From Candidatus Zixiibacteriota bacterium (GTDB lineage Bacteria > Zixibacteria > MSB-5A5 > GN15 > FEB-12), in assembly GCA_040756055.1 (NCBI GenBank), contig JBFLZR010000003.1:293260-357259 (forward strand): a DNA stretch of 64,000 nt, read 5' to 3'. Made by a program: the position numbers and the translations under genes. The notes beneath the pieces are model-generated. The model had not been told where the DNA came from and did no database searches. It was given only the letters and a program-made list of their open reading frames with translations. This document shows, in pieces, positions 1-64,000 of this stretch (its first letter is position 1; every line of letters begins with the position of its first letter).

Positions 1-350
1 TAGAGAAGTTTTACAGCGCTCTGGAGTTGTCCAGAGGCAGTGAGATACCGGAAATAGAAGACTCTCAGGCCGAAGAGAAGCTCGAATCCTTTAATCAGAG
101 ACTCGAGAGTATCAAAGATGAGTATCAGGTGACGACATCGGATGTCGAAGCTTATGAGATGGCACTGCAGTTTGAGAGTGGAACAGAGGAGTTCTACGAA
201 GAGAAGTTGCGTGAGGCGGAGAATCCGAAGATTCGGCGATTTTACCAGTGGCTGATGGACGAGGAGCAGATGCACACGAGGCTATTGAAGTCGTGTTTGA
301 GATTTGTGGAGAATCCAGCGGAGTGGTTCGCCAAGAGGAAGAGGATTTGA
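1..350 (+). CDS. Ferritin-like/rubrerythrin-family protein, C-terminal part (5' end outside window)
   Basis: The reading frame is open to the left edge, so this is the C-terminal 115 or so residues of a longer gene. The visible part starts EKFYSALEL, the usual first-helix pattern of ferritin-like four-helix proteins. After a linker rich in Glu it has a second helix pair: FESGTEEFYEEKLREAE, then DEEQMHTRLL. Spaced E...E..H patterns of this kind bind a di-iron centre in rubrerythrins, so a role in iron or peroxide handling is likely. The match is to the fold and not to a specific named family. The gene ends at TGA 348-350 and is followed by about 140 bp without a gene. A second protein of the same broad class lies at 4530-5039. 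Confidence 0.7.
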   Translation, partial: EKFYSALELSRGSEIPEIEDSQAEEKLESFNQRLESIKDEYQVTTSDVEAYEMALQFESGTEEFYEEKLREAENPKIRRFYQWLMDEEQMHTRLLKSCLRFVENPAEWFAKRKRI

Positions 351-491
351 TTGGTAAGTGTAATGCCCTGTGAAAGAAGGCGTTAAGGGGTAAAACAATT
401 CGTAACGGTGATATTAAAAGCTTTACTGTATTAGTGAACATACATATATTGATTTAACATTTTTTGGCGACGAAAACATGGAGACAACTAG

Positions 492-1859
492 ATGACGCCA
501 TCTGAATACCTCAAGAAGACCGAAAAGAAGAGATTCGACGATCTGTTCAAGCTTCTGCGATTCCCGTCTGTGTCGGCAAAATCAGAACATAAAAAGGATA
601 TGAAAATCTGCTCGGACTGGCTAAGAAAGCATTTGAGCGATATAGGCTTTAAGGCAAAGGTTCTTCCGACCGGCGGGCATCCGGTTGTGTATGCGGAATA
701 TCTGGTTGGCAAGGATGTGCCGACAGTTCTGTATTATGGTCACTACGATGTTCAACCTCCGGAACCTCTTGATTTGTGGAAGACTGGACCTTTCCAGCCG
801 CAAATTCGTAGCGGTTACATTTATTCCCGGGGTGTTGCGGACGACAAAGGGCAGACGTTTTGTCACATCAAAGGTCTTGAGGCGGTTATCAAGACCACCG
901 GTACTCTTCCGATAAATGTGAAGTTCATTATCGAGGGTGAGGAAGAGGTATCATCGGAACACCTTCCCGCGTTCATAAAGAAAAACAAGAGGATGCTCAG
1001 GTCCGATATCGCCGTTGTGTCCGACACGGCGCAGTTTGCCAAGGAAGTGCCGGCGGTTACTTTCGGTTTGCGCGGTCTGGCCTCGGTAGAGGTTTTTGTA
1101 TATGGCCCGACTCGAGATCTCCATTCCGGGACTTTCGGCGGGGCTGTTGCCAATCCGGTCAATGTTCTGGCGTGGTTAATCGGTCAGTTGCATGATAAGA
1201 ATGGAAAAGTGGCGGTTCCGGGCTTTTATGAGGATGTTAGACCTGTCAGTGCCTGGGAGCGCGAGCAATTCAAAAAACTCCCGTTCAACGAGTCTGCCTA
1301 CAGGAAGTCGCTGGGTGTTCCCGCGCTTAACGGAGAGAAGAACTATACGACTTTTGAGCGGACATGGTCCAGGCCGACTCTTGATGTTAACGGTATAGCG
1401 GGTGGCTATCAGGGCGAGGGCGGCAAGACCATTATTCCGTCGAAAGCCTCAGCCAAGATCACGATGAGGCTGGTTCCCAATCAGGATCCGTGGGATATTT
1501 GTAACAAGGCGGAAAAATATCTACTCAAGATAGCCCCGAAGACTGTCAAGGTGAAGGTCGATAAGCATGGAGGGGCGACCGCGGTGGAGGTTCCTATCGA
1601 GGGCCCCTGGCTTGATGCCGCGGCGCTCGCGATCAAGAAGGGCTTTGGGACATCGCCGGTGTTCATGAAGGAGGGTGGTTCAATTCCGATAGTGGGCGAT
1701 TTCAAGCGCATACTCGGTATTAACACTATACTAATTGGATTCGGACAGAGTGATGATAATGTTCATTCTCCGAATGAGCGACTCCGTGTAAAAGATTTTG
1801 AACGTGGTTGCAGGACAGCAGCGGCCCTTCCGGCTGAATTGGCGCAGGTAAAGGTGTAA
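492..1859 (+). CDS. M20-family dipeptidase (carnosinase/CNDP-like metallopeptidase)
   Basis: This 455-residue protein is a zinc-dependent dipeptidase/exopeptidase of family M20, probably cytoplasmic because no signal peptide is visible. The metal-binding motifs are in order: YYGHYDVQPP (His84 and Asp86), GVADDKGQ (bridging Asp117), IEGEEEVSS (catalytic/metal Glu151-Glu152), and a C-terminal DDNVHSPNE motif with the last His ligand. The lid/dimerisation domain sits between roughly residues 195 and 350, and LRGLASVEV is typical of the CNDP branch. A purine-rich GGAGAC precedes ATG 492. It is the first gene of a plus-strand run and overlaps the SDR gene by one base (TAATG), which indicates translational coupling. 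The substrate dipeptide cannot be read from the sequence. Confidence 0.9.
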   Translation: MTPSEYLKKTEKKRFDDLFKLLRFPSVSAKSEHKKDMKICSDWLRKHLSDIGFKAKVLPTGGHPVVYAEYLVGKDVPTVLYYGHYDVQPPEPLDLWKTGPFQPQIRSGYIYSRGVADDKGQTFCHIKGLEAVIKTTGTLPINVKFIIEGEEEVSSEHLPAFIKKNKRMLRSDIAVVSDTAQFAKEVPAVTFGLRGLASVEVFVYGPTRDLHSGTFGGAVANPVNVLAWLIGQLHDKNGKVAVPGFYEDVRPVSAWEREQFKKLPFNESAYRKSLGVPALNGEKNYTTFERTWSRPTLDVNGIAGGYQGEGGKTIIPSKASAKITMRLVPNQDPWDICNKAEKYLLKIAPKTVKVKVDKHGGATAVEVPIEGPWLDAAALAIKKGFGTSPVFMKEGGSIPIVGDFKRILGINTILIGFGQSDDNVHSPNERLRVKDFERGCRTAAALPAELAQVKV

Positions 1860-2638
1860 TGGAACTCGGCCTCAAGGGCAAGAAAGCATTAGTTACTGGC
1901 GCCTCCGCAGGACTGGGGGCAGCAGCCGCTATGGCGCTGGCTATGGAGGGTGTTCAGCTTTATATCAACTCCCGTGATATAAATAAACTCCAGAAGGCAG
2001 CTGACAGAATAACCGAGAGGACGGGCATCACGCCCGTCATGTGCGTGGGGGATGTCTCCAGAGCGGCCGATATAGAGAAGCTCGAGAGCCGGATTGGTCA
2101 TGTCGATATCCTCGTTTCCAACGCCGGGGGGCCTCCACCGGGGCAATTTACCGACCTTCCTGCGGAAAGCTGGCAGGAGGGGCTCGATCTGGTGCTGTTT
2201 TCCGCCATTAATTTGACCAGGATGGTAATCGACGGTATGATAAAGCAGAAATGGGGAAGACTGATTTATCTTACTTCGGTTGGGGTGCTGCAGCCGATTG
2301 ATGATCTGATTCTATCCAATACTTATCGGGCAGGTGTGACCGGTTTTTGCAAGACGATTTCCAACAATTATGCCAAATACGGTATTACCGCCAATTGCGT
2401 CTGTCCCGGATACACCGCTACGGAGAGGCTGGCCAATCTGGCCGCGAAGAAATCCGAAGAGACGGGTAAACCGGTTGAGGAAATCGTGAAAGGCTTTGCC
2501 GCTAACATACCGGCCGGGCGTATAGGTAAGCCGGAAGAACTGGCTGCTCTTATCACATTCCTTGCGTCCGATAAAGCGGCGTTTATCACCGGAACATCGA
2601 TACCGGTTGATGGCGGTATGTTCAAGAGCCTGATTTAG
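1859..2638 (+). CDS. SDR-family oxidoreductase with non-canonical active site
   Basis: This 259-residue short-chain dehydrogenase/reductase has a Rossmann nucleotide-binding motif near the N-terminus (TGASAGLGAA), the NAGG element (SNAGGPPPG) and the C-terminal VDGGMFKSL segment. It resembles the 3-oxoacyl-ACP-reductase-like branch. The catalytic region differs from standard SDRs. Counting from the active-site Ser in LTSVGV, the usual Tyr (+13) is Ser and the usual Lys (+17) is Arg, within LSNTYRAGVTGF. A subfamily with an LSN..RA signature is known, so this is probably a real family feature and not decay. Its start overlaps the stop of the M20 dipeptidase gene, so the two are co-translated. 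Whether it is an active oxidoreductase is uncertain. Confidence 0.88.
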   Translation: MELGLKGKKALVTGASAGLGAAAAMALAMEGVQLYINSRDINKLQKAADRITERTGITPVMCVGDVSRAADIEKLESRIGHVDILVSNAGGPPPGQFTDLPAESWQEGLDLVLFSAINLTRMVIDGMIKQKWGRLIYLTSVGVLQPIDDLILSNTYRAGVTGFCKTISNNYAKYGITANCVCPGYTATERLANLAAKKSEETGKPVEEIVKGFAANIPAGRIGKPEELAALITFLASDKAAFITGTSIPVDGGMFKSLI

Positions 2639-2664
2639 CCATTAGTCCGCTGTGGATTCCTGCC

Positions 2665-3573
2665 GTGGCAATACCATCACAAGAAACTGAACGTCGGCCG
2701 GGCCAAATTCGGTTGGCGTCGCTATTGCCGGCTATCATACTTCTTCAGATTCTTGATGCTCTCTGTTTTCCGATTACAAGGTATGGAACATTAATCATCG
2801 AGCCGTTCACGTTTGCGTTTTTTCGTTTTGTAATTTCTTCCGCTGTGCTTCTGACAGTCGTCCGATTTTTCAGGCGAACACCGCCGGTGGAGCGCAGGGA
2901 TTGGCCGAAGATTGTTCTTCTGGCGGTACTGATAATCCCCGGCAATCAAATGTTGTATATGTTCGGGCAGTCGATGACAGCGGCCGGGCATGGAGCCTTT
3001 CTGTTCGCAACGTCGCCGGTCTGGATATTTTTGCTCGCCATAATACATCTTAAAGAGTCTGTCACGGCAAAGAAAGTGTCCGGCATAGTCCTTTCGTTTG
3101 GCGGGGTTCTGGTGATAATGTTCGGGGGAGAGGCGCATTTCGGTTTCGAGTACCTCCTTGGGGATCTAATAATCCTCATCGCCGTGATGGCCTGGTGCTA
3201 TTATACCATTATCGGGAAACCGCTCGTTGAGAAGTATGGCGCTTTTCGTGTGACTGCTTATGCGCTGTCCATTGGCTCCGTTTTGTATTTTCCTTTTGGG
3301 CTTTATCGCGCGGTGACGTTTGACTATGCCGGGGTGACGTTGGCCGCATGGGGTGCGGTGGCTTTTATGGCGCTGGGCATGTCTGTCGGTTTATACGTCT
3401 TATGGTACTGGGTTTTGAAACATATGGACGCTTCCCGCGTAGCAGTATGGCATAACCTGTTTCCGGTGATTTCGGCGGTAGTGGCTTATTTTATGCTCGG
3501 GGAACCACTGACGACAACTTTTGTTCTGGGGGGAGCAGTCGTTCTGGCAGGAGTAACCGTAGCGGAGGTTTGA
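2665..3573 (+). CDS. EamA/DMT-superfamily transporter, copy 1
   Basis: This 302-residue integral membrane protein has about ten hydrophobic helices arranged as two EamA repeats. Each repeat ends in a GGxxVLxGV-like helix (FGGVLVIMFGG near residue 150 and LGGAVVLAGVTV at the C-terminus). EamA proteins are inner-membrane permeases for metabolites, amino acids or drugs, and the substrate is not predictable here. The chosen start is GTG 2665, because no ATG precedes the first helix. It follows the SDR gene by 26 bp. The adjacent gene is a paralogue that aligns along its whole length (for example RYGTLIIEPFTFAFFRF here and KYGLAFIEPFAFAFYRF there), so the pair arose by tandem duplication. They may work as a heterodimer, as in some paired small transporters. 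Confidence 0.87.
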   Translation: MAIPSQETERRPGQIRLASLLPAIILLQILDALCFPITRYGTLIIEPFTFAFFRFVISSAVLLTVVRFFRRTPPVERRDWPKIVLLAVLIIPGNQMLYMFGQSMTAAGHGAFLFATSPVWIFLLAIIHLKESVTAKKVSGIVLSFGGVLVIMFGGEAHFGFEYLLGDLIILIAVMAWCYYTIIGKPLVEKYGAFRVTAYALSIGSVLYFPFGLYRAVTFDYAGVTLAAWGAVAFMALGMSVGLYVLWYWVLKHMDASRVAVWHNLFPVISAVVAYFMLGEPLTTTFVLGGAVVLAGVTVAEV

Positions 3574-3574
3574 G

Positions 3575-4504
3575 ATTATTTTAGACCAGCAACTGACACA
3601 TTCGGTAACGCCCTCAGTAGCGGTCGAGAGGACATATGGCGCCGGCTTTATCATCGGGGTGCTGGTTTTTCAGCAGACCCTGGGGGCCTTGACATTCCCG
3701 GTGGCAAAATATGGTTTGGCGTTTATTGAGCCATTTGCTTTCGCGTTCTACCGTTTCGCTCTGTCTTCGGTGATCCTGTTGTCCATCGTGAGGTTCATGA
3801 ATCACGCTGTTGCTATCGATAGGGCGGATTACTGGAAAATCATAGGACTGGGATTTCTGATTATCCCGTTCAATCAAACCACATACCTTGTCGGGCAGTC
3901 ACTGACGGGTGCGGGACACGGGGCGCTGCTTTTCGCGACGGTACCGATTTGGATTTTTATCGGCGCCATGCTGCACCTTCGCGAGAGACCTTCCGTTCGC
4001 CGTACCCTGGGCGTCGTAGTCGCTCTCAGTGGCGTCATAATCGTCATGACCACGGGTGCTGTTCAAATCAGCTCAGACTATCTCTGGGGCGATCTTCTTA
4101 TTTTGATAGCGGTCTTTGCCTGGGCCTATTATGCTGTTCTCGGCAAGAAACTGGTTCGCAAGTATGGCGCCCTGCGCGTCACTGCTTACGCGCTTGCTTC
4201 GGGTTCGCTTCTTTATTTTCCTTTTGGGCTGTATTTCGCCACGAAAGTCGATTACGCCGCCGTGCCGGTGTCGGCGTGGGGTTCGGTGGCTTATGTGGCC
4301 ATTGGCGTATCTGTTGTTGCCTATGTTTTGTGGTACTGGGTGTTGAAATACTTCGAGGCATCACGGGTAGCGGTGTTTCACAATATCCAGCCCCTGATTG
4401 CCTCCGGAGTAGCCTATGTATGGCTCAACGAACCGCTTGGCCTGACTTTCGTCGTGGGAGGCTCGGTTGCGCTGCTTGGTGTGGTTATCGCCGAGACCCG
4501 CTGA
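3575..4504 (+). CDS. EamA/DMT-superfamily transporter, copy 2, probable ATT start
   Basis: This is the tandem paralogue of the preceding transporter, with the same two-repeat EamA layout and near-identical helix boundaries (YALASGSLLYFPFGLY against YALSIGSVLYFPFGLY). The first conventional start codon in frame is GTG 3659, but that would cut off half of the first membrane helix, which is conserved in copy 1. The frame is open upstream to 3563. A strong GGAGG at 3564-3568 lies six bases before ATT 3575, directly after the TGA of copy 1. Starting at ATT 3575 gives 309 residues against 302 for copy 1. I therefore infer a rare AUU start with translational coupling. The conservative alternative is 3659-4504 (281 residues). 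Substrate unknown. Confidence 0.82.
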   Translation: MILDQQLTHSVTPSVAVERTYGAGFIIGVLVFQQTLGALTFPVAKYGLAFIEPFAFAFYRFALSSVILLSIVRFMNHAVAIDRADYWKIIGLGFLIIPFNQTTYLVGQSLTGAGHGALLFATVPIWIFIGAMLHLRERPSVRRTLGVVVALSGVIIVMTTGAVQISSDYLWGDLLILIAVFAWAYYAVLGKKLVRKYGALRVTAYALASGSLLYFPFGLYFATKVDYAAVPVSAWGSVAYVAIGVSVVAYVLWYWVLKYFEASRVAVFHNIQPLIASGVAYVWLNEPLGLTFVVGGSVALLGVVIAETR

Positions 4505-4529
4505 AGTCCCGGCTTCGTAACTGCCTGCC

Positions 4530-5039
4530 TCAGTGTCCTTCGAGACTTTTGAAATTCTTGAACTTCGCAGTATCCGAAAAAGTGTCCGGGAACTTCATAT
4601 AAGTCAGGACGCTGTCAATCATATAAATGTGGTTGCGCTCCTCGTTGGCTATCAGATTGAGAAGGTTCTTTCGGGCCGGGTCGGGCTCTTCCTCGGCTTT
4701 TTCGCGATAGAACTTCTCGGACTTTTCCTCCAGTTTCAGCGCTTCAAGCCAGATCGACTTCTCGTTGTCGGTGAACGAGGGGTGCTTGGTGTTGTTGGAT
4801 AGCTCGACAAAGATGTTTTTGGCTTTGGTGAGCGTGGCGGAATGACTCTGGCCGGTCGTTAGCGCCGACGGACCGGCTCCTTCGTTGAGCTTTTTAAAGA
4901 TGTTGTAATGCTTCTGCTCTTCTTCGGCAAGCATTGTCAGCACCTGCCTGAGATCCGCATTTTTCTGCTCGCCGGCATGTTTCAAATAGAAAGCTTTGCC
5001 ATCGAGCTCCATCTGCATGGCAAATTCAAACATATTCAT
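4530..5039 (-). CDS. Ferritin-like (rubrerythrin-type) di-iron protein
   Basis: This 169-residue helical protein has two copies of the ferritin-like helix pair. The first has MQMELDGKAFYLKHA followed by AEEEQKHYNIFK. The second has LEEKSEKFYREKAEE followed by ANEERNHIYMID. The paired E...Y and E-x-x-H residues are the expected di-iron ligands. There is no rubredoxin-like Cys4 domain, so it is a stripped-down rubrerythrin relative, probably cytosolic, acting in peroxide or iron handling. A GGAGGG precedes ATG 5039. It lies 57 bp downstream of the M29 aminopeptidase gene on the same strand and may be co-transcribed with it. Its stop converges on that of DMT transporter 2. Confidence 0.82.
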   Translation of the reverse strand: MNMFEFAMQMELDGKAFYLKHAGEQKNADLRQVLTMLAEEEQKHYNIFKKLNEGAGPSALTTGQSHSATLTKAKNIFVELSNNTKHPSFTDNEKSIWLEALKLEEKSEKFYREKAEEEPDPARKNLLNLIANEERNHIYMIDSVLTYMKFPDTFSDTAKFKNFKSLEGH

Positions 5040-5096
5040 TTTGGTAGTAACCCTCCTTTGCTAATATATTTTCGAGTACGGAACGCTCTGACGGTT

Positions 5097-6236
5097 TCAA
5101 TCCAGACCTTCCGCTTTCAGATTCTCCTTGGAAAAGTCTTTTTCAAGCTGCGGGTCAGTGAACACACCATCCTTACGGATCAATTTCCCGTCGAACCATA
5201 TCTCGCCGCCGCCGTAGTCCTTTCGCTGGATCAAGACCAAATCCCAGTGAATTGCGGAGTCATTGCCGTTGGGGGCTTCGTCATAGCACTGGCCGGGGGT
5301 GAAGTGAATCGAGCCCGCGATCTTCTCGTCAAACAGCGTGTCTTTCATGGGCTTCAGGATGAACGGGTTTACGCCTATGGCGAATTCTCCAACATAACGG
5401 GCGCCGTCGTCGGTGTTGAAGATTTTGTTCAGTTTGTCGTTGTCACCGTCGCAGGTAGCTTTGACGATCTTGCCCTTTTCGAAGGTGAGGGAGATGTTCG
5501 TGAACACGGTTCCCTGATGCAAACTGGGGGTGTTGTAGGTAATGGTCCCGTTGACCGAGTTCCGCACCGGCGCCGTGTAAACCTCGCCGTCGGGGATGTT
5601 ACGGAGGCCGTCGCACTTGATAACGCCGATGTCTTTTATCGAGAACGTGAGGTCGGTTCCGGGCGATACTATCCGTACCTTGTCAGTGGTCTGCATCAAC
5701 GCGAAGAGTTTATCCATAGCTTTGGACATTTTGGCATAGTCGGCGCAGCATACATCATAGTAGAAATCCTCAAACGTCTCCTGCGATGTTTCCGCCAGCT
5801 GAGCCATGGCGTTGTTGGGATAGCGAAGAACGACCCAGCGGGTCCGCTTGACACGCTCTTCCAGATGAACCGGTTTGTAGAAGAGGGTGTTAAACTTGTC
5901 CATCTTCTCTGTAGGTATGTCGGCCATGTCGAAAGGATTATCAGAGCCACGAAGGGAGATATAAGTATCGGCTTTCTTCATGAGTTCCAGATGAAGTTCG
6001 GCGAGCTTTTTGAACTGGTCATCGCCGGCGCCTTTGACATACTGCCTGAGAAGAGATTCATCGCTATAATACCAGAAGGGGGTGGCTCCAAGTTCGGTGG
6101 CGCGGCGGATAACGTGTTTGGCCAGGTCCAGAGTATCTTTGCCTTTAATCTCAAGATAGAGAATTTCTCCCGGTTTGATTTTAACCGAGTATTCCAGTAA
6201 CTGGCGGGCGAGTATTTCGTTACGTTTGTCTTTCAT
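5097..6236 (-). CDS. M29-family (AmpS/aminopeptidase T-like) metallo-aminopeptidase
   Basis: This 379-residue protein matches thermophilic-type aminopeptidases of family M29: an N-terminal half with the RQLLEYSVKIKPGEILYLE opening, and a C-terminal half with NIPDGEVYTAPV, EFAIGVNPF and the SIHFTPGQCYD/SAIHWDLV segments. These C-terminal segments carry the Glu and His residues that bind the two metal ions in the family. It removes N-terminal residues from peptides in the cytoplasm. AAAGGA lies about seven bases before ATG 6236. It is the upstream gene of a likely two-gene unit with the ferritin-like gene. A long open frame antisense to it (4908-6200, plus strand) is a codon-bias shadow. Confidence 0.88.
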   Translation of the reverse strand: MKDKRNEILARQLLEYSVKIKPGEILYLEIKGKDTLDLAKHVIRRATELGATPFWYYSDESLLRQYVKGAGDDQFKKLAELHLELMKKADTYISLRGSDNPFDMADIPTEKMDKFNTLFYKPVHLEERVKRTRWVVLRYPNNAMAQLAETSQETFEDFYYDVCCADYAKMSKAMDKLFALMQTTDKVRIVSPGTDLTFSIKDIGVIKCDGLRNIPDGEVYTAPVRNSVNGTITYNTPSLHQGTVFTNISLTFEKGKIVKATCDGDNDKLNKIFNTDDGARYVGEFAIGVNPFILKPMKDTLFDEKIAGSIHFTPGQCYDEAPNGNDSAIHWDLVLIQRKDYGGGEIWFDGKLIRKDGVFTDPQLEKDFSKENLKAEGLD

Positions 6237-6383
6237 GGCCTATCCTTTCTTTGTATTTACGACCTCTGATGATAGGCAATTTAGGGCGCCAAATCAACAA
6301 AATCGGCGATTTTGTTGGAATTCGGACCGAGCCATCCCAGCTCCATCCCGAAACTTTGCCCCCGCAGCAATGTTATACTCAAT

Positions 6384-7145
6384 GTGAATCAGCAACGCGT
6401 AAAAATAGGGACTTCCGGTTTCAGCTACAAAGACTGGCTGGGTAATTTTTATCCGCAGTTCTGCCCTCAGGCCGATTTTCTCAAGTACTATTCGTCGCAG
6501 TTCAAGACAGTTGAGATTGACGCCACCTTTTATCGTGTTCCATCCAAGGAAACGGTTCAGAAGTGGGCAAAGCTGACCCCCGACGATTTCGTTTTTTCGG
6601 CCAAGTTTCCTCAGACAGTCACTCACGATGGTAACCTGTCCGCCCGTGTAGGCAACGCCCTCGATTTCATCGAAGTCATGAAACATCTGGAATCAAAGCG
6701 CGGGCCATTGCTTTTGCAGTTTCCTTACAGTTTTAAGCCCGACCAGGCGGAGCTTCTAATCGGTCTTTTGGAAGCGCTGCCGGAAAACGGTCTTTTTGCG
6801 GTGGAGTTGCGCAATAAGAAATGGCTTGATGTAAAAGACGTCTTTGAACTCTTTTGCGAAAGAAACATAGCCTTCTGCCTGATAGACCATCCGTGGATGC
6901 CATTAGTTAATATCAAGACAGCGGATTTTCAGTACATTCGCATGCTTGGCGACAGAAAGAAGATCGAGAGCGATTTCAGCTATGTCAGGTTCGGCCGGGA
7001 GCAGGAGCTTTCCCAGTGGGCTGAGATTATCCGGCAGTGGGCGGCACAGGATGTAAACTGCTTTGTGTATTTCAATAACCACTATTCCGGTCACGCTCCC
7101 ACGACCGCCGTGCTGCTTCGCGAAATCCTCGTCCAAAATACCTGA
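6384..7145 (+). CDS. DUF72 (YecE-like) family protein
   Basis: This is a DUF72 protein with the family opening VKIGTSGFSYKDWLGNFYP, the YYSSQFKTVEIDATFYRVPS segment and LQFPYSFKP, followed by VELRNKKWL and the C-terminal YFNNHYSGHAPTTA. The fold is a TIM barrel. Biochemical function is not established for the family. I place the start at GTG 6384 because the conserved domain begins six residues later. The frame extends to TTG 6312, but that stretch (rich in Pro, Ser and Cys) is unlike the family. It stands alone between the divergent M29 gene and cheW. Confidence 0.85.
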   Translation: MNQQRVKIGTSGFSYKDWLGNFYPQFCPQADFLKYYSSQFKTVEIDATFYRVPSKETVQKWAKLTPDDFVFSAKFPQTVTHDGNLSARVGNALDFIEVMKHLESKRGPLLLQFPYSFKPDQAELLIGLLEALPENGLFAVELRNKKWLDVKDVFELFCERNIAFCLIDHPWMPLVNIKTADFQYIRMLGDRKKIESDFSYVRFGREQELSQWAEIIRQWAAQDVNCFVYFNNHYSGHAPTTAVLLREILVQNT

Positions 7146-7371
7146 GACTGACTTCCTTCGTACTGCCGTTATATAATGTATAAGTTTATGTGAGGGGCGC
7201 ATACTATTGGTGGGCAGTGTTTTATATGTGCATTGTTTTGACTGGCACGCTCGGCCAGCAGGGCCGTTATGCTTCTACTGCTTAAAGTACGCTCGCATCC
7301 TACCGATACTTGCATTGACAGGATTTCTGACAGCCATAAGGCGGACTTGTGTTACCTAAGGAGCATGTTCA

Positions 7372-7884
7372 ATGCACAGTACCGATAAGACAGGGACTTT
7401 AGCCGGGTCGGCACACGATAGGCCAAATCCGGTGCAGATTCTGACGATAAGTATCGGCCCCGAGGAGTTCGGGGTAGACATTATGGAGGTCGAAGAGATT
7501 CTCCAGAGGCCGACTATCAGTCCGATACCGGGTGCGCCGAATTATGTCGAAGGTACGGTGAGATACGGCGAAAATGTTGTCCCGGTCGTTAACATGCGCA
7601 AGGGCTTCGGTCTTGAAGCTACGGAAGGCGACAGCCAGAGTCGCGTCATAGTCGTGAAGATCGAGGGTAAGTTGGCCGGAATGCGGGTTGATTCGGTCAA
7701 CGGTATTGTTCGCATAACGCAGTCGGAAATTGAACCGACCGGTGATATCAGTAAAGGTGTGGTAAGTCCGGCCTACATCAAGAGCATTGTCAATTTCGAT
7801 GATCGTTCGCTCGGCATTCTGAATCTCGCGAAGACAATCGAGATTGGTCGGCTGTCAAGATCCGTTACTGATCCATCGGGGTAA
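7372..7884 (+). CDS. CheW-domain protein, isolated from other chemotaxis genes
   Basis: This 170-residue protein is essentially one CheW/SH3-like adaptor domain (residues about 20-160). It has LTISIGPEEFGVDIMEVEEIL, then PGAPNYVEGTVRYGENVVPVVNMR and a VDSVNGIVRI strand. CheW couples chemoreceptors to the CheA kinase in the cytoplasm. AAGGAG sits eight bases before ATG 7372, and a hairpin follows the stop, so it looks monocistronic. There is no cheA, receptor or flagellar gene in the window, so its partners are elsewhere. It could equally serve a non-flagellar chemosensory pathway. Confidence 0.88.
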   Translation: MHSTDKTGTLAGSAHDRPNPVQILTISIGPEEFGVDIMEVEEILQRPTISPIPGAPNYVEGTVRYGENVVPVVNMRKGFGLEATEGDSQSRVIVVKIEGKLAGMRVDSVNGIVRITQSEIEPTGDISKGVVSPAYIKSIVNFDDRSLGILNLAKTIEIGRLSRSVTDPSG

Positions 7885-7913
7885 GGATATCCCGAGAGTC
7901 TCCAAAGCAGGAC

Positions 7914-7938
7914 AGCCGGCGTTTCAGCCGGCTTTCTT
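7914..7938 (+). terminator. Probable intrinsic terminator after the CheW gene
   Basis: A 7-bp perfect stem (AGCCGGC at 7914-7920, GCCGGCT at 7927-7933) with a 6-base loop is followed by TTCTT. It lies 30 bp after the CheW stop and before the convergent galT stop. Confidence 0.6.
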
Positions 7939-7962
7939 GCATCTATCTGACCGTTAATACCA

Positions 7963-8964
7963 CTATTCGCTGGATGGGGCCTCCCTGAGAAAAGCCGCTG
8001 ATTCTTCCGGAGCGACCGTGTTGATGTATATGCCGGAGCCAATCTCAAATCCGGCCGGGATGGATATTTTGGGTATAATCACCATGTACCAGTGGAGATA
8101 CCGGGTGTCTTCGTCGCCGATTGGCGACGACCGGATAACATAGTTGTAGTCCGGATCGTTGAGCCCAAAATGTATTTTCGCCAGAATTTCTTTAAGGACA
8201 CAGGCAAAATCGGACAATTCTTCGTTGGTGGCCGAGACGAAACTGGGCATGTGTCTTCTAGGGTAGATACGGCATTCGAAGGGTGAACGGGCGGCGAAGG
8301 GGCAGAAGGCGACGAAATTATCGGTGGTAAGAATGATTCTCTCTTTCTGCCTGAGTTCTTCTTCGAGCATATCACAGTACACGCAGGTCCCCCGTTCATC
8401 GTAGTGCAGTACCGCCTGTTCCAGCGGGTATCTGACGTGCGGTGGGACTATGGGGGTGGCGATTATCTGAGAGTGCGGGTGTTCCAGCGATGTCCCTGCG
8501 CGCTGCCCATGATTGCGAAATATCGTAATGAGGTTGATCTTGTCGTTTTTGCTGATGGCGAAATGTCGCTGGCGGTAGGCCCGCAGAACATTGGTTACTT
8601 CGTCCGGCTTCATCAGAGCGATGCTCGTGTTGTGACGAGGGTGCTCGATGACGACCTCGGCAACACCGAAACCGTCGGCTGTTAAAAAAGACCCGACCCG
8701 GTTGCGAGTGGTGTCAAGATTAGGCTGGAGAGCGGCATACTTGTTCGGAACAACCCGCACCTGCCAGTTGTCGTCCTCAGGATAAATATAGACCGGATCT
8801 TCGGTTTGGTTCTCGTTACCCGGACAGAACGGGCAACCCTGCTTGTAATCCGGAAAATCTCGACGTTCTTTGCGTGGCCCGGCGTAATCCGATGGCCGTC
8901 CCCCGCGCTCGGGCGCCAGGACAACCCATTCCTTAGTGGCTTGATTCTGACGGAATTCCGGCAT
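7963..8964 (-). CDS. galT: Galactose-1-phosphate uridylyltransferase
   Basis: This 333-residue GalT-family enzyme of the HIT superfamily exchanges UMP between UDP-glucose and galactose-1-phosphate (Leloir pathway), in the cytoplasm. Zinc-site residues are Cys44 and Cys47 (GCPFCPGN), His111 and His162. The catalytic motif EHPHSQ holds the nucleophile His164. The N-terminal PERGGRPSDY and C-terminal YLHWYMVIIPK segments are typical. The start is ATG 8964 behind GGGGGG. It is the last gene of a probable minus-strand operon (pcm, DUF547 lipoprotein, galT; gaps of 32 and 34 bp). No galK or galE is nearby, and some relatives act on other sugar phosphates, so the exact sugar is likely but unproven. 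Confidence 0.88.
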   Translation of the reverse strand: MPEFRQNQATKEWVVLAPERGGRPSDYAGPRKERRDFPDYKQGCPFCPGNENQTEDPVYIYPEDDNWQVRVVPNKYAALQPNLDTTRNRVGSFLTADGFGVAEVVIEHPRHNTSIALMKPDEVTNVLRAYRQRHFAISKNDKINLITIFRNHGQRAGTSLEHPHSQIIATPIVPPHVRYPLEQAVLHYDERGTCVYCDMLEEELRQKERIILTTDNFVAFCPFAARSPFECRIYPRRHMPSFVSATNEELSDFACVLKEILAKIHFGLNDPDYNYVIRSSPIGDEDTRYLHWYMVIIPKISIPAGFEIGSGIYINTVAPEESAAFLREAPSSE

Positions 8965-8998
8965 AGGCCCCCCGTTTCATGTTCTTATTCGCAGCGAC

Positions 8999-9817
8999 TC
9001 AGTGATTCCGCTTGATATCGTTGAGCGACCAGTCATAGGGGAAAAATTCGACTGTCCACGGCTCGGTTGTATCAACGAACTCGAAGATAGATTTATCCGC
9101 ATAGGTGAAGATGAAATTCAGGGCAGCCGCTCTGGCAGGTTCCAGCTGAGGGTATTCTTCGGTTCCATACATTTCGATGAATTCATCGCCGAACCAGGAG
9201 AAAAGCTCGTTGGTGGTGACGGTATTGGTATGCGGGTTGATCTTGTTAAGTTTAGGTTCGTTGACGAAGGCTATCACGGCATCGTTGAGCTGGGCACTGA
9301 CGGTTTGTGGCAAGAGAGGTCGATCCAGAAGGGGAGGAGCTCCCTTTGAGGCGTTATTGAGGGCGAAATGTATTCTGGGGTCCTTAAATTCAGGGCGAAG
9401 GATGTCGTGCTCGATCTCATTGAGAGATACCTTTCTACCGGCAATATCCCATTTCTTATCGTCAAAGGCCCCTTTAATATCCTTTATCGATTTCACGGGG
9501 TAATGGTTCAGAATCGTCTGCAGCGCGAAGGCATTATAGGCGTTTATCCAGAGCGCCATTCGCGCAGCCGGCTCCAAACTTGCATATGTCTCAGATGATG
9601 TCTTTCCGAGTTGGTCGATAAATTTGTCCAGAGCCTTGCGATCTTTGAGCAGGGCTGCATAGTCAACACCGTCGGTCTTCACAAACGAACCGAGAACAGT
9701 GCCATAGGAGTAATAGAACTCATTTTCGGCGGGGGATTTGGCGCCTGAGGGTGTGTCCGCCGAGCTGCAGCCTACGACCGGCAGAACTACCATTGTGATG
9801 ATCCAGAGATATCTCAT
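8999..9817 (-). CDS. DUF547-domain lipoprotein
   Basis: This 272-residue protein has a lipoprotein signal (hydrophobic residues 4-16, lipobox VVGC with Cys17). It then carries the DUF547 hallmark RMALWINAYNAFALQTILNHYPV, followed by IEHDILR and IHFALNNASKGAPPL. DUF547 proteins are widespread in Gram-negative and plant genomes and have no defined reaction. The protein is expected to be anchored in the periplasm. GGAAGGG precedes ATG 9817 by six bases. It lies 32 bp downstream of the exported PIMT gene and 34 bp upstream of galT. Confidence 0.85.
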   Translation of the reverse strand: MRYLWIITMVVLPVVGCSSADTPSGAKSPAENEFYYSYGTVLGSFVKTDGVDYAALLKDRKALDKFIDQLGKTSSETYASLEPAARMALWINAYNAFALQTILNHYPVKSIKDIKGAFDDKKWDIAGRKVSLNEIEHDILRPEFKDPRIHFALNNASKGAPPLLDRPLLPQTVSAQLNDAVIAFVNEPKLNKINPHTNTVTTNELFSWFGDEFIEMYGTEEYPQLEPARAAALNFIFTYADKSIFEFVDTTEPWTVEFFPYDWSLNDIKRNH

Positions 9818-9849
9818 TTTTGCCCTTCCAAACTAAATCGTGCAAAGAT

Positions 9850-10584
9850 TCATCGGTTTTCTGAAGCCTCCCCTGTCATGGGGACAAATCGAACAGGGAT
9901 AATCTCCTCAGTTGTCGTCTTTCCGTTGCTTTTAGTAACTAACAAGAGTTGCTGCCAGTGTGTTCCGACCGGAACCACCAAACGTCCTTTGTCGGCCAGC
10001 TGGTCAATCAGAGGCTGGGGGATTGAAGGCGGGGCGCAGGTGACGATGACAGCATCGTACGGCGCATGCTCGGCCCAGCCATTGTAGCCATCGCCGCACA
10101 TAACGCTGATATTGGAGTAGCCGAGACTTTCCAACAGACTATCCGCACGGCGGCACAGGGGTTCGATTATCTCAATGGTGAACACACTGTCGGCCAGTTC
10201 GGCCAGAAGAGCTGCCTGGTAACCGGAACCGGTGCCGATCTCCAGGACTTTATCCATAGAGTCGATATCAAGCAGTTCGGTCATGAGGGCTACTATATAC
10301 GGCTGGGAGATTGTCTGGTCTTCGCCGATCGGCAACGGATAGTCACTATAAGCGTCTTTTTGATACTGTTCGGGGACGAAACGATGTCTCTCAACTTTGC
10401 GCATAGCCCCAAGAACGCCCGGGTCAGATATACCTCTGGCTTCAATCTGGCTCTGGACCATTTTAAGTCGTTGTTGTTGGAACACCCCAGTAGAGTCGGA
10501 TGGGGCATCCTGTTGAGATTGTGAGCAGAATGACAGGCCACAGGCTATGAACAATATGATAACGATTTGTCGTGCCCAGCTCAT
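9850..10584 (-). CDS. pcm: Protein-L-isoaspartate O-methyltransferase with N-terminal export signal
   Basis: This 244-residue PIMT methylates isoaspartyl residues in aged proteins using S-adenosylmethionine. The signature RHRFVPEQYQKDAYSDYPLPIG runs into GEDQTISQPYIVALM, and the SAM loop is VLEIGTGSGYQAA (residues 113-125). It differs from ordinary PIMTs by a hydrophobic N-terminal stretch (residues 6-19) with Cys15 and Cys20, followed by a Ser/Gln-rich linker. I read this as a signal peptide or lipoprotein signal, although the residues before either Cys are not a textbook lipobox. A second, signal-less PIMT is at 46706-47392. The presence of SAM outside the cytoplasm is not expected, so the location is a puzzle. 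Confidence 0.88.
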   Translation of the reverse strand: MSWARQIVIILFIACGLSFCSQSQQDAPSDSTGVFQQQRLKMVQSQIEARGISDPGVLGAMRKVERHRFVPEQYQKDAYSDYPLPIGEDQTISQPYIVALMTELLDIDSMDKVLEIGTGSGYQAALLAELADSVFTIEIIEPLCRRADSLLESLGYSNISVMCGDGYNGWAEHAPYDAVIVTCAPPSIPQPLIDQLADKGRLVVPVGTHWQQLLLVTKSNGKTTTEEIIPVRFVPMTGEASENR

Positions 10585-10770
10585 TTCGTGACCCCTTTGA
10601 CGACGGAAGATAGAAGGGTGCTACCTTAATCTTGAGTATTTCCATTTGCCTCGCAAGCGATTTTTGTCCGGCTGGAGAGGAATAATACGGGGAAAGTAAT
10701 TTGCGTCGGGGCCCAATGGTGATATATTGAGGACTGATTCCAGATCAGAACAGGCTTCAGGAGTACCGAA

Positions 10771-11943
10771 ATAAACCGCAAGATCACATTTCTGTATACG
10801 AATATCGGGCGAGGCCACCCGTACTATCTCGATGGGATCGTTGAGTCTATCACTCGCCGGGGTCAGCTCGCCATGGTGAGGCGCCAGACAGATGTTTTTG
10901 AAGTCTCCAGCGGGTTGGCTCGACTGGGGTGGAAAGCAGTCCGCTCTCTCTACTACCGGGGGGCATCGGACGGCATGTTTGGGAAACTGTATAAAGGGAT
11001 ACGCGGCCGGGCCGATTACAACAGGCCGGGGCTGACTCTTAACGCTCTCGCTGGCGGCATCAGACCGGCTATATTGAACAGTCAGGATACAGTAGTTGTG
11101 GCTCATCCGACGCTCGTGGCTATCCTGAGAGGACACAGAGATCTGGTTTATCAGCATGGCGAAGTTGTCGCTCCCGATGAGTCAATAGTCAAAGGGGCAA
11201 ACTATGTTCTGGTCCCGACTGATACGGTGGCGAAATCTTTTGTTGCGGGAGGTTATGACGAGTCGCGGGTAATTGTTACTGGATTGTGTATTGAGCCGTC
11301 GCTGGTGCGAGTCGCCCGTGAGTCGTTTGAGGCGCGAGTGCTCAGAATAAATGGTCAGGGTCCTCTCACTGGAGCGTTCTTCAGTTCCGGAGCCGAGCCC
11401 AAGACGCATGTAAAGAGTCTGGTGGCCGCCGCTGTTTATGCCGCAAATTCAGGGGGGAGAGCCATACTGTTCGCCCGCCGGGGCGGTTTTTTTCAACAAT
11501 ACGCCGCGGCAAAGTTTGGCGAGTCTCGGATTCAGTATATGTCGGTGGGGAGCGCCGATGGTTTGCCGTCCGAACTTCCTGAGGCCATGGTGGTGTTGTA
11601 CGAATCAAGACGCGAACTAAATGCTTTCACGACCAGCCTGTTTCGGTACTTTGACTATTTTGTCTCACCATCGCATGAGAGGACCAATTGGGCTCTCGGG
11701 TTGGGTTTGCCGATGTTTGTGGTTGGACCCTGCTATGGTCCTTTCGCGCCCCAGAATAGGGACATCTTGCTAAAATCCGGCGTTGCGGATGTTCTTGACA
11801 CGCCGGTGTCAGCGGTTGGTTTCGGGGATAAATTGACCGCCATGCGGCAGCACGGCGTGCTCAGCGATATGGCACACGCCGGGATCGGCAAATTTGATAT
11901 AAACGGGTTTGAAAAGGCCGCTGAATTCTTGACCGCAGAGTAA
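10771..11943 (+). CDS. GT-B-like glycosyltransferase family protein, probable ATA start
   Basis: The protein resembles GT-B glycosyltransferases of the MurG/MGDG-synthase type. An N-terminal Gly-rich loop TNIGRGHPYYLDG is followed by a Rossmann-like acceptor half (TVVVAHPTLVAILRG) and a C-terminal half with YFVSPSHERTNWALGLGLPM, the region that binds the sugar nucleotide in this fold. The first conventional start (ATG 10873) would remove the Gly-rich loop. The frame is open up to 10738. AGGAG at 10759-10763 lies seven bases before ATA 10771, giving the N-terminus INRKITFLYTNIGRG, a normal beginning for this fold. I infer an AUA start (390 residues). The conservative alternative is 10873-11943 (356 residues). 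Acceptor and sugar are unknown. Confidence 0.72.
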   Translation: MNRKITFLYTNIGRGHPYYLDGIVESITRRGQLAMVRRQTDVFEVSSGLARLGWKAVRSLYYRGASDGMFGKLYKGIRGRADYNRPGLTLNALAGGIRPAILNSQDTVVVAHPTLVAILRGHRDLVYQHGEVVAPDESIVKGANYVLVPTDTVAKSFVAGGYDESRVIVTGLCIEPSLVRVARESFEARVLRINGQGPLTGAFFSSGAEPKTHVKSLVAAAVYAANSGGRAILFARRGGFFQQYAAAKFGESRIQYMSVGSADGLPSELPEAMVVLYESRRELNAFTTSLFRYFDYFVSPSHERTNWALGLGLPMFVVGPCYGPFAPQNRDILLKSGVADVLDTPVSAVGFGDKLTAMRQHGVLSDMAHAGIGKFDINGFEKAAEFLTAE

Positions 11944-12121
11944 CCTGCGTCTTTACCTTAGACTTAGCGCGGGCGCTTGAGCTGCCGGAGGAATTCGGCT
12001 GTGATAGTTGTGGTGTGTGATAGCACTTCGAGGCAAGTCAGCACCCTTTATCTGAGAATCCGATTCCAGCGCACGGGTTTTTCTTTTGCTTTGGCCGGGT
12101 ATCCTTTATATTCTGCGGATT

Positions 12122-13342
12122 ATGCTTGGCAAAGCGATAGCATTTATCAGACAATTCGATAAGAGTCTGTGGATTCTTTCTGCCGGGTGGTTCGTGAGCG
12201 CCGCCGGGTTTGCGATCTCCATTCCTTTCATAGCCATCTACTTTCATGCCGAGTTGGGTATGTCTATGTCCGAAATTGGGGTGTTTTTCGGGGCGATGGC
12301 GGTGGTTCGTTCTGTATTTCAAGCTGTCGGAGGAGAGGTTTCCGATCGCATGGAACGGAACACCCTGATGGTGTACTCGCAGATATTCAGGGCGGTGGCC
12401 TTTGCCGTTCTCGCAATATCAATCTACCAGGACTGGGGATTTTGGCCGATTGCTTCGTCGCTGGGAGTCAACGCCATATTTGGCGCCGTATTTCAACCGG
12501 TGGCGAATGCCGTGGTTTCGGATATCGTTCCGGCAGATAAACGTCTCGATGGCTACGCCATTACTCGATCCGCCGGCAATCTCGGCTGGGCGGTCGGACC
12601 GGCGCTTGGAGGTTTTTTCGCGGGATATTCCTACGGCATACTATTCGTCATGTCCTCAGCAGCTACCCTAATCTCCGGGCTCGTTTTCTTGTTCTTCATG
12701 AAGCCGGTGCCAACCGTTCGGGTCCAGGAGCGGTTCAAGTTCTCGGATCTGATGGCAATAAAGAAGGACCCCTACCTTGCCCGGCATTCTCTTTTGATAT
12801 TCGCTTTGTATCTTGTCGTGGCACAGCTTATGGCGCCGTTTTCGGTCTACACGGTGGAGATGGTCAAGATAAGTGAACATCAACTGGGTTTATTGTATAC
12901 TCTCAACGGTCTGATTGTCGTACTGTTTCAGATACCGGTTACTCGATTATTGGCGAAATACAAGCTTACCAGCCAACTTGCGGCGGGAGCGTTCCTTTAT
13001 GCCGTAGGTTACGGTATGGTCGGACTGCTCGTCGGATTTGAATATTTCGTGGTGGCTATCGTTATCGTGACCATAGGTGAAATAGTCATGTCGCCGCCAT
13101 CGCTCACCTTGACCTCAAATCTGGCCCCGGAGGGGAGGATGGGGAGGTACATGGGGATTTTCGGGTTCTTTGTCGCCTCCGGGTGGTCATTTGGCCCCCT
13201 TTACGGAGGTGTGATTCTCGACCAGTTCGGAGCTAACGCCGCCATAGCTTGGGCCCTGATTGCATCGCTGGCCATACTCGCCGGTTTCGGTTATATGCTT
13301 TTCACGCGGTCACTGCCGGACCGTTTCAATATCAGGGATTAG
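12122..13342 (+). CDS. Major facilitator superfamily transporter
   Basis: This 406-residue membrane protein has about twelve hydrophobic helices. Between helices 2 and 3 it has the MFS loop GGEVSDRMERNTLMVYSQ, a variant of motif A. After helix 4 comes RLDGYAITRSAGNLGWAVGPALGG, typical of drug/sugar efflux MFS proteins. I choose ATG 12122 (MLGKAIAFIRQFDKS), because the 12 upstream codons to TTG 12086 look like non-coding sequence. It ends seven bases before the convergent stop of the first array gene, with no terminator between them. The substrate is unknown. Confidence 0.88.
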   Translation: MLGKAIAFIRQFDKSLWILSAGWFVSAAGFAISIPFIAIYFHAELGMSMSEIGVFFGAMAVVRSVFQAVGGEVSDRMERNTLMVYSQIFRAVAFAVLAISIYQDWGFWPIASSLGVNAIFGAVFQPVANAVVSDIVPADKRLDGYAITRSAGNLGWAVGPALGGFFAGYSYGILFVMSSAATLISGLVFLFFMKPVPTVRVQERFKFSDLMAIKKDPYLARHSLLIFALYLVVAQLMAPFSVYTVEMVKISEHQLGLLYTLNGLIVVLFQIPVTRLLAKYKLTSQLAAGAFLYAVGYGMVGLLVGFEYFVVAIVIVTIGEIVMSPPSLTLTSNLAPEGRMGRYMGIFGFFVASGWSFGPLYGGVILDQFGANAAIAWALIASLAILAGFGYMLFTRSLPDRFNIRD

Positions 13343-13349
13343 AACAACC

Positions 13350-15920
13350 CTACTTGATGATAACGAACTTTCCTATCTGAGTACCCTTCTCAGACTCCAC
13401 CACCCAGTAATACAGGCCGGTTACCGCTGCCTGAGTGTTGCGAGTGATCAGATTCCATGTATCGTGCATGGCCTCCGGACCACCATCGGGATAATTGTGG
13501 TCGAGTTCGCGCACAAGGTCACCGTCGAGAGAGTAGATATATATCTTGCAGACGGGCGGAAGGTTCCCGAAGTGAATCCGCTTCATCCGGCTGGAGGCTT
13601 CGTTGCTGTACCGGTTTTCGTAACCTTCGTCGTCGTACCCAGCGTCTGCTCGATAAGGGTTGGGGTATACGTATATCTTTCGATTCTGTTGATCAGCCTG
13701 CTCGGCTGAGGTCAGAGGGTATACCTCTATAGCTCCGTTGAGAAGGGAACTCTCCATTGGACCGAGACCGACCTCCGGGGAGCCGAAGTCGAATGCGGTC
13801 ACGTTAATGAAGTATGGTACCGTAGGAAGAAGATTATCTACCGTCACTTCATACTCAAAGTACTTGAGGTAGCCGTCTTCGGTAACTTCATCGGGCCTTG
13901 CCAACTCGGGCGCCAATGATGTTGGATAGGGTTGGTCGGGGTATCTTTTGATAATCGGAGTTGATATTCCCAATTCCGAGCAGTTATAGTCTTGTGTGAT
14001 GAAGTAGAAGAGTGAGTCGGGGCAGAGGGGATGCTTATAAGGATGCGCGCTTGTATAAGCGAGCGGATTGAAGTTGTCGTCGCCGATCAGGTCACCGTAG
14101 AGAAGTTGAAGATCTTCGAGGAGGAACGGCGTATCCTTCACTTCCCATCGGTCACCGACCAGATTGTACACAAACTTTGTATAATCCTCCAGGTCGTACG
14201 ACCCCACCAGGCTGTAACTGGTGGCTCTGCTGTCGCGGGCACAGTACACGCGATAACCTTCGAAATCAATCCTTCCGGTGAATTGATCTCCCGTCGTTTC
14301 CGAGAGAAGGCCGTTGAATCGCACTGTCACGGAGTTCAATTGCGGCTCCAGGCGCACAATCGGTGCTGGAGGCGGAGAGGCACCTCTAAAATCGGGAACC
14401 CCGTCGCCTTCGTAAAAAGTCGTCCGACAGTTCACATACGCCAGACCCGTGTCGGTAACGATAGTATCCAGGCAGCAAGTGCGAGACTTTCCGAAATAGC
14501 CGTCTCCATCGGTGTCGATGCCCGGGTTGTCGTAGATCCAGGAGGCCCACCGTGTGTTTTTGACGAGGTTGGAGAAGTTGAGAGACTTGTAGTATGCGGC
14601 GGGATTGTTGGGGTTCCAGGACGTCTCAAAGTCGGAGGGATTGACGTGGAAGCTGTCTCCGGCGACCAGGGCGAACGTTATAGGTAATGACTCACCCGGA
14701 TAAATATCAAACGGTCCGAAAGAGAGAAGAAATCTATTATCAAAGCCGTCCGCGAAGTTGTCTGAAAATTCCGGTGGTGGCAGCCACCCCTGCGAGCTAT
14801 AGTCGATGTTGGCGTACAGCATATCATAGTCGAACTCAGGATGTCTCATTACGTAGTACTTGTTTCGATCCCCTAGCGGAGTTCCGAGTCTATCGCCGAA
14901 ATCCCTGAAAGGGTCGATCTCCTTTTCAGACCGTCGTGGTCCCCAGTCACGGGATGGATCTTCGTAATTGGTGATCCACCAATTGAATGAATAGTCTGGG
15001 TAGTCAGATGGTGTCTTTACGATTTTGACCCCAGCGGCTGCTCGAGGGGAAGTCTCGATCCACTTGCCGTCGGCGGGGTCGCCGTCGTTATCAGCGAAAT
15101 ACGCAATGTTGATGGTATCGATAAACCCGCATCCCTCAGGAGCCGGGTGAAATCGGTAAAAACCGACTATATCGTCCCACCATCCTCCGTCAGTGAGTAT
15201 GTGCAAAATGTCGCAGTCCATCCAAATGGCCATGTACACTTGTTGGAGTGTTTTGTCCCCGACATTTTTCACTTTGTAGTCAAATAGAATGAAATCATCG
15301 GCGTAATCGTAACTCCAGGCCATCGAACGGTGGACCACTTCGACGTTGAGGGGTTTATGAGTGGAATTGTCGTAGAAGTCAATTCCGACTAGTGTCGGAT
15401 CGTCCCTCGTATCGTCGTACTCACAGATTATATCCTCCTCTGACTTCGCATCTATCGAGTAGTAGCTACTGCTAACATCTATCGTTTTATATTCGAACCC
15501 GGCGGTCTGTCGTGTGTGAACAACCCATTCTTCAGTTGGCCAAAACTCGTTTCTGGAATAGAAGTCGTCACTGGCGACCGATACGGCCGTGTCCCGACCA
15601 ATCACCGCGCCAATCCATAAAGAAGCAGAAAACATGTATATCAGGTCGCTATACTTTGGATAAACGCATCCCAGGAACCACTGGCCGGTGATGGGATCCA
15701 AAATGTCTCCCCCTAAAGTGCTGATGGTCCCGTTGTTGGCGACTACCAGTTGCAGGTTGCCGATGTCGTGCACAGCGTACTGGACATAGAGGCCAGAAGC
15801 CGTGAGCGACGTCGTCGATTTGGTAGCAGTGAGAAACTGTTTGTTGATAACATCGCGGCCCGCTCCGGAAGACACGAGGAAGCAAAGGACAAACAGTGCC
15901 GTCTGACAAAGTTGTTTCAT
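13350..15920 (-). CDS. Large secreted array protein 1 (T9SS-like C-terminal tail), subfamily A
   Basis: This 856-residue secreted protein is the last gene of a five-member tandem family. It has a signal peptide at 1-21, an N-terminal VVANNGT motif near residue 62 and a LWIGAVIGRDT segment near 101. The conserved block MAWSYDYADDFILFDYKVKN follows near 205-225. A Ca-binding-like DTDGDGYFGK sequence with an adjacent Cys pair (RTCC) lies near 478, then GDGVPDFRGASPPP and a fibronectin-III-like DFEGYRVY region. The tail (about 750-856) begins YVYPNPYR and ends GLYYWVVES...GKFVIIK, like T9SS type A sorting domains. AGGAGG precedes ATG 15920 by 11 bases. It lies 33 bp after array gene 2, so both probably share a transcript. 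I do not recognise a function. Confidence 0.8.
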   Translation of the reverse strand: MKQLCQTALFVLCFLVSSGAGRDVINKQFLTATKSTTSLTASGLYVQYAVHDIGNLQLVVANNGTISTLGGDILDPITGQWFLGCVYPKYSDLIYMFSASLWIGAVIGRDTAVSVASDDFYSRNEFWPTEEWVVHTRQTAGFEYKTIDVSSSYYSIDAKSEEDIICEYDDTRDDPTLVGIDFYDNSTHKPLNVEVVHRSMAWSYDYADDFILFDYKVKNVGDKTLQQVYMAIWMDCDILHILTDGGWWDDIVGFYRFHPAPEGCGFIDTINIAYFADNDGDPADGKWIETSPRAAAGVKIVKTPSDYPDYSFNWWITNYEDPSRDWGPRRSEKEIDPFRDFGDRLGTPLGDRNKYYVMRHPEFDYDMLYANIDYSSQGWLPPPEFSDNFADGFDNRFLLSFGPFDIYPGESLPITFALVAGDSFHVNPSDFETSWNPNNPAAYYKSLNFSNLVKNTRWASWIYDNPGIDTDGDGYFGKSRTCCLDTIVTDTGLAYVNCRTTFYEGDGVPDFRGASPPPAPIVRLEPQLNSVTVRFNGLLSETTGDQFTGRIDFEGYRVYCARDSRATSYSLVGSYDLEDYTKFVYNLVGDRWEVKDTPFLLEDLQLLYGDLIGDDNFNPLAYTSAHPYKHPLCPDSLFYFITQDYNCSELGISTPIIKRYPDQPYPTSLAPELARPDEVTEDGYLKYFEYEVTVDNLLPTVPYFINVTAFDFGSPEVGLGPMESSLLNGAIEVYPLTSAEQADQQNRKIYVYPNPYRADAGYDDEGYENRYSNEASSRMKRIHFGNLPPVCKIYIYSLDGDLVRELDHNYPDGGPEAMHDTWNLITRNTQAAVTGLYYWVVESEKGTQIGKFVIIK

Positions 15921-15953
15921 AATGGAAGTACCCTCCTAATAATGTGCTGCTGA

Positions 15954-18524
15954 TTACTTGATGATAACGAACTTCCCCATCTGCGTCCCCTGTTCGGACT
16001 CCACCACCCAGTAATACAGGCCGGTTACCGCTGCCTGAGTGTTGCGAGTGATGAGGTCCCAGGTATCGTGCATAGCCTCAGGTCCCCCTTCGGGATAGTT
16101 GTGGCCAATCTCGCGAACGAGATCACCGTCGAGAGAGTAGATATATATCTTGCAGACGGGCGGAAGGTTCGCAAAGTGCAATCGGCGCATGCGATCTTCA
16201 GATAGAATTCCGTGTCGGTTTTCGTAGCCCAGCCCGTCGTAATCAGCATCGATCCGATAAGGGTTGGGGTAGACATAAACCTTGAGGTCGTTTTCTTCAA
16301 CTTCCTCCACCGACGTTAGGGGGTAGGCTACCTGAGCGCCATTGAGGACAGATGTTTCCAGCGCCGAAAGACCTATTTCCGGCGATCCGAAGTCAAAAGC
16401 GGTGACGTTAATATAGTACGGCACGGTCGGGAGGAGATCCTCGATAATAAATTCGTACTCGAAATATTTGAGGTAGCCGTCTTCGGTCAATTCTTCCGGC
16501 TGAGCGTCGTCAGCATTGAGCGTTGAAGGATAGGGCTGGTCAGGGTAGATGCGGCGTATCGGTGTGGTGACGCCGAACTCCGCGCGATTGAAATCCTGGG
16601 TGACGAAATAAAACACCGAATCGCGGTAGTAAGGGTGAAAATACGGGTTAACGGCGGAGTATGACGTGGGGTTGAAATTTTCTATTCCAGCCGGGTCACC
16701 ATAGAGCGCTTGAAGCTCGCTTCTGGTAAACGGTAGATCTGACACAGACCACGCCAATCTGGCGTGGTCGTAAACGTATTTGCTGAAATTTTCCCTATCG
16801 TACGAGGCGATTATACTGTAGCTCTGTAACCGGTCGTCGCGGCCTATATAAACGCGATAACCTTCGAAATCAACCAGGCCTGAGAATCTATCGGCTTCGG
16901 TCTCCGACCTCAAACCGTTAAATCGGATCCGGAGCGATCCGAGTTGCGGTTCGACCCAGAATTCCGGGGCGGGCGGAGGAGAGGCTCCTCGGAAGTCAGG
17001 GACCCCGTCACCTTCGTACCAGGTGGTATCACAAATTCCGAAAACGAGACCGGTGTCGGTGACTGTTGTATCCGAGCAGCAAACATGGTGCTTGCCGCTG
17101 TCGCCATCGCCATCGGTATCGACTCCCGGATTATCGTATATCCAGGATGCCCACCGGGAATTGGTCGCCAGCGAGGAGAAATCGAGCTTGTTGTAGAATA
17201 TGGATGGGTGGTAGGGATCAAAGGAATCGAAATCATTCGGGTTAACGTGAAAATTCTCGCCTCCGACCCAGGCCAGCGATATGGGCAGTTTCTCACCGGG
17301 GTCAATAGTAAACGGCCCGAATGACATGATATAGCGAACATCAAATCCTTTAGCATAGGTTTCGGCATATTCGGGCGGCGGCAAGAATCCCTCGGCAGTG
17401 TGGTCGACGGCAGTGTACATCAAATCGTAATCGAACTCTTTGTGTCTCATCACATAGTATTTGTTGTGATCGCCCGCCGGCGTGCCCATGCGTACCCCGA
17501 AATCACGGAACGGATCTTCCGGTGTACCTCTCAGCCTGGGACCGAAATCTCTGGTGACATCGGTCCAGTTCATTATCCACCAGTTGAAGGAATAGTTCAA
17601 TGAATCTGAAGGGGTGCGAACCACGCGTACCCCGACGACAGAAAGGGGAGACTTTTCGGTCCAACGACCATCGACCGGTTCACCATCGTTGTCGGCGTGG
17701 TAGGCTATATTAATGGTATCGATAAACCCGCAGCCGTCTGCGGAGGGGTGTGTCCTGTAGAATCCGACAATGTCGTCGGTCCAGTACTCTATATCCTGTA
17801 AGGACTGGTGAAAGACGCAGCCATCCAACCATATCCCCATATAGACATCCTCAAGCGTTTCGTTGCCGATATTTTCCACCTTGTAGTCGAAGAGTATGAA
17901 ATCATCGGCGTAATCATAGCTCCAGGCCATAGATCGCTGGGTGGCTTTGATATTCAGGGGCACGTGAGGGGTGGGATCATCACAGTAATCCGAATTGACC
18001 AGCGCGGGATTGGTCGAGGTATCCGTGTAGTAACAAATGATATCCTCTTCCGAATACGCGTCTTCGCTGTAGTTCGGACTGGTGGGGTCGATTGTCTCGA
18101 ATTTCATCTCACCGAACGGGGGGATGTCGGGCCACATCTCGTACGAACAATACAAATCTTCCGCGCCGGTAGATACAATAGTGTCCCTCCCGACCACCGC
18201 CCCCACCCACAGGGCGCAAACCCATAGGTAGATGAGATCACTGTTTTTGGGATATATACACGCCTGGACATAGCTGCCGGTAATGGGATCCAGAACAGGT
18301 TCGCCTTCGGAACCGAACGTGCCGTTGTTTCGGACGACCAGTTGCATACGCCCCCGTGTGTGCACCGCTCGTTCTATCACACGACGGTCAGAGGCCGCGA
18401 GGGTGGTCAAACGGTCGGCTGTCGATGTTCTGTCCAGCTTGGGATTTCGTGCGTCGGCAGAATAGTTGAAGATGCAGGTGACGCAGGTCACCAGGAGAAT
18501 GGCGGTTCGGAAGCCTTTTTTCAA
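15954..18524 (-). CDS. Large secreted array protein 2 (T9SS-like C-terminal tail), subfamily A
   Basis: This 856-residue paralogue has exactly the same length as array protein 1 and aligns along its whole length. It has a signal peptide (1-25, ending YSADA), VVRNNGTFGSEG, LWVGAVVGRDT, MAWSYDYADDFILFDYKVEN, DTDGDGDSGK with a Cys pair (HVCC), GDGVPDFRGASPPP, DFEGYRVYIGRDDR and YVYPNPYR. The tail ends GLYYWVVESEQGTQMGKFVIIK. Its 3' end matches that of gene 1 at nucleotide level over about 50 bases around the GLYYW codons (near 16005-16055), far more than the N-terminal half does. The gap to gene 3 is 25 bp, so it is probably co-transcribed with it. It is a surface protein of unknown function. 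Confidence 0.8.
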   Translation of the reverse strand: MKKGFRTAILLVTCVTCIFNYSADARNPKLDRTSTADRLTTLAASDRRVIERAVHTRGRMQLVVRNNGTFGSEGEPVLDPITGSYVQACIYPKNSDLIYLWVCALWVGAVVGRDTIVSTGAEDLYCSYEMWPDIPPFGEMKFETIDPTSPNYSEDAYSEEDIICYYTDTSTNPALVNSDYCDDPTPHVPLNIKATQRSMAWSYDYADDFILFDYKVENIGNETLEDVYMGIWLDGCVFHQSLQDIEYWTDDIVGFYRTHPSADGCGFIDTINIAYHADNDGEPVDGRWTEKSPLSVVGVRVVRTPSDSLNYSFNWWIMNWTDVTRDFGPRLRGTPEDPFRDFGVRMGTPAGDHNKYYVMRHKEFDYDLMYTAVDHTAEGFLPPPEYAETYAKGFDVRYIMSFGPFTIDPGEKLPISLAWVGGENFHVNPNDFDSFDPYHPSIFYNKLDFSSLATNSRWASWIYDNPGVDTDGDGDSGKHHVCCSDTTVTDTGLVFGICDTTWYEGDGVPDFRGASPPPAPEFWVEPQLGSLRIRFNGLRSETEADRFSGLVDFEGYRVYIGRDDRLQSYSIIASYDRENFSKYVYDHARLAWSVSDLPFTRSELQALYGDPAGIENFNPTSYSAVNPYFHPYYRDSVFYFVTQDFNRAEFGVTTPIRRIYPDQPYPSTLNADDAQPEELTEDGYLKYFEYEFIIEDLLPTVPYYINVTAFDFGSPEIGLSALETSVLNGAQVAYPLTSVEEVEENDLKVYVYPNPYRIDADYDGLGYENRHGILSEDRMRRLHFANLPPVCKIYIYSLDGDLVREIGHNYPEGGPEAMHDTWDLITRNTQAAVTGLYYWVVESEQGTQMGKFVIIK

Positions 18525-18549
18525 GAAAGACCCCTACGTTTGTAAGATG

Positions 18550-21141
18550 CTAGCGTATTATGACGAATTTACCCATCTGGGTGCCGTGCTCGGACTCCAC
18601 AACCCAGTAGTACAGGCCGCTTACCGCCGCCTGTGTGTTACGGGTGATCAGATTCCATGTGTCGTGCATCGCCTCCGGGCCACCATCGGGATAGTTGTGA
18701 TCCAACTCGCGAACAAGGTCGCCATCGAGCGAATAGATATATATCTTACAGACCCTGGGCAGATTGGCGAAATGAAGGCGTCTCATGCGTGAGGCGGCCT
18801 CGGTACCGTCACGATTCTCAAACCCATCACCGTCATAGTTCTGGTCCGCCCGATACGGATTGGGGTAGACATAAACTTTGAGGTTTTGCTCCTCCACTTC
18901 ATCTACGGCCGTAAGCGGATAGGCGGTCTGGGCGCCGATAGTGATTGAGCTTTCCATGGCCCCCAATCCCACTTCGGGCGAGCCGAAGTCGAATGCCGTA
19001 ATGTTCACGTAGTACGGTATCGTGGGCAGGAGATTGTCAATCTCCATTTCGTATTCGAAATACTTGAGGTACCCGTCTTCCGTGAGTTCGTCCTCTTCGG
19101 CGAGTTCCGGGTACAGCGATGACGGATAAGGCTGGTCCGGGTAAATCTTGCGGATCGGCGTGGTTACGCCGAATTCGGACTGGTTGAAATCCTGTCTCAC
19201 GAAGAAGAATAGCGAGTCGGGCGAATACGGATGCTGGTATGGCGATACGCGGGTATAGGCGAGAGGGTCGAATTCAGGCTGTCCGATCGGATCGCCGTAT
19301 AACTGCTGCAGTTGCTCAAGGCTGAATGGCGTGTCAAACACTTCCCAGGCATCGTAGGTGGCGTTGTAGACGAACTTGGTGAAGTCTTCTCGATCGTATG
19401 ATGCGACGAGGCTGTAGCTGGTTGCCCGTTCATCGCGTCCTATATACACGCGATAGCCCTCGAAGTCGAGATCACCGGTGAAGTGGTCTCCGGTAATTTC
19501 AGACAGCCGGCCGTTAAACCTTACTTTGATGGAACCGACAGAAGGATGCAGCCAGAACTCCGGAGGCGGCGGCGGAGAAGCGCCGCGAAAGTCCGGCACA
19601 CCGTCGCCCTCATAGAATGTCGTGTCACAGCCCTGGTAGACTATGCCGGTGTCCGTCATTACAGTATCGGTGCAGCAGGTTCTGTATTTGCCACGATAAC
19701 CGTTACCGTCGGTGTCAACGCCGGGGTTGTCATATATCCACGATGCCCATCGAGCGTTCTCAACAACCGAGGAGAAATCCAGTTTGTTGTAATAACGCGT
19801 CGGTTGATACGGATCCCAGTTGTCGTCGAAATCCGTGGGCCCGACATGAAAATCCTCTCCTCCGACCCAGGCGAATGTTATCGGAAGCACCTCTCCCGGT
19901 TCGATATCGAAGGGGCCAAAGGACAGAAGGTTGCGCACATCGAAACCGTCGGCATAGTTATCAGCACCTTCCGGGGGAGACAACCAGCCTTCCTGCGTAT
20001 GATCAACGGCTGTGAACAGCAGATCGTAGTCAAACTCCTGGTGTCTCAGGATGTAGTACTTATTCTTGTCACCCCGTGGACTTCCCAAGCTGTAGTCGAA
20101 ATCGCGAAAGGGGTCTTCTTCTGTACCCGCCCTTCTGGGCCCCCAGTCTCTGGAACCGTCACTGAAATTCCAGACCCACCAATTGTAGGAATAGCTCAGA
20201 GAGTCCGATGGTGTTCTTACCACCTTGACACCCAGAATCGGTCGCACTGACATGGCGTCCCACGCGCCGGAAGTCGGGTCTCCATCATTATCTGCGTGAT
20301 AGGCGATGTTAATCGTATCAGTGTAGGGGCATACCTCATCAACATCCCAGGTGTGCTTAAAACCGACAATGTCATCGGTCCAGTGATTGGCATCCTTGTT
20401 CAATACGTGCCAGACATCTCCGTCGATCCATATCCCCATATACACGTCTGTTAATCTCTCGGTGCCGATATTTTCCACCTTGTAGTCGAAGAGTATGAAG
20501 TCATCGGCATAGTCGTAACTCCAGGCCATCGAGCGCTGGGTGACTTCAATGCCGAGGGGGCGGTGCGGTAGATTGTCAAACGGGTCGACGCCGACGATGG
20601 ATACATCCGTGCGCGTGTCGTCATACATACAGATTATATCCTGTTCGGAATATGCGTCATCGGAATAATAGGCGTTGCTTGGATCAATAGTGAGATATTG
20701 GAAACCACCTTTATGTTCGTACTGGCCGCGCCACGATTCAGTGGGCCAGAATTCTTTTGTGTTGTACCAGTCTTCATTGCCGCACGATACCGCCGTGTCG
20801 CGTCCCACAACAGCGCCTACCCAGAGAGCCGCCACCCACAAATACACCAAATCGCTGTATTTCGGGTAAACACAGGATGTTATCTGCTCGCCGGTGAAGG
20901 GGTCCTCTTTGGCGGTTCCTTCGGTTCCGAAAGTCCCATTGTTGCCGATTATCAGCTGCATGTTGCCGCGGCTGTGGGCGGAGTACTGAATTACCGGATT
21001 CTCGTACGACGAAAGAGGTATGGTTCTCGTCGTAGGCACTTTGGATACCACGTCGCGGCCGAAAATGCTGGATGTCGCTAAGGCAAAGACCGCCAACAAG
21101 ACGAGCTGTTGGCGGGTCTTTACCGCAAAAAATCTGTACAT
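18550..21141 (-). CDS. Large secreted array protein 3 (T9SS-like C-terminal tail), subfamily A
   Basis: This is the third subfamily A paralogue. The open frame extends to 21231, but I place the start at ATG 21141 (MYRFFAVKTRQQLVLLAVFALATSS, a good signal peptide), giving 863 residues and a 10-bp gap to gene 4. The longer form would overlap gene 4 by 80 bp and put a charged 30-residue stretch before the signal. The block order is that of genes 1 and 2: IGNNGTFGTEG, LWVGAVVGRDT, MAWSYDYADDFILFDYKVEN, DTDGNGYRGK with RTCC, GDGVPDFRGASPPPPP, DFEGYRVYIGRDER, YVYPNPYR, then GLYYWVVES and GKFVIIR. No clear ribosome site is seen, so translation may be coupled to gene 4. Function unknown. Confidence 0.8.
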   Translation of the reverse strand: MYRFFAVKTRQQLVLLAVFALATSSIFGRDVVSKVPTTRTIPLSSYENPVIQYSAHSRGNMQLIIGNNGTFGTEGTAKEDPFTGEQITSCVYPKYSDLVYLWVAALWVGAVVGRDTAVSCGNEDWYNTKEFWPTESWRGQYEHKGGFQYLTIDPSNAYYSDDAYSEQDIICMYDDTRTDVSIVGVDPFDNLPHRPLGIEVTQRSMAWSYDYADDFILFDYKVENIGTERLTDVYMGIWIDGDVWHVLNKDANHWTDDIVGFKHTWDVDEVCPYTDTINIAYHADNDGDPTSGAWDAMSVRPILGVKVVRTPSDSLSYSYNWWVWNFSDGSRDWGPRRAGTEEDPFRDFDYSLGSPRGDKNKYYILRHQEFDYDLLFTAVDHTQEGWLSPPEGADNYADGFDVRNLLSFGPFDIEPGEVLPITFAWVGGEDFHVGPTDFDDNWDPYQPTRYYNKLDFSSVVENARWASWIYDNPGVDTDGNGYRGKYRTCCTDTVMTDTGIVYQGCDTTFYEGDGVPDFRGASPPPPPEFWLHPSVGSIKVRFNGRLSEITGDHFTGDLDFEGYRVYIGRDERATSYSLVASYDREDFTKFVYNATYDAWEVFDTPFSLEQLQQLYGDPIGQPEFDPLAYTRVSPYQHPYSPDSLFFFVRQDFNQSEFGVTTPIRKIYPDQPYPSSLYPELAEEDELTEDGYLKYFEYEMEIDNLLPTIPYYVNITAFDFGSPEVGLGAMESSITIGAQTAYPLTAVDEVEEQNLKVYVYPNPYRADQNYDGDGFENRDGTEAASRMRRLHFANLPRVCKIYIYSLDGDLVRELDHNYPDGGPEAMHDTWNLITRNTQAAVSGLYYWVVESEHGTQMGKFVIIR

Positions 21142-21151
21142 AAAGATGTAG

Positions 21152-23725
21152 TTACATAATGATGACAAGTTTCCCGACCTGAGCCTCGCCGTCTTCACTC
21201 TCGACGACCCAATAATACAGGCCCGAGGCAACCATCTGGGTATTGCGGGTTATCATATTCCAGATTTCATGGGAGGCCTCCGGATCGTCCGGACTCTTGT
21301 CATGCTCCAGTTGACGCACTAAATCTCCGTCGAGCGTATATATGCTGATGGTGCACTTGGGCGGCAGATTGGCAAAATGAATCTCTCGAACGCGATCATC
21401 GGGACGGTCGGCATCCATTCTACCTTCATACCCCTGCTCGCGGTAATCAGCATCCCCTCGATACGGATTGGGGTATACATAGGCTTTCAGCCCTCTGGCG
21501 GCGACCTCGCTCGATGAGGCCAGCGGATAAGCGGCCTGCGCACCGGCAGATTTGGCTGATTCGAGAGCCTGAAGCCCGGATTCCGGTGAGCCAAAGTCGA
21601 AGGCGGTAACATTTACCCACCACTCGATGGTTGGCTGCAGGCTGTCGATGGTCAATTCGTATTCGAAATATTTCAGCAAGCTTTCTTCGGTAAGCTCGTC
21701 CGGGTCGGCCAGCGACGGGTCGAGATTTGATGGATAGGGCTGGTCGGGATATACTTTCTCGATTCTCGTGCTCACTCCAAGTTCGGATACATTGTAATCC
21801 TGCGGGGTGAAGTAGAACATGGAGTCCGGAAATCCCGGCATTCTGTAGGGTTGCGCGATGGAGTAAGAGAGAGGCGTGAAATCATCACCGTAGAGTATCC
21901 GTAGCGAGTCAATTGTAAACGGTATGTCTCTGAGCTCATACCCGGCCTCAGGCAGTTTGTTGGGGTTGTAGACCAATTTATTGTAGTCCTCAATGTCATA
22001 GGATGCTACAACTCCAAAACTGCTCTCACGTTGGTCCAGGCCCACATAAACGCGGTATCCCTCGAAATCTACAATCCTCGAGAAAACATCGGTTGTTGTC
22101 TCAGTCTTGGTTCCGTTGAAACGAACCCGGATTGACCCGACGGAGGACTCAAGCCAGAAATCCGGCGGGGGCGGGGGGGAAGCGCCCTGGAAGTCAGGCT
22201 TGCCATCGCCTTTGTACCAGAAAGTTTCACACTGAGTCTGGGCTTCATCAAAGCAGCAGGTTCGTACCGCTCCGGAGTCGCCATCGCCATCGGTGTCCAG
22301 CCCGGGGTTATCATAAACTCTGGAAGCCCAAGTCGAGTTGAGCGCCAGGTCGGCGAAGTTCAGGTTGTCGTAGTACGTGTCTGGGTTATAACTTCCCGAT
22401 TCCAGAAAAGCTCCATTTGTGGGAAGCTGATGGAAGTTTTCACCGGCCACATAAGCGAATGATATCGGCAGTTTCTCCCCCGGTTCGATATCGAACGGTC
22501 CGAAGGACAACAGATACCGGGTATCAAAACCGTTGGATACGTTGGCAACGTCGATTCCAGAAGGAAAGGACCAGATTGGATCAGTAGGCTGGACTGCTGC
22601 CACCCGGATCTGGTCAAAGTCGAACTCGCGGTTTCGCAACAGATAGTATTTGTTCCGATCGCCCTCAGGTGTTCCGAGGCCGCCGGTACCGAAATCTCTG
22701 AAATCCTCTTCCCATGCTCCCACTCCTTCGCGTTCGCGTGGACCGTAGTCAAACTGGGCGGCGCCGTTGGAAATCCACCAGTTGAAGGAGACTTCCGGAT
22801 AATCTCCGGGGGTACGGACAATTCTCATGGCGGTGACATGAGGGCATGACTCATCGGTAAACGCACCGCCGACCGGGTCTCCGTCGTTATCCACGATATA
22901 GGCCAGGTTTACGGTGTCTTCGAACTGACAGACATCTTCGTATGTGGAGACAAAAGTCTCTCGGAAACCGCAGATATCGTCAGTGTGGTAATCCTGTACG
23001 CCTGTCCAGCCGACATCGCTATCGTTGTAGAAGCCCATGTAGGCGGCCTTGATGGTGGAGTTACCGATGTTTTTCACTTCGTAGTCAAACAGTACAAAAT
23101 CCTCGGCGTAGGAGTAAGACCAGGCATACGACCGTTGGGTAACTTCAATGTTCAATGGTGTGTGAAGTTCACCGCCCCATGTGTTCTGCCCTACGAACGG
23201 AAAGGTGTCGGAGTACCTGGCTATGTAGTCTTCTTCGGAAATAGCGCCGTTGTACAGATCGGGGCTTTCAGGTTCGCGAAGGGTGCGATAGATCATGTCG
23301 CCCAGGCCGAAGACATCGGGCCGGAATTCCTCGCAACAACCAGTTGTCCAGCCATCGGCGCCGGTTGATACCAGCGTATCGCGCCCTATGACCGCGCCGA
23401 TCCAGAATGATGCTGCGAACAGGTATTCAACGTTTGAATTTTTCGGGTACTCGCACGAACGCACCACATCACCCGTGATACAGTCTTCCGTGCCGCCGAC
23501 CGCCCAGCCGGTTCCCAGGGTGCCGTTGTTGTTCACACCCAGCGCTATTTTGCCAACATCCTGCGAGACAATACAATAAGCAGGCTGGTCGATTGCGGAG
23601 AGGCTGTTATAAAGATCCTTGGCGGTGTTCTTGTCATAAGCCGCTCGACTGAATACAGCCTGAGTGAATAGAAGGCTAATCGCAAGAAACAGAAAAATAG
23701 TTTTAAAGATGTTCCTAGTCATCAT
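21152..23725 (-). CDS. Large secreted array protein 4 (T9SS-like C-terminal tail), subfamily B
   Basis: This 857-residue paralogue belongs to a second subfamily with gene 5. It has a signal peptide (MMTRNIFKTIFLFLAISLLF..., cleavage near 26), VNNNGTLGTGWAVGG, FWIGAVIGRDT and YAWSYSYAEDFVLFDYEVKN (YAED replaces the YADD of subfamily A). DTDGDGDSGAVRTCC, YKGDGKPDFQGASPPPPP and DFEGYRVYVGLDQR follow. The tail contains YVYPNPYR and ends NTQMVASGLYYWVVES...GKLVIIM, where subfamily A has NTQAA and a K/R end. It is the first gene of a close-packed four-gene group (genes 4 to 1 in transcription order) and lies 484 bp downstream of gene 5. Function unknown. Confidence 0.8.
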   Translation of the reverse strand: MMTRNIFKTIFLFLAISLLFTQAVFSRAAYDKNTAKDLYNSLSAIDQPAYCIVSQDVGKIALGVNNNGTLGTGWAVGGTEDCITGDVVRSCEYPKNSNVEYLFAASFWIGAVIGRDTLVSTGADGWTTGCCEEFRPDVFGLGDMIYRTLREPESPDLYNGAISEEDYIARYSDTFPFVGQNTWGGELHTPLNIEVTQRSYAWSYSYAEDFVLFDYEVKNIGNSTIKAAYMGFYNDSDVGWTGVQDYHTDDICGFRETFVSTYEDVCQFEDTVNLAYIVDNDGDPVGGAFTDESCPHVTAMRIVRTPGDYPEVSFNWWISNGAAQFDYGPREREGVGAWEEDFRDFGTGGLGTPEGDRNKYYLLRNREFDFDQIRVAAVQPTDPIWSFPSGIDVANVSNGFDTRYLLSFGPFDIEPGEKLPISFAYVAGENFHQLPTNGAFLESGSYNPDTYYDNLNFADLALNSTWASRVYDNPGLDTDGDGDSGAVRTCCFDEAQTQCETFWYKGDGKPDFQGASPPPPPDFWLESSVGSIRVRFNGTKTETTTDVFSRIVDFEGYRVYVGLDQRESSFGVVASYDIEDYNKLVYNPNKLPEAGYELRDIPFTIDSLRILYGDDFTPLSYSIAQPYRMPGFPDSMFYFTPQDYNVSELGVSTRIEKVYPDQPYPSNLDPSLADPDELTEESLLKYFEYELTIDSLQPTIEWWVNVTAFDFGSPESGLQALESAKSAGAQAAYPLASSSEVAARGLKAYVYPNPYRGDADYREQGYEGRMDADRPDDRVREIHFANLPPKCTISIYTLDGDLVRQLEHDKSPDDPEASHEIWNMITRNTQMVASGLYYWVVESEDGEAQVGKLVIIM

Positions 23726-24209
23726 GACCCTTACACTCTGGTTTGAAAGTTATAAAACTGATATTCATCCTCTTGTATGGTTCAAGGGAACCAGACTAAA
23801 CTTGCAGCGAATATTAAGCGGTAAAAGTACGAAATTGTAGCAGCGTAGGCAAGCTATTTTGCTGAAAAAATTAGCCACGATTCCTCTCTTGAGCTAAGTT
23901 CCCCGGAGCCCTTATCTGCCTGATTTCAGAACGCTTACGCTTTTTCCGAGTCTACGTGCTGCTTAGTCTCAGGCAAAGACATCCATGCGATTTACGTCGC
24001 ATTCTCCGAGTACCACCGTACTGACGAACTTATCGTGAAAAATGATTAGTTGAATCTCACAAAAAAGAGTGTGAAATAACAACATACAGAGCTTAGCCTG
24101 CGCAAATGCTACGCCCTAAACAGGATATAATTTGGTGGTGTTGGCTGACGATTGAAAGAAAGTCCCTGACGCCAGCGGTACAAACCGGCCGACCGCTGTA
24201 TCCTGTTGA
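23726..24209. other. 484-bp intergenic region inside the array
   Basis: No credible gene is seen. It separates array genes 4 and 5 and probably carries the promoter of the four-gene group on the minus strand, though no convincing -35/-10 pair stands out. Two small inverted repeats are visible: ATGCGA/TCGCAT near 23985-24002, and CAGCGGT/ACCGCTG at 24172-24198. The second is just after the gene 5 stop and could be a weak terminator without a U-tract. Confidence 0.5.
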
Positions 24210-26798
24210 TTACATTATGATTACGAGCTTGCCGACCTGAGTCTCGCGGCCGGGTGACTCCACTGTCCAGTAATAGAGTCCCGAGGCGACCATTTGCGTG
24301 TTGCGGGTAATAAGGTTCCAGGTCTCATGAGATGCGGTGGGGTCGTAAGGATTGACATCATGCTCCAGCTCTCGGACAAGGTCGCCATCAAGGGAATAAA
24401 TCTTTATCGTGCACCTTGCAGGTAAGTTCGCAAAGTGTATAGCTCGCACCCGGTCGTCAGGCCGGTCCGTCTGCGTGCGGCCTTCGAATCCGAGGTCTCG
24501 GTAGTCCGCATCGCTGCGATAGGGATTGGGGTATACATATACCTTCAGGTTTTTTTGCTCGGCTTCCAAGGCTGTGACGTCGGGATAAGCCACCTGAGCG
24601 CCGATGGTCACGGAGCTTTCCAGCGATTCCAATTCGGCCTCCGGCGAACCGAAGTCGAACGCGGTGACATTGACATAGTACGGAACGGTTGGAAGGAGAT
24701 TCTCAATGAATACTTCGTATTCGAAATATTTCAGGTAGCCATCAGCGGTTACCTCATCCGCACGAGCTGAGTCGGGGTTCAGGCTCGAGGGATAGGGCTG
24801 ATCCGGGTAAATCTTGCGAATCGGTGATGATTCACCGAAGACCGCGCAATTGAAGTCCTGAGCTTCAAAGATGAACAATGAATCGGGAAACAGCGGATGA
24901 CGGTACGGATTCACACGGGTGTAAGATGTCGGCTCGAAGGTACTGTCGTCGCAGGAGAGAGCGTAAAGGCAGCGCAGCGAATCCAAGGAGAACGGTATGT
25001 CGAACAACTCATAAGTTTCGCCGGTCCAAACCAGTTTATTATAGTCCTGTCGATCATAGGAACCGATCAGGCTGTAACTGGTCTGCCTGTCATCGCGGGA
25101 GATATAGACGCGATATCCCTCGAAGTCACAGACGCCCGAGAAGACGTCTTTGGATGTTTCCGAGCGCTGTCCGTTTATTCGCACGCGTATGGCGCCGGTG
25201 GTAGGTTCCAGCCAGAAGAGCGGTGGCGGCGGGGGCGAGGCGCCGCGAAAGTCAGGTACGCCGTCGCCCTCATACCAGATCATCTCGCATACATTAGGGT
25301 CCCATTCTTGCGTGGTGAGTGTATCCAGTATGTCTTCGAGACTTATTGCCACTGAATCGGAGCAGCACAGGCGCACTTTGCCGGCGTAGCCATCGCCATC
25401 GGTGTCGATTCCAGGGTTGTCATAAATGCGTCCGGCCCAGGCGGCGTTAAGGCCGAGGTCGGAAAAGCCGATGTTGTCGTAATACCGATCCGGGCTGAGA
25501 GGAAGGTTGTCGATGTTTGCCGGGTCGGTGTGGAAATTCTCTCCGGCAATATAGGCGAATGAGATCGGCAGGCGCTCGCCCGGCTCAATATCGAATGGCC
25601 CAAAGGATAGAAGGTACCTGGTATCGAAACCATCGGCGACATTGTAGGCCAGTGACTGAACCGGATAGAGCCATAGTGGGTCCGTAGCGCCGATAGTGGC
25701 GGTGTGGACCTGGTCGTAGTCGAATTCCATGTTGCGCATTATATAATATTTATTGCGATCACCTTCGGGAGTGCCCAACCCCCCGGTGCCAAAATCGCGA
25801 AATTCTTCCGGCCAGCGGCCGACTTCGCTTCGCTCCCTCGGACCGAAATCCAACGGAGCGGAGGTGTTGCTTACCCACCAGTTAAACGAGACATCGAGGC
25901 TGTCGGCAGGTGTGCGTATAATGCGCGTTCCGGTGACATTGGGAACGGACTCTTCTCCGAAGACACCGCCGACGGGGTCGCCGTCGTTATCCGCTATCCA
26001 GGCTATGTTTACCGTGTCCCAGAAAAGGCAGCCACCATAGTAACGCGGTGAGGCTTCAATAAAGCCACAGATATCGTCCGCATAGCCCCCTCCCGTAGAA
26101 CTCTGGCCGAAATAAACATCGGCATCGACATATATTCCCATATAGACATTGCGGAGTTGCGACTCGCCAATGTTGCGGACCGTATAGTCGAAAAGAACGA
26201 AATCCTCAGCGTACGAATACGACCAGGCATAAGAACGCTGGCTGACTTCTATGTTCAAAGGGATGTGTGTCCGACCGTCCAGATCGTTACCGGTGCCGGC
26301 CACGACCGTATCGGTGTACATCATGATATAGTCTTCCTCCGACACGGCGCCTTGTCTCTGGCTGGCATCGAGTGAGCTAATGGATCGCTTGATGATGTCA
26401 CCGAAAGGCGACGGGTCGGGAGAGAACTCGCGAACCCACGACCATCCCGTCGCAGCAGTCGAGACCAAGGTGTCACGACCGACGACAGCTCCGATCCAGA
26501 AGGATCCGGCATACAGATATCTGGTGTTGGAGCCTTTGGGATATTCGCAGTCCAGGAGCTGCTCGCCGGTGATTACGTCGATCGAGGATACCGAGAAGCC
26601 CGTGCCAAACGTGCCGTTGTTGTTGATGGCTAGTACCATTCGTCCGACGTGGTGCCCGACGGCCCCGTAGGCCGGAGTGGACGCCGAAAGGGTGAGGTCG
26701 TTGGCCTTGGCGTGTTCGTCGTACAAGGCCCTGCCCGAAACCGAGCCGGTGAATATCAGAAGTGTCAAGGCTAGCGTGCAGGATCGTCTGGCTGTCAT
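24210..26798 (-). CDS. Large secreted array protein 5 (T9SS-like C-terminal tail), subfamily B
   Basis: This 862-residue protein is the first array gene in transcription order and the closest relative of gene 4. It has a signal peptide (MTARRSCTLALTLLIFTGSVSG), INNNGTFGTGFSVSS, FWIGAVVGRDT, YAWSYSYAEDFVLFDYTVRN, DTDGDGYAGK with a Cys pair (LCC), GDGVPDFRGASPPPPP, DFEGYRVYISRDDR and YVYPNPYR. The tail ends GLYYWTVES...QVGKLVIIM. Between the Cys pair and the next conserved Cys it carries about 15 extra residues (around ISLEDILDTLTTQEW) not found in the others. GGGGGG precedes ATG 26798. It is set apart from the four-gene group by 484 bp and may have its own promoter. Function unknown. Confidence 0.8.
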   Translation of the reverse strand: MTARRSCTLALTLLIFTGSVSGRALYDEHAKANDLTLSASTPAYGAVGHHVGRMVLAINNNGTFGTGFSVSSIDVITGEQLLDCEYPKGSNTRYLYAGSFWIGAVVGRDTLVSTAATGWSWVREFSPDPSPFGDIIKRSISSLDASQRQGAVSEEDYIMMYTDTVVAGTGNDLDGRTHIPLNIEVSQRSYAWSYSYAEDFVLFDYTVRNIGESQLRNVYMGIYVDADVYFGQSSTGGGYADDICGFIEASPRYYGGCLFWDTVNIAWIADNDGDPVGGVFGEESVPNVTGTRIIRTPADSLDVSFNWWVSNTSAPLDFGPRERSEVGRWPEEFRDFGTGGLGTPEGDRNKYYIMRNMEFDYDQVHTATIGATDPLWLYPVQSLAYNVADGFDTRYLLSFGPFDIEPGERLPISFAYIAGENFHTDPANIDNLPLSPDRYYDNIGFSDLGLNAAWAGRIYDNPGIDTDGDGYAGKVRLCCSDSVAISLEDILDTLTTQEWDPNVCEMIWYEGDGVPDFRGASPPPPPLFWLEPTTGAIRVRINGQRSETSKDVFSGVCDFEGYRVYISRDDRQTSYSLIGSYDRQDYNKLVWTGETYELFDIPFSLDSLRCLYALSCDDSTFEPTSYTRVNPYRHPLFPDSLFIFEAQDFNCAVFGESSPIRKIYPDQPYPSSLNPDSARADEVTADGYLKYFEYEVFIENLLPTVPYYVNVTAFDFGSPEAELESLESSVTIGAQVAYPDVTALEAEQKNLKVYVYPNPYRSDADYRDLGFEGRTQTDRPDDRVRAIHFANLPARCTIKIYSLDGDLVRELEHDVNPYDPTASHETWNLITRNTQMVASGLYYWTVESPGRETQVGKLVIIM

Positions 26799-27185
26799 TG
26801 CTCATCCCCCCGAGTCGAGTTGTTTTTCCAAGAGACGTTCATGGATGTGCAGGTGTTTTATAGTTTCTTCGCCTACTATTTTTTGAAAACGTCAAATATA
26901 GCTGGCAGGGCAGTCCGGTGCAATGGTTTTCTGCTTTGGGCTGCCTTGCGGATTGTTGAAAGTTAAGCCGGCCGTATGATTGTCAATTCTGTCATTGTGG
27001 TGGTCCGCCTCTGAGGGCGTGCTGATAAAGTCCTCGTGCCTGGTTGCGGCAGGTCCTGTAAATCCGCTTAGCAGATGTATGTGATCTGACGCTTGTGCAG
27101 CTCTTGGACTAAGGTGTCAGGTCATAATTTCTGCAAGCAGAAATTATGACCTGACACGACAGCGGAGAGGCGTTTCAACGGGCAC
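26799..27185. other. 387-bp intergenic region with a long perfect palindrome
   Basis: This lies between the start of array gene 5 and the stop of the S8 protease gene. I see no gene. Its main content is the 44-bp inverted repeat at 27114-27157. The remainder should include the upstream region of array gene 5, but no clear promoter could be picked. Confidence 0.55.
27114..27157. repeat. Perfect 21-bp inverted repeat with 2-base centre (REP/MITE-like)
   Basis: The left arm 27114-27134 begins GTGTCAGGTC and ends TTTCTGC. The right arm 27137-27157 is its exact reverse complement, with AA between. There is no U-tract on either side, so it is a poor intrinsic terminator, although it lies just past the S8 protease stop. 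The outer GTGTCAGGTC motif resembles ends I recall from REP-like hairpins mobilised by IS200-type (RAYT) transposases. That link is from memory and unverified. Confidence 0.8.
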
Positions 27186-29564
27186 CTAAGGGCAGACTTC
27201 CGGGGCCGGTCCCGCCTTCCATATGTAATTGACCAGATATGTAAGATCGAGCGGATCAATTTCCCCGTCGCCGTTGTTATCACATTCCTCGGGACACGGA
27301 ACGTCCGGGCCGCCCTTCCACATCCAGTTTACGAAATACGTCACGTCCAGCGGATCCAGAACACCGTTGTGGTCGATGTCGCCGCGTAGCTGGCAGCACG
27401 TCAATACGACCGATATTTCGCCGCTTTCGGTGGGTACCGTATAGTCCAGAATATCGGACTGATACTCCGGCAGATAGGCTTCATAGCCACCGAGTCGCAC
27501 TGTGGCCGTTTGGCCTTCCACGGCGGCCGCGGGGATGGTCCAGTACAATTTCAGGATGTCTCCCGTACCCGGGGCCAGATCCGGGGATGTCCCTACGTTG
27601 GAGGCAATGAGCCTGAGCGTGAAACGCTTGCCGAACCATACGTCATAGTGCAGATAATCCTGCTGTTCAAAATATTCCGTGCGACAACCGACAGTGGAGA
27701 AGGAGTCGAAAGTAACGGCCAGATCTCCGGGGAACTCCACCGGAATCTTGAAGTAATGAACGGGTACGGTGTTGTTGGCGGTGATGACGATCTCCACCTG
27801 CTCACCGGGCGCCGCGCCGTCTGTGCCTGCTTTCATGGTGTCGGCCAGGACGATCATATAATCCAGCTTGGTCATGGTGTGCGGCTCGCCGCCCGACATG
27901 ACCTCGAGCGTGACATCAAAAATGCCAGCGGTGTTATAGGTGTGGGCTGGATTTTGTACTGCGGCGGTGCCACCATCGCCGAAGTTCCATGACCAACTAT
28001 CAACCGCAAGTCCCGAGGAGCCGAAAAAGTCGACACCAAGGGGAGCCCAGCCGCTGGTCACGCTGGAGGTAAAAGACACGCCGAAGACCGCATCACTTGA
28101 TCCCCTTAGATCCGGAAGCGGTCCGATGTTTTTAGAACTTAAAGCCTGCGGGGTGGAGTACGATGTCAGGAGGGCACGCATTCCGTTGTGATCGAGAGTC
28201 GTTGTGTGAGCCGCCTTGTTTATTCCCTGCAGCACGGCGCATGCGCCCACGATTATGGGCGACGCGCTGGAGGTGCCGGCGAACTCGGCGGTATAGTAGT
28301 CATCCGGTGTGGTTCCGTACAGGTCACCGTAGCCGAGGGTGAATACGTTCCAGGTTCCGAACGCGTGTACATCGAGACGTATTCCATAGTTCGTGAAAGA
28401 CGCCGGCACGTGGTTTTCATCGGAGGCGGCTACCATAATGGCGCCGGAAAACCGATAGTCGGGATAAAAAAGGCTGTCGTAGATTGAAGTGTCGTCATAG
28501 TTTTCCGCTCCGTTTCCTCCGGCTTCGACAACTATCCGGCCGAGAGCGGACGCGGTCAGGATGGCGTCGAAATTCTCCTGCCAGTATTCCATTGCAACAT
28601 ACCCGCGCTGGTCGGAACGAACCTGGAAATCATAGTGTGGCCCGGGGGCGTGCAGCTCGATGAGAATAATGTCGCCTTCCACACAATTGGCCGTAGCTGT
28701 GGTTATCGCGTTGGCTGTGGTCATTGAGCCAATGGAAACAGTGCCGAGGTCAACATTGTAGGCTATGCCGGTCATGCCAAAATCGTTTGAGTCGGAGGCG
28801 ATTTCTCCCAGAACGGCCGTGCCGTGGTTCCACCATCCTGGGTCATCTATTAAGGCACCCGCGATATGAAAGTCATCCGTTCCGCCGTGCAAATCCTCAT
28901 GCGTCTGAATCCAGTTTCCCTCGATGTCGATGACTTTGACATTCTCGCCATGACCGCCGGGAAGTCCCCACCCATAGTAGGCATCGATACCGGTAGGAGC
29001 CGCCTGCAGATAATACTGTCCCGATTCCCAGGCCGGAGTCAAAGACGATGTTACCTCTATGCTGGCGACCTCCGGTCTGGGTGCAAAATAGGCTACTTCA
29101 ACAATGTCCAAGCCGCGAATCTGTTTAAGCAATGCCAGGCGTTCCTGAGGCGATGCCGATGCCGGGATATCAATTTCATAATACAGCGTCAGGTCAGGAA
29201 GGCTGATTCCGGCCCGGCGAGAACCTTCTTGGCGCATCCTGTCAAGAGCAGACTTGTCCATCTGGAAGCGTGGCGACACGCCGGCAGCGCGGTCGGATGA
29301 GGCCAGTAACGCGTTCAAGCTGTTCCAAGCCGTGCCGGTTCGGTCGAAGCGTCCTTGGTTTAAGACCGGCTGGCCAAGTCCCTCTCGGATTTTGAAAACG
29401 ATTTTGTCGCTTTCCGCGTCGAAAACATCGGACTGATCCGTCGGCAGAGCGACAACGCGTCTTTTGAGCGAATTGTCCTTTGCGTGAAGGCTTGCGGCAG
29501 TCAAAAATAGAGCAAACAACAATAACAGTGAGGTACTCAGTCGGTGAAATTGCTGTGGCTTCAT
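27186..29564 (-). CDS. Secreted subtilisin-like S8 protease with PKD, cohesin-like and dockerin-like modules
   Basis: This 792-residue secreted protease has a signal peptide at 1-28 and a propeptide-like region to about 175. In its subtilisin domain Asp213 (VIDIEGNW), His247 (NHGTAVLGE), oxyanion Asn351 (GGNGAEN) and Ser432 (FAGTSSASP) form the catalytic set. A PKD domain follows (about 495-575, WNFGDGG). Residues about 577-712 form a beta-rich module resembling a cohesin domain (PGEQVEIVITANN ... VHYFKIPVEFPGDL). The C-terminal 70 residues are a dockerin-like pair of Ca-binding repeats (GDIDHNGVLDPLDVTYFVN and NGDGEIDPLDLTYLVN) with a preceding Cys-Cys. AAAGG precedes ATG 29564. It should be active outside the cell or on its surface. 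The cohesin reading is tentative. Confidence 0.88.
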   Translation of the reverse strand: MKPQQFHRLSTSLLLLFALFLTAASLHAKDNSLKRRVVALPTDQSDVFDAESDKIVFKIREGLGQPVLNQGRFDRTGTAWNSLNALLASSDRAAGVSPRFQMDKSALDRMRQEGSRRAGISLPDLTLYYEIDIPASASPQERLALLKQIRGLDIVEVAYFAPRPEVASIEVTSSLTPAWESGQYYLQAAPTGIDAYYGWGLPGGHGENVKVIDIEGNWIQTHEDLHGGTDDFHIAGALIDDPGWWNHGTAVLGEIASDSNDFGMTGIAYNVDLGTVSIGSMTTANAITTATANCVEGDIILIELHAPGPHYDFQVRSDQRGYVAMEYWQENFDAILTASALGRIVVEAGGNGAENYDDTSIYDSLFYPDYRFSGAIMVAASDENHVPASFTNYGIRLDVHAFGTWNVFTLGYGDLYGTTPDDYYTAEFAGTSSASPIIVGACAVLQGINKAAHTTTLDHNGMRALLTSYSTPQALSSKNIGPLPDLRGSSDAVFGVSFTSSVTSGWAPLGVDFFGSSGLAVDSWSWNFGDGGTAAVQNPAHTYNTAGIFDVTLEVMSGGEPHTMTKLDYMIVLADTMKAGTDGAAPGEQVEIVITANNTVPVHYFKIPVEFPGDLAVTFDSFSTVGCRTEYFEQQDYLHYDVWFGKRFTLRLIASNVGTSPDLAPGTGDILKLYWTIPAAAVEGQTATVRLGGYEAYLPEYQSDILDYTVPTESGEISVVLTCCQLRGDIDHNGVLDPLDVTYFVNWMWKGGPDVPCPEECDNNGDGEIDPLDLTYLVNYIWKAGPAPEVCP

Positions 29565-29784
29565 ATCGAGACCTTTTTATTGAAGAGTTATGTTCGTCGT
29601 ATTCAGATGTACCCAAACAAGATAAAATAAAACTTCGTTTTAGCAACCATAAATTGCGGCGGCGTCAGGTGTGTCTTGTAAGCTATGACAAAATAAGCAG
29701 TTATGTAGTTAGGGGGATAGGGAGAGGGTTCGATGAAACAGGCAAATATCGGTCATAATAGGCGATGAATAGAAAAGATTGTTT

Positions 29785-29821
29785 CTCTAAATAAAAGAGC
29801 CGGCTCGTTGAGCCGGCTCTT
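29785..29821 (-). terminator. Strong intrinsic terminator of the M16 peptidase operon
   Basis: A 12-bp perfect stem (29795-29806 with 29810-29821) and 3-base loop are followed on the minus strand by TTATTT. It lies about 20 bp past the stop of the M16 fusion gene. Confidence 0.85.
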
Positions 29822-29840
29822 ATCTGTTGGAAGAACAAAT

Positions 29841-31982
29841 CTATGGTGTGGGCCGGGCAAACAAATCAGAGTTCAACTGAGGATTCACCAGGAATTCCGA
29901 AACAACCGTAGAGCCGAAATCCTGTCCGTTGAACGTGCGCTTCAGTTTCATCGGAACTTTTATACCGTCGACTTCGGTCCACTCGTAGTATGTTTCTTCC
30001 ACCAATCCCGGTCCAAAGGGAGTGGGGCCGTAGTATGCCTTGCAGACCAACTGGCCGTCTTTGCCAATCCCCAGACGACACAACTGGTCGCCGTCTTCAT
30101 CGCTGATGGCGACATATTCGATATACACGTCATCAATCGAAATGTCGGGACCGTCGTAAACCGCCTCATAATAAGGATGGTCGGCTTGGCTGAAGATATA
30201 GATGAAATCGCGTTTTTGTTCCTTGCGATTATCCGCAATATCCTCTTCGGTCATAGGCACGACTTCACCGGTTTCGCCCGTTTTCCAGCCCTCGGTCCCG
30301 TTGCGTATGTCGTAGAACGGCTGTCCCATCATGTATATGACGCTCCGAGACTGCTGTGGATAGACGTTGGCGGTTTCGTATTGCAGGGCGATCTCACCCT
30401 GCGGCGAACTGACGGTAATGGTGGCGTTGATTGAGGTTGACTGGACTTTCTTGAAGTTCGCCAGACCTCCGGCAGTTTCAATTGCCTTCATGAGAAGAGC
30501 GGTTCCCTTGTCGAGATTTTCATCGTTTTTTAGGACTTCCTTTTTGACCTCGCCGGATGGGATGGTTATATCGATGGTATCGACCGGGCCAAGGCCGAGG
30601 TTTTCCAGCGGTTCATCGAACTGGGCGGCGTTGCCGACAACGAGGACGATCATTTCATCGGGGCGGATATTGGTTTTAGCGGCGGCTTGCACGGCCTCGG
30701 GTGTAACACTTTCGACTTTCATTTTTTCCTGTTGGAGAAAATCTTCAGGCAGGCCGTAGAAGTCGTAGGTCATCATCCGGTCGAGCACCTCGCGACGGCT
30801 GTCGAAATTGAAAACGAACGAATTCAAATATCCGTCTTTGCCTTTTTTCATTTCAGGTTCGGTCGGCGGATCCGTTAACATAGATTTGATCTGAGTGAGC
30901 ATTTCCCGTGTAGCCTGAAGGGCGCTCTGGGGTTTGGTGGCGGCCATCGCGAAGAAATATCCGGGATAGCCGAAGTTCGATATGTAGCGACCGCCGGTCG
31001 AATAGGCCAGCCCCAGTTTTGTGCGTACGGCATCGGTCAGGCGGCTTCCGAAGCCTTCGCCCAGGATGCTGCTCATGACGATCCGGTCGGCGTAGTCGGG
31101 GTCGGTGGCCAGCCCGCCGATATGCCCGATTCTGATATATGCCTGCTCGACATCCGTCTTTTCCGCGTAGAAGACCTTACTGCGATATTCATAGTTCACT
31201 GCGGGCGGGGGAGGAACAGGCTCCGAGCCGCGTTGCCAGTCGCCAAAATACTTTTTTATCTGCTCAATCATTGTGTCGGCGTCTATGTCGCCCCAGACAG
31301 CGAGCTGAACGTTTTCCGGTTTGAAATAGCGATCATGAAAGGCGACGAGATCATCGCGCGTGATGGTGTTGATAGTGGCATATTCAGTGTGTCTGGCGTA
31401 AGGGGAATCGGCGCCGTAAATGAGTTTCAAGAATTCTCGTCGGGCTACCGTGCTTATTTCGTCGTTGCGGCGTGCGATCCCGGTGCGATGCTGCATTTTG
31501 GCCAGATCGATCTTATCCTCGTTAAAGACCGGTCGCCGCAAGATCTCAGCGAGGACTTCGAGGGCGAGGTCGGTGTATTCACTGAGAACATTTATCGATG
31601 CCCCAGCCGAGGTGACATCGATGCCGGTTTCCACTCTTCCGCCGATGCCTTCCAGCATTTCGTCGATTTGATCACCGGTCCACTTCGCTGTGCCGCCGGT
31701 TCGCATGACCATGCCGCAAATATTGGCCAGTCCCACTTTGTCAGCAGGTTCAAGATACTCTCCGCAGTTGATGCGGGCACTGACATTGAAAACCGGCAGA
31801 GACTTGTCTTGAAGCAGGTACAACTGCATGCCATTGTCCAAAGTCACTTTCTGTACTTCCGGCACGGTGAGCTGATTCAAGGGTGGATATTTCAGACCTT
31901 CCACGTTCTGGGCGCCAATCGGGCATCCGGCAAAAAGGGACAGAAGACCGACCGCCAGTAATGTGCTGTATATTGTTTTCAT
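29841..31982 (-). CDS. Inactive M16 peptidase homologue fused to a LolA-like C-terminal domain
   Basis: This 713-residue exported protein (N-terminal hydrophobic segment, FAGC at 17-20 as a possible lipobox) has M16 insulinase-like halves up to about residue 450. The zinc motif HxxEH of the family is absent. At the aligned position GLANICGMVM has Asn87, Gly90 and Met91 in place of His, Glu and His. It is therefore probably the non-catalytic partner of the active M16 protein encoded 17 bp upstream, as in two-subunit M16 peptidases. Residues about 460-713 are an extra beta-rich domain (GGLANFKKVQSTSINATITV, TYYEWTEVDGIKVPMKLKR, LFARPTP end) like LolA/outer-membrane lipoprotein-sorting domains. 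A terminator follows. The fusion suggests work on periplasmic or outer-membrane substrates. Confidence 0.85.
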   Translation of the reverse strand: MKTIYSTLLAVGLLSLFAGCPIGAQNVEGLKYPPLNQLTVPEVQKVTLDNGMQLYLLQDKSLPVFNVSARINCGEYLEPADKVGLANICGMVMRTGGTAKWTGDQIDEMLEGIGGRVETGIDVTSAGASINVLSEYTDLALEVLAEILRRPVFNEDKIDLAKMQHRTGIARRNDEISTVARREFLKLIYGADSPYARHTEYATINTITRDDLVAFHDRYFKPENVQLAVWGDIDADTMIEQIKKYFGDWQRGSEPVPPPPAVNYEYRSKVFYAEKTDVEQAYIRIGHIGGLATDPDYADRIVMSSILGEGFGSRLTDAVRTKLGLAYSTGGRYISNFGYPGYFFAMAATKPQSALQATREMLTQIKSMLTDPPTEPEMKKGKDGYLNSFVFNFDSRREVLDRMMTYDFYGLPEDFLQQEKMKVESVTPEAVQAAAKTNIRPDEMIVLVVGNAAQFDEPLENLGLGPVDTIDITIPSGEVKKEVLKNDENLDKGTALLMKAIETAGGLANFKKVQSTSINATITVSSPQGEIALQYETANVYPQQSRSVIYMMGQPFYDIRNGTEGWKTGETGEVVPMTEEDIADNRKEQKRDFIYIFSQADHPYYEAVYDGPDISIDDVYIEYVAISDEDGDQLCRLGIGKDGQLVCKAYYGPTPFGPGLVEETYYEWTEVDGIKVPMKLKRTFNGQDFGSTVVSEFLVNPQLNSDLFARPTP

Positions 31983-31999
31983 TTGATTTCAACTCCCGA

Positions 32000-33505
32000 T
32001 TAACTTCCCTGGGTTCTCAAAACGGCAACGGTCCGATTTTGTTTGGTGAGATACTTTTGCGCCACCCGCTGCACGTCTTCGGGCGTGACCGCGTTGATTC
32101 TATCGAGCTGTCTGAAGAGTTCCCGCCAATCCCCATAGTCGTTTTGATATCCGGCCAGACGGATGGCCAGGCCCATGTTGTTATCGAGGCCATTTATTAA
32201 TTCGGCCTTTGCTCTGGCTTTGATCTTTTCAATCTCTTCGACCGGTATTGGTTCATTTTTTAACCGTTCGGCTTCGAAAAACACCTGCTCTTCGCACTCA
32301 TCGGGGTTGTGTTCGGGTGATGGAACGGCGTAGGCGATCATCATGCATGGGTACTTTGTTCCGGGCCAGCCAAGCATCACGCCCGCCTGAGCGGCTATCT
32401 TTTTTTCTTTTACAAGATTTTTGTAAAGGAGTGATGTGCGTCCCTGACCGAAATAGTCAGCAAGGGCCGACACGGCCGGCCAATCGGGATGCGTCTCTTC
32501 CGGAACGTGCCAGCCGGTCGCGAATAGAGGCTGTGATGGATCTTCCAGCTCAATTCGACGTTCGCCTTTCTGCTCCGGTTCAACGGTCGCCAGCGATTCA
32601 GGTTTGGGTTTGCCTGGGATGCTGCCCCAGTACTTCTGCGCCAGCTTAAATATTTTATCAGGCTCTACATCGCCGACTATCGATACAATCATGTTCGATG
32701 GTACATAATATTTGTCGAAATAATCCTTAGCAGCGTCGCGGGTATAGTTCTGAATGTCTGACATATGCCCGACTATTGTAATGCCGTAGGGATGAGCCTG
32801 ATAAGCGGTTGCCATCAGGCCCCAGAGTGTTCTCATAATGGGATTGTTTTCGAGAGTTTGACGGCGTTCTTCGGCGATGACGTCGCGCTCGCGGTACATC
32901 TCGCGAAGCACTGGATTGCGAAAACGCTCCGATTCCATCGCCATCCACAACTCGACCTTGTTCGAGGGCAGGCTCATCAAATAAATGGTCTGGTCCTTGC
33001 CGGTGCCGGCGTTCAGACCTACCGCGCCCTGCGATTCCATGATCTGGTCGAACTTATTGGGTTCAACATATTGGCGGGCGTCTTCAATGGCTTTATTGAA
33101 GTCCTCGGTCAGTTGGGCCAGGCGCGTTGAGTCGGCAAAACGTCCCTTTTTGCGTTCCGATCTCAGTTCGTACCAAATGGAATCTTCAACCGCCATGGCC
33201 TTGAGTTCCTTCTTGAGGTCTTTGGTACCCAGTGTGGTGGTGCCTTTGAAAGCCATGTGTTCGAACATGTGCGCCATTCCGGTGTACTCTTTCGGATCAT
33301 TGACACCACCAACGTTGACGAAGGTGACAAACGACGCCACCGGGGCGTCGTGGCGCTCCATCACAATAATCTTGAGTCCGTTTTCGAGTTCAAATTCGCT
33401 TACCGAATTTTCGAGTTCGGAGAAGTCGAAACCGACGGCAAGCGGAGTTGAGAACAGGAAAACACACAAAGTGAGGACAAGGACTCTTGAAGAGATTTTG
33501 CTCAT
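32000..33505 (-). CDS. Active M16-family zinc peptidase, periplasmic
   Basis: This M16 insulinase-like peptidase of about 501 residues has a signal peptide (through LAVGF near 27). The inverted zinc motif HMFEH (TGMAHMFEHMAFKGT, numbered from about residue 80) is intact, and the third ligand lies in VIAEERRQTLENNP. The C-terminal half has the usual VGDVEPDKIFKLAQKYW segment. AGGAGG stands five bases before ATG 33505; an in-frame TTG one codon earlier is too close to the ribosome site. A TTGACA/TTTAAT promoter-like pair lies about 50-75 bp upstream. It forms an operon with the inactive partner gene. The likely role is degradation of peptides in the periplasm as a heterodimer. Confidence 0.9.
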   Translation of the reverse strand: MSKISSRVLVLTLCVFLFSTPLAVGFDFSELENSVSEFELENGLKIIVMERHDAPVASFVTFVNVGGVNDPKEYTGMAHMFEHMAFKGTTTLGTKDLKKELKAMAVEDSIWYELRSERKKGRFADSTRLAQLTEDFNKAIEDARQYVEPNKFDQIMESQGAVGLNAGTGKDQTIYLMSLPSNKVELWMAMESERFRNPVLREMYRERDVIAEERRQTLENNPIMRTLWGLMATAYQAHPYGITIVGHMSDIQNYTRDAAKDYFDKYYVPSNMIVSIVGDVEPDKIFKLAQKYWGSIPGKPKPESLATVEPEQKGERRIELEDPSQPLFATGWHVPEETHPDWPAVSALADYFGQGRTSLLYKNLVKEKKIAAQAGVMLGWPGTKYPCMMIAYAVPSPEHNPDECEEQVFFEAERLKNEPIPVEEIEKIKARAKAELINGLDNNMGLAIRLAGYQNDYGDWRELFRQLDRINAVTPEDVQRVAQKYLTKQNRTVAVLRTQGS

Positions 33506-33552
33506 CAATTCCTCCTATATCATCGAGCGATTTACAGGTAATTTACCAACGA

Positions 33553-33580
33553 ATTAAATCGCGCGGAGCGGTCGTGTCAA
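33553..33580 (-). promoter_or_regulatory. Sigma-70-like promoter for the M16 operon
   Basis: On the minus strand TTGACA (33580-33575) and TTTAAT (33558-33553) are separated by 16 bases. They sit about 48 bp before the start of the first M16 gene. The -35 is perfect and the -10 matches five of six. Confidence 0.5.
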
Positions 33581-33667
33581 GAGATTACTCTGCCTTGCCG
33601 AGAAAACAAGGCGGATGAGTGGACCATTTTGGATGCGTTTTGACAGAAGCAGACGACAGAGGCGCGT

Positions 33668-36220
33668 CTACCACCAGCTGATCATCTTGGGCTTGATAGT
33701 GTGGGGGAGATTGTCGTTTTTCGGTATGATGCGGGCGGTGATGCCGAATCGTCCGGATTCCATAGCTACGACCTCGCCCGTAAACGAATAGACTCCATTT
33801 TCACCGCCGCTGAAAGTGGTCGGCTGCGGTTGGTAATCCAGAATTTGTTCCTGTGAATTGAGTTTTCCGGCCACCACCTCGACAGAGACATCTTCTGGCC
33901 TGATCTCTCCCAGCACGACATCGATCTTGATCGGGAATCGCTGACCGACGAAGAGAGTGCCACCGACCTCGGGCGTCTCAACGTCCTTTATAGTAATTTT
34001 GTCCCAGCTGGAGTTCATTCTGCCCATCCACCCGGTTACCTCGCGGGTTAAGGCGTAGTCATTGTCACGCAGCTTTTTGGCGAAACCGAGAGCCGGGACG
34101 TAAAACTTCTCAACATATTCAATAGCCATCCGGTGAGTGGAGAAATTCTCTCCAGCCATGTGGATGGTCGCTTTCATTTTGGCGATCCAGTCGGCCGGCA
34201 AACCGATCTCGTTGCGATCATAAAAAAGCGGAACGACCTCTCGTTCGAGTGTGGAATACAGTAGTTCGGCCTCCAGTTTATCCTGAGTCTCCACGTTCTC
34301 GTATTCCTCGCCGTTACCGATCTTGAAGCCGTTCGAATCATCGTAGCCTTCGACCCACCACCCATCCAGAACAGACAGATTCAGAACACCGTTGATGGCG
34401 GCTTTCATACCCGATGTTCCCGAGGCCTCCTGAGGACGACGGGGGTTATTCAGCCAGACATCCGCTCCCTGGACCAGATAACGAGCGACGTTGATGTCAT
34501 AATCTTCAAGAAAGATGATGCGATTGCGGAAGCGTTCCTCGGATGCATATGTTACCAGTTGTTTTATAATTTCCTTACCCGGATTGTCGAGCGGATGCGC
34601 CTTCCCGGCGATAATCATCTGCACCGGGAATCTCTCGTTGTTGATTATCTTCTCGAGGCGATTGAGGTCCGAGAATATAAGATTGCCGCGCTTGTATGTT
34701 GAAAAGCGTCGGGCAAATCCAATCGTCAAAATTTGAGGGTCGAGAGTCTGGTCGGCCCTTTGAACCTGGAACTGCGATGATCCTCGTCGGGCCAGTTGCC
34801 GTTTGAGTTGCTTGCGCGCGAAGAATATCAGGCGCTCGCGACGACGGTTGTGGATTCGCCATAGTTCAGCGTCGGGTATTTTATATGCTTCTTTCCATAT
34901 CTCGAGTTCGCCCGGTTTTTCCTGATAACGGTGACCGAAATAGGACTCGTACAGTTCTTTCATGTCGTGCGATATCCAAGAGAACGAATGAACCCCGTTG
35001 GTGATTGCCGTGATCGGGACTTCTTCCCGTGGTACTTCCGGCCAGATATTGTGCCACATTTCTCTGGATACCCGGCCATGGAGTTTTGAAACCCCGTTGG
35101 CAAAAGCGGAATACCGCAGGGCGGCCACCGTCATACAGAATGGTTCCTGTTCGTCTCCCGCGATGACCCGGCCGATGGAAATGAAGTCTTTCCAGCTGAT
35201 ACCCAGATCTGTCACGAATTTGCCGAGATACCGGTGAATCAGAACCGGATCGAAACGTTCATTACCGGCGGGTACCGGGGTGTGAGTGGTGAAAATCGTG
35301 GTGGACCAGATATATTGCGACGCTTCTTCGAATGAGAGGTTTTTATCTTGCATCAGGTGTCTGATGCGCTCAAGAGTCAAAAACCACGAATGACCTTCGT
35401 TCATGTGATAGATCAGAGGTTCGATACCGAGGGCTCTGAGGGCTTTGACGCCGCCTATGCCGAGGACGATTTCCTGACGGATGCGCATGTCTTTGTCACC
35501 GCCGTATAGCACCGATGTTACCTCGCGGCACTTGGACGAGTTCTCGGGTATGTTTGTATCAAGCAGAAAGAGCGGAGTGACACCGACTTTTACTTTCCAT
35601 ATCTGAATGCGGACGGGAGTGCCATCATATTGGACAGTTACCTTGAGCGGTTCACCGCTTTCGTCTTTAACCAGTTCCACCGGCATGTGGTACCAGTCGT
35701 TTTCCTCATATCTTTCCTGTTGCCAGCCGTCACTGGACAAAAACTGTCTGAAATAGCCGTAGCGGTAAAGAAGCCCAACCGCCACCACCGGCAGTCCGAG
35801 GTCCGAGGCTGACTTGAGCGTGTCACCCGAAAGCACCCCGAGGCCACCGGAGTAAACCGGCAGGCCTGTATCCAGGCCGTATTCCAGTGAAAAATAAGCT
35901 ACCGCGGTTTTGTCTATATTAGCGTAATGCTCGTCAAACCACTTTTTGGACTGCAGATATGCTTTGAATTTGGTGTACACTCTGTCCATGCTTGCCAGGA
36001 AACCTTCATCGGTGGCAGCCTTTTCCAGAGTTTTTTGGGGCAGCCGGGAGAGCATTTCGACCGGATTCTGGGAGCATTCCTCCCACATTTCCGGGTTTAG
36101 ACGAATGAACAGCTTGACGATATCCCAGTTCCAGGAATACCAGAGGTTTTGCGCCATTTCATGTAACGGGGCGATTCGTTCGGGAAGTTTTGGCAGTACG
36201 AGAAACTGTTTAACGCGCAT
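33668..36220 (-). CDS. glgP: Alpha-glucan (glycogen) phosphorylase
   Basis: This 850-residue GT35 phosphorylase releases glucose-1-phosphate from alpha-1,4-glucans using phosphate and PLP. The N-terminal 100 residues are the DUF3417 module found in the short bacterial/archaeal type (RIAPLHEMAQNLWYSWNWD). Then come SGGLGVLSGDTLKSASDLG and HMNEGHSWF. The PLP region EASGTSGMKAAINGVLNLSVLDGWW contains the cofactor Lys. The length fits the Thermotoga/archaeal-type enzyme. A further beta-rich stretch near the C-terminus (PIKIDVVLGEIRPEDVSVEVV) is typical of that type. AAAGGA precedes ATG 36220 by six bases. Divergent from it lies 6-phosphofructokinase, consistent with a link between storage-glucan breakdown and glycolysis. 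Confidence 0.93.
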   Translation of the reverse strand: MRVKQFLVLPKLPERIAPLHEMAQNLWYSWNWDIVKLFIRLNPEMWEECSQNPVEMLSRLPQKTLEKAATDEGFLASMDRVYTKFKAYLQSKKWFDEHYANIDKTAVAYFSLEYGLDTGLPVYSGGLGVLSGDTLKSASDLGLPVVAVGLLYRYGYFRQFLSSDGWQQERYEENDWYHMPVELVKDESGEPLKVTVQYDGTPVRIQIWKVKVGVTPLFLLDTNIPENSSKCREVTSVLYGGDKDMRIRQEIVLGIGGVKALRALGIEPLIYHMNEGHSWFLTLERIRHLMQDKNLSFEEASQYIWSTTIFTTHTPVPAGNERFDPVLIHRYLGKFVTDLGISWKDFISIGRVIAGDEQEPFCMTVAALRYSAFANGVSKLHGRVSREMWHNIWPEVPREEVPITAITNGVHSFSWISHDMKELYESYFGHRYQEKPGELEIWKEAYKIPDAELWRIHNRRRERLIFFARKQLKRQLARRGSSQFQVQRADQTLDPQILTIGFARRFSTYKRGNLIFSDLNRLEKIINNERFPVQMIIAGKAHPLDNPGKEIIKQLVTYASEERFRNRIIFLEDYDINVARYLVQGADVWLNNPRRPQEASGTSGMKAAINGVLNLSVLDGWWVEGYDDSNGFKIGNGEEYENVETQDKLEAELLYSTLEREVVPLFYDRNEIGLPADWIAKMKATIHMAGENFSTHRMAIEYVEKFYVPALGFAKKLRDNDYALTREVTGWMGRMNSSWDKITIKDVETPEVGGTLFVGQRFPIKIDVVLGEIRPEDVSVEVVAGKLNSQEQILDYQPQPTTFSGGENGVYSFTGEVVAMESGRFGITARIIPKNDNLPHTIKPKMISWW

Positions 36221-36447
36221 TTGAGTCCTTTACTGTCTGGTCCGTCATTGATGCTAACAGGTATATCTAATTATCGCCTAAATCAACAATTATTTTAACC
36301 GCCGGGATTGTCATATTTGATAACAGGCAATCAACGAAATTTGTTTGCCGGTCCTTTGTCCGGCGGGGAGATAACCGCCTTTAAATTCAAAGGCTGACAT
36401 CAATTTTTAGCTTTTTTTGAGTATCGAATTTGGGTACATTGGCCCAC

Positions 36448-37590
36448 ATGAAAAAGCCAAAAAAGAGAATCGGGGTGCTTACGGGTGGTGGAGACTGCCC
36501 GGGGCTGAACGCTGTCATACGAGCGATTGTCAAGGCAGCAGATAATGAACTTGGACTTGAAGTTATAGGGTTTAAGGACGGTTACGAAGGGCTAATTGAA
36601 AACCGCTTCATGGAGATTGACTCCAGGAATGTCTCGGGCATTCTGGCCCGGGGCGGTACAATCCTTGGTACATCCAACCGGGCTGACCCCTTCAAATATC
36701 CGGTGCTTCAGGGCGATGATTACGTGTATTTGGATCGTTCCAGCCAGGCCGTTCGCAACTACGAGGCGCTGGGTCTTGATGCGCTGATTGCCATCGGCGG
36801 CGACGGTACTATGGCGGCATCGGCCGGCATGGCCAAAAAAGGCTTGCCGGTTGTGGGCGTTCCCAAAACGATCGATAACGATTTGGCCGGGACCGACGTT
36901 ACTTTTGGGTTTGACTCAGCCGTGGTGACCGCGACCGAGGCTATCGATAAGATACACACCACCGCCCAATCGCATCATCGGGTGATGATTGTCGAGGTGA
37001 TGGGTCGATACGCCGGATGGCTCGCCCTGTATTCCGGGATAGCCGGTGGCGGCGATATTATCCTTATGCCGGAATTCCCGTACGATATAGAGGGTATCTG
37101 CGATGCCGTACGCAATCGCAACGCCCAGGGTAAGACGTTCTCAATAGTTGTGGTAGGCGAGGGGGCCAAGCCTATCGGTGGCGAGATGGTCGTCAGCCGG
37201 ACAATCAAAACCTCCCCCGACGCTATCCGCCTCGGTGGTATTTCTCACCAGGTAGCTTCCCAGATTGAGGGGTTGACCAACATCGAATGCCGCGTGACAA
37301 TTCTCGGACATCTTTTGCGAGGCGGTTCGCCCAGTGCCTATGATCGCATCCTGGCCACCCGTTTTGGAATCGAGGCGGTCAAAATGGTCGACAGAGGCGA
37401 GTTTGGAAAACTGGTTGTGCTGAAAAACGGTCAAATGAACTGTGTGCCATTGGAAGATGTTGCCGGTAAACTCCGTCTGGTGACGGTAGATGACCCCATG
37501 GTCAAGACCGCACTATCGCTCGGTCTATGTCTCGGCGGTCCCTCGGATGTTCCGTTCAAGGAGTTTTATTCTGAGATACTTAGGAAATGA
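36448..37590 (+). CDS. pfkA: 6-phosphofructokinase
   Basis: This 380-residue PFKA-family enzyme phosphorylates fructose-6-phosphate at C1 in glycolysis. It has LTGGGDCPGLNAVIR at the N-terminus, GGDGT (117-121), PKTIDNDL (139-146) and GRYAGWLAL. In this family Gly in GGDG favours ATP, whereas Lys in PKTIDND is the residue found in PPi-dependent enzymes. The Gly/Lys pair is known from the mixed group (long-type ATP-PFKs of actinobacteria and others), so ATP is the more likely donor but not certain. I start at ATG 36448 (MKKPKKRIGVL); TTG 36430 is also in frame. It leads a three-gene plus-strand run with the beta-CASP and LOG genes. Confidence 0.9.
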   Translation: MKKPKKRIGVLTGGGDCPGLNAVIRAIVKAADNELGLEVIGFKDGYEGLIENRFMEIDSRNVSGILARGGTILGTSNRADPFKYPVLQGDDYVYLDRSSQAVRNYEALGLDALIAIGGDGTMAASAGMAKKGLPVVGVPKTIDNDLAGTDVTFGFDSAVVTATEAIDKIHTTAQSHHRVMIVEVMGRYAGWLALYSGIAGGGDIILMPEFPYDIEGICDAVRNRNAQGKTFSIVVVGEGAKPIGGEMVVSRTIKTSPDAIRLGGISHQVASQIEGLTNIECRVTILGHLLRGGSPSAYDRILATRFGIEAVKMVDRGEFGKLVVLKNGQMNCVPLEDVAGKLRLVTVDDPMVKTALSLGLCLGGPSDVPFKEFYSEILRK

Positions 37591-37641
37591 GTTTGGCCGG
37601 CCGTTCTGATGGCGACCGGGCCAGTTTTCGGATAGACTAAT

Positions 37642-39027
37642 TTGATAACACTTTCATTTCACGGGGCGGCCGGAGTCGTCACCGGATCAAAGAACTTAAT
37701 TACCGTTAACGCTCGCAGGTTCCTGGTTGACTGTGGGGTTTTTCAGGGGCCCAAAGTACTGCGTCAGCAGAATTGGGCAGCACCGCCTTTCGAGCCGGCC
37801 TCCATTGAAGCGATAATTCTCACTCACGCTCACATCGACCATATCGGATACCTTCCCCGTCTGGTCAGGCAGGGCTTTAGCGGGAAAATATTCGCCACCG
37901 CGCCCACCGTTGAGCTTGCCAGGATTCTTCTGCTCGACGCCGCGCACATTCAAGAAGAAGACGCGGAGTTCAGAAACAAGCGCCGGGCCACGAGTCATGA
38001 AAAGGCGCTGCCGTTATATACTACCGATGATGCGAGAAAGACTTTCGACCTTTTCGTGCCGGTTGCGTTCCATCGGTGGAAGAAACTCGGGGACGAAATC
38101 AGGTTCCGCTTTCATGCGGTTGGTCACATTCTGGGCGCGGCGAGCGTCGAACTCGGACTTGATGATGGCGTGAAGAAGACATCCATACTGTTTTCCGGTG
38201 ACGTTGGTCGGTACGCGACGCCGCTTATAATTGATCCGGTCACGCCCCCGCAGACAGATTACCTGGTGTGTGAATCGACTTATGGGGGAGAGGTTCACGA
38301 GCCTCAGGACATTTTCTTTGAGATGGCCAAAGTGATTGATGAGGTAATAAGGCGCAAGAGCGTGCTGTTAATACCGGCCTTCGCGGTCGGCAGGACGCAG
38401 CAGGTGACATATATTATCGATGTTCTCATCGATCAGAAACGCATCCCCAGTATTCCGATTCACATTGATTCGCCGATGGCCGTGAGGGTCACCGATGTTT
38501 ACCGGCGTTTTTCATCGTATCACGAGATCAACTCAGACGCTTTGAGGCGCGTGAAGAACGTTTTTTATGGCCGAAACGTAAAACTCCACCGTAAGAGAAA
38601 GTCGTCCAAGAAACTCAATCGTATAAAAGGCCCCGCGATCATACTTTCAGCGAGCGGAATGATGACCGCCGGTCGCATTTTGCACCACTTAATAAATCGC
38701 CTTCCCGATCCGAAAACTACAGTAGCGCTGGTCGGTTACATGGCCGAGGGAACGCTCGGAAGACGCTTGCTTGAGGGCGAAAAGATGGTTTATATTCATA
38801 AGATACCGGTGGAGGTGAAGGCCAAGATGGTGACCATGATGGGGCTGTCCGGACATGCTGATTCGTATGAACTGCTTCACTGGCTCGAGCCGTGGAAGAA
38901 TCACCCCAAAAAGGTTTTCATCAATCACGGGGAGCCGCTGCGATCGGAGGCGATGGCCAGGCAATTCAGGGAAATCAAGGGCTGGGATACTTACGTCCCC
39001 GCCCTGCACGAGACTGTAGAACTGTAG
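37642..39027 (+). CDS. Beta-CASP metallo-beta-lactamase-fold RNase/exonuclease-like protein
   Basis: This 461-residue MBL-fold protein has the zinc motif THAHIDHIGYLP (His62, His64, Asp66, His67) and a later SGDVGRY strand. The beta-CASP cap region (SIPIHIDSPMAVRVTDVY) and the ILSASGMMTAGRI and GLSGHADSYELLHWL motifs follow. These are typical of the CPSF73/YSH1-like bacterial group that processes RNA. No KH domain is present. The start is TTG 37642, the only candidate before the LSFHGAAGVVTGS opening. It is 51 bp after pfkA and 17 bp before the LOG gene, so it is probably co-transcribed with both. RNA is the likely substrate, by family. Confidence 0.88.
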   Translation: MITLSFHGAAGVVTGSKNLITVNARRFLVDCGVFQGPKVLRQQNWAAPPFEPASIEAIILTHAHIDHIGYLPRLVRQGFSGKIFATAPTVELARILLLDAAHIQEEDAEFRNKRRATSHEKALPLYTTDDARKTFDLFVPVAFHRWKKLGDEIRFRFHAVGHILGAASVELGLDDGVKKTSILFSGDVGRYATPLIIDPVTPPQTDYLVCESTYGGEVHEPQDIFFEMAKVIDEVIRRKSVLLIPAFAVGRTQQVTYIIDVLIDQKRIPSIPIHIDSPMAVRVTDVYRRFSSYHEINSDALRRVKNVFYGRNVKLHRKRKSSKKLNRIKGPAIILSASGMMTAGRILHHLINRLPDPKTTVALVGYMAEGTLGRRLLEGEKMVYIHKIPVEVKAKMVTMMGLSGHADSYELLHWLEPWKNHPKKVFINHGEPLRSEAMARQFREIKGWDTYVPALHETVEL

Positions 39028-39044
39028 AAAGGAATCAGGCTGGT

Positions 39045-39917
39045 ATGCCGAATAAGAATGACCGCGAAAAAATGGTCGAGAAACTGAAAAGATCCCCCGC
39101 TTACCGGATTGCGTATTATGACAACGATTTTATGGACGCCGAATCCTGCCGGCCTGTCAGGTTACAGCTTGAGTTACTGAAACCGGAACTTCTTTTTGCC
39201 GAACTTGGCATCCTTTCGACCATCGTGGTTTTCGGTGGTACGAGAATAGTGGAGCCTTCAATCGCCAAGGCCAATGTGGCACGCCTGGAGAAGCGTCTGG
39301 CGGCCAAACCCGATGACGCCCAGATAAAAACAGATCTTCGCAGGGCCAAGGCGGTTCTGGCCAAGTCGTGGTACTATGACGAAGCCCGCGAATTCGGGCG
39401 ACTGGTTTCGGTGGAGGGTCAGATGTCCGGCAACCACAATTTCGTGGTTGTAACCGGAGGCGGGCCGGGTATCATGGAGGCTGCCAATCGCGGCGCCTAT
39501 GATGTCGGGGCCAAGTCCATCGGGCTGAATATCACCTTGCCGATGGAACAGAGGCCGAATCCATACATCTCACCGGAGCTGTGTCTCCAATTTCACTATT
39601 TTGCCATCCGCAAGATGCATTTTATGCTTCGGGCCAAAGCGCTTGTGGCGTTTCCCGGAGGCTACGGGACTATGGACGAAGTCTTTGAGGCGCTGACGCT
39701 GGTTCAGACCCATAAAGTCAAGCCGTTGCCCATTGTCCTGTTCGGCGAGAAATACTGGAAAAAGCTTATCGATTTCGATTATCTCGTTGAAGAGGGCACT
39801 ATTGGGGAGAAGGACCTCGAATTATTCGTCTATGCCGATACGGCTAAAGACGCCTGGGAGTATATCAGGTATTTTTACCAGAGCGAGCTGAACAATAATA
39901 GGCGTCAGAATATCTGA
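39045..39917 (+). CDS. LOG-family (TIGR00730-like) Rossmann protein
   Basis: This 290-residue lysine-decarboxylase-like Rossmann protein has both family signatures, GGGPGIMEAANRGA and PGGYGTMDEVFEALTLVQT. Characterised members (LOG) are cytokinin-ribotide phosphoribohydrolases, and many bacterial members split nucleoside monophosphates. The protein is longer than the about 190-residue plant type. The extra N-terminal 60 residues and a charged helical insert (ANVARLEKRLAAKPDDAQIK) are known from the larger bacterial type. The frame runs back into the beta-CASP gene, but I take ATG 39045 as start because it begins just after the previous stop with AAAGGA upstream. A terminator follows at 39941. 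Confidence 0.85.
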   Translation: MPNKNDREKMVEKLKRSPAYRIAYYDNDFMDAESCRPVRLQLELLKPELLFAELGILSTIVVFGGTRIVEPSIAKANVARLEKRLAAKPDDAQIKTDLRRAKAVLAKSWYYDEAREFGRLVSVEGQMSGNHNFVVVTGGGPGIMEAANRGAYDVGAKSIGLNITLPMEQRPNPYISPELCLQFHYFAIRKMHFMLRAKALVAFPGGYGTMDEVFEALTLVQTHKVKPLPIVLFGEKYWKKLIDFDYLVEEGTIGEKDLELFVYADTAKDAWEYIRYFYQSELNNNRRQNI

Positions 39918-39940
39918 AGTTGGGAGATAGTTTATAAGTC

Positions 39941-39972
39941 AAGGCGGGAACACACGTCCCCGCCTTTTCATT
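39941..39972 (+). terminator. Intrinsic terminator after the LOG gene
   Basis: An 8-bp stem AAGGCGGG/CCCGCCTT (39941-39948 with 39959-39966) is followed by TTCATTT. It lies 24 bp after the LOG stop. The convergent metalloprotease gene ends at 40001. Confidence 0.75.
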
Positions 39973-40000
39973 TATGGGATTACACAAGTGGTTCGCCTGC

Positions 40001-42679
40001 CTATTGTGTTTGCTGCGGTACGCCCGCAAAGTTGCGTTTGGCGCCCTTGGCAGCTTCGACCTGACGAATCACCTCTTTGAAATGTGCCCGGGTAATCTCA
40101 TCAATACGTTGCGATGCAGCGGCCTTCTTCGCGGCTTGTTCGAGGATATCGAGATCAGTTGCCGCGAGCGTGATGGCGTCGGTCGGATAGACGGCCGGGC
40201 TGGTGAGGTAAATGGCCGCGATCCAGTTTAGATGAGCCAGTTGGAGCTGCCGGCGCTGACTGTTGACATTGTCCGGCGCGACAATCTCGCCCCAGATCGA
40301 TCGACGAACATCCGTGAACATGTCCTGCATTGTGTATGCTTCGTCACCGATCCCGTACCGGTCGATATTATTCAGCAGTTGTCCGACAGTCATGGCGCTG
40401 TAGAGTTTGCCGAGCGCCGTCTGCTGAATATTGAGGATATTCTGATGCCAGGGGTAGGCCATGGGCGAGCGGTAGATTGTACCGATAAAGTCGCCGCTTC
40501 TGGGGGATTGCAGCCTGTTCAACAGCTCCGCCGGGACATCGAAGGCATCCGCGGCGAAAATGTAATCGCGCAAAAACTCGATAGCGCGGCGCTGTTCGCT
40601 GGCCGGCACCGGTGTGAACGGAATGTCACCGTCGGTGTCCCCGATGTGTGTCGTGCCGTGGTACAGCCCGCCAACGTATCGTGCGGCGTACTGGGCCGCT
40701 TCGCGGTAGGAGCGCCAGCCGGTGTCGAACACCCGGCGGATCTTTTCATAGCTCTCACCAGGCTTTTCGAAGTCTTTGATGGCGTTGCCCCATAGCTCGC
40801 GGGTAAGCTCGATTTTGTGTTTGCTGTAGGCCAGCGGGTCATCGCCAAGATCGAACATATTCGTGAGGGGATCGACACTGAACGCGGTTACATCGAAATC
40901 CGTAGCATAGGCCAGAAGATCATCACCTGCCCGTGTGGCAATGGCCTTGAGTTGCTCGAGTTCCTCAGAAGGTGATTGGGCGCCGAATTCGGAGTAGCCG
41001 TACTCAACGCGCCAGTCATCAAATGGTCCCGGCACCGAGGCGAAGAACTCTCCTTGCGGCTGACCTTTAGCGGCGATATTCGGCGGGGCATACTCCATAA
41101 TAGTCCCGGTAGTGCTGTTTTTCTTGGTGAATTCCCGGTTCTGGATCTGCTCGAGGGTGTAGATGGTAGAGGCCTTGAAATTGTGTCTGAAGCCCAGGGT
41201 GTGGCCGACTTCGTGCGCCACCAGTTCTACCAGATATGAATGGACATATTCCCTGGTAAGGGAATCTTTGTCGGCCAGGTCGCCAGCCGTGCTCATCAGG
41301 TATGCCATACCGAAGGCGGCTTCCTGGGCAAGCTCCTGGGCGTAATTACAGTGAAGTTCGAGGCCGTTGCGGTGTTCCTCAAATGTATCGGGGGCGTCCA
41401 GTATGCGGCCATCGTAAGATACCGGCTTTATGAAATTCTCCATATTGGTGTACATGTACCTTACGAAATCGGCTGAGATGCTGATGTCAGCGTCGTATAT
41501 TTGGCCCGTGAAGGGGTTGGCCCGGCTTGGACCAATCGCATAAACGCCGGGCGAGACCATCCAGCGAATCGTGCTGTAGCGGACATCGAGCGGGTCCCAA
41601 TCCGCGGTGTCGGGCATTTGTTTGGCTACAATGGCGTTTCTGAAGCCGACTTTTTCAAAAGACTGATTCCAGAACTCGATTCCTTCAGCTATCGCATCGC
41701 GATACTCGTGGGGTACGGTATTTTCAATCCAGAACACGATTGGCTGCTCCGGTTCGGAAACCCGGGCCTCGGGGTTTTTCTTTTTCAAATGCCACCGATT
41801 GATATACCTCACGTAAGAGGATTCCCGGTCGAGCTCCGAATAGTCCTGGTAGAAGGTGGTGAAGTATCCCACCCGGTCATCATCGAGGCGAGGCACATAG
41901 TCAGTCTCCGGCAGAGTCGAGAGTGAAAAGTGATAGGTATGGAAAAAACTTTCGCCGCTTTGTAATGTTGGGCCGTCATTTGGGATAGATGATTTAAAGT
42001 GTAGCTTTATATCGATTTCGCTGTTGTGCGGGAAGGATTTGATCCGGTCGAAGAAGCTGTTTTTGGAGTCGAAGGAATAACCCTTTTTGGCCTGAGTTCC
42101 CAGGCGATAACTGGTGTTTTCGGCGTCCTGAATGAACAGCGGTTCGGCCTCAATAAGCACGGCGCCGGTTTTTGAGTCGGGTTTGGACTTTACTTCACTT
42201 GTGGCAAACAGGTGGTCGGATATGCCCGAGGCTACCGCGTTGTACATGGTGGTGGCGCTGTCGGCCCTTAGCCGGAGATTCTTCTCGAGCAAGAGAATGT
42301 TTTTGCCGACCCGCTTGAAATAAAAGGGGAATGATCGTCCGGGAGGGCCGGTATCATAGTAGGTGCCGTCGCCTGTCGCGCGGGCCATACCACACAGGTA
42401 AATTGGTCCCATTTGCTCGGGCTTGATCGCCATGAGTACGGTGTTATCAACCGTATCGAGATAGAACGTGAACAGGCCTTCGATAGCGACGCGATCGATT
42501 GTCAGTTCATTAAAAGACTTCAGTTTGGTGTCCTTGTTCGGCATGATGACTTCGGCTTTCTGTTCCGACTGCTCCTGTCCGAAAACGCGAACGCGTCTTC
42601 CGGCAAAAGCATCGACAGCCAGAATAGCCAGCATGGCCAGCGTGAGGACAAGGATGATTGGGATTTGTCGTGGGCGCAT
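40001..42679 (-). CDS. Zinc-dependent metalloprotease (DUF5117/DUF4953 type), exported
   Basis: This 892-residue protein has a signal peptide (MRPRQIPIILVLTLAMLAILAVDAFA) and a long metzincin-like catalytic motif HEVGHTLGFRHN (His489, Glu490, His493, His499). The N-terminal half (GQEQSEQKAEVIMPNKDTK, LLLEKNLRLRADS) and a region near residue 340 (FWIENTVPHEYRDAIAEGIEFWN) are typical of the bacterial DUF5117/DUF5118 proteases. The zinc motif, the downstream Met-turn-like segment (GTIMEYAPPN) and the large C-terminal extension fit that family. The substrate is unknown and the location is periplasmic or extracellular. AGGAG is six bases before ATG 42679. It stands alone between two convergent or divergent neighbours. 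Confidence 0.88.
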   Translation of the reverse strand: MRPRQIPIILVLTLAMLAILAVDAFAGRRVRVFGQEQSEQKAEVIMPNKDTKLKSFNELTIDRVAIEGLFTFYLDTVDNTVLMAIKPEQMGPIYLCGMARATGDGTYYDTGPPGRSFPFYFKRVGKNILLLEKNLRLRADSATTMYNAVASGISDHLFATSEVKSKPDSKTGAVLIEAEPLFIQDAENTSYRLGTQAKKGYSFDSKNSFFDRIKSFPHNSEIDIKLHFKSSIPNDGPTLQSGESFFHTYHFSLSTLPETDYVPRLDDDRVGYFTTFYQDYSELDRESSYVRYINRWHLKKKNPEARVSEPEQPIVFWIENTVPHEYRDAIAEGIEFWNQSFEKVGFRNAIVAKQMPDTADWDPLDVRYSTIRWMVSPGVYAIGPSRANPFTGQIYDADISISADFVRYMYTNMENFIKPVSYDGRILDAPDTFEEHRNGLELHCNYAQELAQEAAFGMAYLMSTAGDLADKDSLTREYVHSYLVELVAHEVGHTLGFRHNFKASTIYTLEQIQNREFTKKNSTTGTIMEYAPPNIAAKGQPQGEFFASVPGPFDDWRVEYGYSEFGAQSPSEELEQLKAIATRAGDDLLAYATDFDVTAFSVDPLTNMFDLGDDPLAYSKHKIELTRELWGNAIKDFEKPGESYEKIRRVFDTGWRSYREAAQYAARYVGGLYHGTTHIGDTDGDIPFTPVPASEQRRAIEFLRDYIFAADAFDVPAELLNRLQSPRSGDFIGTIYRSPMAYPWHQNILNIQQTALGKLYSAMTVGQLLNNIDRYGIGDEAYTMQDMFTDVRRSIWGEIVAPDNVNSQRRQLQLAHLNWIAAIYLTSPAVYPTDAITLAATDLDILEQAAKKAAASQRIDEITRAHFKEVIRQVEAAKGAKRNFAGVPQQTQ

Positions 42680-42809
42680 TTTTACTCCTGAGTGTTGAAA
42701 ATATATTTCAAATACTAATAATCTACGTCAATACGGAATTGCGGTTGCGGCTCCGAGGCTGATTGTCGTATTCATTTTTATCCTTATGACATGAAACAGG
42801 CGTGCTTTG

Positions 42810-43397
42810 TCAACTGTTCTTCAAAAAGTGCGCCAGATACTTTCGCCCTTTATCCGTCAACCGGTAATACGTGTGATTGCGATGTTTGATCCACTTGTTA
42901 TCGACGATCCCTTTGCGGTATTGCACCATGGTGGCATCGACCCGTTCGATCAGTCTCATGTCCGTTAATTTCCGGTGGCGGTCGAATGCCTCCTGCTTGC
43001 TTATGTTCAGCTTTCTGGCTACCACCAGCGAATAATCGATTCCGTACCTCTCGTGATGTCTCAGCACTTCAAAATCTGTGTCCTGCAACTCGCCATAATC
43101 CGATTCGGGCCTAAATTCGCTTTTGTCATCAATCGCATCATCCCATCTCACCGAAATCAATCTCTCGGGGTCAAGTTCCTTGACGTGGCCGCAGTCGCGC
43201 CGATGGATTTTTATCACGTTGCCGTGGCTGTAGTAGCCGATGATATCGTCGGGGGGAGATGGCGCGCAGCAGGATGCCACCCGGTAGTCTTTCTTTAGTT
43301 TCAACTCGCTCAAGTTACAGTCAGATTTAGGTTGAAATTCGATTCGTATCTGCCTAAATTCGTTAAAAACCCCGTAAAAGAAAAGACAATTATCCAT
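42810..43397 (-). CDS. RelA-type zinc-finger (RIS) domain plus winged-helix DNA-binding-like protein
   Basis: The protein has an N-terminal module with YRVASCCAPSPPDDIIGYYSHG and IHRRDCGH. Cys43, Cys44, His65 and Cys69 reproduce the spacing of the zinc-finger/RIS domain near the C-terminus of RelA/SpoT enzymes (CC, then 20 residues, His, three residues, Cys). There is no hydrolase, synthetase or TGS domain. Residues about 108-195 look like a winged helix (LRHHERYGIDYSLVVARKLNISKQEAFDRHRKL ... YYRLTDKGRKYL), as in archaeal-type DUF2250 regulators. The first ATG overlaps the ATG of the divergent DUF819 gene; an internal TTG start near residue 29 (about 43313) is likelier. It is probably a small regulator of unknown signal. 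Confidence 0.72.
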   Translation of the reverse strand: MDNCLFFYGVFNEFRQIRIEFQPKSDCNLSELKLKKDYRVASCCAPSPPDDIIGYYSHGNVIKIHRRDCGHVKELDPERLISVRWDDAIDDKSEFRPESDYGELQDTDFEVLRHHERYGIDYSLVVARKLNISKQEAFDRHRKLTDMRLIERVDATMVQYRKGIVDNKWIKHRNHTYYRLTDKGRKYLAHFLKNS

Positions 43398-44568
43398 GAG
43401 TGACGCGATAATCTCAAGTCCGGCCGGTGTTCTTGCTATCCTCGCTGCGATAACATCGTTTTTTTTCTACCTCGAAAACAAAACCAAATGGAATTTCTTC
43501 AACTACTTTCCACCGTTAATATTCATTTATGTTCTGCCGGTGTTTTTCTCCAACGCCGGCGTGATACCATCGGCATCGCCCGTGTACGACTTCATGAAAG
43601 ACAACCTGCTGCCCATGTTTCTGGTGATTATGCTGCTCGAGGTTGATATTTTCGCAACGGTAAAGGTAATGGGCAAGGGTGTGTTCGTGATGCTTCTGGG
43701 TACGCTCGGTGTTGTGGTCGGCGCGCCGGTCGCGCTGTTTCTTGTCAAGAGCGGTCTTGGGCCGGAAGCGTGGAAGGGGTTCGCGGCGCTGGCTGGAAGC
43801 TGGATTGGCGGCACGGGCAACATGGCCGCAGTGGCGGTGGCATTCGATCTGGACACGAGTTCGCTTGATTTCGGCTATGCTGTCATAACCGATAACGCCG
43901 TCTATTTGATCTGGTTGCCGATTATGCTGGCATCGAAGAATTTCGCGAAGAAGTTCAATAAATTCACCGGTATGTCCTCTGACCGTCTGGCTAATATGGA
44001 GAAGGCCGCCGAAGAACTCACCACTGATAAAGGTCGGATGGAGATGCGTCACGTTTTGTATCTGGTATTTTTCGGTTTTGCGGTGACGGCTCTATCGGCC
44101 TGGCTGGCCGGTTTTGTTTCGACAACACAGGTCTTTTCGTACAGCACATATAAGATACTCATTGTCACAGTGCTTGCCATCGGTCTTTCGTTCACACCCG
44201 CCAGTCGCGTTCCCGGTTCGCACGCGGTGGCGATGGCGCTGGTTTATCTATTCGTGGCTCAGATGGGGGCCACGGCGGATTTGTCGAATCTGAGCAGCTC
44301 AGTCTTCTGGTTTCTGCTGGGCGGCTATATCTGGATTCTTATCCACGGTTTCTTCCTGGTCGGGGCAGCGCGGTTGTTCAAGGTTGATGTTCACACCGCC
44401 GCGATAGCATCGGCCGCCAATATTGGCGGCGCGGCATCGGCGCCCATCGTGGCCGCTTATCACAAACCTTCGCTGGTTCCGGTGTCGATCCTGATGGCGT
44501 TGTTGGGTTATGCTGTTGGCACTCCCGCTGCTATTTTTGCCGGGTGGTTGTGCCGGCTGGTGATGTAG
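43396..44568 (+). CDS. DUF819-family membrane transporter-like protein
   Basis: This 390-residue inner-membrane protein has about ten hydrophobic helices. It carries the DUF819 (YjcL-like) landmarks WKGFAALAGSWIGGTGNMAAVA, FDLDTSSLDFGYAVITDNAVYLIWLP and AAIASAANIGGAASAPIVAAYHKPSLVPVS. The twin Gly-rich hairpins are reminiscent of carboxylate or amino-acid transporters. The substrate is not established for the family. The ATG at 43396 shares two bases with the ATG of the divergent gene on the other strand. It ends 31 bp before the convergent TPR gene. Confidence 0.83.
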   Translation: MSDAIISSPAGVLAILAAITSFFFYLENKTKWNFFNYFPPLIFIYVLPVFFSNAGVIPSASPVYDFMKDNLLPMFLVIMLLEVDIFATVKVMGKGVFVMLLGTLGVVVGAPVALFLVKSGLGPEAWKGFAALAGSWIGGTGNMAAVAVAFDLDTSSLDFGYAVITDNAVYLIWLPIMLASKNFAKKFNKFTGMSSDRLANMEKAAEELTTDKGRMEMRHVLYLVFFGFAVTALSAWLAGFVSTTQVFSYSTYKILIVTVLAIGLSFTPASRVPGSHAVAMALVYLFVAQMGATADLSNLSSSVFWFLLGGYIWILIHGFFLVGAARLFKVDVHTAAIASAANIGGAASAPIVAAYHKPSLVPVSILMALLGYAVGTPAAIFAGWLCRLVM

Positions 44569-44599
44569 ACCCCCTCGGTGGGTCCGGTGTGAACGGAAT

Positions 44600-45685
44600 C
44601 TACTGTAACGCTCCTATCGGGAATCGGTAAGAATTGGACCACTCAAGAAACTCATTTACCTTCTCTTCATTTTCGGTCAGCCAGGATTGAATGATCGGAT
44701 CGTCGGAAAGTTGAAATATGTAGTAAACGAAAGGGCGAACCAGTTCCCTGTTGTACATTTCATTAAAATAAGGCGCGTAGTACTTCCAAGCTAAACCTGA
44801 TCGTTCCTCACCAGACGCGGTACTGTTCATCATACCGAAAATGCCGTCGAGAGCGTCGTAGATTTGTTCGATTGGGTGTTTGTCTTTGTTCTCTTCGTTT
44901 AACCGTGAAGCTCCGTAAAGGCCAATCATCAGATTGATGGCTGTAAAGTCGCCCTCAGGATTATCCTCCGTATAGTTCACATTTACCTTGATAACGCTGT
45001 CAGCCGTTTTCTCCACTCCCGCCATGAGAAGGTTCTGCAGCTCGGATAGTGCCTCAGCGGCTCTTCGTGTGCCCGGTTCGAGAATGAGGAATCGGCAGAA
45101 TGCGAGAATGCAAGGAACTCGACAGTTAAGGTTCTCGTATTCCTGAGCGAGAGCCAGATGGCTGGAGGAATGGGTCGGCTCGGAGATGACGGCTTTCTTG
45201 TAACATTCAGCTGCCTTTTTCGATTCGCTCATCTTGCTGTAAACCAAGCCTTTGTTAAAATTGAGCATGAAGTAGTCCGGCTGGAAGTCCAAGCCGCGAT
45301 CGTACGCAGCGATAGCTTCGTTATAGTCTCCCATAATGCTTGCGGTGTTTCCCAGCAGAACTAAGGCGTTCGATAGATGAGGGCCGTTGTACTCTGATGC
45401 TCTCTCGATATAACTGCGGGCTGAATCATAGTTCTCGCGATAATAGTACGTGTATGATATTTCGTAAAGAGCCAGAGGATTGTGGGGATTCATCTCGAGG
45501 GCCTGGCAATATTTTGAGATAGCTTCATCGTACTTTCGGGCGTTGTGAAGTGCAATACCTTCTTCTATTAACGCGGTCACTTCGGCAGAGTTCTCCACCG
45601 GCTGTTTTAAAGACTTTGTTTCGCTGGCAAATGCACCCGACAAAAATAGGCTCAGGAACACGAGGATAAGGATCGTTTTCAACAT
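44600..45685 (-). CDS. Exported TPR-repeat protein
   Basis: This 361-residue protein has a signal peptide (MLKTILILVFLSLFLSGAFA) and about five tetratricopeptide repeats over residues 33-210 (YDEAISKYCQALEMNPHNP; YNEAIAAYDRGLDFQPDY; KKAAECYKKAVISEPTHSS). A C-terminal helical region of about 140 residues without a recognised domain follows. It should act in the periplasm as a protein-protein scaffold. The frame extends upstream to 45739, but ATG 45685 is preceded by GGAGGG and begins the signal peptide. It has no close relative in the window. Its partner is unknown. Confidence 0.8.
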   Translation of the reverse strand: MLKTILILVFLSLFLSGAFASETKSLKQPVENSAEVTALIEEGIALHNARKYDEAISKYCQALEMNPHNPLALYEISYTYYYRENYDSARSYIERASEYNGPHLSNALVLLGNTASIMGDYNEAIAAYDRGLDFQPDYFMLNFNKGLVYSKMSESKKAAECYKKAVISEPTHSSSHLALAQEYENLNCRVPCILAFCRFLILEPGTRRAAEALSELQNLLMAGVEKTADSVIKVNVNYTEDNPEGDFTAINLMIGLYGASRLNEENKDKHPIEQIYDALDGIFGMMNSTASGEERSGLAWKYYAPYFNEMYNRELVRPFVYYIFQLSDDPIIQSWLTENEEKVNEFLEWSNSYRFPIGALQ

Positions 45686-45875
45686 AGGTCCCTCCAGTTT
45701 CTTTTCGTAATAAAGTCTGATTGTAATCCTTAGGGGCAATCAGACGCCTTATCTATATACAAGCACACTTTGAGGACTGAGTCTCCCGCAAAACATCTTC
45801 CCTGAAACTCCTTGGTTGTCAGAACTTCGCCGTGAGATGGGGAATCCGACGCACGGAAGTTTCGATTTACTTTTG

Positions 45876-46367
45876 CTATCCCCCCAGATTCCGTGTTTCC
45901 TCTTTTGTGATAATATATTTATTGCAGACGTTGGGGGAGAAGTAGGCCGGAAGGGCCAGCGAGTCAACGTTCCATATCAAGATATCCCCCACGCGATATT
46001 GAAAGGGAGCACCTCCACTCAACGTAATGAACTGCTGTGGGAGAAGGTCTCTGGTATTGTCGACTCTCTCAATCGTGAGAGTGTAATCGCTACCGCGGCT
46101 GGGGATCTCGCCATCCCGGCACGCGGCGGAGTCAGCCGATGGGGAGAACTTCTCGGACAGGACCAGAAGATAAGAGCTATCGATCTTATCGCGGAAGATG
46201 AACAGGTTGTATCCATAGAACAACGTATCGAGAGTGACGAATTCAAGTGTTCCCGAGATTATCCGAGACCGCGGGGGCGCTGTCCGCAGATTGGCGAGCA
46301 CGCCTATGATAACGGCCACTGCGACAAATATAATGACCCCCAGTTGTGCTTTGCGATCACGAAACAT
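45876..46367 (-). CDS. Small membrane-anchored hypothetical protein
   Basis: This 163-residue protein has a short basic start (MFRDRKAQ), one transmembrane helix (about residues 9-26) and an extracytoplasmic domain of about 135 residues. I do not recognise that domain. It has a beta-rich look (TLEFVTLDTLFYGYNLFIFRDK, SYLLVLSEKF) with two Cys. AGGAGG lies eight bases before ATG 46367. It is 190 bp upstream of the TPR gene on the same strand and might share a transcript with it. Confidence 0.55.
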   Translation of the reverse strand: MFRDRKAQLGVIIFVAVAVIIGVLANLRTAPPRSRIISGTLEFVTLDTLFYGYNLFIFRDKIDSSYLLVLSEKFSPSADSAACRDGEIPSRGSDYTLTIERVDNTRDLLPQQFITLSGGAPFQYRVGDILIWNVDSLALPAYFSPNVCNKYIITKEETRNLGG

Positions 46368-46705
46368 CCGAGTGATCCTCCTGCTTTAATAGTGGCGCCG
46401 TGCGCTGTGCGATTCGTTCATCAGTTTGACAATGAGGAAGCCATGAACCTCCCACCTGTAACCTAGAATAAATGATCGACTGTCGGCCGGTCAATATTAA
46501 AGACGGACGAAGAGGGAAACCCGTCGTATTTTTATGATAGTTTGAAGCTTACAGGGATTCGGATTCGTTTCGTTTTCTCTTGTTGTTACCAGTCATTGTC
46601 CCGTTTGATAAATCAAACGGCCACAAGTCTATTCATACAGTGGTTGGGGTGGGGTAATTACCGTCGGTATGAAGCGAAATTGGCGGGTTGGAAGAAGGAG
46701 GGGGC
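46368..46705. other. 338-bp gap with a 9-bp palindrome
   Basis: No credible gene. A perfect inverted repeat CCGTTTGAT/ATCAAACGG (46601-46609 and 46612-46620, AA centre) lies about 85 bp past the end of the minus-strand PIMT gene. Without a U-tract it could be an operator or a weak terminator. Confidence 0.5.
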
Positions 46706-47392
46706 TCAGGCGTTGCCGTGGCGTTCGATATCGCCGCGCATGGGGACAAACCGAACCGCATAGAGGGAGACTCGCTTGAGACCCTCCGGGGTGCGACGGA
46801 GCTTGATAAGATCCTGAGCATCATCGTATTCTTCACGGATCGGCAGGACCATGACTCCGTCGGGAGCCAGTTGGCCGATGAGGGCTTCGGGGATTCTCGG
46901 CGCGGCAGCGGTGAGGATGATAGCATCGTATGGCCCGTTTTCCGGCCATCCAAGGGAGCCATCAGCGACCTTGGCGTGGATATTGCGATAATGGAGCTGC
47001 TTAAACAGCTCCTGAGCCTGATTCAGCAGCGATGGTACGATTTCGACGGTATACACCTCGCGGGCAATTTCGGCAAGCACCGCCGCCTGGTAGCCGCTGC
47101 CGGTACCAATTTCGAGCACTTTGCTCTTGTGCGTTAGTTCCATATGTTCAGTCATGGAAGCCACAATATATGGTTGTGAGATCGTCTGGCCGTGTCCGAT
47201 CGGTAGCGGGCCGTCATCATAGGCTTCGTGCCGCAATTCGGGTGGTACAAAAAGGTGGCGTGGGACGGTACGCATGGCATCGAGCACGGCTTTATCGCGA
47301 ACATCGCGTCGGGCAATCTGACGTTCGACCATTTCTTCGCGAAGCCGGGCGAAGTCAATATTGGCTGTGTCTTTACTTTTGAATAACATCAT
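46706..47392 (-). CDS. pcm: Protein-L-isoaspartate O-methyltransferase, cytosolic
   Basis: This 228-residue PIMT repairs isoaspartyl residues in damaged cytosolic proteins with SAM. It has RHLFVPPELRHEAYDDGPLPIGHGQTISQPYIVASM and the SAM loop VLEIGTGSGYQAA (residues 93-105). PYDAIILTAAAPRIPEALIGQL follows. No signal peptide is present, unlike the paralogue at 9850-10584. The start is ATG 47392 or the adjacent ATG 47389. It stands alone, divergent from the EVE-domain gene. Confidence 0.92.
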   Translation of the reverse strand: MMLFKSKDTANIDFARLREEMVERQIARRDVRDKAVLDAMRTVPRHLFVPPELRHEAYDDGPLPIGHGQTISQPYIVASMTEHMELTHKSKVLEIGTGSGYQAAVLAEIAREVYTVEIVPSLLNQAQELFKQLHYRNIHAKVADGSLGWPENGPYDAIILTAAAPRIPEALIGQLAPDGVMVLPIREEYDDAQDLIKLRRTPEGLKRVSLYAVRFVPMRGDIERHGNA

Positions 47393-47528
47393 AGGGCGCC
47401 ACCTGCACTAATATAACGCGCGAAGAAGGCGAATTCAACAAAATATGAACTGATGTGGTTGAAATGGGTTGTATCGATTATTAATGTGATAGTAATGGTA
47501 ATTCGTGATCTTCAGGAGGACGAGCCAT

Positions 47529-48002
47529 ATGGTCAGGAAATACTGGCTTTTTAAGAACGAGCCGGACTGTTTTTCGATCGATGATCTGGAGAAAGCGCCA
47601 GATCAGACCACGCAGTGGGAGGGGGTACGCAATTATCAGGCACGGAATTTCCTTCGCGACGAAGTCAAAGTGGGTGATGCTGTGCTCTATTATCACAGCA
47701 ACGCCAAACCGACCGGTATCGTAGGCGTCTGTGAGGTGGTGCGAGCCGGTTATCCCGATCCGACCGCTATGGACCCCGAGAGTGAGTATTTTGACCCGAA
47801 GGCGTCGAGGGAGGATCCGAGGTGGTATATGGTAGATGTCAAACTCTGCCGAAGGCTCAAGGGGACAATTACCCTCGCTACTCTGAAGAAGACCCCCGGG
47901 CTTGAGAATATGATGGTTACTCAGAAAGGGAGCAGGCTTTCGATACAGCCGGTTAGACTTGAGGAGTGGAAGCTTATCATGAAGTTGACCATAGGCTTGT
48001 AG
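47529..48002 (+). CDS. EVE-domain protein (THYN1-like)
   Basis: This 157-residue protein is a single EVE (PUA-like) domain. It opens MVRKYWLFKNEPDCFSIDDL, then WEGVRNYQARNFLRDEVKVGDAVLYYHSN, GVCEVVRAGYPDPTA and WYMVDVKL. EVE domains recognise modified bases in RNA or DNA; bacterial single-domain members are of unknown role. AGGAGG lies nine bases before ATG 47529, so I prefer it to the frame-extending upstream codons. It is followed after about 65 bp by tRNA-His. Confidence 0.88.
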   Translation: MVRKYWLFKNEPDCFSIDDLEKAPDQTTQWEGVRNYQARNFLRDEVKVGDAVLYYHSNAKPTGIVGVCEVVRAGYPDPTAMDPESEYFDPKASREDPRWYMVDVKLCRRLKGTITLATLKKTPGLENMMVTQKGSRLSIQPVRLEEWKLIMKLTIGL

Positions 48003-48068
48003 CCCAGGGTTAAGTTGTTAGAAAGTAGTTGACTTGGGCGGAAAATCCGATAATTTGGGCATACTTGT

Positions 48069-48145
48069 GCTGGGGTAGCTCAGATGGTCAGAGCGCCTGA
48101 CTGTGGATCAGGAGGTCGGCGGTTCGACCCCGCCCCCCAGTACCA
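48069..48145 (+). tRNA. tRNA-His (GTG), CCA encoded, U-1:A73 in place of G-1:C73
   Basis: A full cloverleaf is visible. The acceptor stem GCTGGGG/CCCCAGT has one G-U pair at position 1. The D-stem is GCTC/GAGC. The anticodon stem CCTGA/TCAGG has loop CTGTGGA (anticodon GTG). The T-stem is GGCGG/CCGCC with TTCGACC loop. CCA is encoded at 48143-48145. The base at position -1 (48068) is T and the discriminator base 73 (48142) is A. Most bacterial tRNA-His genes encode G-1 and C73. Confidence 0.93.
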
Positions 48146-48259
48146 TTTTTAGTGTTTCCCACGACAATTCCACTTTCTAAGACCATGCCGGCAGGCATCT
48201 GGCTGTTGCGTCGGTCTTCTTTTACTGTTGCGACAAATCTCCAGTAACGTCCGATGGAG

Positions 48260-50050
48260 CTACTTCTTAGGGCTCAGCTCTTGGGTTTTACGGATGAACC
48301 GACGATTGAGATTGTATGGGGTAATATCGATTATTTCGCCCCGTCGCATCCTCGCCTTCATGTCCTGCCAGTACTCGACCGTAAACAGGTCGGCGTGGAC
48401 TCGTTTGAAGGTTCCTTTAAGAGCCTGGGGAATGCCGGAATAACGTTCCATTTCATCGACAAAGAAGTCATCAGGCATGGCGGTGATTCGGTCTTCTTCG
48501 GGCTGGAGAATTTCGATATCGTTGCGTGGCTCGGGCTTTTCGTAGAAATTCACCTGCTCCAGCGGCTCGACATCATCGTAGTCAAACAATACCACCCGGC
48601 GACGGCGGGTGACGCCGTAATTCCAGATATTGAACAAGTCGCAGGGGAAAATTCCGGCGGCGGTGAGGTCCTTGAGGAAGTAGCCGAAGTCGACGAGAAT
48701 GTGGCGGATAGCCTCGGGGTCTTTTTCCTGCTCGAAATACATCGGAAGGGGGATCACTTTGCGCTGCAGGTAGAGGTGTTTGATAACGACAAATTCCTCG
48801 TCGATGCTGACCGTTTCCCTGGCGGCCTGGTTGAACTCGTTCAGAAGTTGGCGCGAAAAGCGCCTGGTTCTGAAGCGAAGGTTCTCGAAATCCTGCGTGT
48901 CGACCATTCGACCCACTCTGTCACGGCCGCGGACCAGTTCGTATCGGGACATGACTTCTTCGCGGCTGCTCTGTTTGTTGGTGATGGCATCGGATCTCAG
49001 GAAACAGGGACGATCCTTGATTACCTTGAAGACAAAATTGTAGTCCGGTAGTGTGAACACGAGCATCACCGCACCTTCTTTGCCGGGCGCGATGATGAAT
49101 TGTTCCCTTGATTCGTGAACGAAGTGATGAAGATCGCGGTAGAACTCGGTTTTACCGTGTTTGTTGTAGCCGATCGATATGTAGAGCTCCGCAACCGGTT
49201 TCTCCGGAAGGATCGATCTGAGGAAGTCGATGAGGGTGTCGTGGCGGGCGACCTCGACATGGAAGTATGAATGGGCGAAGCCGAAAACACGGCTGACATC
49301 CTGCACGCTGAGCAAGACGGTATCGACATATATGCCGGTTTCGACATTGTACAGCGGCAGCACGAAAGGTATGACGGCATCGGAGACATTTATCCGTCCG
49401 ACGATATAGGCCACTTTGTTGCGGAAAAACGGCGCCCTGACGACATCGATGGAATCCAGACGATTGTTACCGGCTATCGGCCAGAGGTAGAGGTCGACCT
49501 CCTCAGCGACGGCCTGAACATCTCGCTCCAGATCCTCGAACGGGGGTTTGAATTTGAGGTCGAGGAGAATTTGGCGAATGATCTGGCGGGTGTCAGTGTC
49601 CCGCGGATAAGTTATATAGACAGGTTCGGCGCATTTGATGGGCCGGTTGATGGGCTCGAGATAAAAGAACTCGATTTCGCGATCGACGCCAACTGTTTGA
49701 AGCACCTTTCTGGTGACGGAGTTGAAGAAGGTTTCGGCGAGTTCTATGTCGTGGCGGCGCTGGAAGAGTGAGAGGTATTTCTTTTTGGCGGCTTTCCAGA
49801 CGGATTTATCGTGCAATTGTTCGCCGAGCATTTTTAGAATGCGGGGGGAGACTTTCTGAAGGTATGCTTCGTATAGCTCGAGGCGGCGTATGGCGTCTTT
49901 ATGACGGCCCTGTTCGCCGATCCAGTCGCGACGTTCAAAGCGTGCTCTAGCCCGGCAGGTGATACGGAGAAATTCGTCGCAGTAGCCATCAAAGGTGTCT
50001 CTGATCAGAACTGCCAGGATGTTGGCGAGGCTGGTTACATCCTGACCCAC
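48260..50050 (-). CDS. aceK: Isocitrate dehydrogenase kinase/phosphatase
   Basis: This 596-residue AceK phosphorylates and dephosphorylates isocitrate dehydrogenase to steer carbon into the glyoxylate bypass. The N-terminal AceK regulatory half begins with ARARFERRDW. The ATP loop is APGKEGAVMLVFTLPDYNFVFK (residues 321-342, Lys342). The catalytic Asp471 (PCDLFN) is followed by NYGVTRRRRVVLFDYDDVE. The length fits the family (about 580). The start is GTG 50050, eight bases after AAGGAG. No aceA, aceB or icd lies in the window, so the partner genes are elsewhere. AceK is known mainly from proteobacteria, so finding it here may reflect transfer or a wider spread. Confidence 0.93.
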   Translation of the reverse strand: MGQDVTSLANILAVLIRDTFDGYCDEFLRITCRARARFERRDWIGEQGRHKDAIRRLELYEAYLQKVSPRILKMLGEQLHDKSVWKAAKKKYLSLFQRRHDIELAETFFNSVTRKVLQTVGVDREIEFFYLEPINRPIKCAEPVYITYPRDTDTRQIIRQILLDLKFKPPFEDLERDVQAVAEEVDLYLWPIAGNNRLDSIDVVRAPFFRNKVAYIVGRINVSDAVIPFVLPLYNVETGIYVDTVLLSVQDVSRVFGFAHSYFHVEVARHDTLIDFLRSILPEKPVAELYISIGYNKHGKTEFYRDLHHFVHESREQFIIAPGKEGAVMLVFTLPDYNFVFKVIKDRPCFLRSDAITNKQSSREEVMSRYELVRGRDRVGRMVDTQDFENLRFRTRRFSRQLLNEFNQAARETVSIDEEFVVIKHLYLQRKVIPLPMYFEQEKDPEAIRHILVDFGYFLKDLTAAGIFPCDLFNIWNYGVTRRRRVVLFDYDDVEPLEQVNFYEKPEPRNDIEILQPEEDRITAMPDDFFVDEMERYSGIPQALKGTFKRVHADLFTVEYWQDMKARMRRGEIIDITPYNLNRRFIRKTQELSPKK

Positions 50051-50276
50051 GACAACTGCTCCTTTAGAAGTTGCAGACGAAATATAGTATAGCGGACAAA
50101 AGAACGCAATAACAACTGAAGTGGGAATTTACTTTATGAAATAACCTTTCACCGGGCTCCTGGGACCGCCTTTCTTACGAATTTTTAATTTTACTGTCAT
50201 GATTACGTAACCCGCCGAAGATAGCTTGCTTTCGAATAAACGACGATAACAGGCCCATTCAGTGTAAGGAGTATCT

Positions 50277-50459
50277 ATGGCCTTCCCGAGAGAAATACCC
50301 GGATCGTTCGTGCCGCAGGAGAAAACACTATGGCACTCCTACAGTTTACAGCTTTTGGTTCCCAATCAATTTGCCAAAATAGCCAACCGCATTTTGAGCG
50401 GGCGCTACAATTTGATTACTCCGCGGACCCAGGAAAGGGTAACCACGGTCAAAGCTTAA
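50277..50459 (+). CDS. Small uncharacterised protein (60 residues)
   Basis: The frame MAFPREIPGSFVPQEK...TTVKA begins at ATG 50277, with AAGGAG five bases upstream. It is followed after about 75 bp by a good terminator on the same strand. It therefore has the makings of a complete transcription unit of its own. The protein is basic, with no signal peptide or transmembrane helix and no recognised motif. A segment resembling TTACGAATTTTTAAT lies about 90-100 bp upstream (see findings). It does not overlap any other gene. Confidence 0.6.
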   Translation: MAFPREIPGSFVPQEKTLWHSYSLQLLVPNQFAKIANRILSGRYNLITPRTQERVTTVKA

Positions 50460-50534
50460 TTGGATTAATTGGAAAACAATTCGCCTTCAAATAGAGTGAG
50501 TCGCTCCTAATTTACCTTCCACCGTATCATCCCA

Positions 50535-50570
50535 ACGGTAGGATCCATCCCGGGGTCCTACCGTGTTTTT
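50535..50570 (+). terminator. Intrinsic terminator after the 60-residue gene
   Basis: A 9-bp perfect stem ACGGTAGGA/TCCTACCGT (50535-50543 with 50556-50564) is followed by GTTTTT. Confidence 0.85.
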
Positions 50571-50642
50571 ATTGCACCTTTTGGTTTCGCGTAAGTCAAT
50601 TATCTTTAAAACATGAGTCAGATACCGGGTTATCTGCAAATG

Positions 50643-50676
50643 AAAGAGGGAGGCAGCTCGCCATGCTGCCTCCCTG
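50643..50676 (-). terminator. Probable terminator of the beta-helix protein gene
   Basis: An 11-bp perfect stem AGGGAGGCAGC/GCTGCCTCCCT (50647-50657 with 50665-50675) is followed on the minus strand by CTTTCATTT, a moderate U-tract. It lies about 65 bp past the stop of the gene. Confidence 0.55.
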
Positions 50677-50741
50677 AAAGTCAATGCAGATCAGTAAGAA
50701 AGAATTGTTCTACAAAATAACTATCGCCTAAGAAAAGTACT

Positions 50742-52403
50742 TCAGTTACAGGTGACCGGAGCAGAACCAGCCTTCCAGATGTAGTTCACCAGGTAGGTAA
50801 GGTCAAGCGGGTCGGTAAAATCGCTACCGTCAACGTCGCCTTCATCGATACACGGCATTTCGGGGCCGGCCTTCCACAGGAAGTTGACGAAGTAGGTAAC
50901 ATCGAGCGGGTCAACGAAACCATCGTGGTTAATGTCGCCGCTCAAACGGCAGCAACTGGCCTCCTGGCTGAGTACGCCATAGAAGTCGAGCGCTGACCAG
51001 CCAGCGGTCCAGGCTGACGGCATCGGCACATCGGGATCGAAAGCGCCGGCGTAGTCAACGGCCTGGAAAGTCGGCCAGGAAATATCAATAGCATCCGGGT
51101 AGCCATCGGCGTCCGGAGGGGGGTTGAATCCGTAAGCCGGGTCGGTGGGGTTAATCCAACCGGTCCAAGCGGCGCCCGCGAGATCGAGCGGGCGGGGATC
51201 CAACAGACCGTTGGTGCCGCGGTCGATGCTGACGATGTTCGGATTGGCGGCGTAGTTCCATCCGCTGGTGAAGAAGGCATCAACTACTGTGACGTTGTTG
51301 TTGCAGATTGCCAGAGGGGTATTACCGTAGCCGAATTCCCACCATACGTTGTTTCTGAAAACGAGCTGTCCCTGCAGGAAGCGATCCCAACTGTCGGTCG
51401 GTTCGCCATCGGAAACCTCAATGTTGAGACCGTAGGTGCCGTGGTCGGCGAAAATGCTGTTGAAATAACCACAGCCGGCGTTGTCACGGATGGTGAAAGT
51501 GCGCTGTCCGCCGTTTTCGGCGCCGCGTCCAAAATAAGTGACGTTGGATACCAGCGGAGTGGCAAAGGGCTGAGCGGCAACGTTATTTTCGGTGCCACCG
51601 TCGTGTTCGCCACCGCAGTCGCCATCGACAGTGGTTTCAATGGCAAACCAGAACTGACCGGTGCCACGGAAGCCCTGGTCATAGTCGAAGCAGTCATCGC
51701 CGCAGAAGGCAGCGATGAGGTGGTCGGTGTTCGGGCAGCCGCCGAACCATTCGAAACCATCGTCGAGGTTGAAGAACACTTCGACGTGGCTTATAGTGGT
51801 GCCGCGGCCGATCGCGCCCATGGTCAGACCGTTGATCTCGTTGGCAGCTTCGAGTTCCGTCCCGCCGTGGCGGATCGAAACGTAGCGAAGGATACCGGAA
51901 TTGTCGTTATCATCGGTGCCGCCATACTGGGCCCGAGGATCGCCGGCCGGCAGACCTTCGATTTCGTTGGTAACTTCATAATCGCCGACAACAGCATTAC
52001 CCAGCAGGATAACGCCACCCCAGCGACCGCGACCGCTAACCGGATCAAACGGAATATCGTAGGGGTTATCGAGATCATCGTGAATGGAAGTGAAGATGAT
52101 CGGCAGTTCCGCCGTGCCTTCGGCAAAAATCTGGCCGCCGCGGGCGACGATCAGAGCCGTGGCATCGGAACCGAGCCCATCTTCAGCCTTAATGATAGTA
52201 CCGGGTTCTATGGTGAGGACTTCGCCGTCTTCGACGAAGCAGAATCCCGACAGCTGATAGACGTTACCTGATGTCCAGGTGGTGCTGCCGGCGATATCGG
52301 CGTCGGTGATGATAACCACCGGTTTGCCGTCGTCGGATATCTGGCCGAAGGCCAGGGCCGGCACCATCAGGACAAAAAGAGATGTGAGTATAACGCGTAT
52401 CAC
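50742..52403 (-). CDS. Secreted beta-helix-like protein with dockerin-like C-terminus
   Basis: This 553-residue protein has a signal peptide (GTG start, MIRVILTSLFVLMVPALAFGQ). Its central region looks like a right-handed parallel beta-helix (GEVLTIEPGTIIKAEDG, ARGGQIFAEGTAELPIIFTS, GRGRWGGVILLGNAVVGDYE), with many Gly, Asn and Asp turns. The C-terminal 70 residues are the same Cys-Cys plus two-repeat dockerin-like unit as in the S8 protease (GDINHDGFVDPLDVTYFVN and GDVDGSDFTDPLDLTYLVN). AGGAGG is six bases before GTG 52403. It follows the TonB receptor gene on the same strand across 319 bp. Similar beta-helix/TonB-receptor neighbours occur in Bacteroidetes, by recollection. It could present or bind ligand at the surface. 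Confidence 0.72.
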   Translation of the reverse strand: MIRVILTSLFVLMVPALAFGQISDDGKPVVIITDADIAGSTTWTSGNVYQLSGFCFVEDGEVLTIEPGTIIKAEDGLGSDATALIVARGGQIFAEGTAELPIIFTSIHDDLDNPYDIPFDPVSGRGRWGGVILLGNAVVGDYEVTNEIEGLPAGDPRAQYGGTDDNDNSGILRYVSIRHGGTELEAANEINGLTMGAIGRGTTISHVEVFFNLDDGFEWFGGCPNTDHLIAAFCGDDCFDYDQGFRGTGQFWFAIETTVDGDCGGEHDGGTENNVAAQPFATPLVSNVTYFGRGAENGGQRTFTIRDNAGCGYFNSIFADHGTYGLNIEVSDGEPTDSWDRFLQGQLVFRNNVWWEFGYGNTPLAICNNNVTVVDAFFTSGWNYAANPNIVSIDRGTNGLLDPRPLDLAGAAWTGWINPTDPAYGFNPPPDADGYPDAIDISWPTFQAVDYAGAFDPDVPMPSAWTAGWSALDFYGVLSQEASCCRLSGDINHDGFVDPLDVTYFVNFLWKAGPEMPCIDEGDVDGSDFTDPLDLTYLVNYIWKAGSAPVTCN

Positions 52404-52722
52404 AGTTTTCCTCCTAAAAGTTGCGTCGGTATTGTTGGTTAGTACTGAGTTGAAAAGAACAAGACTATACTGGTTTATTGTCTTTGAAAAAAAGCTTTGT
52501 TTGTCCCGTTACTATTTACCTCCTGTTCTGGGTAAGTGGCTGACCGCGTTCAAGCATCGGGTGAGTTGTATCCGGCAAAATATTCGCAGCTGAAGGTTGC
52601 GGGCCTGAGTCGTATTACACATCGTTTATTTCTATTTGCTCAGGCACGTTCACTTTTCGCAACGATTATTCGGCCAGTTGGTCCACACCTTTCTCCTGTT
52701 AATGGCGGCAGCGGTTTTTGGT
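52404..52722. other. 319-bp gap between TonB-receptor and beta-helix genes
   Basis: No gene is seen. It contains the ribosome site of the beta-helix gene (AGGAGG, 52410-52415 complement). A second isolated AGGAGG-like sequence near 52517-52522 (complement) has no start codon behind it. No clear terminator follows the TonB-receptor stop, so read-through into the next gene is possible. Confidence 0.5.
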
Positions 52723-55701
52723 TTACCATATGTTATAAGAAACTCCGACACTGTAAGTGATGCCTCGAGAGTGTGAGCTATATACGCTCTTGAGATTCTC
52801 GAGGCCTTCATATTCCTGGTGGAGGAACAGAACGTCCTCGTCAAGAATGTTTTTTACGCTGAATTTCACGCTGGCAAGTCCGAACATTCTCTGGGAGGCC
52901 ACCAGATCGAGCTGGTGACGCGATTGTTCGTATATGTCCGGTGTTGCGCCGCGGGCTACGATTGCCAGACGGTCGCCGAATACGTTATAGAGTATGCCAA
53001 TAGAGGTTCCGGTATTCGCGTTGTCGTAAGAGAGGTCAATATTGGCCAGAAGCGGAGATTGTCCCGCCATGGGCCGTGTGCTCTCGGCATCGGGGTTTAT
53101 TGCGCGGATTTTTTCCATATCGGACTCAAGAATATCCACTTCGGAATGAGCAAGAGTCAGGTTGCCGCCGAAGCTGAAATTTGACAACGCACGATTAATG
53201 TGATCAAGGCGTGTCTTGATTTCGAACTCAAGCCCATAGACTGTGGCGCGATAGGAGTTCTCCGGCTGTAGGTTATCGTTATTGGCTACAAAAGTAAGCT
53301 CGATAGGGTCGCGCAGAAGTTTATAGAAGCCGCTCATCGCGATTACTTCGCCGGGCCGGGTGAACCATTCCCACCGCAGGTCGTAGTTGTCGATAAGGGT
53401 ACGCTTGAGATTCGGGTTGCCGACAAACACACGGGCCACACCGAAATCTTCGGATGCGAAGGGGGACATTTCTCGTATCGTGGGTAAAGCGATTGTGCGC
53501 CCATAGGACAGACGGAAGTTGGTGTTGTCGGTAGCGTGGTAAATAAAACCGACTGAGGGCAGAATATCTTCGGCGTCTATCTCACCCGGTTCATACTTGG
53601 AATCCTGGGTCACACAGTACAGATTGGTTTTTTCGTAGCGAGCGCCGCCCACAAAGCTGATATTCCCCAGAAGCGGTGTTTGAAGCATAGCGTACGTGGC
53701 TTTAACATCACTCGACCCTTCATACTGGTTCCGGAGCTCAACGTTTTCCAGCAGAACATTATCGAACTGGTAAGAAACGAGTGTGTCGCCGTTGAAGGGC
53801 GGAAGAGTGTCAATGTCGGTCAGTCCGACATAAGTGGCATACTCATTCGGGTCGCCGCGGTACTCGCCATAGTATTGGTAGTCAAAATTTCTCTCCTGAT
53901 GGGTTCTGTCTGAACTCAGCCAATTGAATCCGGTTTTGATTTTTCCGGTGTGGGAAACAGGGATGGACAGGTTGAAGGTGATCGTGTTGTTCGACTCCTC
54001 CAGCTTGCGCCATCCGCGAGAGGGCACCGGGAAGCGGCTCGGGTCGATGCGGTAGGCGGTATCTATGTCAGCAAATTCCTGGTCCTCATATTCATAGTAG
54101 TAGTCGGTAAAGAAGCGAATGTCGGGTTCCTGCTGTGTCGTTTCGGCATGGGAAAGCTGCCAGTCAGCTCGGAGGCTGCCGAGACCGAAGGGACTCAGAT
54201 GTTCGCCGTTAAGTTGGATCGAGGTGAGATTTCTCTCAACGTAGGACAGTACATACGATCGCAGTGACTGGTCGGGGTCGAGGTGCTCCGGCGCCGTACC
54301 GGTAAGATATCTGCCGACCGACTCGCCGTGTTGATCCCTCATGAAAGTCAGACCGATCTTGTCGTTGTCGGTGATACCGTACTTTATTGTGAAAAGTCCG
54401 CCCCAGAGTACTTCTTCGGTGCCCTTGATGTCCTCCAATTCATGGTCGACTGTCAGGGCGGTGCTGCCGGAACCGGTCAAGCGGTATTTACCGGAGAAGC
54501 CATCGTTGTAGGCGGAGTATTTTTTGCTGTAAGAAAAGCTCGCTAAAATGCCGAGCGGTCTGCCAAAGGGATTAAACAGGTCAGCGTAGCTGACCGAGTG
54601 ACTCTGGTTGACAGGCGCATGTTTACGGACTTTCGGCGTCATCACCGGGTCAAAGGACTTAGCAGCGGTATCCATGTAGGCCGCCAGCGTGGCCACCGAG
54701 TCATCGTGGATACCTCCCAGCAGGTAGGCGCCGCTTTGTGGAGCTTGGTCCTGCAGGTCTTCATTTTCAATGATGTACGAAGGAATATCGCGCTTTCCAC
54801 CGTCGTAGCCGAGCCAATCACTCGAGCTGCCATCGTACGTCAAGATTTCCTTATCGGTGGTAACCGAATTGTAACCGGAGGAGGTTGAGAAGACCAGCAT
54901 ACGTCTCTCCGGATAATCCCTCGTTTTTAGATTGACGCTTCCGCCGGCAAAGTTTCCGGGCTTGTCGGGAGTGAACGTCTTTTCCACTACTATATTGTCG
55001 AGCAGGCCGGACGGGATCAGATCCATGGGGGCAGCCTGTTTATCGGGGTCGGGACTGGGGATGGGGCTGCTGTTGAGCAGGGTGTTGGCGTAACGGTCGC
55101 CAAGGCCTCGAACGTAGACGTATTTTCCGCCAACAACCGAGGCTCCGACCACTTTTGTCATGGCCTCGGCAGCGTCACCGCTTCCTGAGCGCTGGATTTC
55201 GTCGGCGCTAATGGCGTCACTGATAGCCGCAGACTTTTGCCTGACGGACAGCATGGCGGCGTGCGTGTTCTTCAATTGCGTGGCTTTGACAGTAATGCCT
55301 TCGACTTCCGTGATGGCCGGACTGAGGGTCAGGTTTAAGCTCACCGGTTCGGACTCGGTCACCTCTACGCCGCTGATTGTTACCCCCTGGTGAGTGACAC
55401 TGGAGATCACTAATGTATATGTACCGGTGGCTACATTCTTGATTCTGAAATTACCGTCCATGTCGGTAATGGCTCCCTGGCTGGTGCCCTCAATCATGAC
55501 AGTAACGCCTATCAAACCTTCGCCGGTTTGTTCTTCGACAATCCTACCGGTAATCGTCGAGGTCTTGCCCACAGAGGCAAGAGCCGAAACAGTTCCGCAC
55601 AGGACAAGCAGTGCGATGGTTAAGACGTTTAGTGTTTGACGGAAACGGTTCGTGTCGCTCAAAAAGCAACTCCTTTTCATCTCTTGATCACTGAATCTCA
55701 A
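52723..55701 (-). CDS. TonB-dependent outer-membrane receptor with carboxypeptidase-like N-terminal domain
   Basis: This outer-membrane receptor of about 992 residues imports ligands with energy from TonB. After the signal region comes a carboxypeptidase-regulatory-like domain (STITGRIVEEQTGEGLIGVTVMIEGT ... GTYTLVIS). Then follows a plug (VEGITVKATQLKN ... VVGASVVGGKYVYVRGLGDRYANTLLNSSPIP ... FAGGSVNLKTRDYPE) and a 22-strand-type barrel ending YSVGVSYNIW. The chosen start is TTG 55701, seven bases after AGGAGG. ATG 55680 is an alternative with no ribosome site, and the ATG/GTG-like frame start at 55752 is less likely. It is followed by the beta-helix protein gene. The ligand is unknown; the plug/domain arrangement is SusC-like only in a broad sense. 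Confidence 0.9.
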   Translation of the reverse strand: MRFSDQEMKRSCFLSDTNRFRQTLNVLTIALLVLCGTVSALASVGKTSTITGRIVEEQTGEGLIGVTVMIEGTSQGAITDMDGNFRIKNVATGTYTLVISSVTHQGVTISGVEVTESEPVSLNLTLSPAITEVEGITVKATQLKNTHAAMLSVRQKSAAISDAISADEIQRSGSGDAAEAMTKVVGASVVGGKYVYVRGLGDRYANTLLNSSPIPSPDPDKQAAPMDLIPSGLLDNIVVEKTFTPDKPGNFAGGSVNLKTRDYPERRMLVFSTSSGYNSVTTDKEILTYDGSSSDWLGYDGGKRDIPSYIIENEDLQDQAPQSGAYLLGGIHDDSVATLAAYMDTAAKSFDPVMTPKVRKHAPVNQSHSVSYADLFNPFGRPLGILASFSYSKKYSAYNDGFSGKYRLTGSGSTALTVDHELEDIKGTEEVLWGGLFTIKYGITDNDKIGLTFMRDQHGESVGRYLTGTAPEHLDPDQSLRSYVLSYVERNLTSIQLNGEHLSPFGLGSLRADWQLSHAETTQQEPDIRFFTDYYYEYEDQEFADIDTAYRIDPSRFPVPSRGWRKLEESNNTITFNLSIPVSHTGKIKTGFNWLSSDRTHQERNFDYQYYGEYRGDPNEYATYVGLTDIDTLPPFNGDTLVSYQFDNVLLENVELRNQYEGSSDVKATYAMLQTPLLGNISFVGGARYEKTNLYCVTQDSKYEPGEIDAEDILPSVGFIYHATDNTNFRLSYGRTIALPTIREMSPFASEDFGVARVFVGNPNLKRTLIDNYDLRWEWFTRPGEVIAMSGFYKLLRDPIELTFVANNDNLQPENSYRATVYGLEFEIKTRLDHINRALSNFSFGGNLTLAHSEVDILESDMEKIRAINPDAESTRPMAGQSPLLANIDLSYDNANTGTSIGILYNVFGDRLAIVARGATPDIYEQSRHQLDLVASQRMFGLASVKFSVKNILDEDVLFLHQEYEGLENLKSVYSSHSRGITYSVGVSYNIW

Positions 55702-56167
55702 TTCAGCACCTCCTCGTAAATCATCCCTGTATAATTGCTGTTCTTCCACCAAAAACGCGGGTCAGTGTGACAGCAAGCCATCACACAGAACTCGAGTTTA
55801 AGTTCTGGCTCGTCTTAGAATCCCTTGAGCCAAGGCATAAATGCGCCCGGAGTGTTAAGCGATTATTGGTGATTCTTTAAAAACGCGTTAGTGTAGTGTG
55901 AAGAGAAAAAGAACGTTTCAGGTTTGGTAAGGCGACAAGATTCCGCGTCAGCTATGCATCGTTAAAGCGGTCTGAATAGTCCGGTTTTGATTGGTAGGGG
56001 AGGTTGGCAGATGTTGCTCATAGTGACGCTGCAATCTTTACGAAATTTTAATACACGTATAACATAACCGTAAGAATATGTTGATAAGTTGCGGCTCCTG
56101 AGGATGAGAAAGGGAGCAAGTTTATCCTAACCAATTTGTAACTCAAGCTTAATCTGGTGGAGATGTT
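55702..56167. other. 466-bp divergent regulatory region (TonB receptor / FN3-like lipoprotein)
   Basis: No gene is seen. It holds a hairpin GTGTGA/TCACAC at 55765-55786. It also holds a segment at 56037-56070 with TTTAC-, TTAAT- and ATAAC-type motifs spaced by 11 bases, resembling tandem boxes for OmpR/PhoB-family regulators. Either of the flanking genes could be regulated from here. Confidence 0.4.
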
Positions 56168-57511
56168 ATGATGTTGTCTAAGTTAAAAGCGATGATGTTC
56201 TTGGTTTTCGTGTTGGCTTTACTGGCCGCGGCAGGATGCGATGAAGAGGAATCTCTGCCTCTCGGGACAATGCCCGCGGCAACGGCATGCCAGCCGCTGC
56301 TGTTGTCTCCATCAGATAACGATACTGTCTACGACAATATGGCGAGCTTGAGCTGGAATTTCAATTCGGGTTCGTGCGTTGATCCTGAGCAGTATACGGT
56401 TTTGTTGAGTTTGCTGCCGGACGGCTCGAATCCTGTTACACTGAACACAACGAAAGACACCATTACTGCGACTGGTTTGTTGATGGATACATTATATTAT
56501 TGGCGGATAGTTGGGTATGGAGAACACGCCGACACCTCGGTAAGTGCAATTAGACGGCTTTACACTGAGACTCAATTTCCCGGGATGGCGTATCTCCCGT
56601 CGCCTTCGGACCTGGCGGTGGATGTGGATATGAATGCCGATTTGTCCTGGAGTATATATGATGCCGGCGGAAAGGCTTTTACCTATGACCTCTGGTTTGA
56701 CTACGACAATATGAAGACGCCGGTGGTGACCGGTTTGACTGACACGACATTCGAGCCGGATATTCTCGATCCGAATCGTCGATACCTGTGGCGAGTGAGG
56801 GCCATAAGCGAGGACGCTGACACGGTCGATGGTCCGTTCTGGGAATTTACGGTCGAGCCGCCGCCGCCGATATACACGATATTGGAAATTGAGAACCAAA
56901 TATTGGATCCGTACCCCGGTTATAGTCAGATAAGAAATTATCTTGAAGCGGGCTTTTATTTGACGACTGAGATGCTCAACCCGCTACAGGCCGGGGGGGT
57001 GACAGTCTATGACGTCGCTGGAGACACCACTTATACGCTAACCTGGAAAACAGACAAGAAAGTTTATTCGTTTACCGAATCGGTTACTCCGTTCATCACC
57101 AATGACGCGCAGTATACTTTTAATATAGCCGAGGGCGGCGCACTTGGTGAATTCAGTGTTTCCGAGACTTTTCTCAGTTGTGGTCCGAGGATAACCAATC
57201 TGCCCCCATATAGTTTCATGTCGAAAAGCGCCGGTTATGAGCTCGAGTGGACCAATACCTGCGATGGCAGTGTGAATTTGATCGTAATGAAAGATGAGGA
57301 CACGACCGGTGTCTATATTCAGACCGACAATGATGGCAGCTATTTGCTTACGGCCGATGATTTCGCGCCAATCGGGACCGGAACAGGGGCCTATATTGTA
57401 CTGCTCGTTTCCGAGCGGGAGGCTGGTATCGTAAATCACATTTGCGCTTCCGAGAGCGCAATTCGGGTGAAATCTTATCACAAGATATACGACGTGATAT
57501 TGGTCCCTTGA
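56168..57511 (+). CDS. Lipoprotein with two fibronectin-III-like repeats
   Basis: This 447-residue lipoprotein has the signal MMLSKLKAMMFLVFVLALLAAAGC with Cys24. Two FN3-like repeats follow (LLSPSDNDTVYDNMASLSWNF ... YYWRIVGY at about 41-130, and YLPSPSDLAVDVDMNADLSWSIY ... RYLWRVRAIS at about 140-230). A C-terminal region of about 200 residues is beta-rich and unrecognised. The plan recalls SusE/F-like surface lipoproteins but the match is weak. GGAG lies six bases before ATG 56168. It stands divergent from the TonB receptor, and may work with it at the outer membrane. Confidence 0.6.
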   Translation: MMLSKLKAMMFLVFVLALLAAAGCDEEESLPLGTMPAATACQPLLLSPSDNDTVYDNMASLSWNFNSGSCVDPEQYTVLLSLLPDGSNPVTLNTTKDTITATGLLMDTLYYWRIVGYGEHADTSVSAIRRLYTETQFPGMAYLPSPSDLAVDVDMNADLSWSIYDAGGKAFTYDLWFDYDNMKTPVVTGLTDTTFEPDILDPNRRYLWRVRAISEDADTVDGPFWEFTVEPPPPIYTILEIENQILDPYPGYSQIRNYLEAGFYLTTEMLNPLQAGGVTVYDVAGDTTYTLTWKTDKKVYSFTESVTPFITNDAQYTFNIAEGGALGEFSVSETFLSCGPRITNLPPYSFMSKSAGYELEWTNTCDGSVNLIVMKDEDTTGVYIQTDNDGSYLLTADDFAPIGTGTGAYIVLLVSEREAGIVNHICASESAIRVKSYHKIYDVILVP

Positions 57512-57605
57512 TTCTTTGTCGGCCTCGCTTTATCATTGGAGGGGATGGATAGAGCCATAGTGGGGTGATTACATGCTTTGGGCACCCCGTTACATATAGA
57601 TTGGG

Positions 57606-59309
57606 ATGACGGTGATATCGCGATCGCTTCTGAAAAGACTATCAGGTTGGTGCCTGATCGTCTTTCTTTATTTTCATTTCATCGCCGGTTGCAGGGATAT
57701 TGGACAGGAGCTTGACCGGTATCTGGCCGGGGCTCATGATTTGTGGAATTTTGACGGGGCTGTATCGGTTAGCAGGGATGGTCGCATTCTTTACAGCCGA
57801 GCTTTTGGTTTGGCGAATCAGGCCATGAATGAAGCGAATACGCCTGAAACGAAGTTCTTCATAGGCTCCATAAGCAAGCAATTCACAGCTGCCGCCATTA
57901 TGATACTTCACCAGGATGGTCTTTTGGATATTGACCAGCCTATTTCAGCATATTTGCCGTCGTATCCCTCCGAGTCAGGAAAGAAAATAACAGTACGTCA
58001 TCTTCTTAGCCATACCTCGGGGATACCGAATTTTACGGACGATATCGAGATACTGCTTCAGCGCACAGAGCCGGTGTCACCGGACGAGTTAATCGCGCGC
58101 TTTTCATCGCGAGCGCTGGAGTTTGAGCCGGGCACGAGATTCAAGTACAGCAATTCAGGATATGTTTTGCTCGGAAGGATCATTGAAGCTGTGTCGGGAC
58201 AGTCATACGAGGCGTTTCTCCACAAGAAAATTTTCAAGCCGGCGGGGATGCTCAATACGGGATATGGCAGACGGGAGGCGGCCGTGCCGAACCGAGCCGA
58301 TGGATATACCGTTGGAGACAAGGAAGTAATCGTGGAAGCGTTGCGGGTTGAATACTCGATGTTGTATTCATCAGGCGCTCTGTACTCTACTGTCGGCGAT
58401 ATGGCGAAATGGGACAGCATTTTGTATGCCGGTTCAATCCTGACCCAGGAATCCATCGATGAAATGACCAGACCTGGCTGCGGGGGGTATGGATTTGGAT
58501 GGTTTGTGGAAGAAAGATTCGGTCGACGGCATGTTTTTCACGGCGGATTCATGGATGGTTTTAACGCGACGTTTGAGCGCTGGCCCGATGACCGGCTGTG
58601 CGTAATAGTGTTCAGTAATGAAGACGAAGCTCCGGTGAAGAAAATGGCGCGGGGTGTGGCGGCTATCATCTTTGGCCGGGAATATGTTCGGCCCGTATCC
58701 AAAAAGCCGTCGAGCGTTGACCCCGACCTTCTTGTGCAGTACGAGGGAGTTTATGAAATGATCAACGGGACATACCGGTTTGTCACGCGTGAGGGAGACA
58801 CCCTGTACACCCACATGCAGGGCGAACCCAGACGTACTTTGCTTGCCCAGGGTGTGGACACATTCTTTTTCGCGTCGGATAACACCAAAACAATAACCTT
58901 CTCGCGCGTCAATGGTTCATCGGTCACGGGCCTGGAGATTGTTGATGACGGGTATCTCATCTCGACGCAGAAGCTGTCGGGCGGTGAGGCGGACGAAATA
59001 CTCATAGATCGGGATGTCGTGGCTGTCGATCCCTTTATCTTGAAAAGATACGAAGGCACGTATGAGATTCAAACCGAGTTCGGTAGGAGGTCGGCGGCGC
59101 TTCTGGTCGAAGTGGTTGCTTGTGGCGATCATCTTGTAGTCACGTTGCACGATGGAGCTGCGGTAGAGATTTTCCCCGGTTCGCACACTCGATTCTTCCA
59201 CATGGAAGCCGACTTCGTCTGTAATTTCATCGTTGATGCGGGTGCGAATGTGGTTGGTTGTTCGATCAATATGGCCGGTAATGTTGTCAATGCGGTGAAA
59301 GTGCGTTGA
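57606..59309 (+). CDS. Beta-lactamase-fold serine hydrolase lipoprotein (class C-like/esterase family)
   Basis: This 567-residue lipoprotein (lipobox IAGC, Cys29) has a serine hydrolase of the beta-lactamase/penicillin-binding fold. SISK carries the nucleophile (Ser88, Lys91), YSN is at 181-183 and HGG at 312-314 stands where beta-lactamases have KTG. Such proteins include peptidases, esterases and D-amino-acid hydrolases; the reaction is not predictable. Residues about 375-567 form two similar beta-rich repeats (VQYEGVYEMINGTYRF ... and LKRYEGTYEIQTEFGRR ...), as in DUF3471-like tails. It ends shortly before a terminator shared with the convergent RND operon. Confidence 0.85.
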   Translation: MTVISRSLLKRLSGWCLIVFLYFHFIAGCRDIGQELDRYLAGAHDLWNFDGAVSVSRDGRILYSRAFGLANQAMNEANTPETKFFIGSISKQFTAAAIMILHQDGLLDIDQPISAYLPSYPSESGKKITVRHLLSHTSGIPNFTDDIEILLQRTEPVSPDELIARFSSRALEFEPGTRFKYSNSGYVLLGRIIEAVSGQSYEAFLHKKIFKPAGMLNTGYGRREAAVPNRADGYTVGDKEVIVEALRVEYSMLYSSGALYSTVGDMAKWDSILYAGSILTQESIDEMTRPGCGGYGFGWFVEERFGRRHVFHGGFMDGFNATFERWPDDRLCVIVFSNEDEAPVKKMARGVAAIIFGREYVRPVSKKPSSVDPDLLVQYEGVYEMINGTYRFVTREGDTLYTHMQGEPRRTLLAQGVDTFFFASDNTKTITFSRVNGSSVTGLEIVDDGYLISTQKLSGGEADEILIDRDVVAVDPFILKRYEGTYEIQTEFGRRSAALLVEVVACGDHLVVTLHDGAAVEIFPGSHTRFFHMEADFVCNFIVDAGANVVGCSINMAGNVVNAVKVR

Positions 59310-59339
59310 AGTTGTGTTGGCAAGCCGCGCCGATTTAGA

Positions 59340-59374
59340 AACAGAAAGCCCCCGGAGATTAATTTCAGGGGGCT
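59340..59374 (-). terminator. Terminator of the RND efflux operon
   Basis: A 7-bp stem AGCCCCC/GGGGGCT (59347-59353 with 59368-59374) is followed on the minus strand by TTCTGTTTC, and lies 20 bp past the permease stop. It might also stop the convergent hydrolase transcript. Confidence 0.6.
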
Positions 59375-59395
59375 ATATCAACAATTATCGAGCTA

Positions 59396-62300
59396 TCAGA
59401 GGTCGAGGCCGGGTGTAGTGCTGACTGCCTGTTCGCTAAGTCTGAAGAAGCTGCGGACTTTGACCACGAGTTCGATAGCGAGTGAGAACACCAGCGGCGT
59501 CAGCACCAGCGTAATCACGGTCGAAACGGCCAGACCGCCGACCACCACCGCGCCAAGCCCCCGATACAATTCCGAGCCGGCGCCCGGCATGATTATTAGC
59601 GGCAGCATACCGAGGGCCGATGTGGCGGTAGACATGAATATCGGGCGGACACGGACCCTGACAGATTCTTTGACCGCCGAGCGCGGGTCCAAACCTTCTC
59701 TCATGAGATTCAGAGCCTGATAGACGATGAGGATCGAGTTGTTGATGACTGTGCCCACCAGAATCACGAATCCCAGCATGGTCAGGATGTCGAGTTGCTG
59801 GCCGCTGTCGAATATCTGTACTATGTCCAGGCCGAGTACGCCGCCAAAAGTGGCCAGAGGCACTGTCAGCAGCACTACCAGAGGGTAGGTGAACGACTGG
59901 AACAGAGCTGCCAAAAGCAGGTAGGTCAGGATGACGGCGATATGGAAATCTGTAGTCAATTCGCGTCGAAGTTTGGTGAGGTCGTCGGCGGTGCCGGAAA
60001 GGTTGATATCATACAGTCCGCCGACCTGACCCTGCTGGCGCAAGGGTTTAACGATTTCGTTATCGATGGTCGTCATGGCTTTTTCGAGCGCTAAGTTATC
60101 AGGCAAGACGGTCTCGATAGAGACCACGCGCTGACGTTCGATGTGGTTGATCTGAACCGGTCCCTGTTGGAGACTTACGTTACCTACGTCTCCGACGGTG
60201 ATAATCCTGCCGGAGCTTGTCGCCATGGGGAGTAAAGCTATGTCCTGAGTATGTTGCGCCCACTCATCGCGACCCTTAATCAACAGATCGAGCTCGCGTC
60301 CGTTGTGAAAATACTCGCTGACGATGGCACCGTCGACGATAGCATTGATGGCCTGGCCAATCTCGGTGGCGGTCATGGCTACATCGGCGGCGCGGATACG
60401 GTCGGGGGTGACGCGGATCTCAGGATTACCGAGATCGAGCCCCGGAATAGGTCGGGAGTTGGAGCCGAGCAACACCTGACCGGTTTTTGCGAAAACCTGT
60501 CCGGCTATGGCGAGGACCTCAGGCAGTTCCGGTCCGGTAACATCTATTCGTACGGATCTGGTCCCGGCGAAACCTCCGCCAAACAACGATGCCTGGCTGG
60601 CGAAACCAATAGCCCCGGGAATCGAGAACAGGGCCCGATTGGCGACAGGCACCAGTTCTCTGGCCCGCTCTTCATCGCGCGCCCGTAATCCCATAAAGGC
60701 CTGATTGGGAAAGGCGACATAGAAGAAATTATCAATCCCGCCTCCCGGCATGGAAGCGGCGCTGTCGCCGGTGGCTTCCCACAACGGTCGTATTTGCGAT
60801 TCTATCGACTCTCCGGCGCGAATCATTTCATCGAGATTATAGCCGGGGGGAGGCAGCATGAAGCCGAAGACCAAATTTCGGTTGCCGTTGGGGAGATATT
60901 CGGCGTCCGGTAACAGCAGCCACGTAAGACCCATTGACAGGAAAACGATGCCAACTATGGTGCCGACGCGTCGGGTTGTACGGGCGTTGACATAGTCGAC
61001 GAAGGCGGCAATTTTGGCGGCGAAGCGATTCAGGAAGGTTTTGCTTTCGTCGGCGCCGGTTTTGTTCTCAGGAACTCTGAGAACGCGTGAAGAAAGGGTC
61101 GGGATGACTGTGATTGACACAATCAGAGAGATAACGATAGCGCTTGATATGGCTATGGCTATATCCTGAAAGAGCTGGCCCGCCTGCTCCTGGACGAACA
61201 TGATCGGAAGGAAAACCGCTATCGTGGTGACGGTCGAGGCCAGAAGGGCTCCCCAGACTTCCCGGGTTCCATCGGCGGCCGCCTGCCAGCGGTTTTTGCC
61301 CATCTGCATATGGCGATAAATGTTTTCGAGAACGACAATGGCGGAATCGACCACCATACCTACGGCAAAGGCCATACCCGCCAGAGATATGACGTTGATG
61401 GTACGTCCGAAAAGATACATGGCGAGGAAGGTGGTGATAATCGAAATCGGTATCGCCAGTGCGATTATAAGAATGGCGGAACGCGAACGAAGGAAGATGA
61501 ATAGCGTCAGGACGGCGAGAAACCCGCCCAGGTATATATTGGACAGGACAAGGTCGATGGCCGAATTGATATAGACTGTCTCGCGATAGACATTTTCAAT
61601 GTGCATGCCGCGCGGCTCCATGACCTCTTTGTTGAGAATGTCGATCTGTGTCATCAAGCCATCGAGGACATCCATAACATTGGCGCCGACCTGCCTCTGA
61701 GCGTTGAAAGCAATGGCGGCTGTTCCCATGTGACGTACCATGGCCTGCGGCTTCTGGTAAGTCAGCGAGACCTCGGCAATGTCGTGAACGTGAATAGAGA
61801 CACCGTTGCGGACCGCCACGACAGTGTTCTCGACGTCCTCTACCGATTCGAAACGGGCCATGGTGCGGACAACGTAACGGCGCTTACCTTCGCCGAAATC
61901 ACCGGCGGAGATGTCGCGGTTTTCGGAGCGTAAAGCGCCGGCAAGTTGATTGACTGTAACGCCGTTCGAAGCCAGAAGCGCCGGATCAAAGACCACGTGG
62001 AGTTCCTGCTCGAGACCTCCGAAGATGTTCACCGAGGATACTCCCTCGACTCTTTCCAGACGGGGTTTTACTACGTCCTCCACCATTGTCTGCGTGTGAG
62101 GGACATAAACGCCGGCGCTGTCGGGTTTTATTACGAACCAGGCGATAGCCCCCTCGAGCAGACCGGATGTTGTCACGACCGGACGTTCGGCGTTGGTAGG
62201 GTAGGATGGGACTTCGTTTAACTTGTTGGTGACTCTAACAACGGCGCCCGTCAGGTCGGTACCAACCGGAAATTCGAGGGTCACCTGTCCATAGCTATCT

Positions 62301-62554
62301 TGCGATTCGGAAGACATTTCGAGAACGCCTTCGACTGATTTCAGGTATTCTTCCTGTTTCTCGATGATTTCTTTTTCGATTTCGCCCGGCGACGCTCCCA
62401 CCCAGGTGGTGGTGACAGTGATGATGGGCCGTTCTATTTCCGGCGTCAACTGCACGGGTACTTTGTACAGGGCGATAAACCCGCCGATAAGGGCGATTAA
62501 TACGCCGACGATTACGGTTACCGGGAACTTAATTGATGATGTTATGAGGCTCAT
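59396..62554 (-). CDS. RND-family efflux pump permease (AcrB/MexF-like)
   Basis: This 1052-residue inner-membrane RND transporter has twelve helices and two large periplasmic loops. The proton-relay helix contains MAFAVGMVVDSAIVVLENIYRHM with its Asp. Porter-domain segments (TQTMVEDVVKPRLERVEGVSSVNIFGG, and LTVPLATFGGVLGLDI in the C-terminal half) are typical of the hydrophobe/amphiphile family. The N-terminal SLITSSIKFPVTVIVGVLIALIGG is normal. It exports drugs, lipids or metal complexes; the cargo is not predictable. It follows the membrane-fusion protein gene by 35 bp. No outer-membrane channel gene is seen in the window. Confidence 0.92.
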   Translation of the reverse strand: MSLITSSIKFPVTVIVGVLIALIGGFIALYKVPVQLTPEIERPIITVTTTWVGASPGEIEKEIIEKQEEYLKSVEGVLEMSSESQDSYGQVTLEFPVGTDLTGAVVRVTNKLNEVPSYPTNAERPVVTTSGLLEGAIAWFVIKPDSAGVYVPHTQTMVEDVVKPRLERVEGVSSVNIFGGLEQELHVVFDPALLASNGVTVNQLAGALRSENRDISAGDFGEGKRRYVVRTMARFESVEDVENTVVAVRNGVSIHVHDIAEVSLTYQKPQAMVRHMGTAAIAFNAQRQVGANVMDVLDGLMTQIDILNKEVMEPRGMHIENVYRETVYINSAIDLVLSNIYLGGFLAVLTLFIFLRSRSAILIIALAIPISIITTFLAMYLFGRTINVISLAGMAFAVGMVVDSAIVVLENIYRHMQMGKNRWQAAADGTREVWGALLASTVTTIAVFLPIMFVQEQAGQLFQDIAIAISSAIVISLIVSITVIPTLSSRVLRVPENKTGADESKTFLNRFAAKIAAFVDYVNARTTRRVGTIVGIVFLSMGLTWLLLPDAEYLPNGNRNLVFGFMLPPPGYNLDEMIRAGESIESQIRPLWEATGDSAASMPGGGIDNFFYVAFPNQAFMGLRARDEERARELVPVANRALFSIPGAIGFASQASLFGGGFAGTRSVRIDVTGPELPEVLAIAGQVFAKTGQVLLGSNSRPIPGLDLGNPEIRVTPDRIRAADVAMTATEIGQAINAIVDGAIVSEYFHNGRELDLLIKGRDEWAQHTQDIALLPMATSSGRIITVGDVGNVSLQQGPVQINHIERQRVVSIETVLPDNLALEKAMTTIDNEIVKPLRQQGQVGGLYDINLSGTADDLTKLRRELTTDFHIAVILTYLLLAALFQSFTYPLVVLLTVPLATFGGVLGLDIVQIFDSGQQLDILTMLGFVILVGTVINNSILIVYQALNLMREGLDPRSAVKESVRVRVRPIFMSTATSALGMLPLIIMPGAGSELYRGLGAVVVGGLAVSTVITLVLTPLVFSLAIELVVKVRSFFRLSEQAVSTTPGLDL

Positions 62555-62589
62555 ACGACTTTCTTCCTGTCTGGTTCTGACCGTATAGC

Positions 62590-63711
62590 TTAATTGGAAG
62601 CCGAGGCCTGCTTTGGCGTTTCCGGCTGTGACGCGCTTCCCGAGGGCTGTCCACCCGCGGTGTTGACGGGTGACCCCGGAAAGATACGCTCGTTTCCACG
62701 CACGATAACCGGCATTCCGGGAGTAAGTTGCTCGGCCACCACCGCGATCATCTGTCCATCGGTAGAGGTCGTAGCGACTGAAATCGGGACGGCCTTGCCG
62801 TCGTGGATAGTATATACGAGGGTCTGGTTGCCTTGCCTGACGATGGCATCCTTCGAGACCGCCAGGCCGGTAAATTTGGTGTCAAGTGACAAGGTGGCCC
62901 GGACCAGCATGCCGCCCCCGAGACTACCGCTGGTGTTGGAAACCTCGATTATAACCGGGAAAGTGTGGGTTTCTTCTACGGCACTCGGGGCAATCCCCGT
63001 CACCGTGCCCGACAGTTGATTAGTACCGCCGTTCTGACTGATGAAAACTGGGCTGCCGATCGCCAGTCGACCAAAGTACTTTTCCGGAAGGTCGACAGTT
63101 ACTCTGGCATGAGACAGGTCGGCCATTTCGAATACCGGCATTCCGGGGTTAACCCATTCGCCAATATTGACAAGCCGTCGGCCGGTGAAACCTTCGAACG
63201 GAGCGGATATAACAGCCTTTTTCAGGTCAAGTTCGAGCATCTTTTGCTCGGCTTCGAGCTGGCTATAGCGAGCCTGAAGTATGCCGGCCCAGGTTACGGC
63301 GCTGTCAAGGGCGGTGTTGCTGATGAGGGTCTGATCGTAAAGTTCTTGTGCTCGTCGCTTCTGAGATTCGGCAAGTTCGGCTTCGAGTCGCGTCTGCTCC
63401 GCCAGGGCGCGTTTCGAATCGAGCTCGTACCGGATTCTCTCAGCATCGACCGTCACCAGCGCGGCTCCCGCGCGGACCGGTACCCCTTCTTGAACGTTAA
63501 TAGCTTTAATTCGCCCGTAGACTTCAGATACTATCCGACTTTCTACGGAGGCCTCGGTTCGCCCGACAAGAGTTATCTGGTCGGTAAATTCCATTTGCTT
63601 GACTTCATCGGTGACTACCAACACCGGCGGCTGTCCCTGCGCCAGCGTGATGGAGCCGGACAACATCGTGACCAGCGCCGTTACGACAGAAACATAACGC
63701 ATAATTTTCAT
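62590..63711 (-). CDS. RND efflux periplasmic adaptor (membrane-fusion protein)
   Basis: This 373-residue adaptor has a signal peptide (MKIMRYVSVVTALVTMLSGSITLAQ) and a HlyD/AcrA-type core. A lipoyl-like barrel half (VGRTEASVESRIVSEVYGRIKAINVQEG) leads to a coiled-coil hairpin of about 85 residues (RALAEQTRLEAELAESQKRRAQELYDQTL). A second lipoyl half (KKAVISAPFEGFTGRRLVNIGEWV) and beta-barrel strands (TVDLPEKYFGRLAIG) follow. It bridges the permease to an outer-membrane channel. The start is ATG 63711; TTG 63720 in frame is possible but only three bases after the GAGGG. It precedes the permease gene in an operon. Confidence 0.9.
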   Translation of the reverse strand: MKIMRYVSVVTALVTMLSGSITLAQGQPPVLVVTDEVKQMEFTDQITLVGRTEASVESRIVSEVYGRIKAINVQEGVPVRAGAALVTVDAERIRYELDSKRALAEQTRLEAELAESQKRRAQELYDQTLISNTALDSAVTWAGILQARYSQLEAEQKMLELDLKKAVISAPFEGFTGRRLVNIGEWVNPGMPVFEMADLSHARVTVDLPEKYFGRLAIGSPVFISQNGGTNQLSGTVTGIAPSAVEETHTFPVIIEVSNTSGSLGGGMLVRATLSLDTKFTGLAVSKDAIVRQGNQTLVYTIHDGKAVPISVATTSTDGQMIAVVAEQLTPGMPVIVRGNERIFPGSPVNTAGGQPSGSASQPETPKQASASN

Positions 63712-63927
63712 GGATATCAATTTCCCTCTAAGTTAAGATTCGATAGTGTAATTTTAGCCCGCCCTTTGACTTTTACAATCGGTAGAACAAGATGGGGCGT
63801 CCGCGGTTCCCGTCAAAGATATTGAAACGTGAAAAAGTGGAGAATTAGAGTCCATTAGACGGCAGCGACTTAACTCGCGGCGGCCGGGATGCCGGGCGAA
63901 GAAAGTAGATGTGCTGTTTGGGCGGGG

Positions 63928-64000
63928 TTACTTGCGGAATTCCGTCGTTTCACCGATTACGGCGGCGCCGACCGCGTCGCCCCAGACATTGACGGTGGTG
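63928..64000 (-). CDS. Dicarboxylate/amino-acid:cation symporter, C-terminal end (partial)
   Basis: Only the last 24 or so codons are in the window. The minus strand reads TTVNVWGDAVGAAVIGETTEFRK and a TAA at 63928-63930. TxNVxGDxxxAxV is the C-terminal signature of the DAACS family (GltP/DctA). The rest of the gene lies beyond the right edge. Confidence 0.75.
   Translation of the reverse strand, partial: TTVNVWGDAVGAAVIGETTEFRK

Follow-up and report, generated by a model that had tools for sequence, protein, structure and literature searches.

A tandem array of five paralogous genes for predicted surface proteins in a Zixibacteria genome: candidate cargo of the T9SS

What purpose is served by five adjacent genes that encode large, predicted secreted proteins of one and the same architecture? 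The genes lie in a window of 64,000 nucleotides (the whole stretch of DNA analysed) from a Candidatus Zixiibacteriota bacterium with a genome of 3.3 Mb; most of its relatives are Candidatus Zixiibacteriota MAGs. The first-pass annotation had described five minus-strand paralogues with a probable surface role and an N-terminal region of no named family.

The array and its relatives

Array and flanks (positions in the window):
12086-13342, plus strand: MFS transporter, a flank kept in four genus genomes; context, not component
13350-15920, minus strand: array gene 1 (P0001), 856 aa, ATG start, RBS-like AGGAGG upstream
15954-18524, minus strand: array gene 2 (P0002), 856 aa, TTG start
18550-21141, minus strand: array gene 3 (P0003), 863 aa counted from the ATG, with the frame open as far as 21231
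21152-23725, minus strand: array gene 4 (P0004), 857 aa
23726-24209, no strand: gap between array genes 5 and 4, 484 bp, the sole long gap of the array
24210-26798, minus strand: array gene 5 (P0005), 862 aa
27186-29564, minus strand: flanking S8 protease that carries PKD and a dockerin; in genome G003 the same place is taken by a protein ending in a dockerin; context only
29841-31982 and 32000-33508, minus strand: M16 peptidase pair, flank; the same pair stands by the array in genomes G001 and G002 (recognised via length, position and sequence); context only

All five open reading frames are intact and free of internal stops, with the lengths and places first described. The paralogues are 49-66% identical and collinear across all motif blocks, and every block that the first-pass annotation had named was found in five of five, in the same order: NNGT, GAVxGRDT, YAxDFxLFDY, DTDGDG or DTDGNG with a Cys pair, GDGxPDFxGASPPP and YPNPY...GLYYW. 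The gaps within the array are 33, 25, 10 and 484 bp, which bears out the tight, co-directional packing reported for genes 1-4. From this spacing, co-expression of genes 1-4 is plausible, with gene 5 set 484 bp off. Scanning for promoters and terminators gave results at or below shuffled-sequence expectation, so that the operon structure is judged from spacing; the sole Rfam match was the tRNA. The third-position GC content (GC3) of the five genes is 0.61-0.65, equal to that of neighbouring housekeeping genes, and a horizontal island was rejected on these grounds.

Two observations concern the flank next to gene 5. At 27114-27157, in the space that separates array gene 5 from the S8 protease gene, lies an inverted repeat of perfect 21-bp arms and a 2-bp loop (GTGTCAGGTCATAATTTCTGC / GCAGAAATTATGACCTGACAC); it is single in the window, and among the loci collected it occurs only in two, both covering the same place. 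The S8 protease (27186-29564) ends in a dockerin-like C-terminal pair, and dockerin-like ends are also present on the flanking protein in G003 (locus L137) and at locus L188.

A profile of the five proteins, a search already proposed at first pass, revealed matches in 132 of 132 Zixibacteria genomes examined, spanning 85 genera and usually with many copies each. Full-length homologues throughout exclude chance, and the presence of several copies in every genome makes it likely that the family is central to how Zixibacteria meet their surroundings. Tandem arrangement is common, a same-strand family neighbour being present in 42 of the 56 relative loci that are 7 kb or longer. Within the genus there is one syntenic array with 4-9 copies per genome; the three other genus genomes carry it in the same place with 9, 5 and 4 copies, flanked by the MFS transporter on one side and the S8-protease or M16-peptidase group on the other. 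The array of five was confirmed as such; the family, however, is larger than this, since about 6 kb outside the window there is a sixth close paralogue (G000:C3:363514-366099) and three genes on another contig of the same genome have the same N-domain with other C-termini.

Tree analysis revealed two old clades, each present in four of four genus genomes, plus recent duplications. For two pairs of recent duplicates, which come from sister genomes, dN/dS was 0.14 and 0.09, indicating purifying selection, and we conclude that the array genes are maintained; in the same pairs, the N-domain tends to have a higher dN than the C-terminal part. The decay that the first-pass annotation had offered as a refutation left no sign, the five genes being intact and free of internal stops.

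Two records were considered as evidence of a wider spread. The Calditrichaeota-labelled relative (L039) was rejected, as its genome groups with Zixibacteria (same contig coordinates), and the Ignavibacterium-labelled record is probably Zixibacteria, having contig coordinates in common with G030. The non-Zixibacteria examples reached amount to one, on a Rhodothermus marinus plasmid.

Protein anatomy and predicted fold

Parts of array gene 1 (positions in the window):
15858-15920, minus strand: signal peptide, approximately residues 1-21, predicted from composition (hydrophobic run at residues 7-17, KD 2.56)
14511-15791, minus strand: N-domain, residues 44-470, beta-supersandwich fold by AlphaFold and Foldseek
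14361-14531, minus strand: Asp-rich loop (DTDGDG) and Cys-bearing beta-hairpin, residues 464-520
13716-14360, minus strand: Fn3-like domain with an insert of about 85 residues, residues 521-735, from AlphaFold strands
13353-13676, minus strand: C-terminal sorting-like tail, residues 749-856

An N-terminal hydrophobic run, recognised by composition only, starts at residues 7-13 in five of five proteins, in keeping with the secretion proposed at first pass; the probable surface role proposed there is also supported. The Asp-rich loop may bind calcium, as judged from its DxDxDG pattern. The Fn3 identity in the array proteins was assigned by position and by a Pfam fn3 match that is confined to C9 homologues. 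The YPNP...GLYYW tail of the first-pass annotation is present as a motif and proved to be more than that, namely a sorting-domain-like region of about 110 residues, which is among the most conserved parts of the protein. Its Cys791 is invariant in 111 of 111 aligned sequences, and the same alignment revealed many invariant Asp, His and Trp residues across the family.

The first approximately 740 residues are covered by no Pfam, NCBIfam or PHROGs model, and a PDB sequence search also gave nothing above threshold, in keeping with the N-terminal region having been left unnamed. CARDB, the commonest sub-threshold match, was treated as noise (best E 0.036, 8 of 111 members). AlphaFold modelling, likewise suggested at first pass, gave a mean pLDDT of 89.4 for the whole protein and, for the N-domain alone, a confident model (pLDDT 94.0, pTM 0.92) with what looks like a beta-supersandwich fold. 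Foldseek matched this model to GH116, GH94, YidC-P1 (the periplasmic domain) and galactose mutarotase at TM-scores of only 0.23-0.45, the best match being GH116 (E 4.5e-9, probability 1.00, TM 0.38). The supersandwich is a fold that all four have in common, in GH116 and GH94 as a domain of the enzyme. The array proteins resemble GH116/GH94/GH65, the YidC periplasmic domain and galactose mutarotase in predicted fold, with a Foldseek probability of 1.00 for most, but differ from them in having neither the helical catalytic barrel nor the membrane insertase part, and in showing no detectable sequence similarity and TM-scores below 0.5. The (alpha/alpha)6 catalytic barrel was absent from the AlphaFold secondary structure. 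We read the modelled N-domain as sharing the fold class of supersandwich proteins, not as a member of an enzyme family.

Foldseek comparison with viral models gave weak matches only, and a viral origin was rejected, as no related viral contigs were found.

Export route and distant homologues

The host genome encodes PorU (673 bits, cut-off 420), SprA (577 bits, cut-off 200) and ten PorV/PorQ proteins above cut-off, and about 38 further places match the sortase model, nearly all in its tail region only. GldM/PorM, the T9SS motor, was not found in the genome, and the control genomes gave no positive control for it either. It is likely, from the sequence, that the array proteins are displayed on the surface by the T9SS, the export route being a prediction. 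The literature covered, which was partial, yielded nothing joining Zixibacteria and the T9SS.

Other T9SS-related genes of this genome have features of their own. Beside PorU, an 868-aa PorV-family protein (L131:9531-12137, on G000:C8) carries the PorV barrel at residues 604-866 and a short PorV-type piece at about residues 25-68, with a weak propeller (Reg_prop) signal in between, as if a domain had been inserted. At L158:1854-9349 (G000:C4), three consecutive secreted proteins have canonical type A-like tails, the third of which (532 aa) weakly matches the array N-domain.

In comparison with T9SS type A cargo (TIGR04183/PF18962, shuttle PorV), the array proteins are alike in the signal peptide, in being large multidomain secreted proteins, in a tail that ends in GxYxW/Y...GK and in a host with PorU, SprA and PorV. 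Unlike in type A cargo, the tails score below the cut-offs, with 14.6 versus 27 for Pfam PF18962 and 13 versus 23 for TIGR04183, and were therefore not classed as type A; they make up a class of their own, marked by an invariant Cys (YPNPYR...NLPxxCxIxIYSLDGDLVR). The type B tail model gave no match in the NCBIfam scan (E up to 1), and the tail of gene 5 matched a PorZ tail with E 1e-5.

Distant homologues of the family were found in a different setting. Two of them in the same genome (907 and 1117 aa) each have a TonB-dependent receptor gene on one side and a PorV/PorQ gene on the other, and the same three-gene order was found on the Rhodothermus marinus plasmid pRMAR01. The plasmid protein, WP_144295523.1, shares collinear pieces of N-domain, Fn3-like part and tail with the array proteins (157 bits total); it differs in being encoded by a lone gene flanked by those for TonB receptor and PorV/PorQ and, at 1132 aa, in having extra domains. 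The array family aligned with the three operon homologues with an hhalign E of 2.9e-45 over 267 columns. When these three were used in a class-wide search, matches were obtained in 45 of 60 near-complete genomes. A TonB receptor was directly upstream in 29 of 30 operon-homologue loci, and PorV/PorQ was directly downstream in 23 of the 24 loci whose sequence continued downstream for 200 bp or more; these locus counts used PorV and TonB models derived from three or four of the sequences analysed here, and the PorV/PorQ identity was confirmed by NCBIfam for three. The operon TonB receptors scored below the SusC cut-off. A description of this operon was not found by title or abstract in the part of the literature covered.

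Two side observations were made at such loci. At L191 (G000:C2:145166-146023), a PorV/PorQ gene directly follows a TonB-receptor-like frame with no family cargo gene in between, and the Rhodothermus homologue (L138:932-4330) has a sub-threshold phage tail-tube match at residues 779-851 (24.5 bits versus a cut-off of 60).

When the tails were compared, the median score of the array tail profile was 59 bits on the operon-homologue tails and 19 bits on canonical type A tails of the same genome, with hhalign E values of 5e-28 for array versus operon homologues and 6e-10 for array versus type A. By these sequence scores, array and operon-homologue tails are one distinct Cys-containing class. Three genes of the same genome combine the same N-domain and fn3 with a canonical type A tail (TIGR04183 34.7 bits versus 23), their N-domain aligning with that of the array proteins with an hhalign E of 9.7e-73. 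As the N-domain thus also comes with a type A tail that exceeds the cut-off, the same position is shared by two kinds of sorting tail. Several other PorV/PorQ genes of the genome also sit after a gene with a sorting-like tail.

At the 106 array-type loci, which total 1.12 Mb and in some cases overlap, no PorV/PorQ gene was found beside the array family, and a weak TonB receptor match was found at 2. The array members therefore look like orphan cargo that relies on a common shuttle. In Flavobacterium johnsoniae, genes for type B cargo commonly have the gene for a PorP/SprF shuttle of their own behind them, and type B orphans use a common shuttle encoded elsewhere; dedicated and shared shuttles have been shown experimentally for this cargo type (PMC12618676). 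The present arrangement is alike in that one form of cargo comes with its own shuttle gene and another is an orphan with no shuttle nearby. It is unlike type B in that the putative shuttle is PorV/PorQ, the type B tail model has no match and the gene order also includes an upstream TonB receptor. By analogy, the operon homologues with their own shuttle and the orphan array proteins look like type B logic applied to another tail class.

Function of the array proteins

We favour, at a probability of roughly one half, the reading that the five genes encode tandemly amplified T9SS cargo, that is, proteins displayed on the surface to bind a ligand; this may be a glycan, which is a guess from the resemblance in fold. 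Surface ligand binding is favoured because the supersandwich comes with no catalytic barrel, because a TonB receptor stands by the distant homologues and because the N-domain changes faster than the tail. The proteins would be exported by Sec, and the Cys-containing tail would then be recognised by the SprA/Sov translocon and one of the ten PorV/PorQ-type shuttles. The shuttle would carry them to the surface, where they would stay shuttle-bound or be attached by PorU, with the supersandwich N-domain facing outwards and the copies possibly serving different ligands or different conditions. We infer here the working of the tail as a T9SS signal, the shuttle used, the surface location, and binding and its target.

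Foremost among the alternatives, and nonetheless unlikely, is that the proteins are structural surface-layer or fibre subunits that self-assemble into a coat, the paralogues being variants and supersandwich and Fn3 the building blocks. Uniform length and order, high copy number, universality in the phylum and a very conserved scaffold in a large all-beta protein that lacks a catalytic barrel would suit such a coat. An identity of 49-66% is, however, more divergent than usual for subunits of one lattice, no S-layer model of Pfam or NCBIfam matched, and the distant homologues, as single genes in TonB-receptor operons, better fit a receptor partner.

That same gene order is the basis of a further reading, which we rank close behind the coat, in which the homologue captures a substrate for the TonB receptor in the manner of SusD with SusC and the array supplies extra capture proteins for receptors elsewhere. 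The receptor upstream in 29 of 30 loci across the class, the operon with PorV/PorQ and the Rhodothermus plasmid speak for it; the array itself, however, has no adjoining TonB receptor, the operon receptors are under the SusC cut-off, and at such distant homology (E 2.9e-45, 267 columns) function may differ. The likeness to SusD-like proteins consists in being a possible surface partner of a TonB receptor, and is seen only in how the genes around the distant homologues are ordered; SusD itself is a lipoprotein of helical structure, whereas the array model is mainly beta, with no SusD Pfam match and no receptor neighbour. The operon homologues point to ligand binding or uptake being at least as likely as adhesion.

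Quite improbable is a secreted carbohydrate-active enzyme (mutarotase-, lyase- or hydrolase-like) in which the supersandwich itself is active. Galactose mutarotase and parts of GH and PL enzymes share the fold, and the invariant Asp, His and Trp residues would be in line with catalysis, but there is no enzyme-family match, TM-scores are low and the model lacks the GH116/GH94 (alpha/alpha)6 barrel. Decaying or silent duplicates with no current function are scarcely credible: the copy number of 4-9 across sister genomes and the stop codon found in a few homologues elsewhere would agree with decay, but the five genes are intact, dN/dS in recent duplicates is 0.09-0.14 and the family is present in every genome.

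Going beyond ligand-binding cargo as such, we tentatively propose, as a possibility of lower standing, an undescribed class of T9SS cargo with a Cys-containing CTD and dedicated PorV/PorQ-family shuttles. Its basic form would comprise a TonB receptor, a supersandwich capture protein and a PorV/PorQ anchor, providing non-SusCD capture in FCB phyla, and Zixibacteria would have amplified the capture protein into orphan arrays. Tail class and operon together suggest that cargo-specific shuttles extend beyond type B cargo with PorP/SprF. TonB receptor, homologue and PorV/PorQ are a concrete and testable group of genes that may form an uptake system with no relation to SusCD; the group includes a homologue on a plasmid of the cultivated Rhodothermus marinus.

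Elsewhere in the window, at 48260-50050, a full-length isocitrate dehydrogenase kinase/phosphatase AceK with both domains is encoded.
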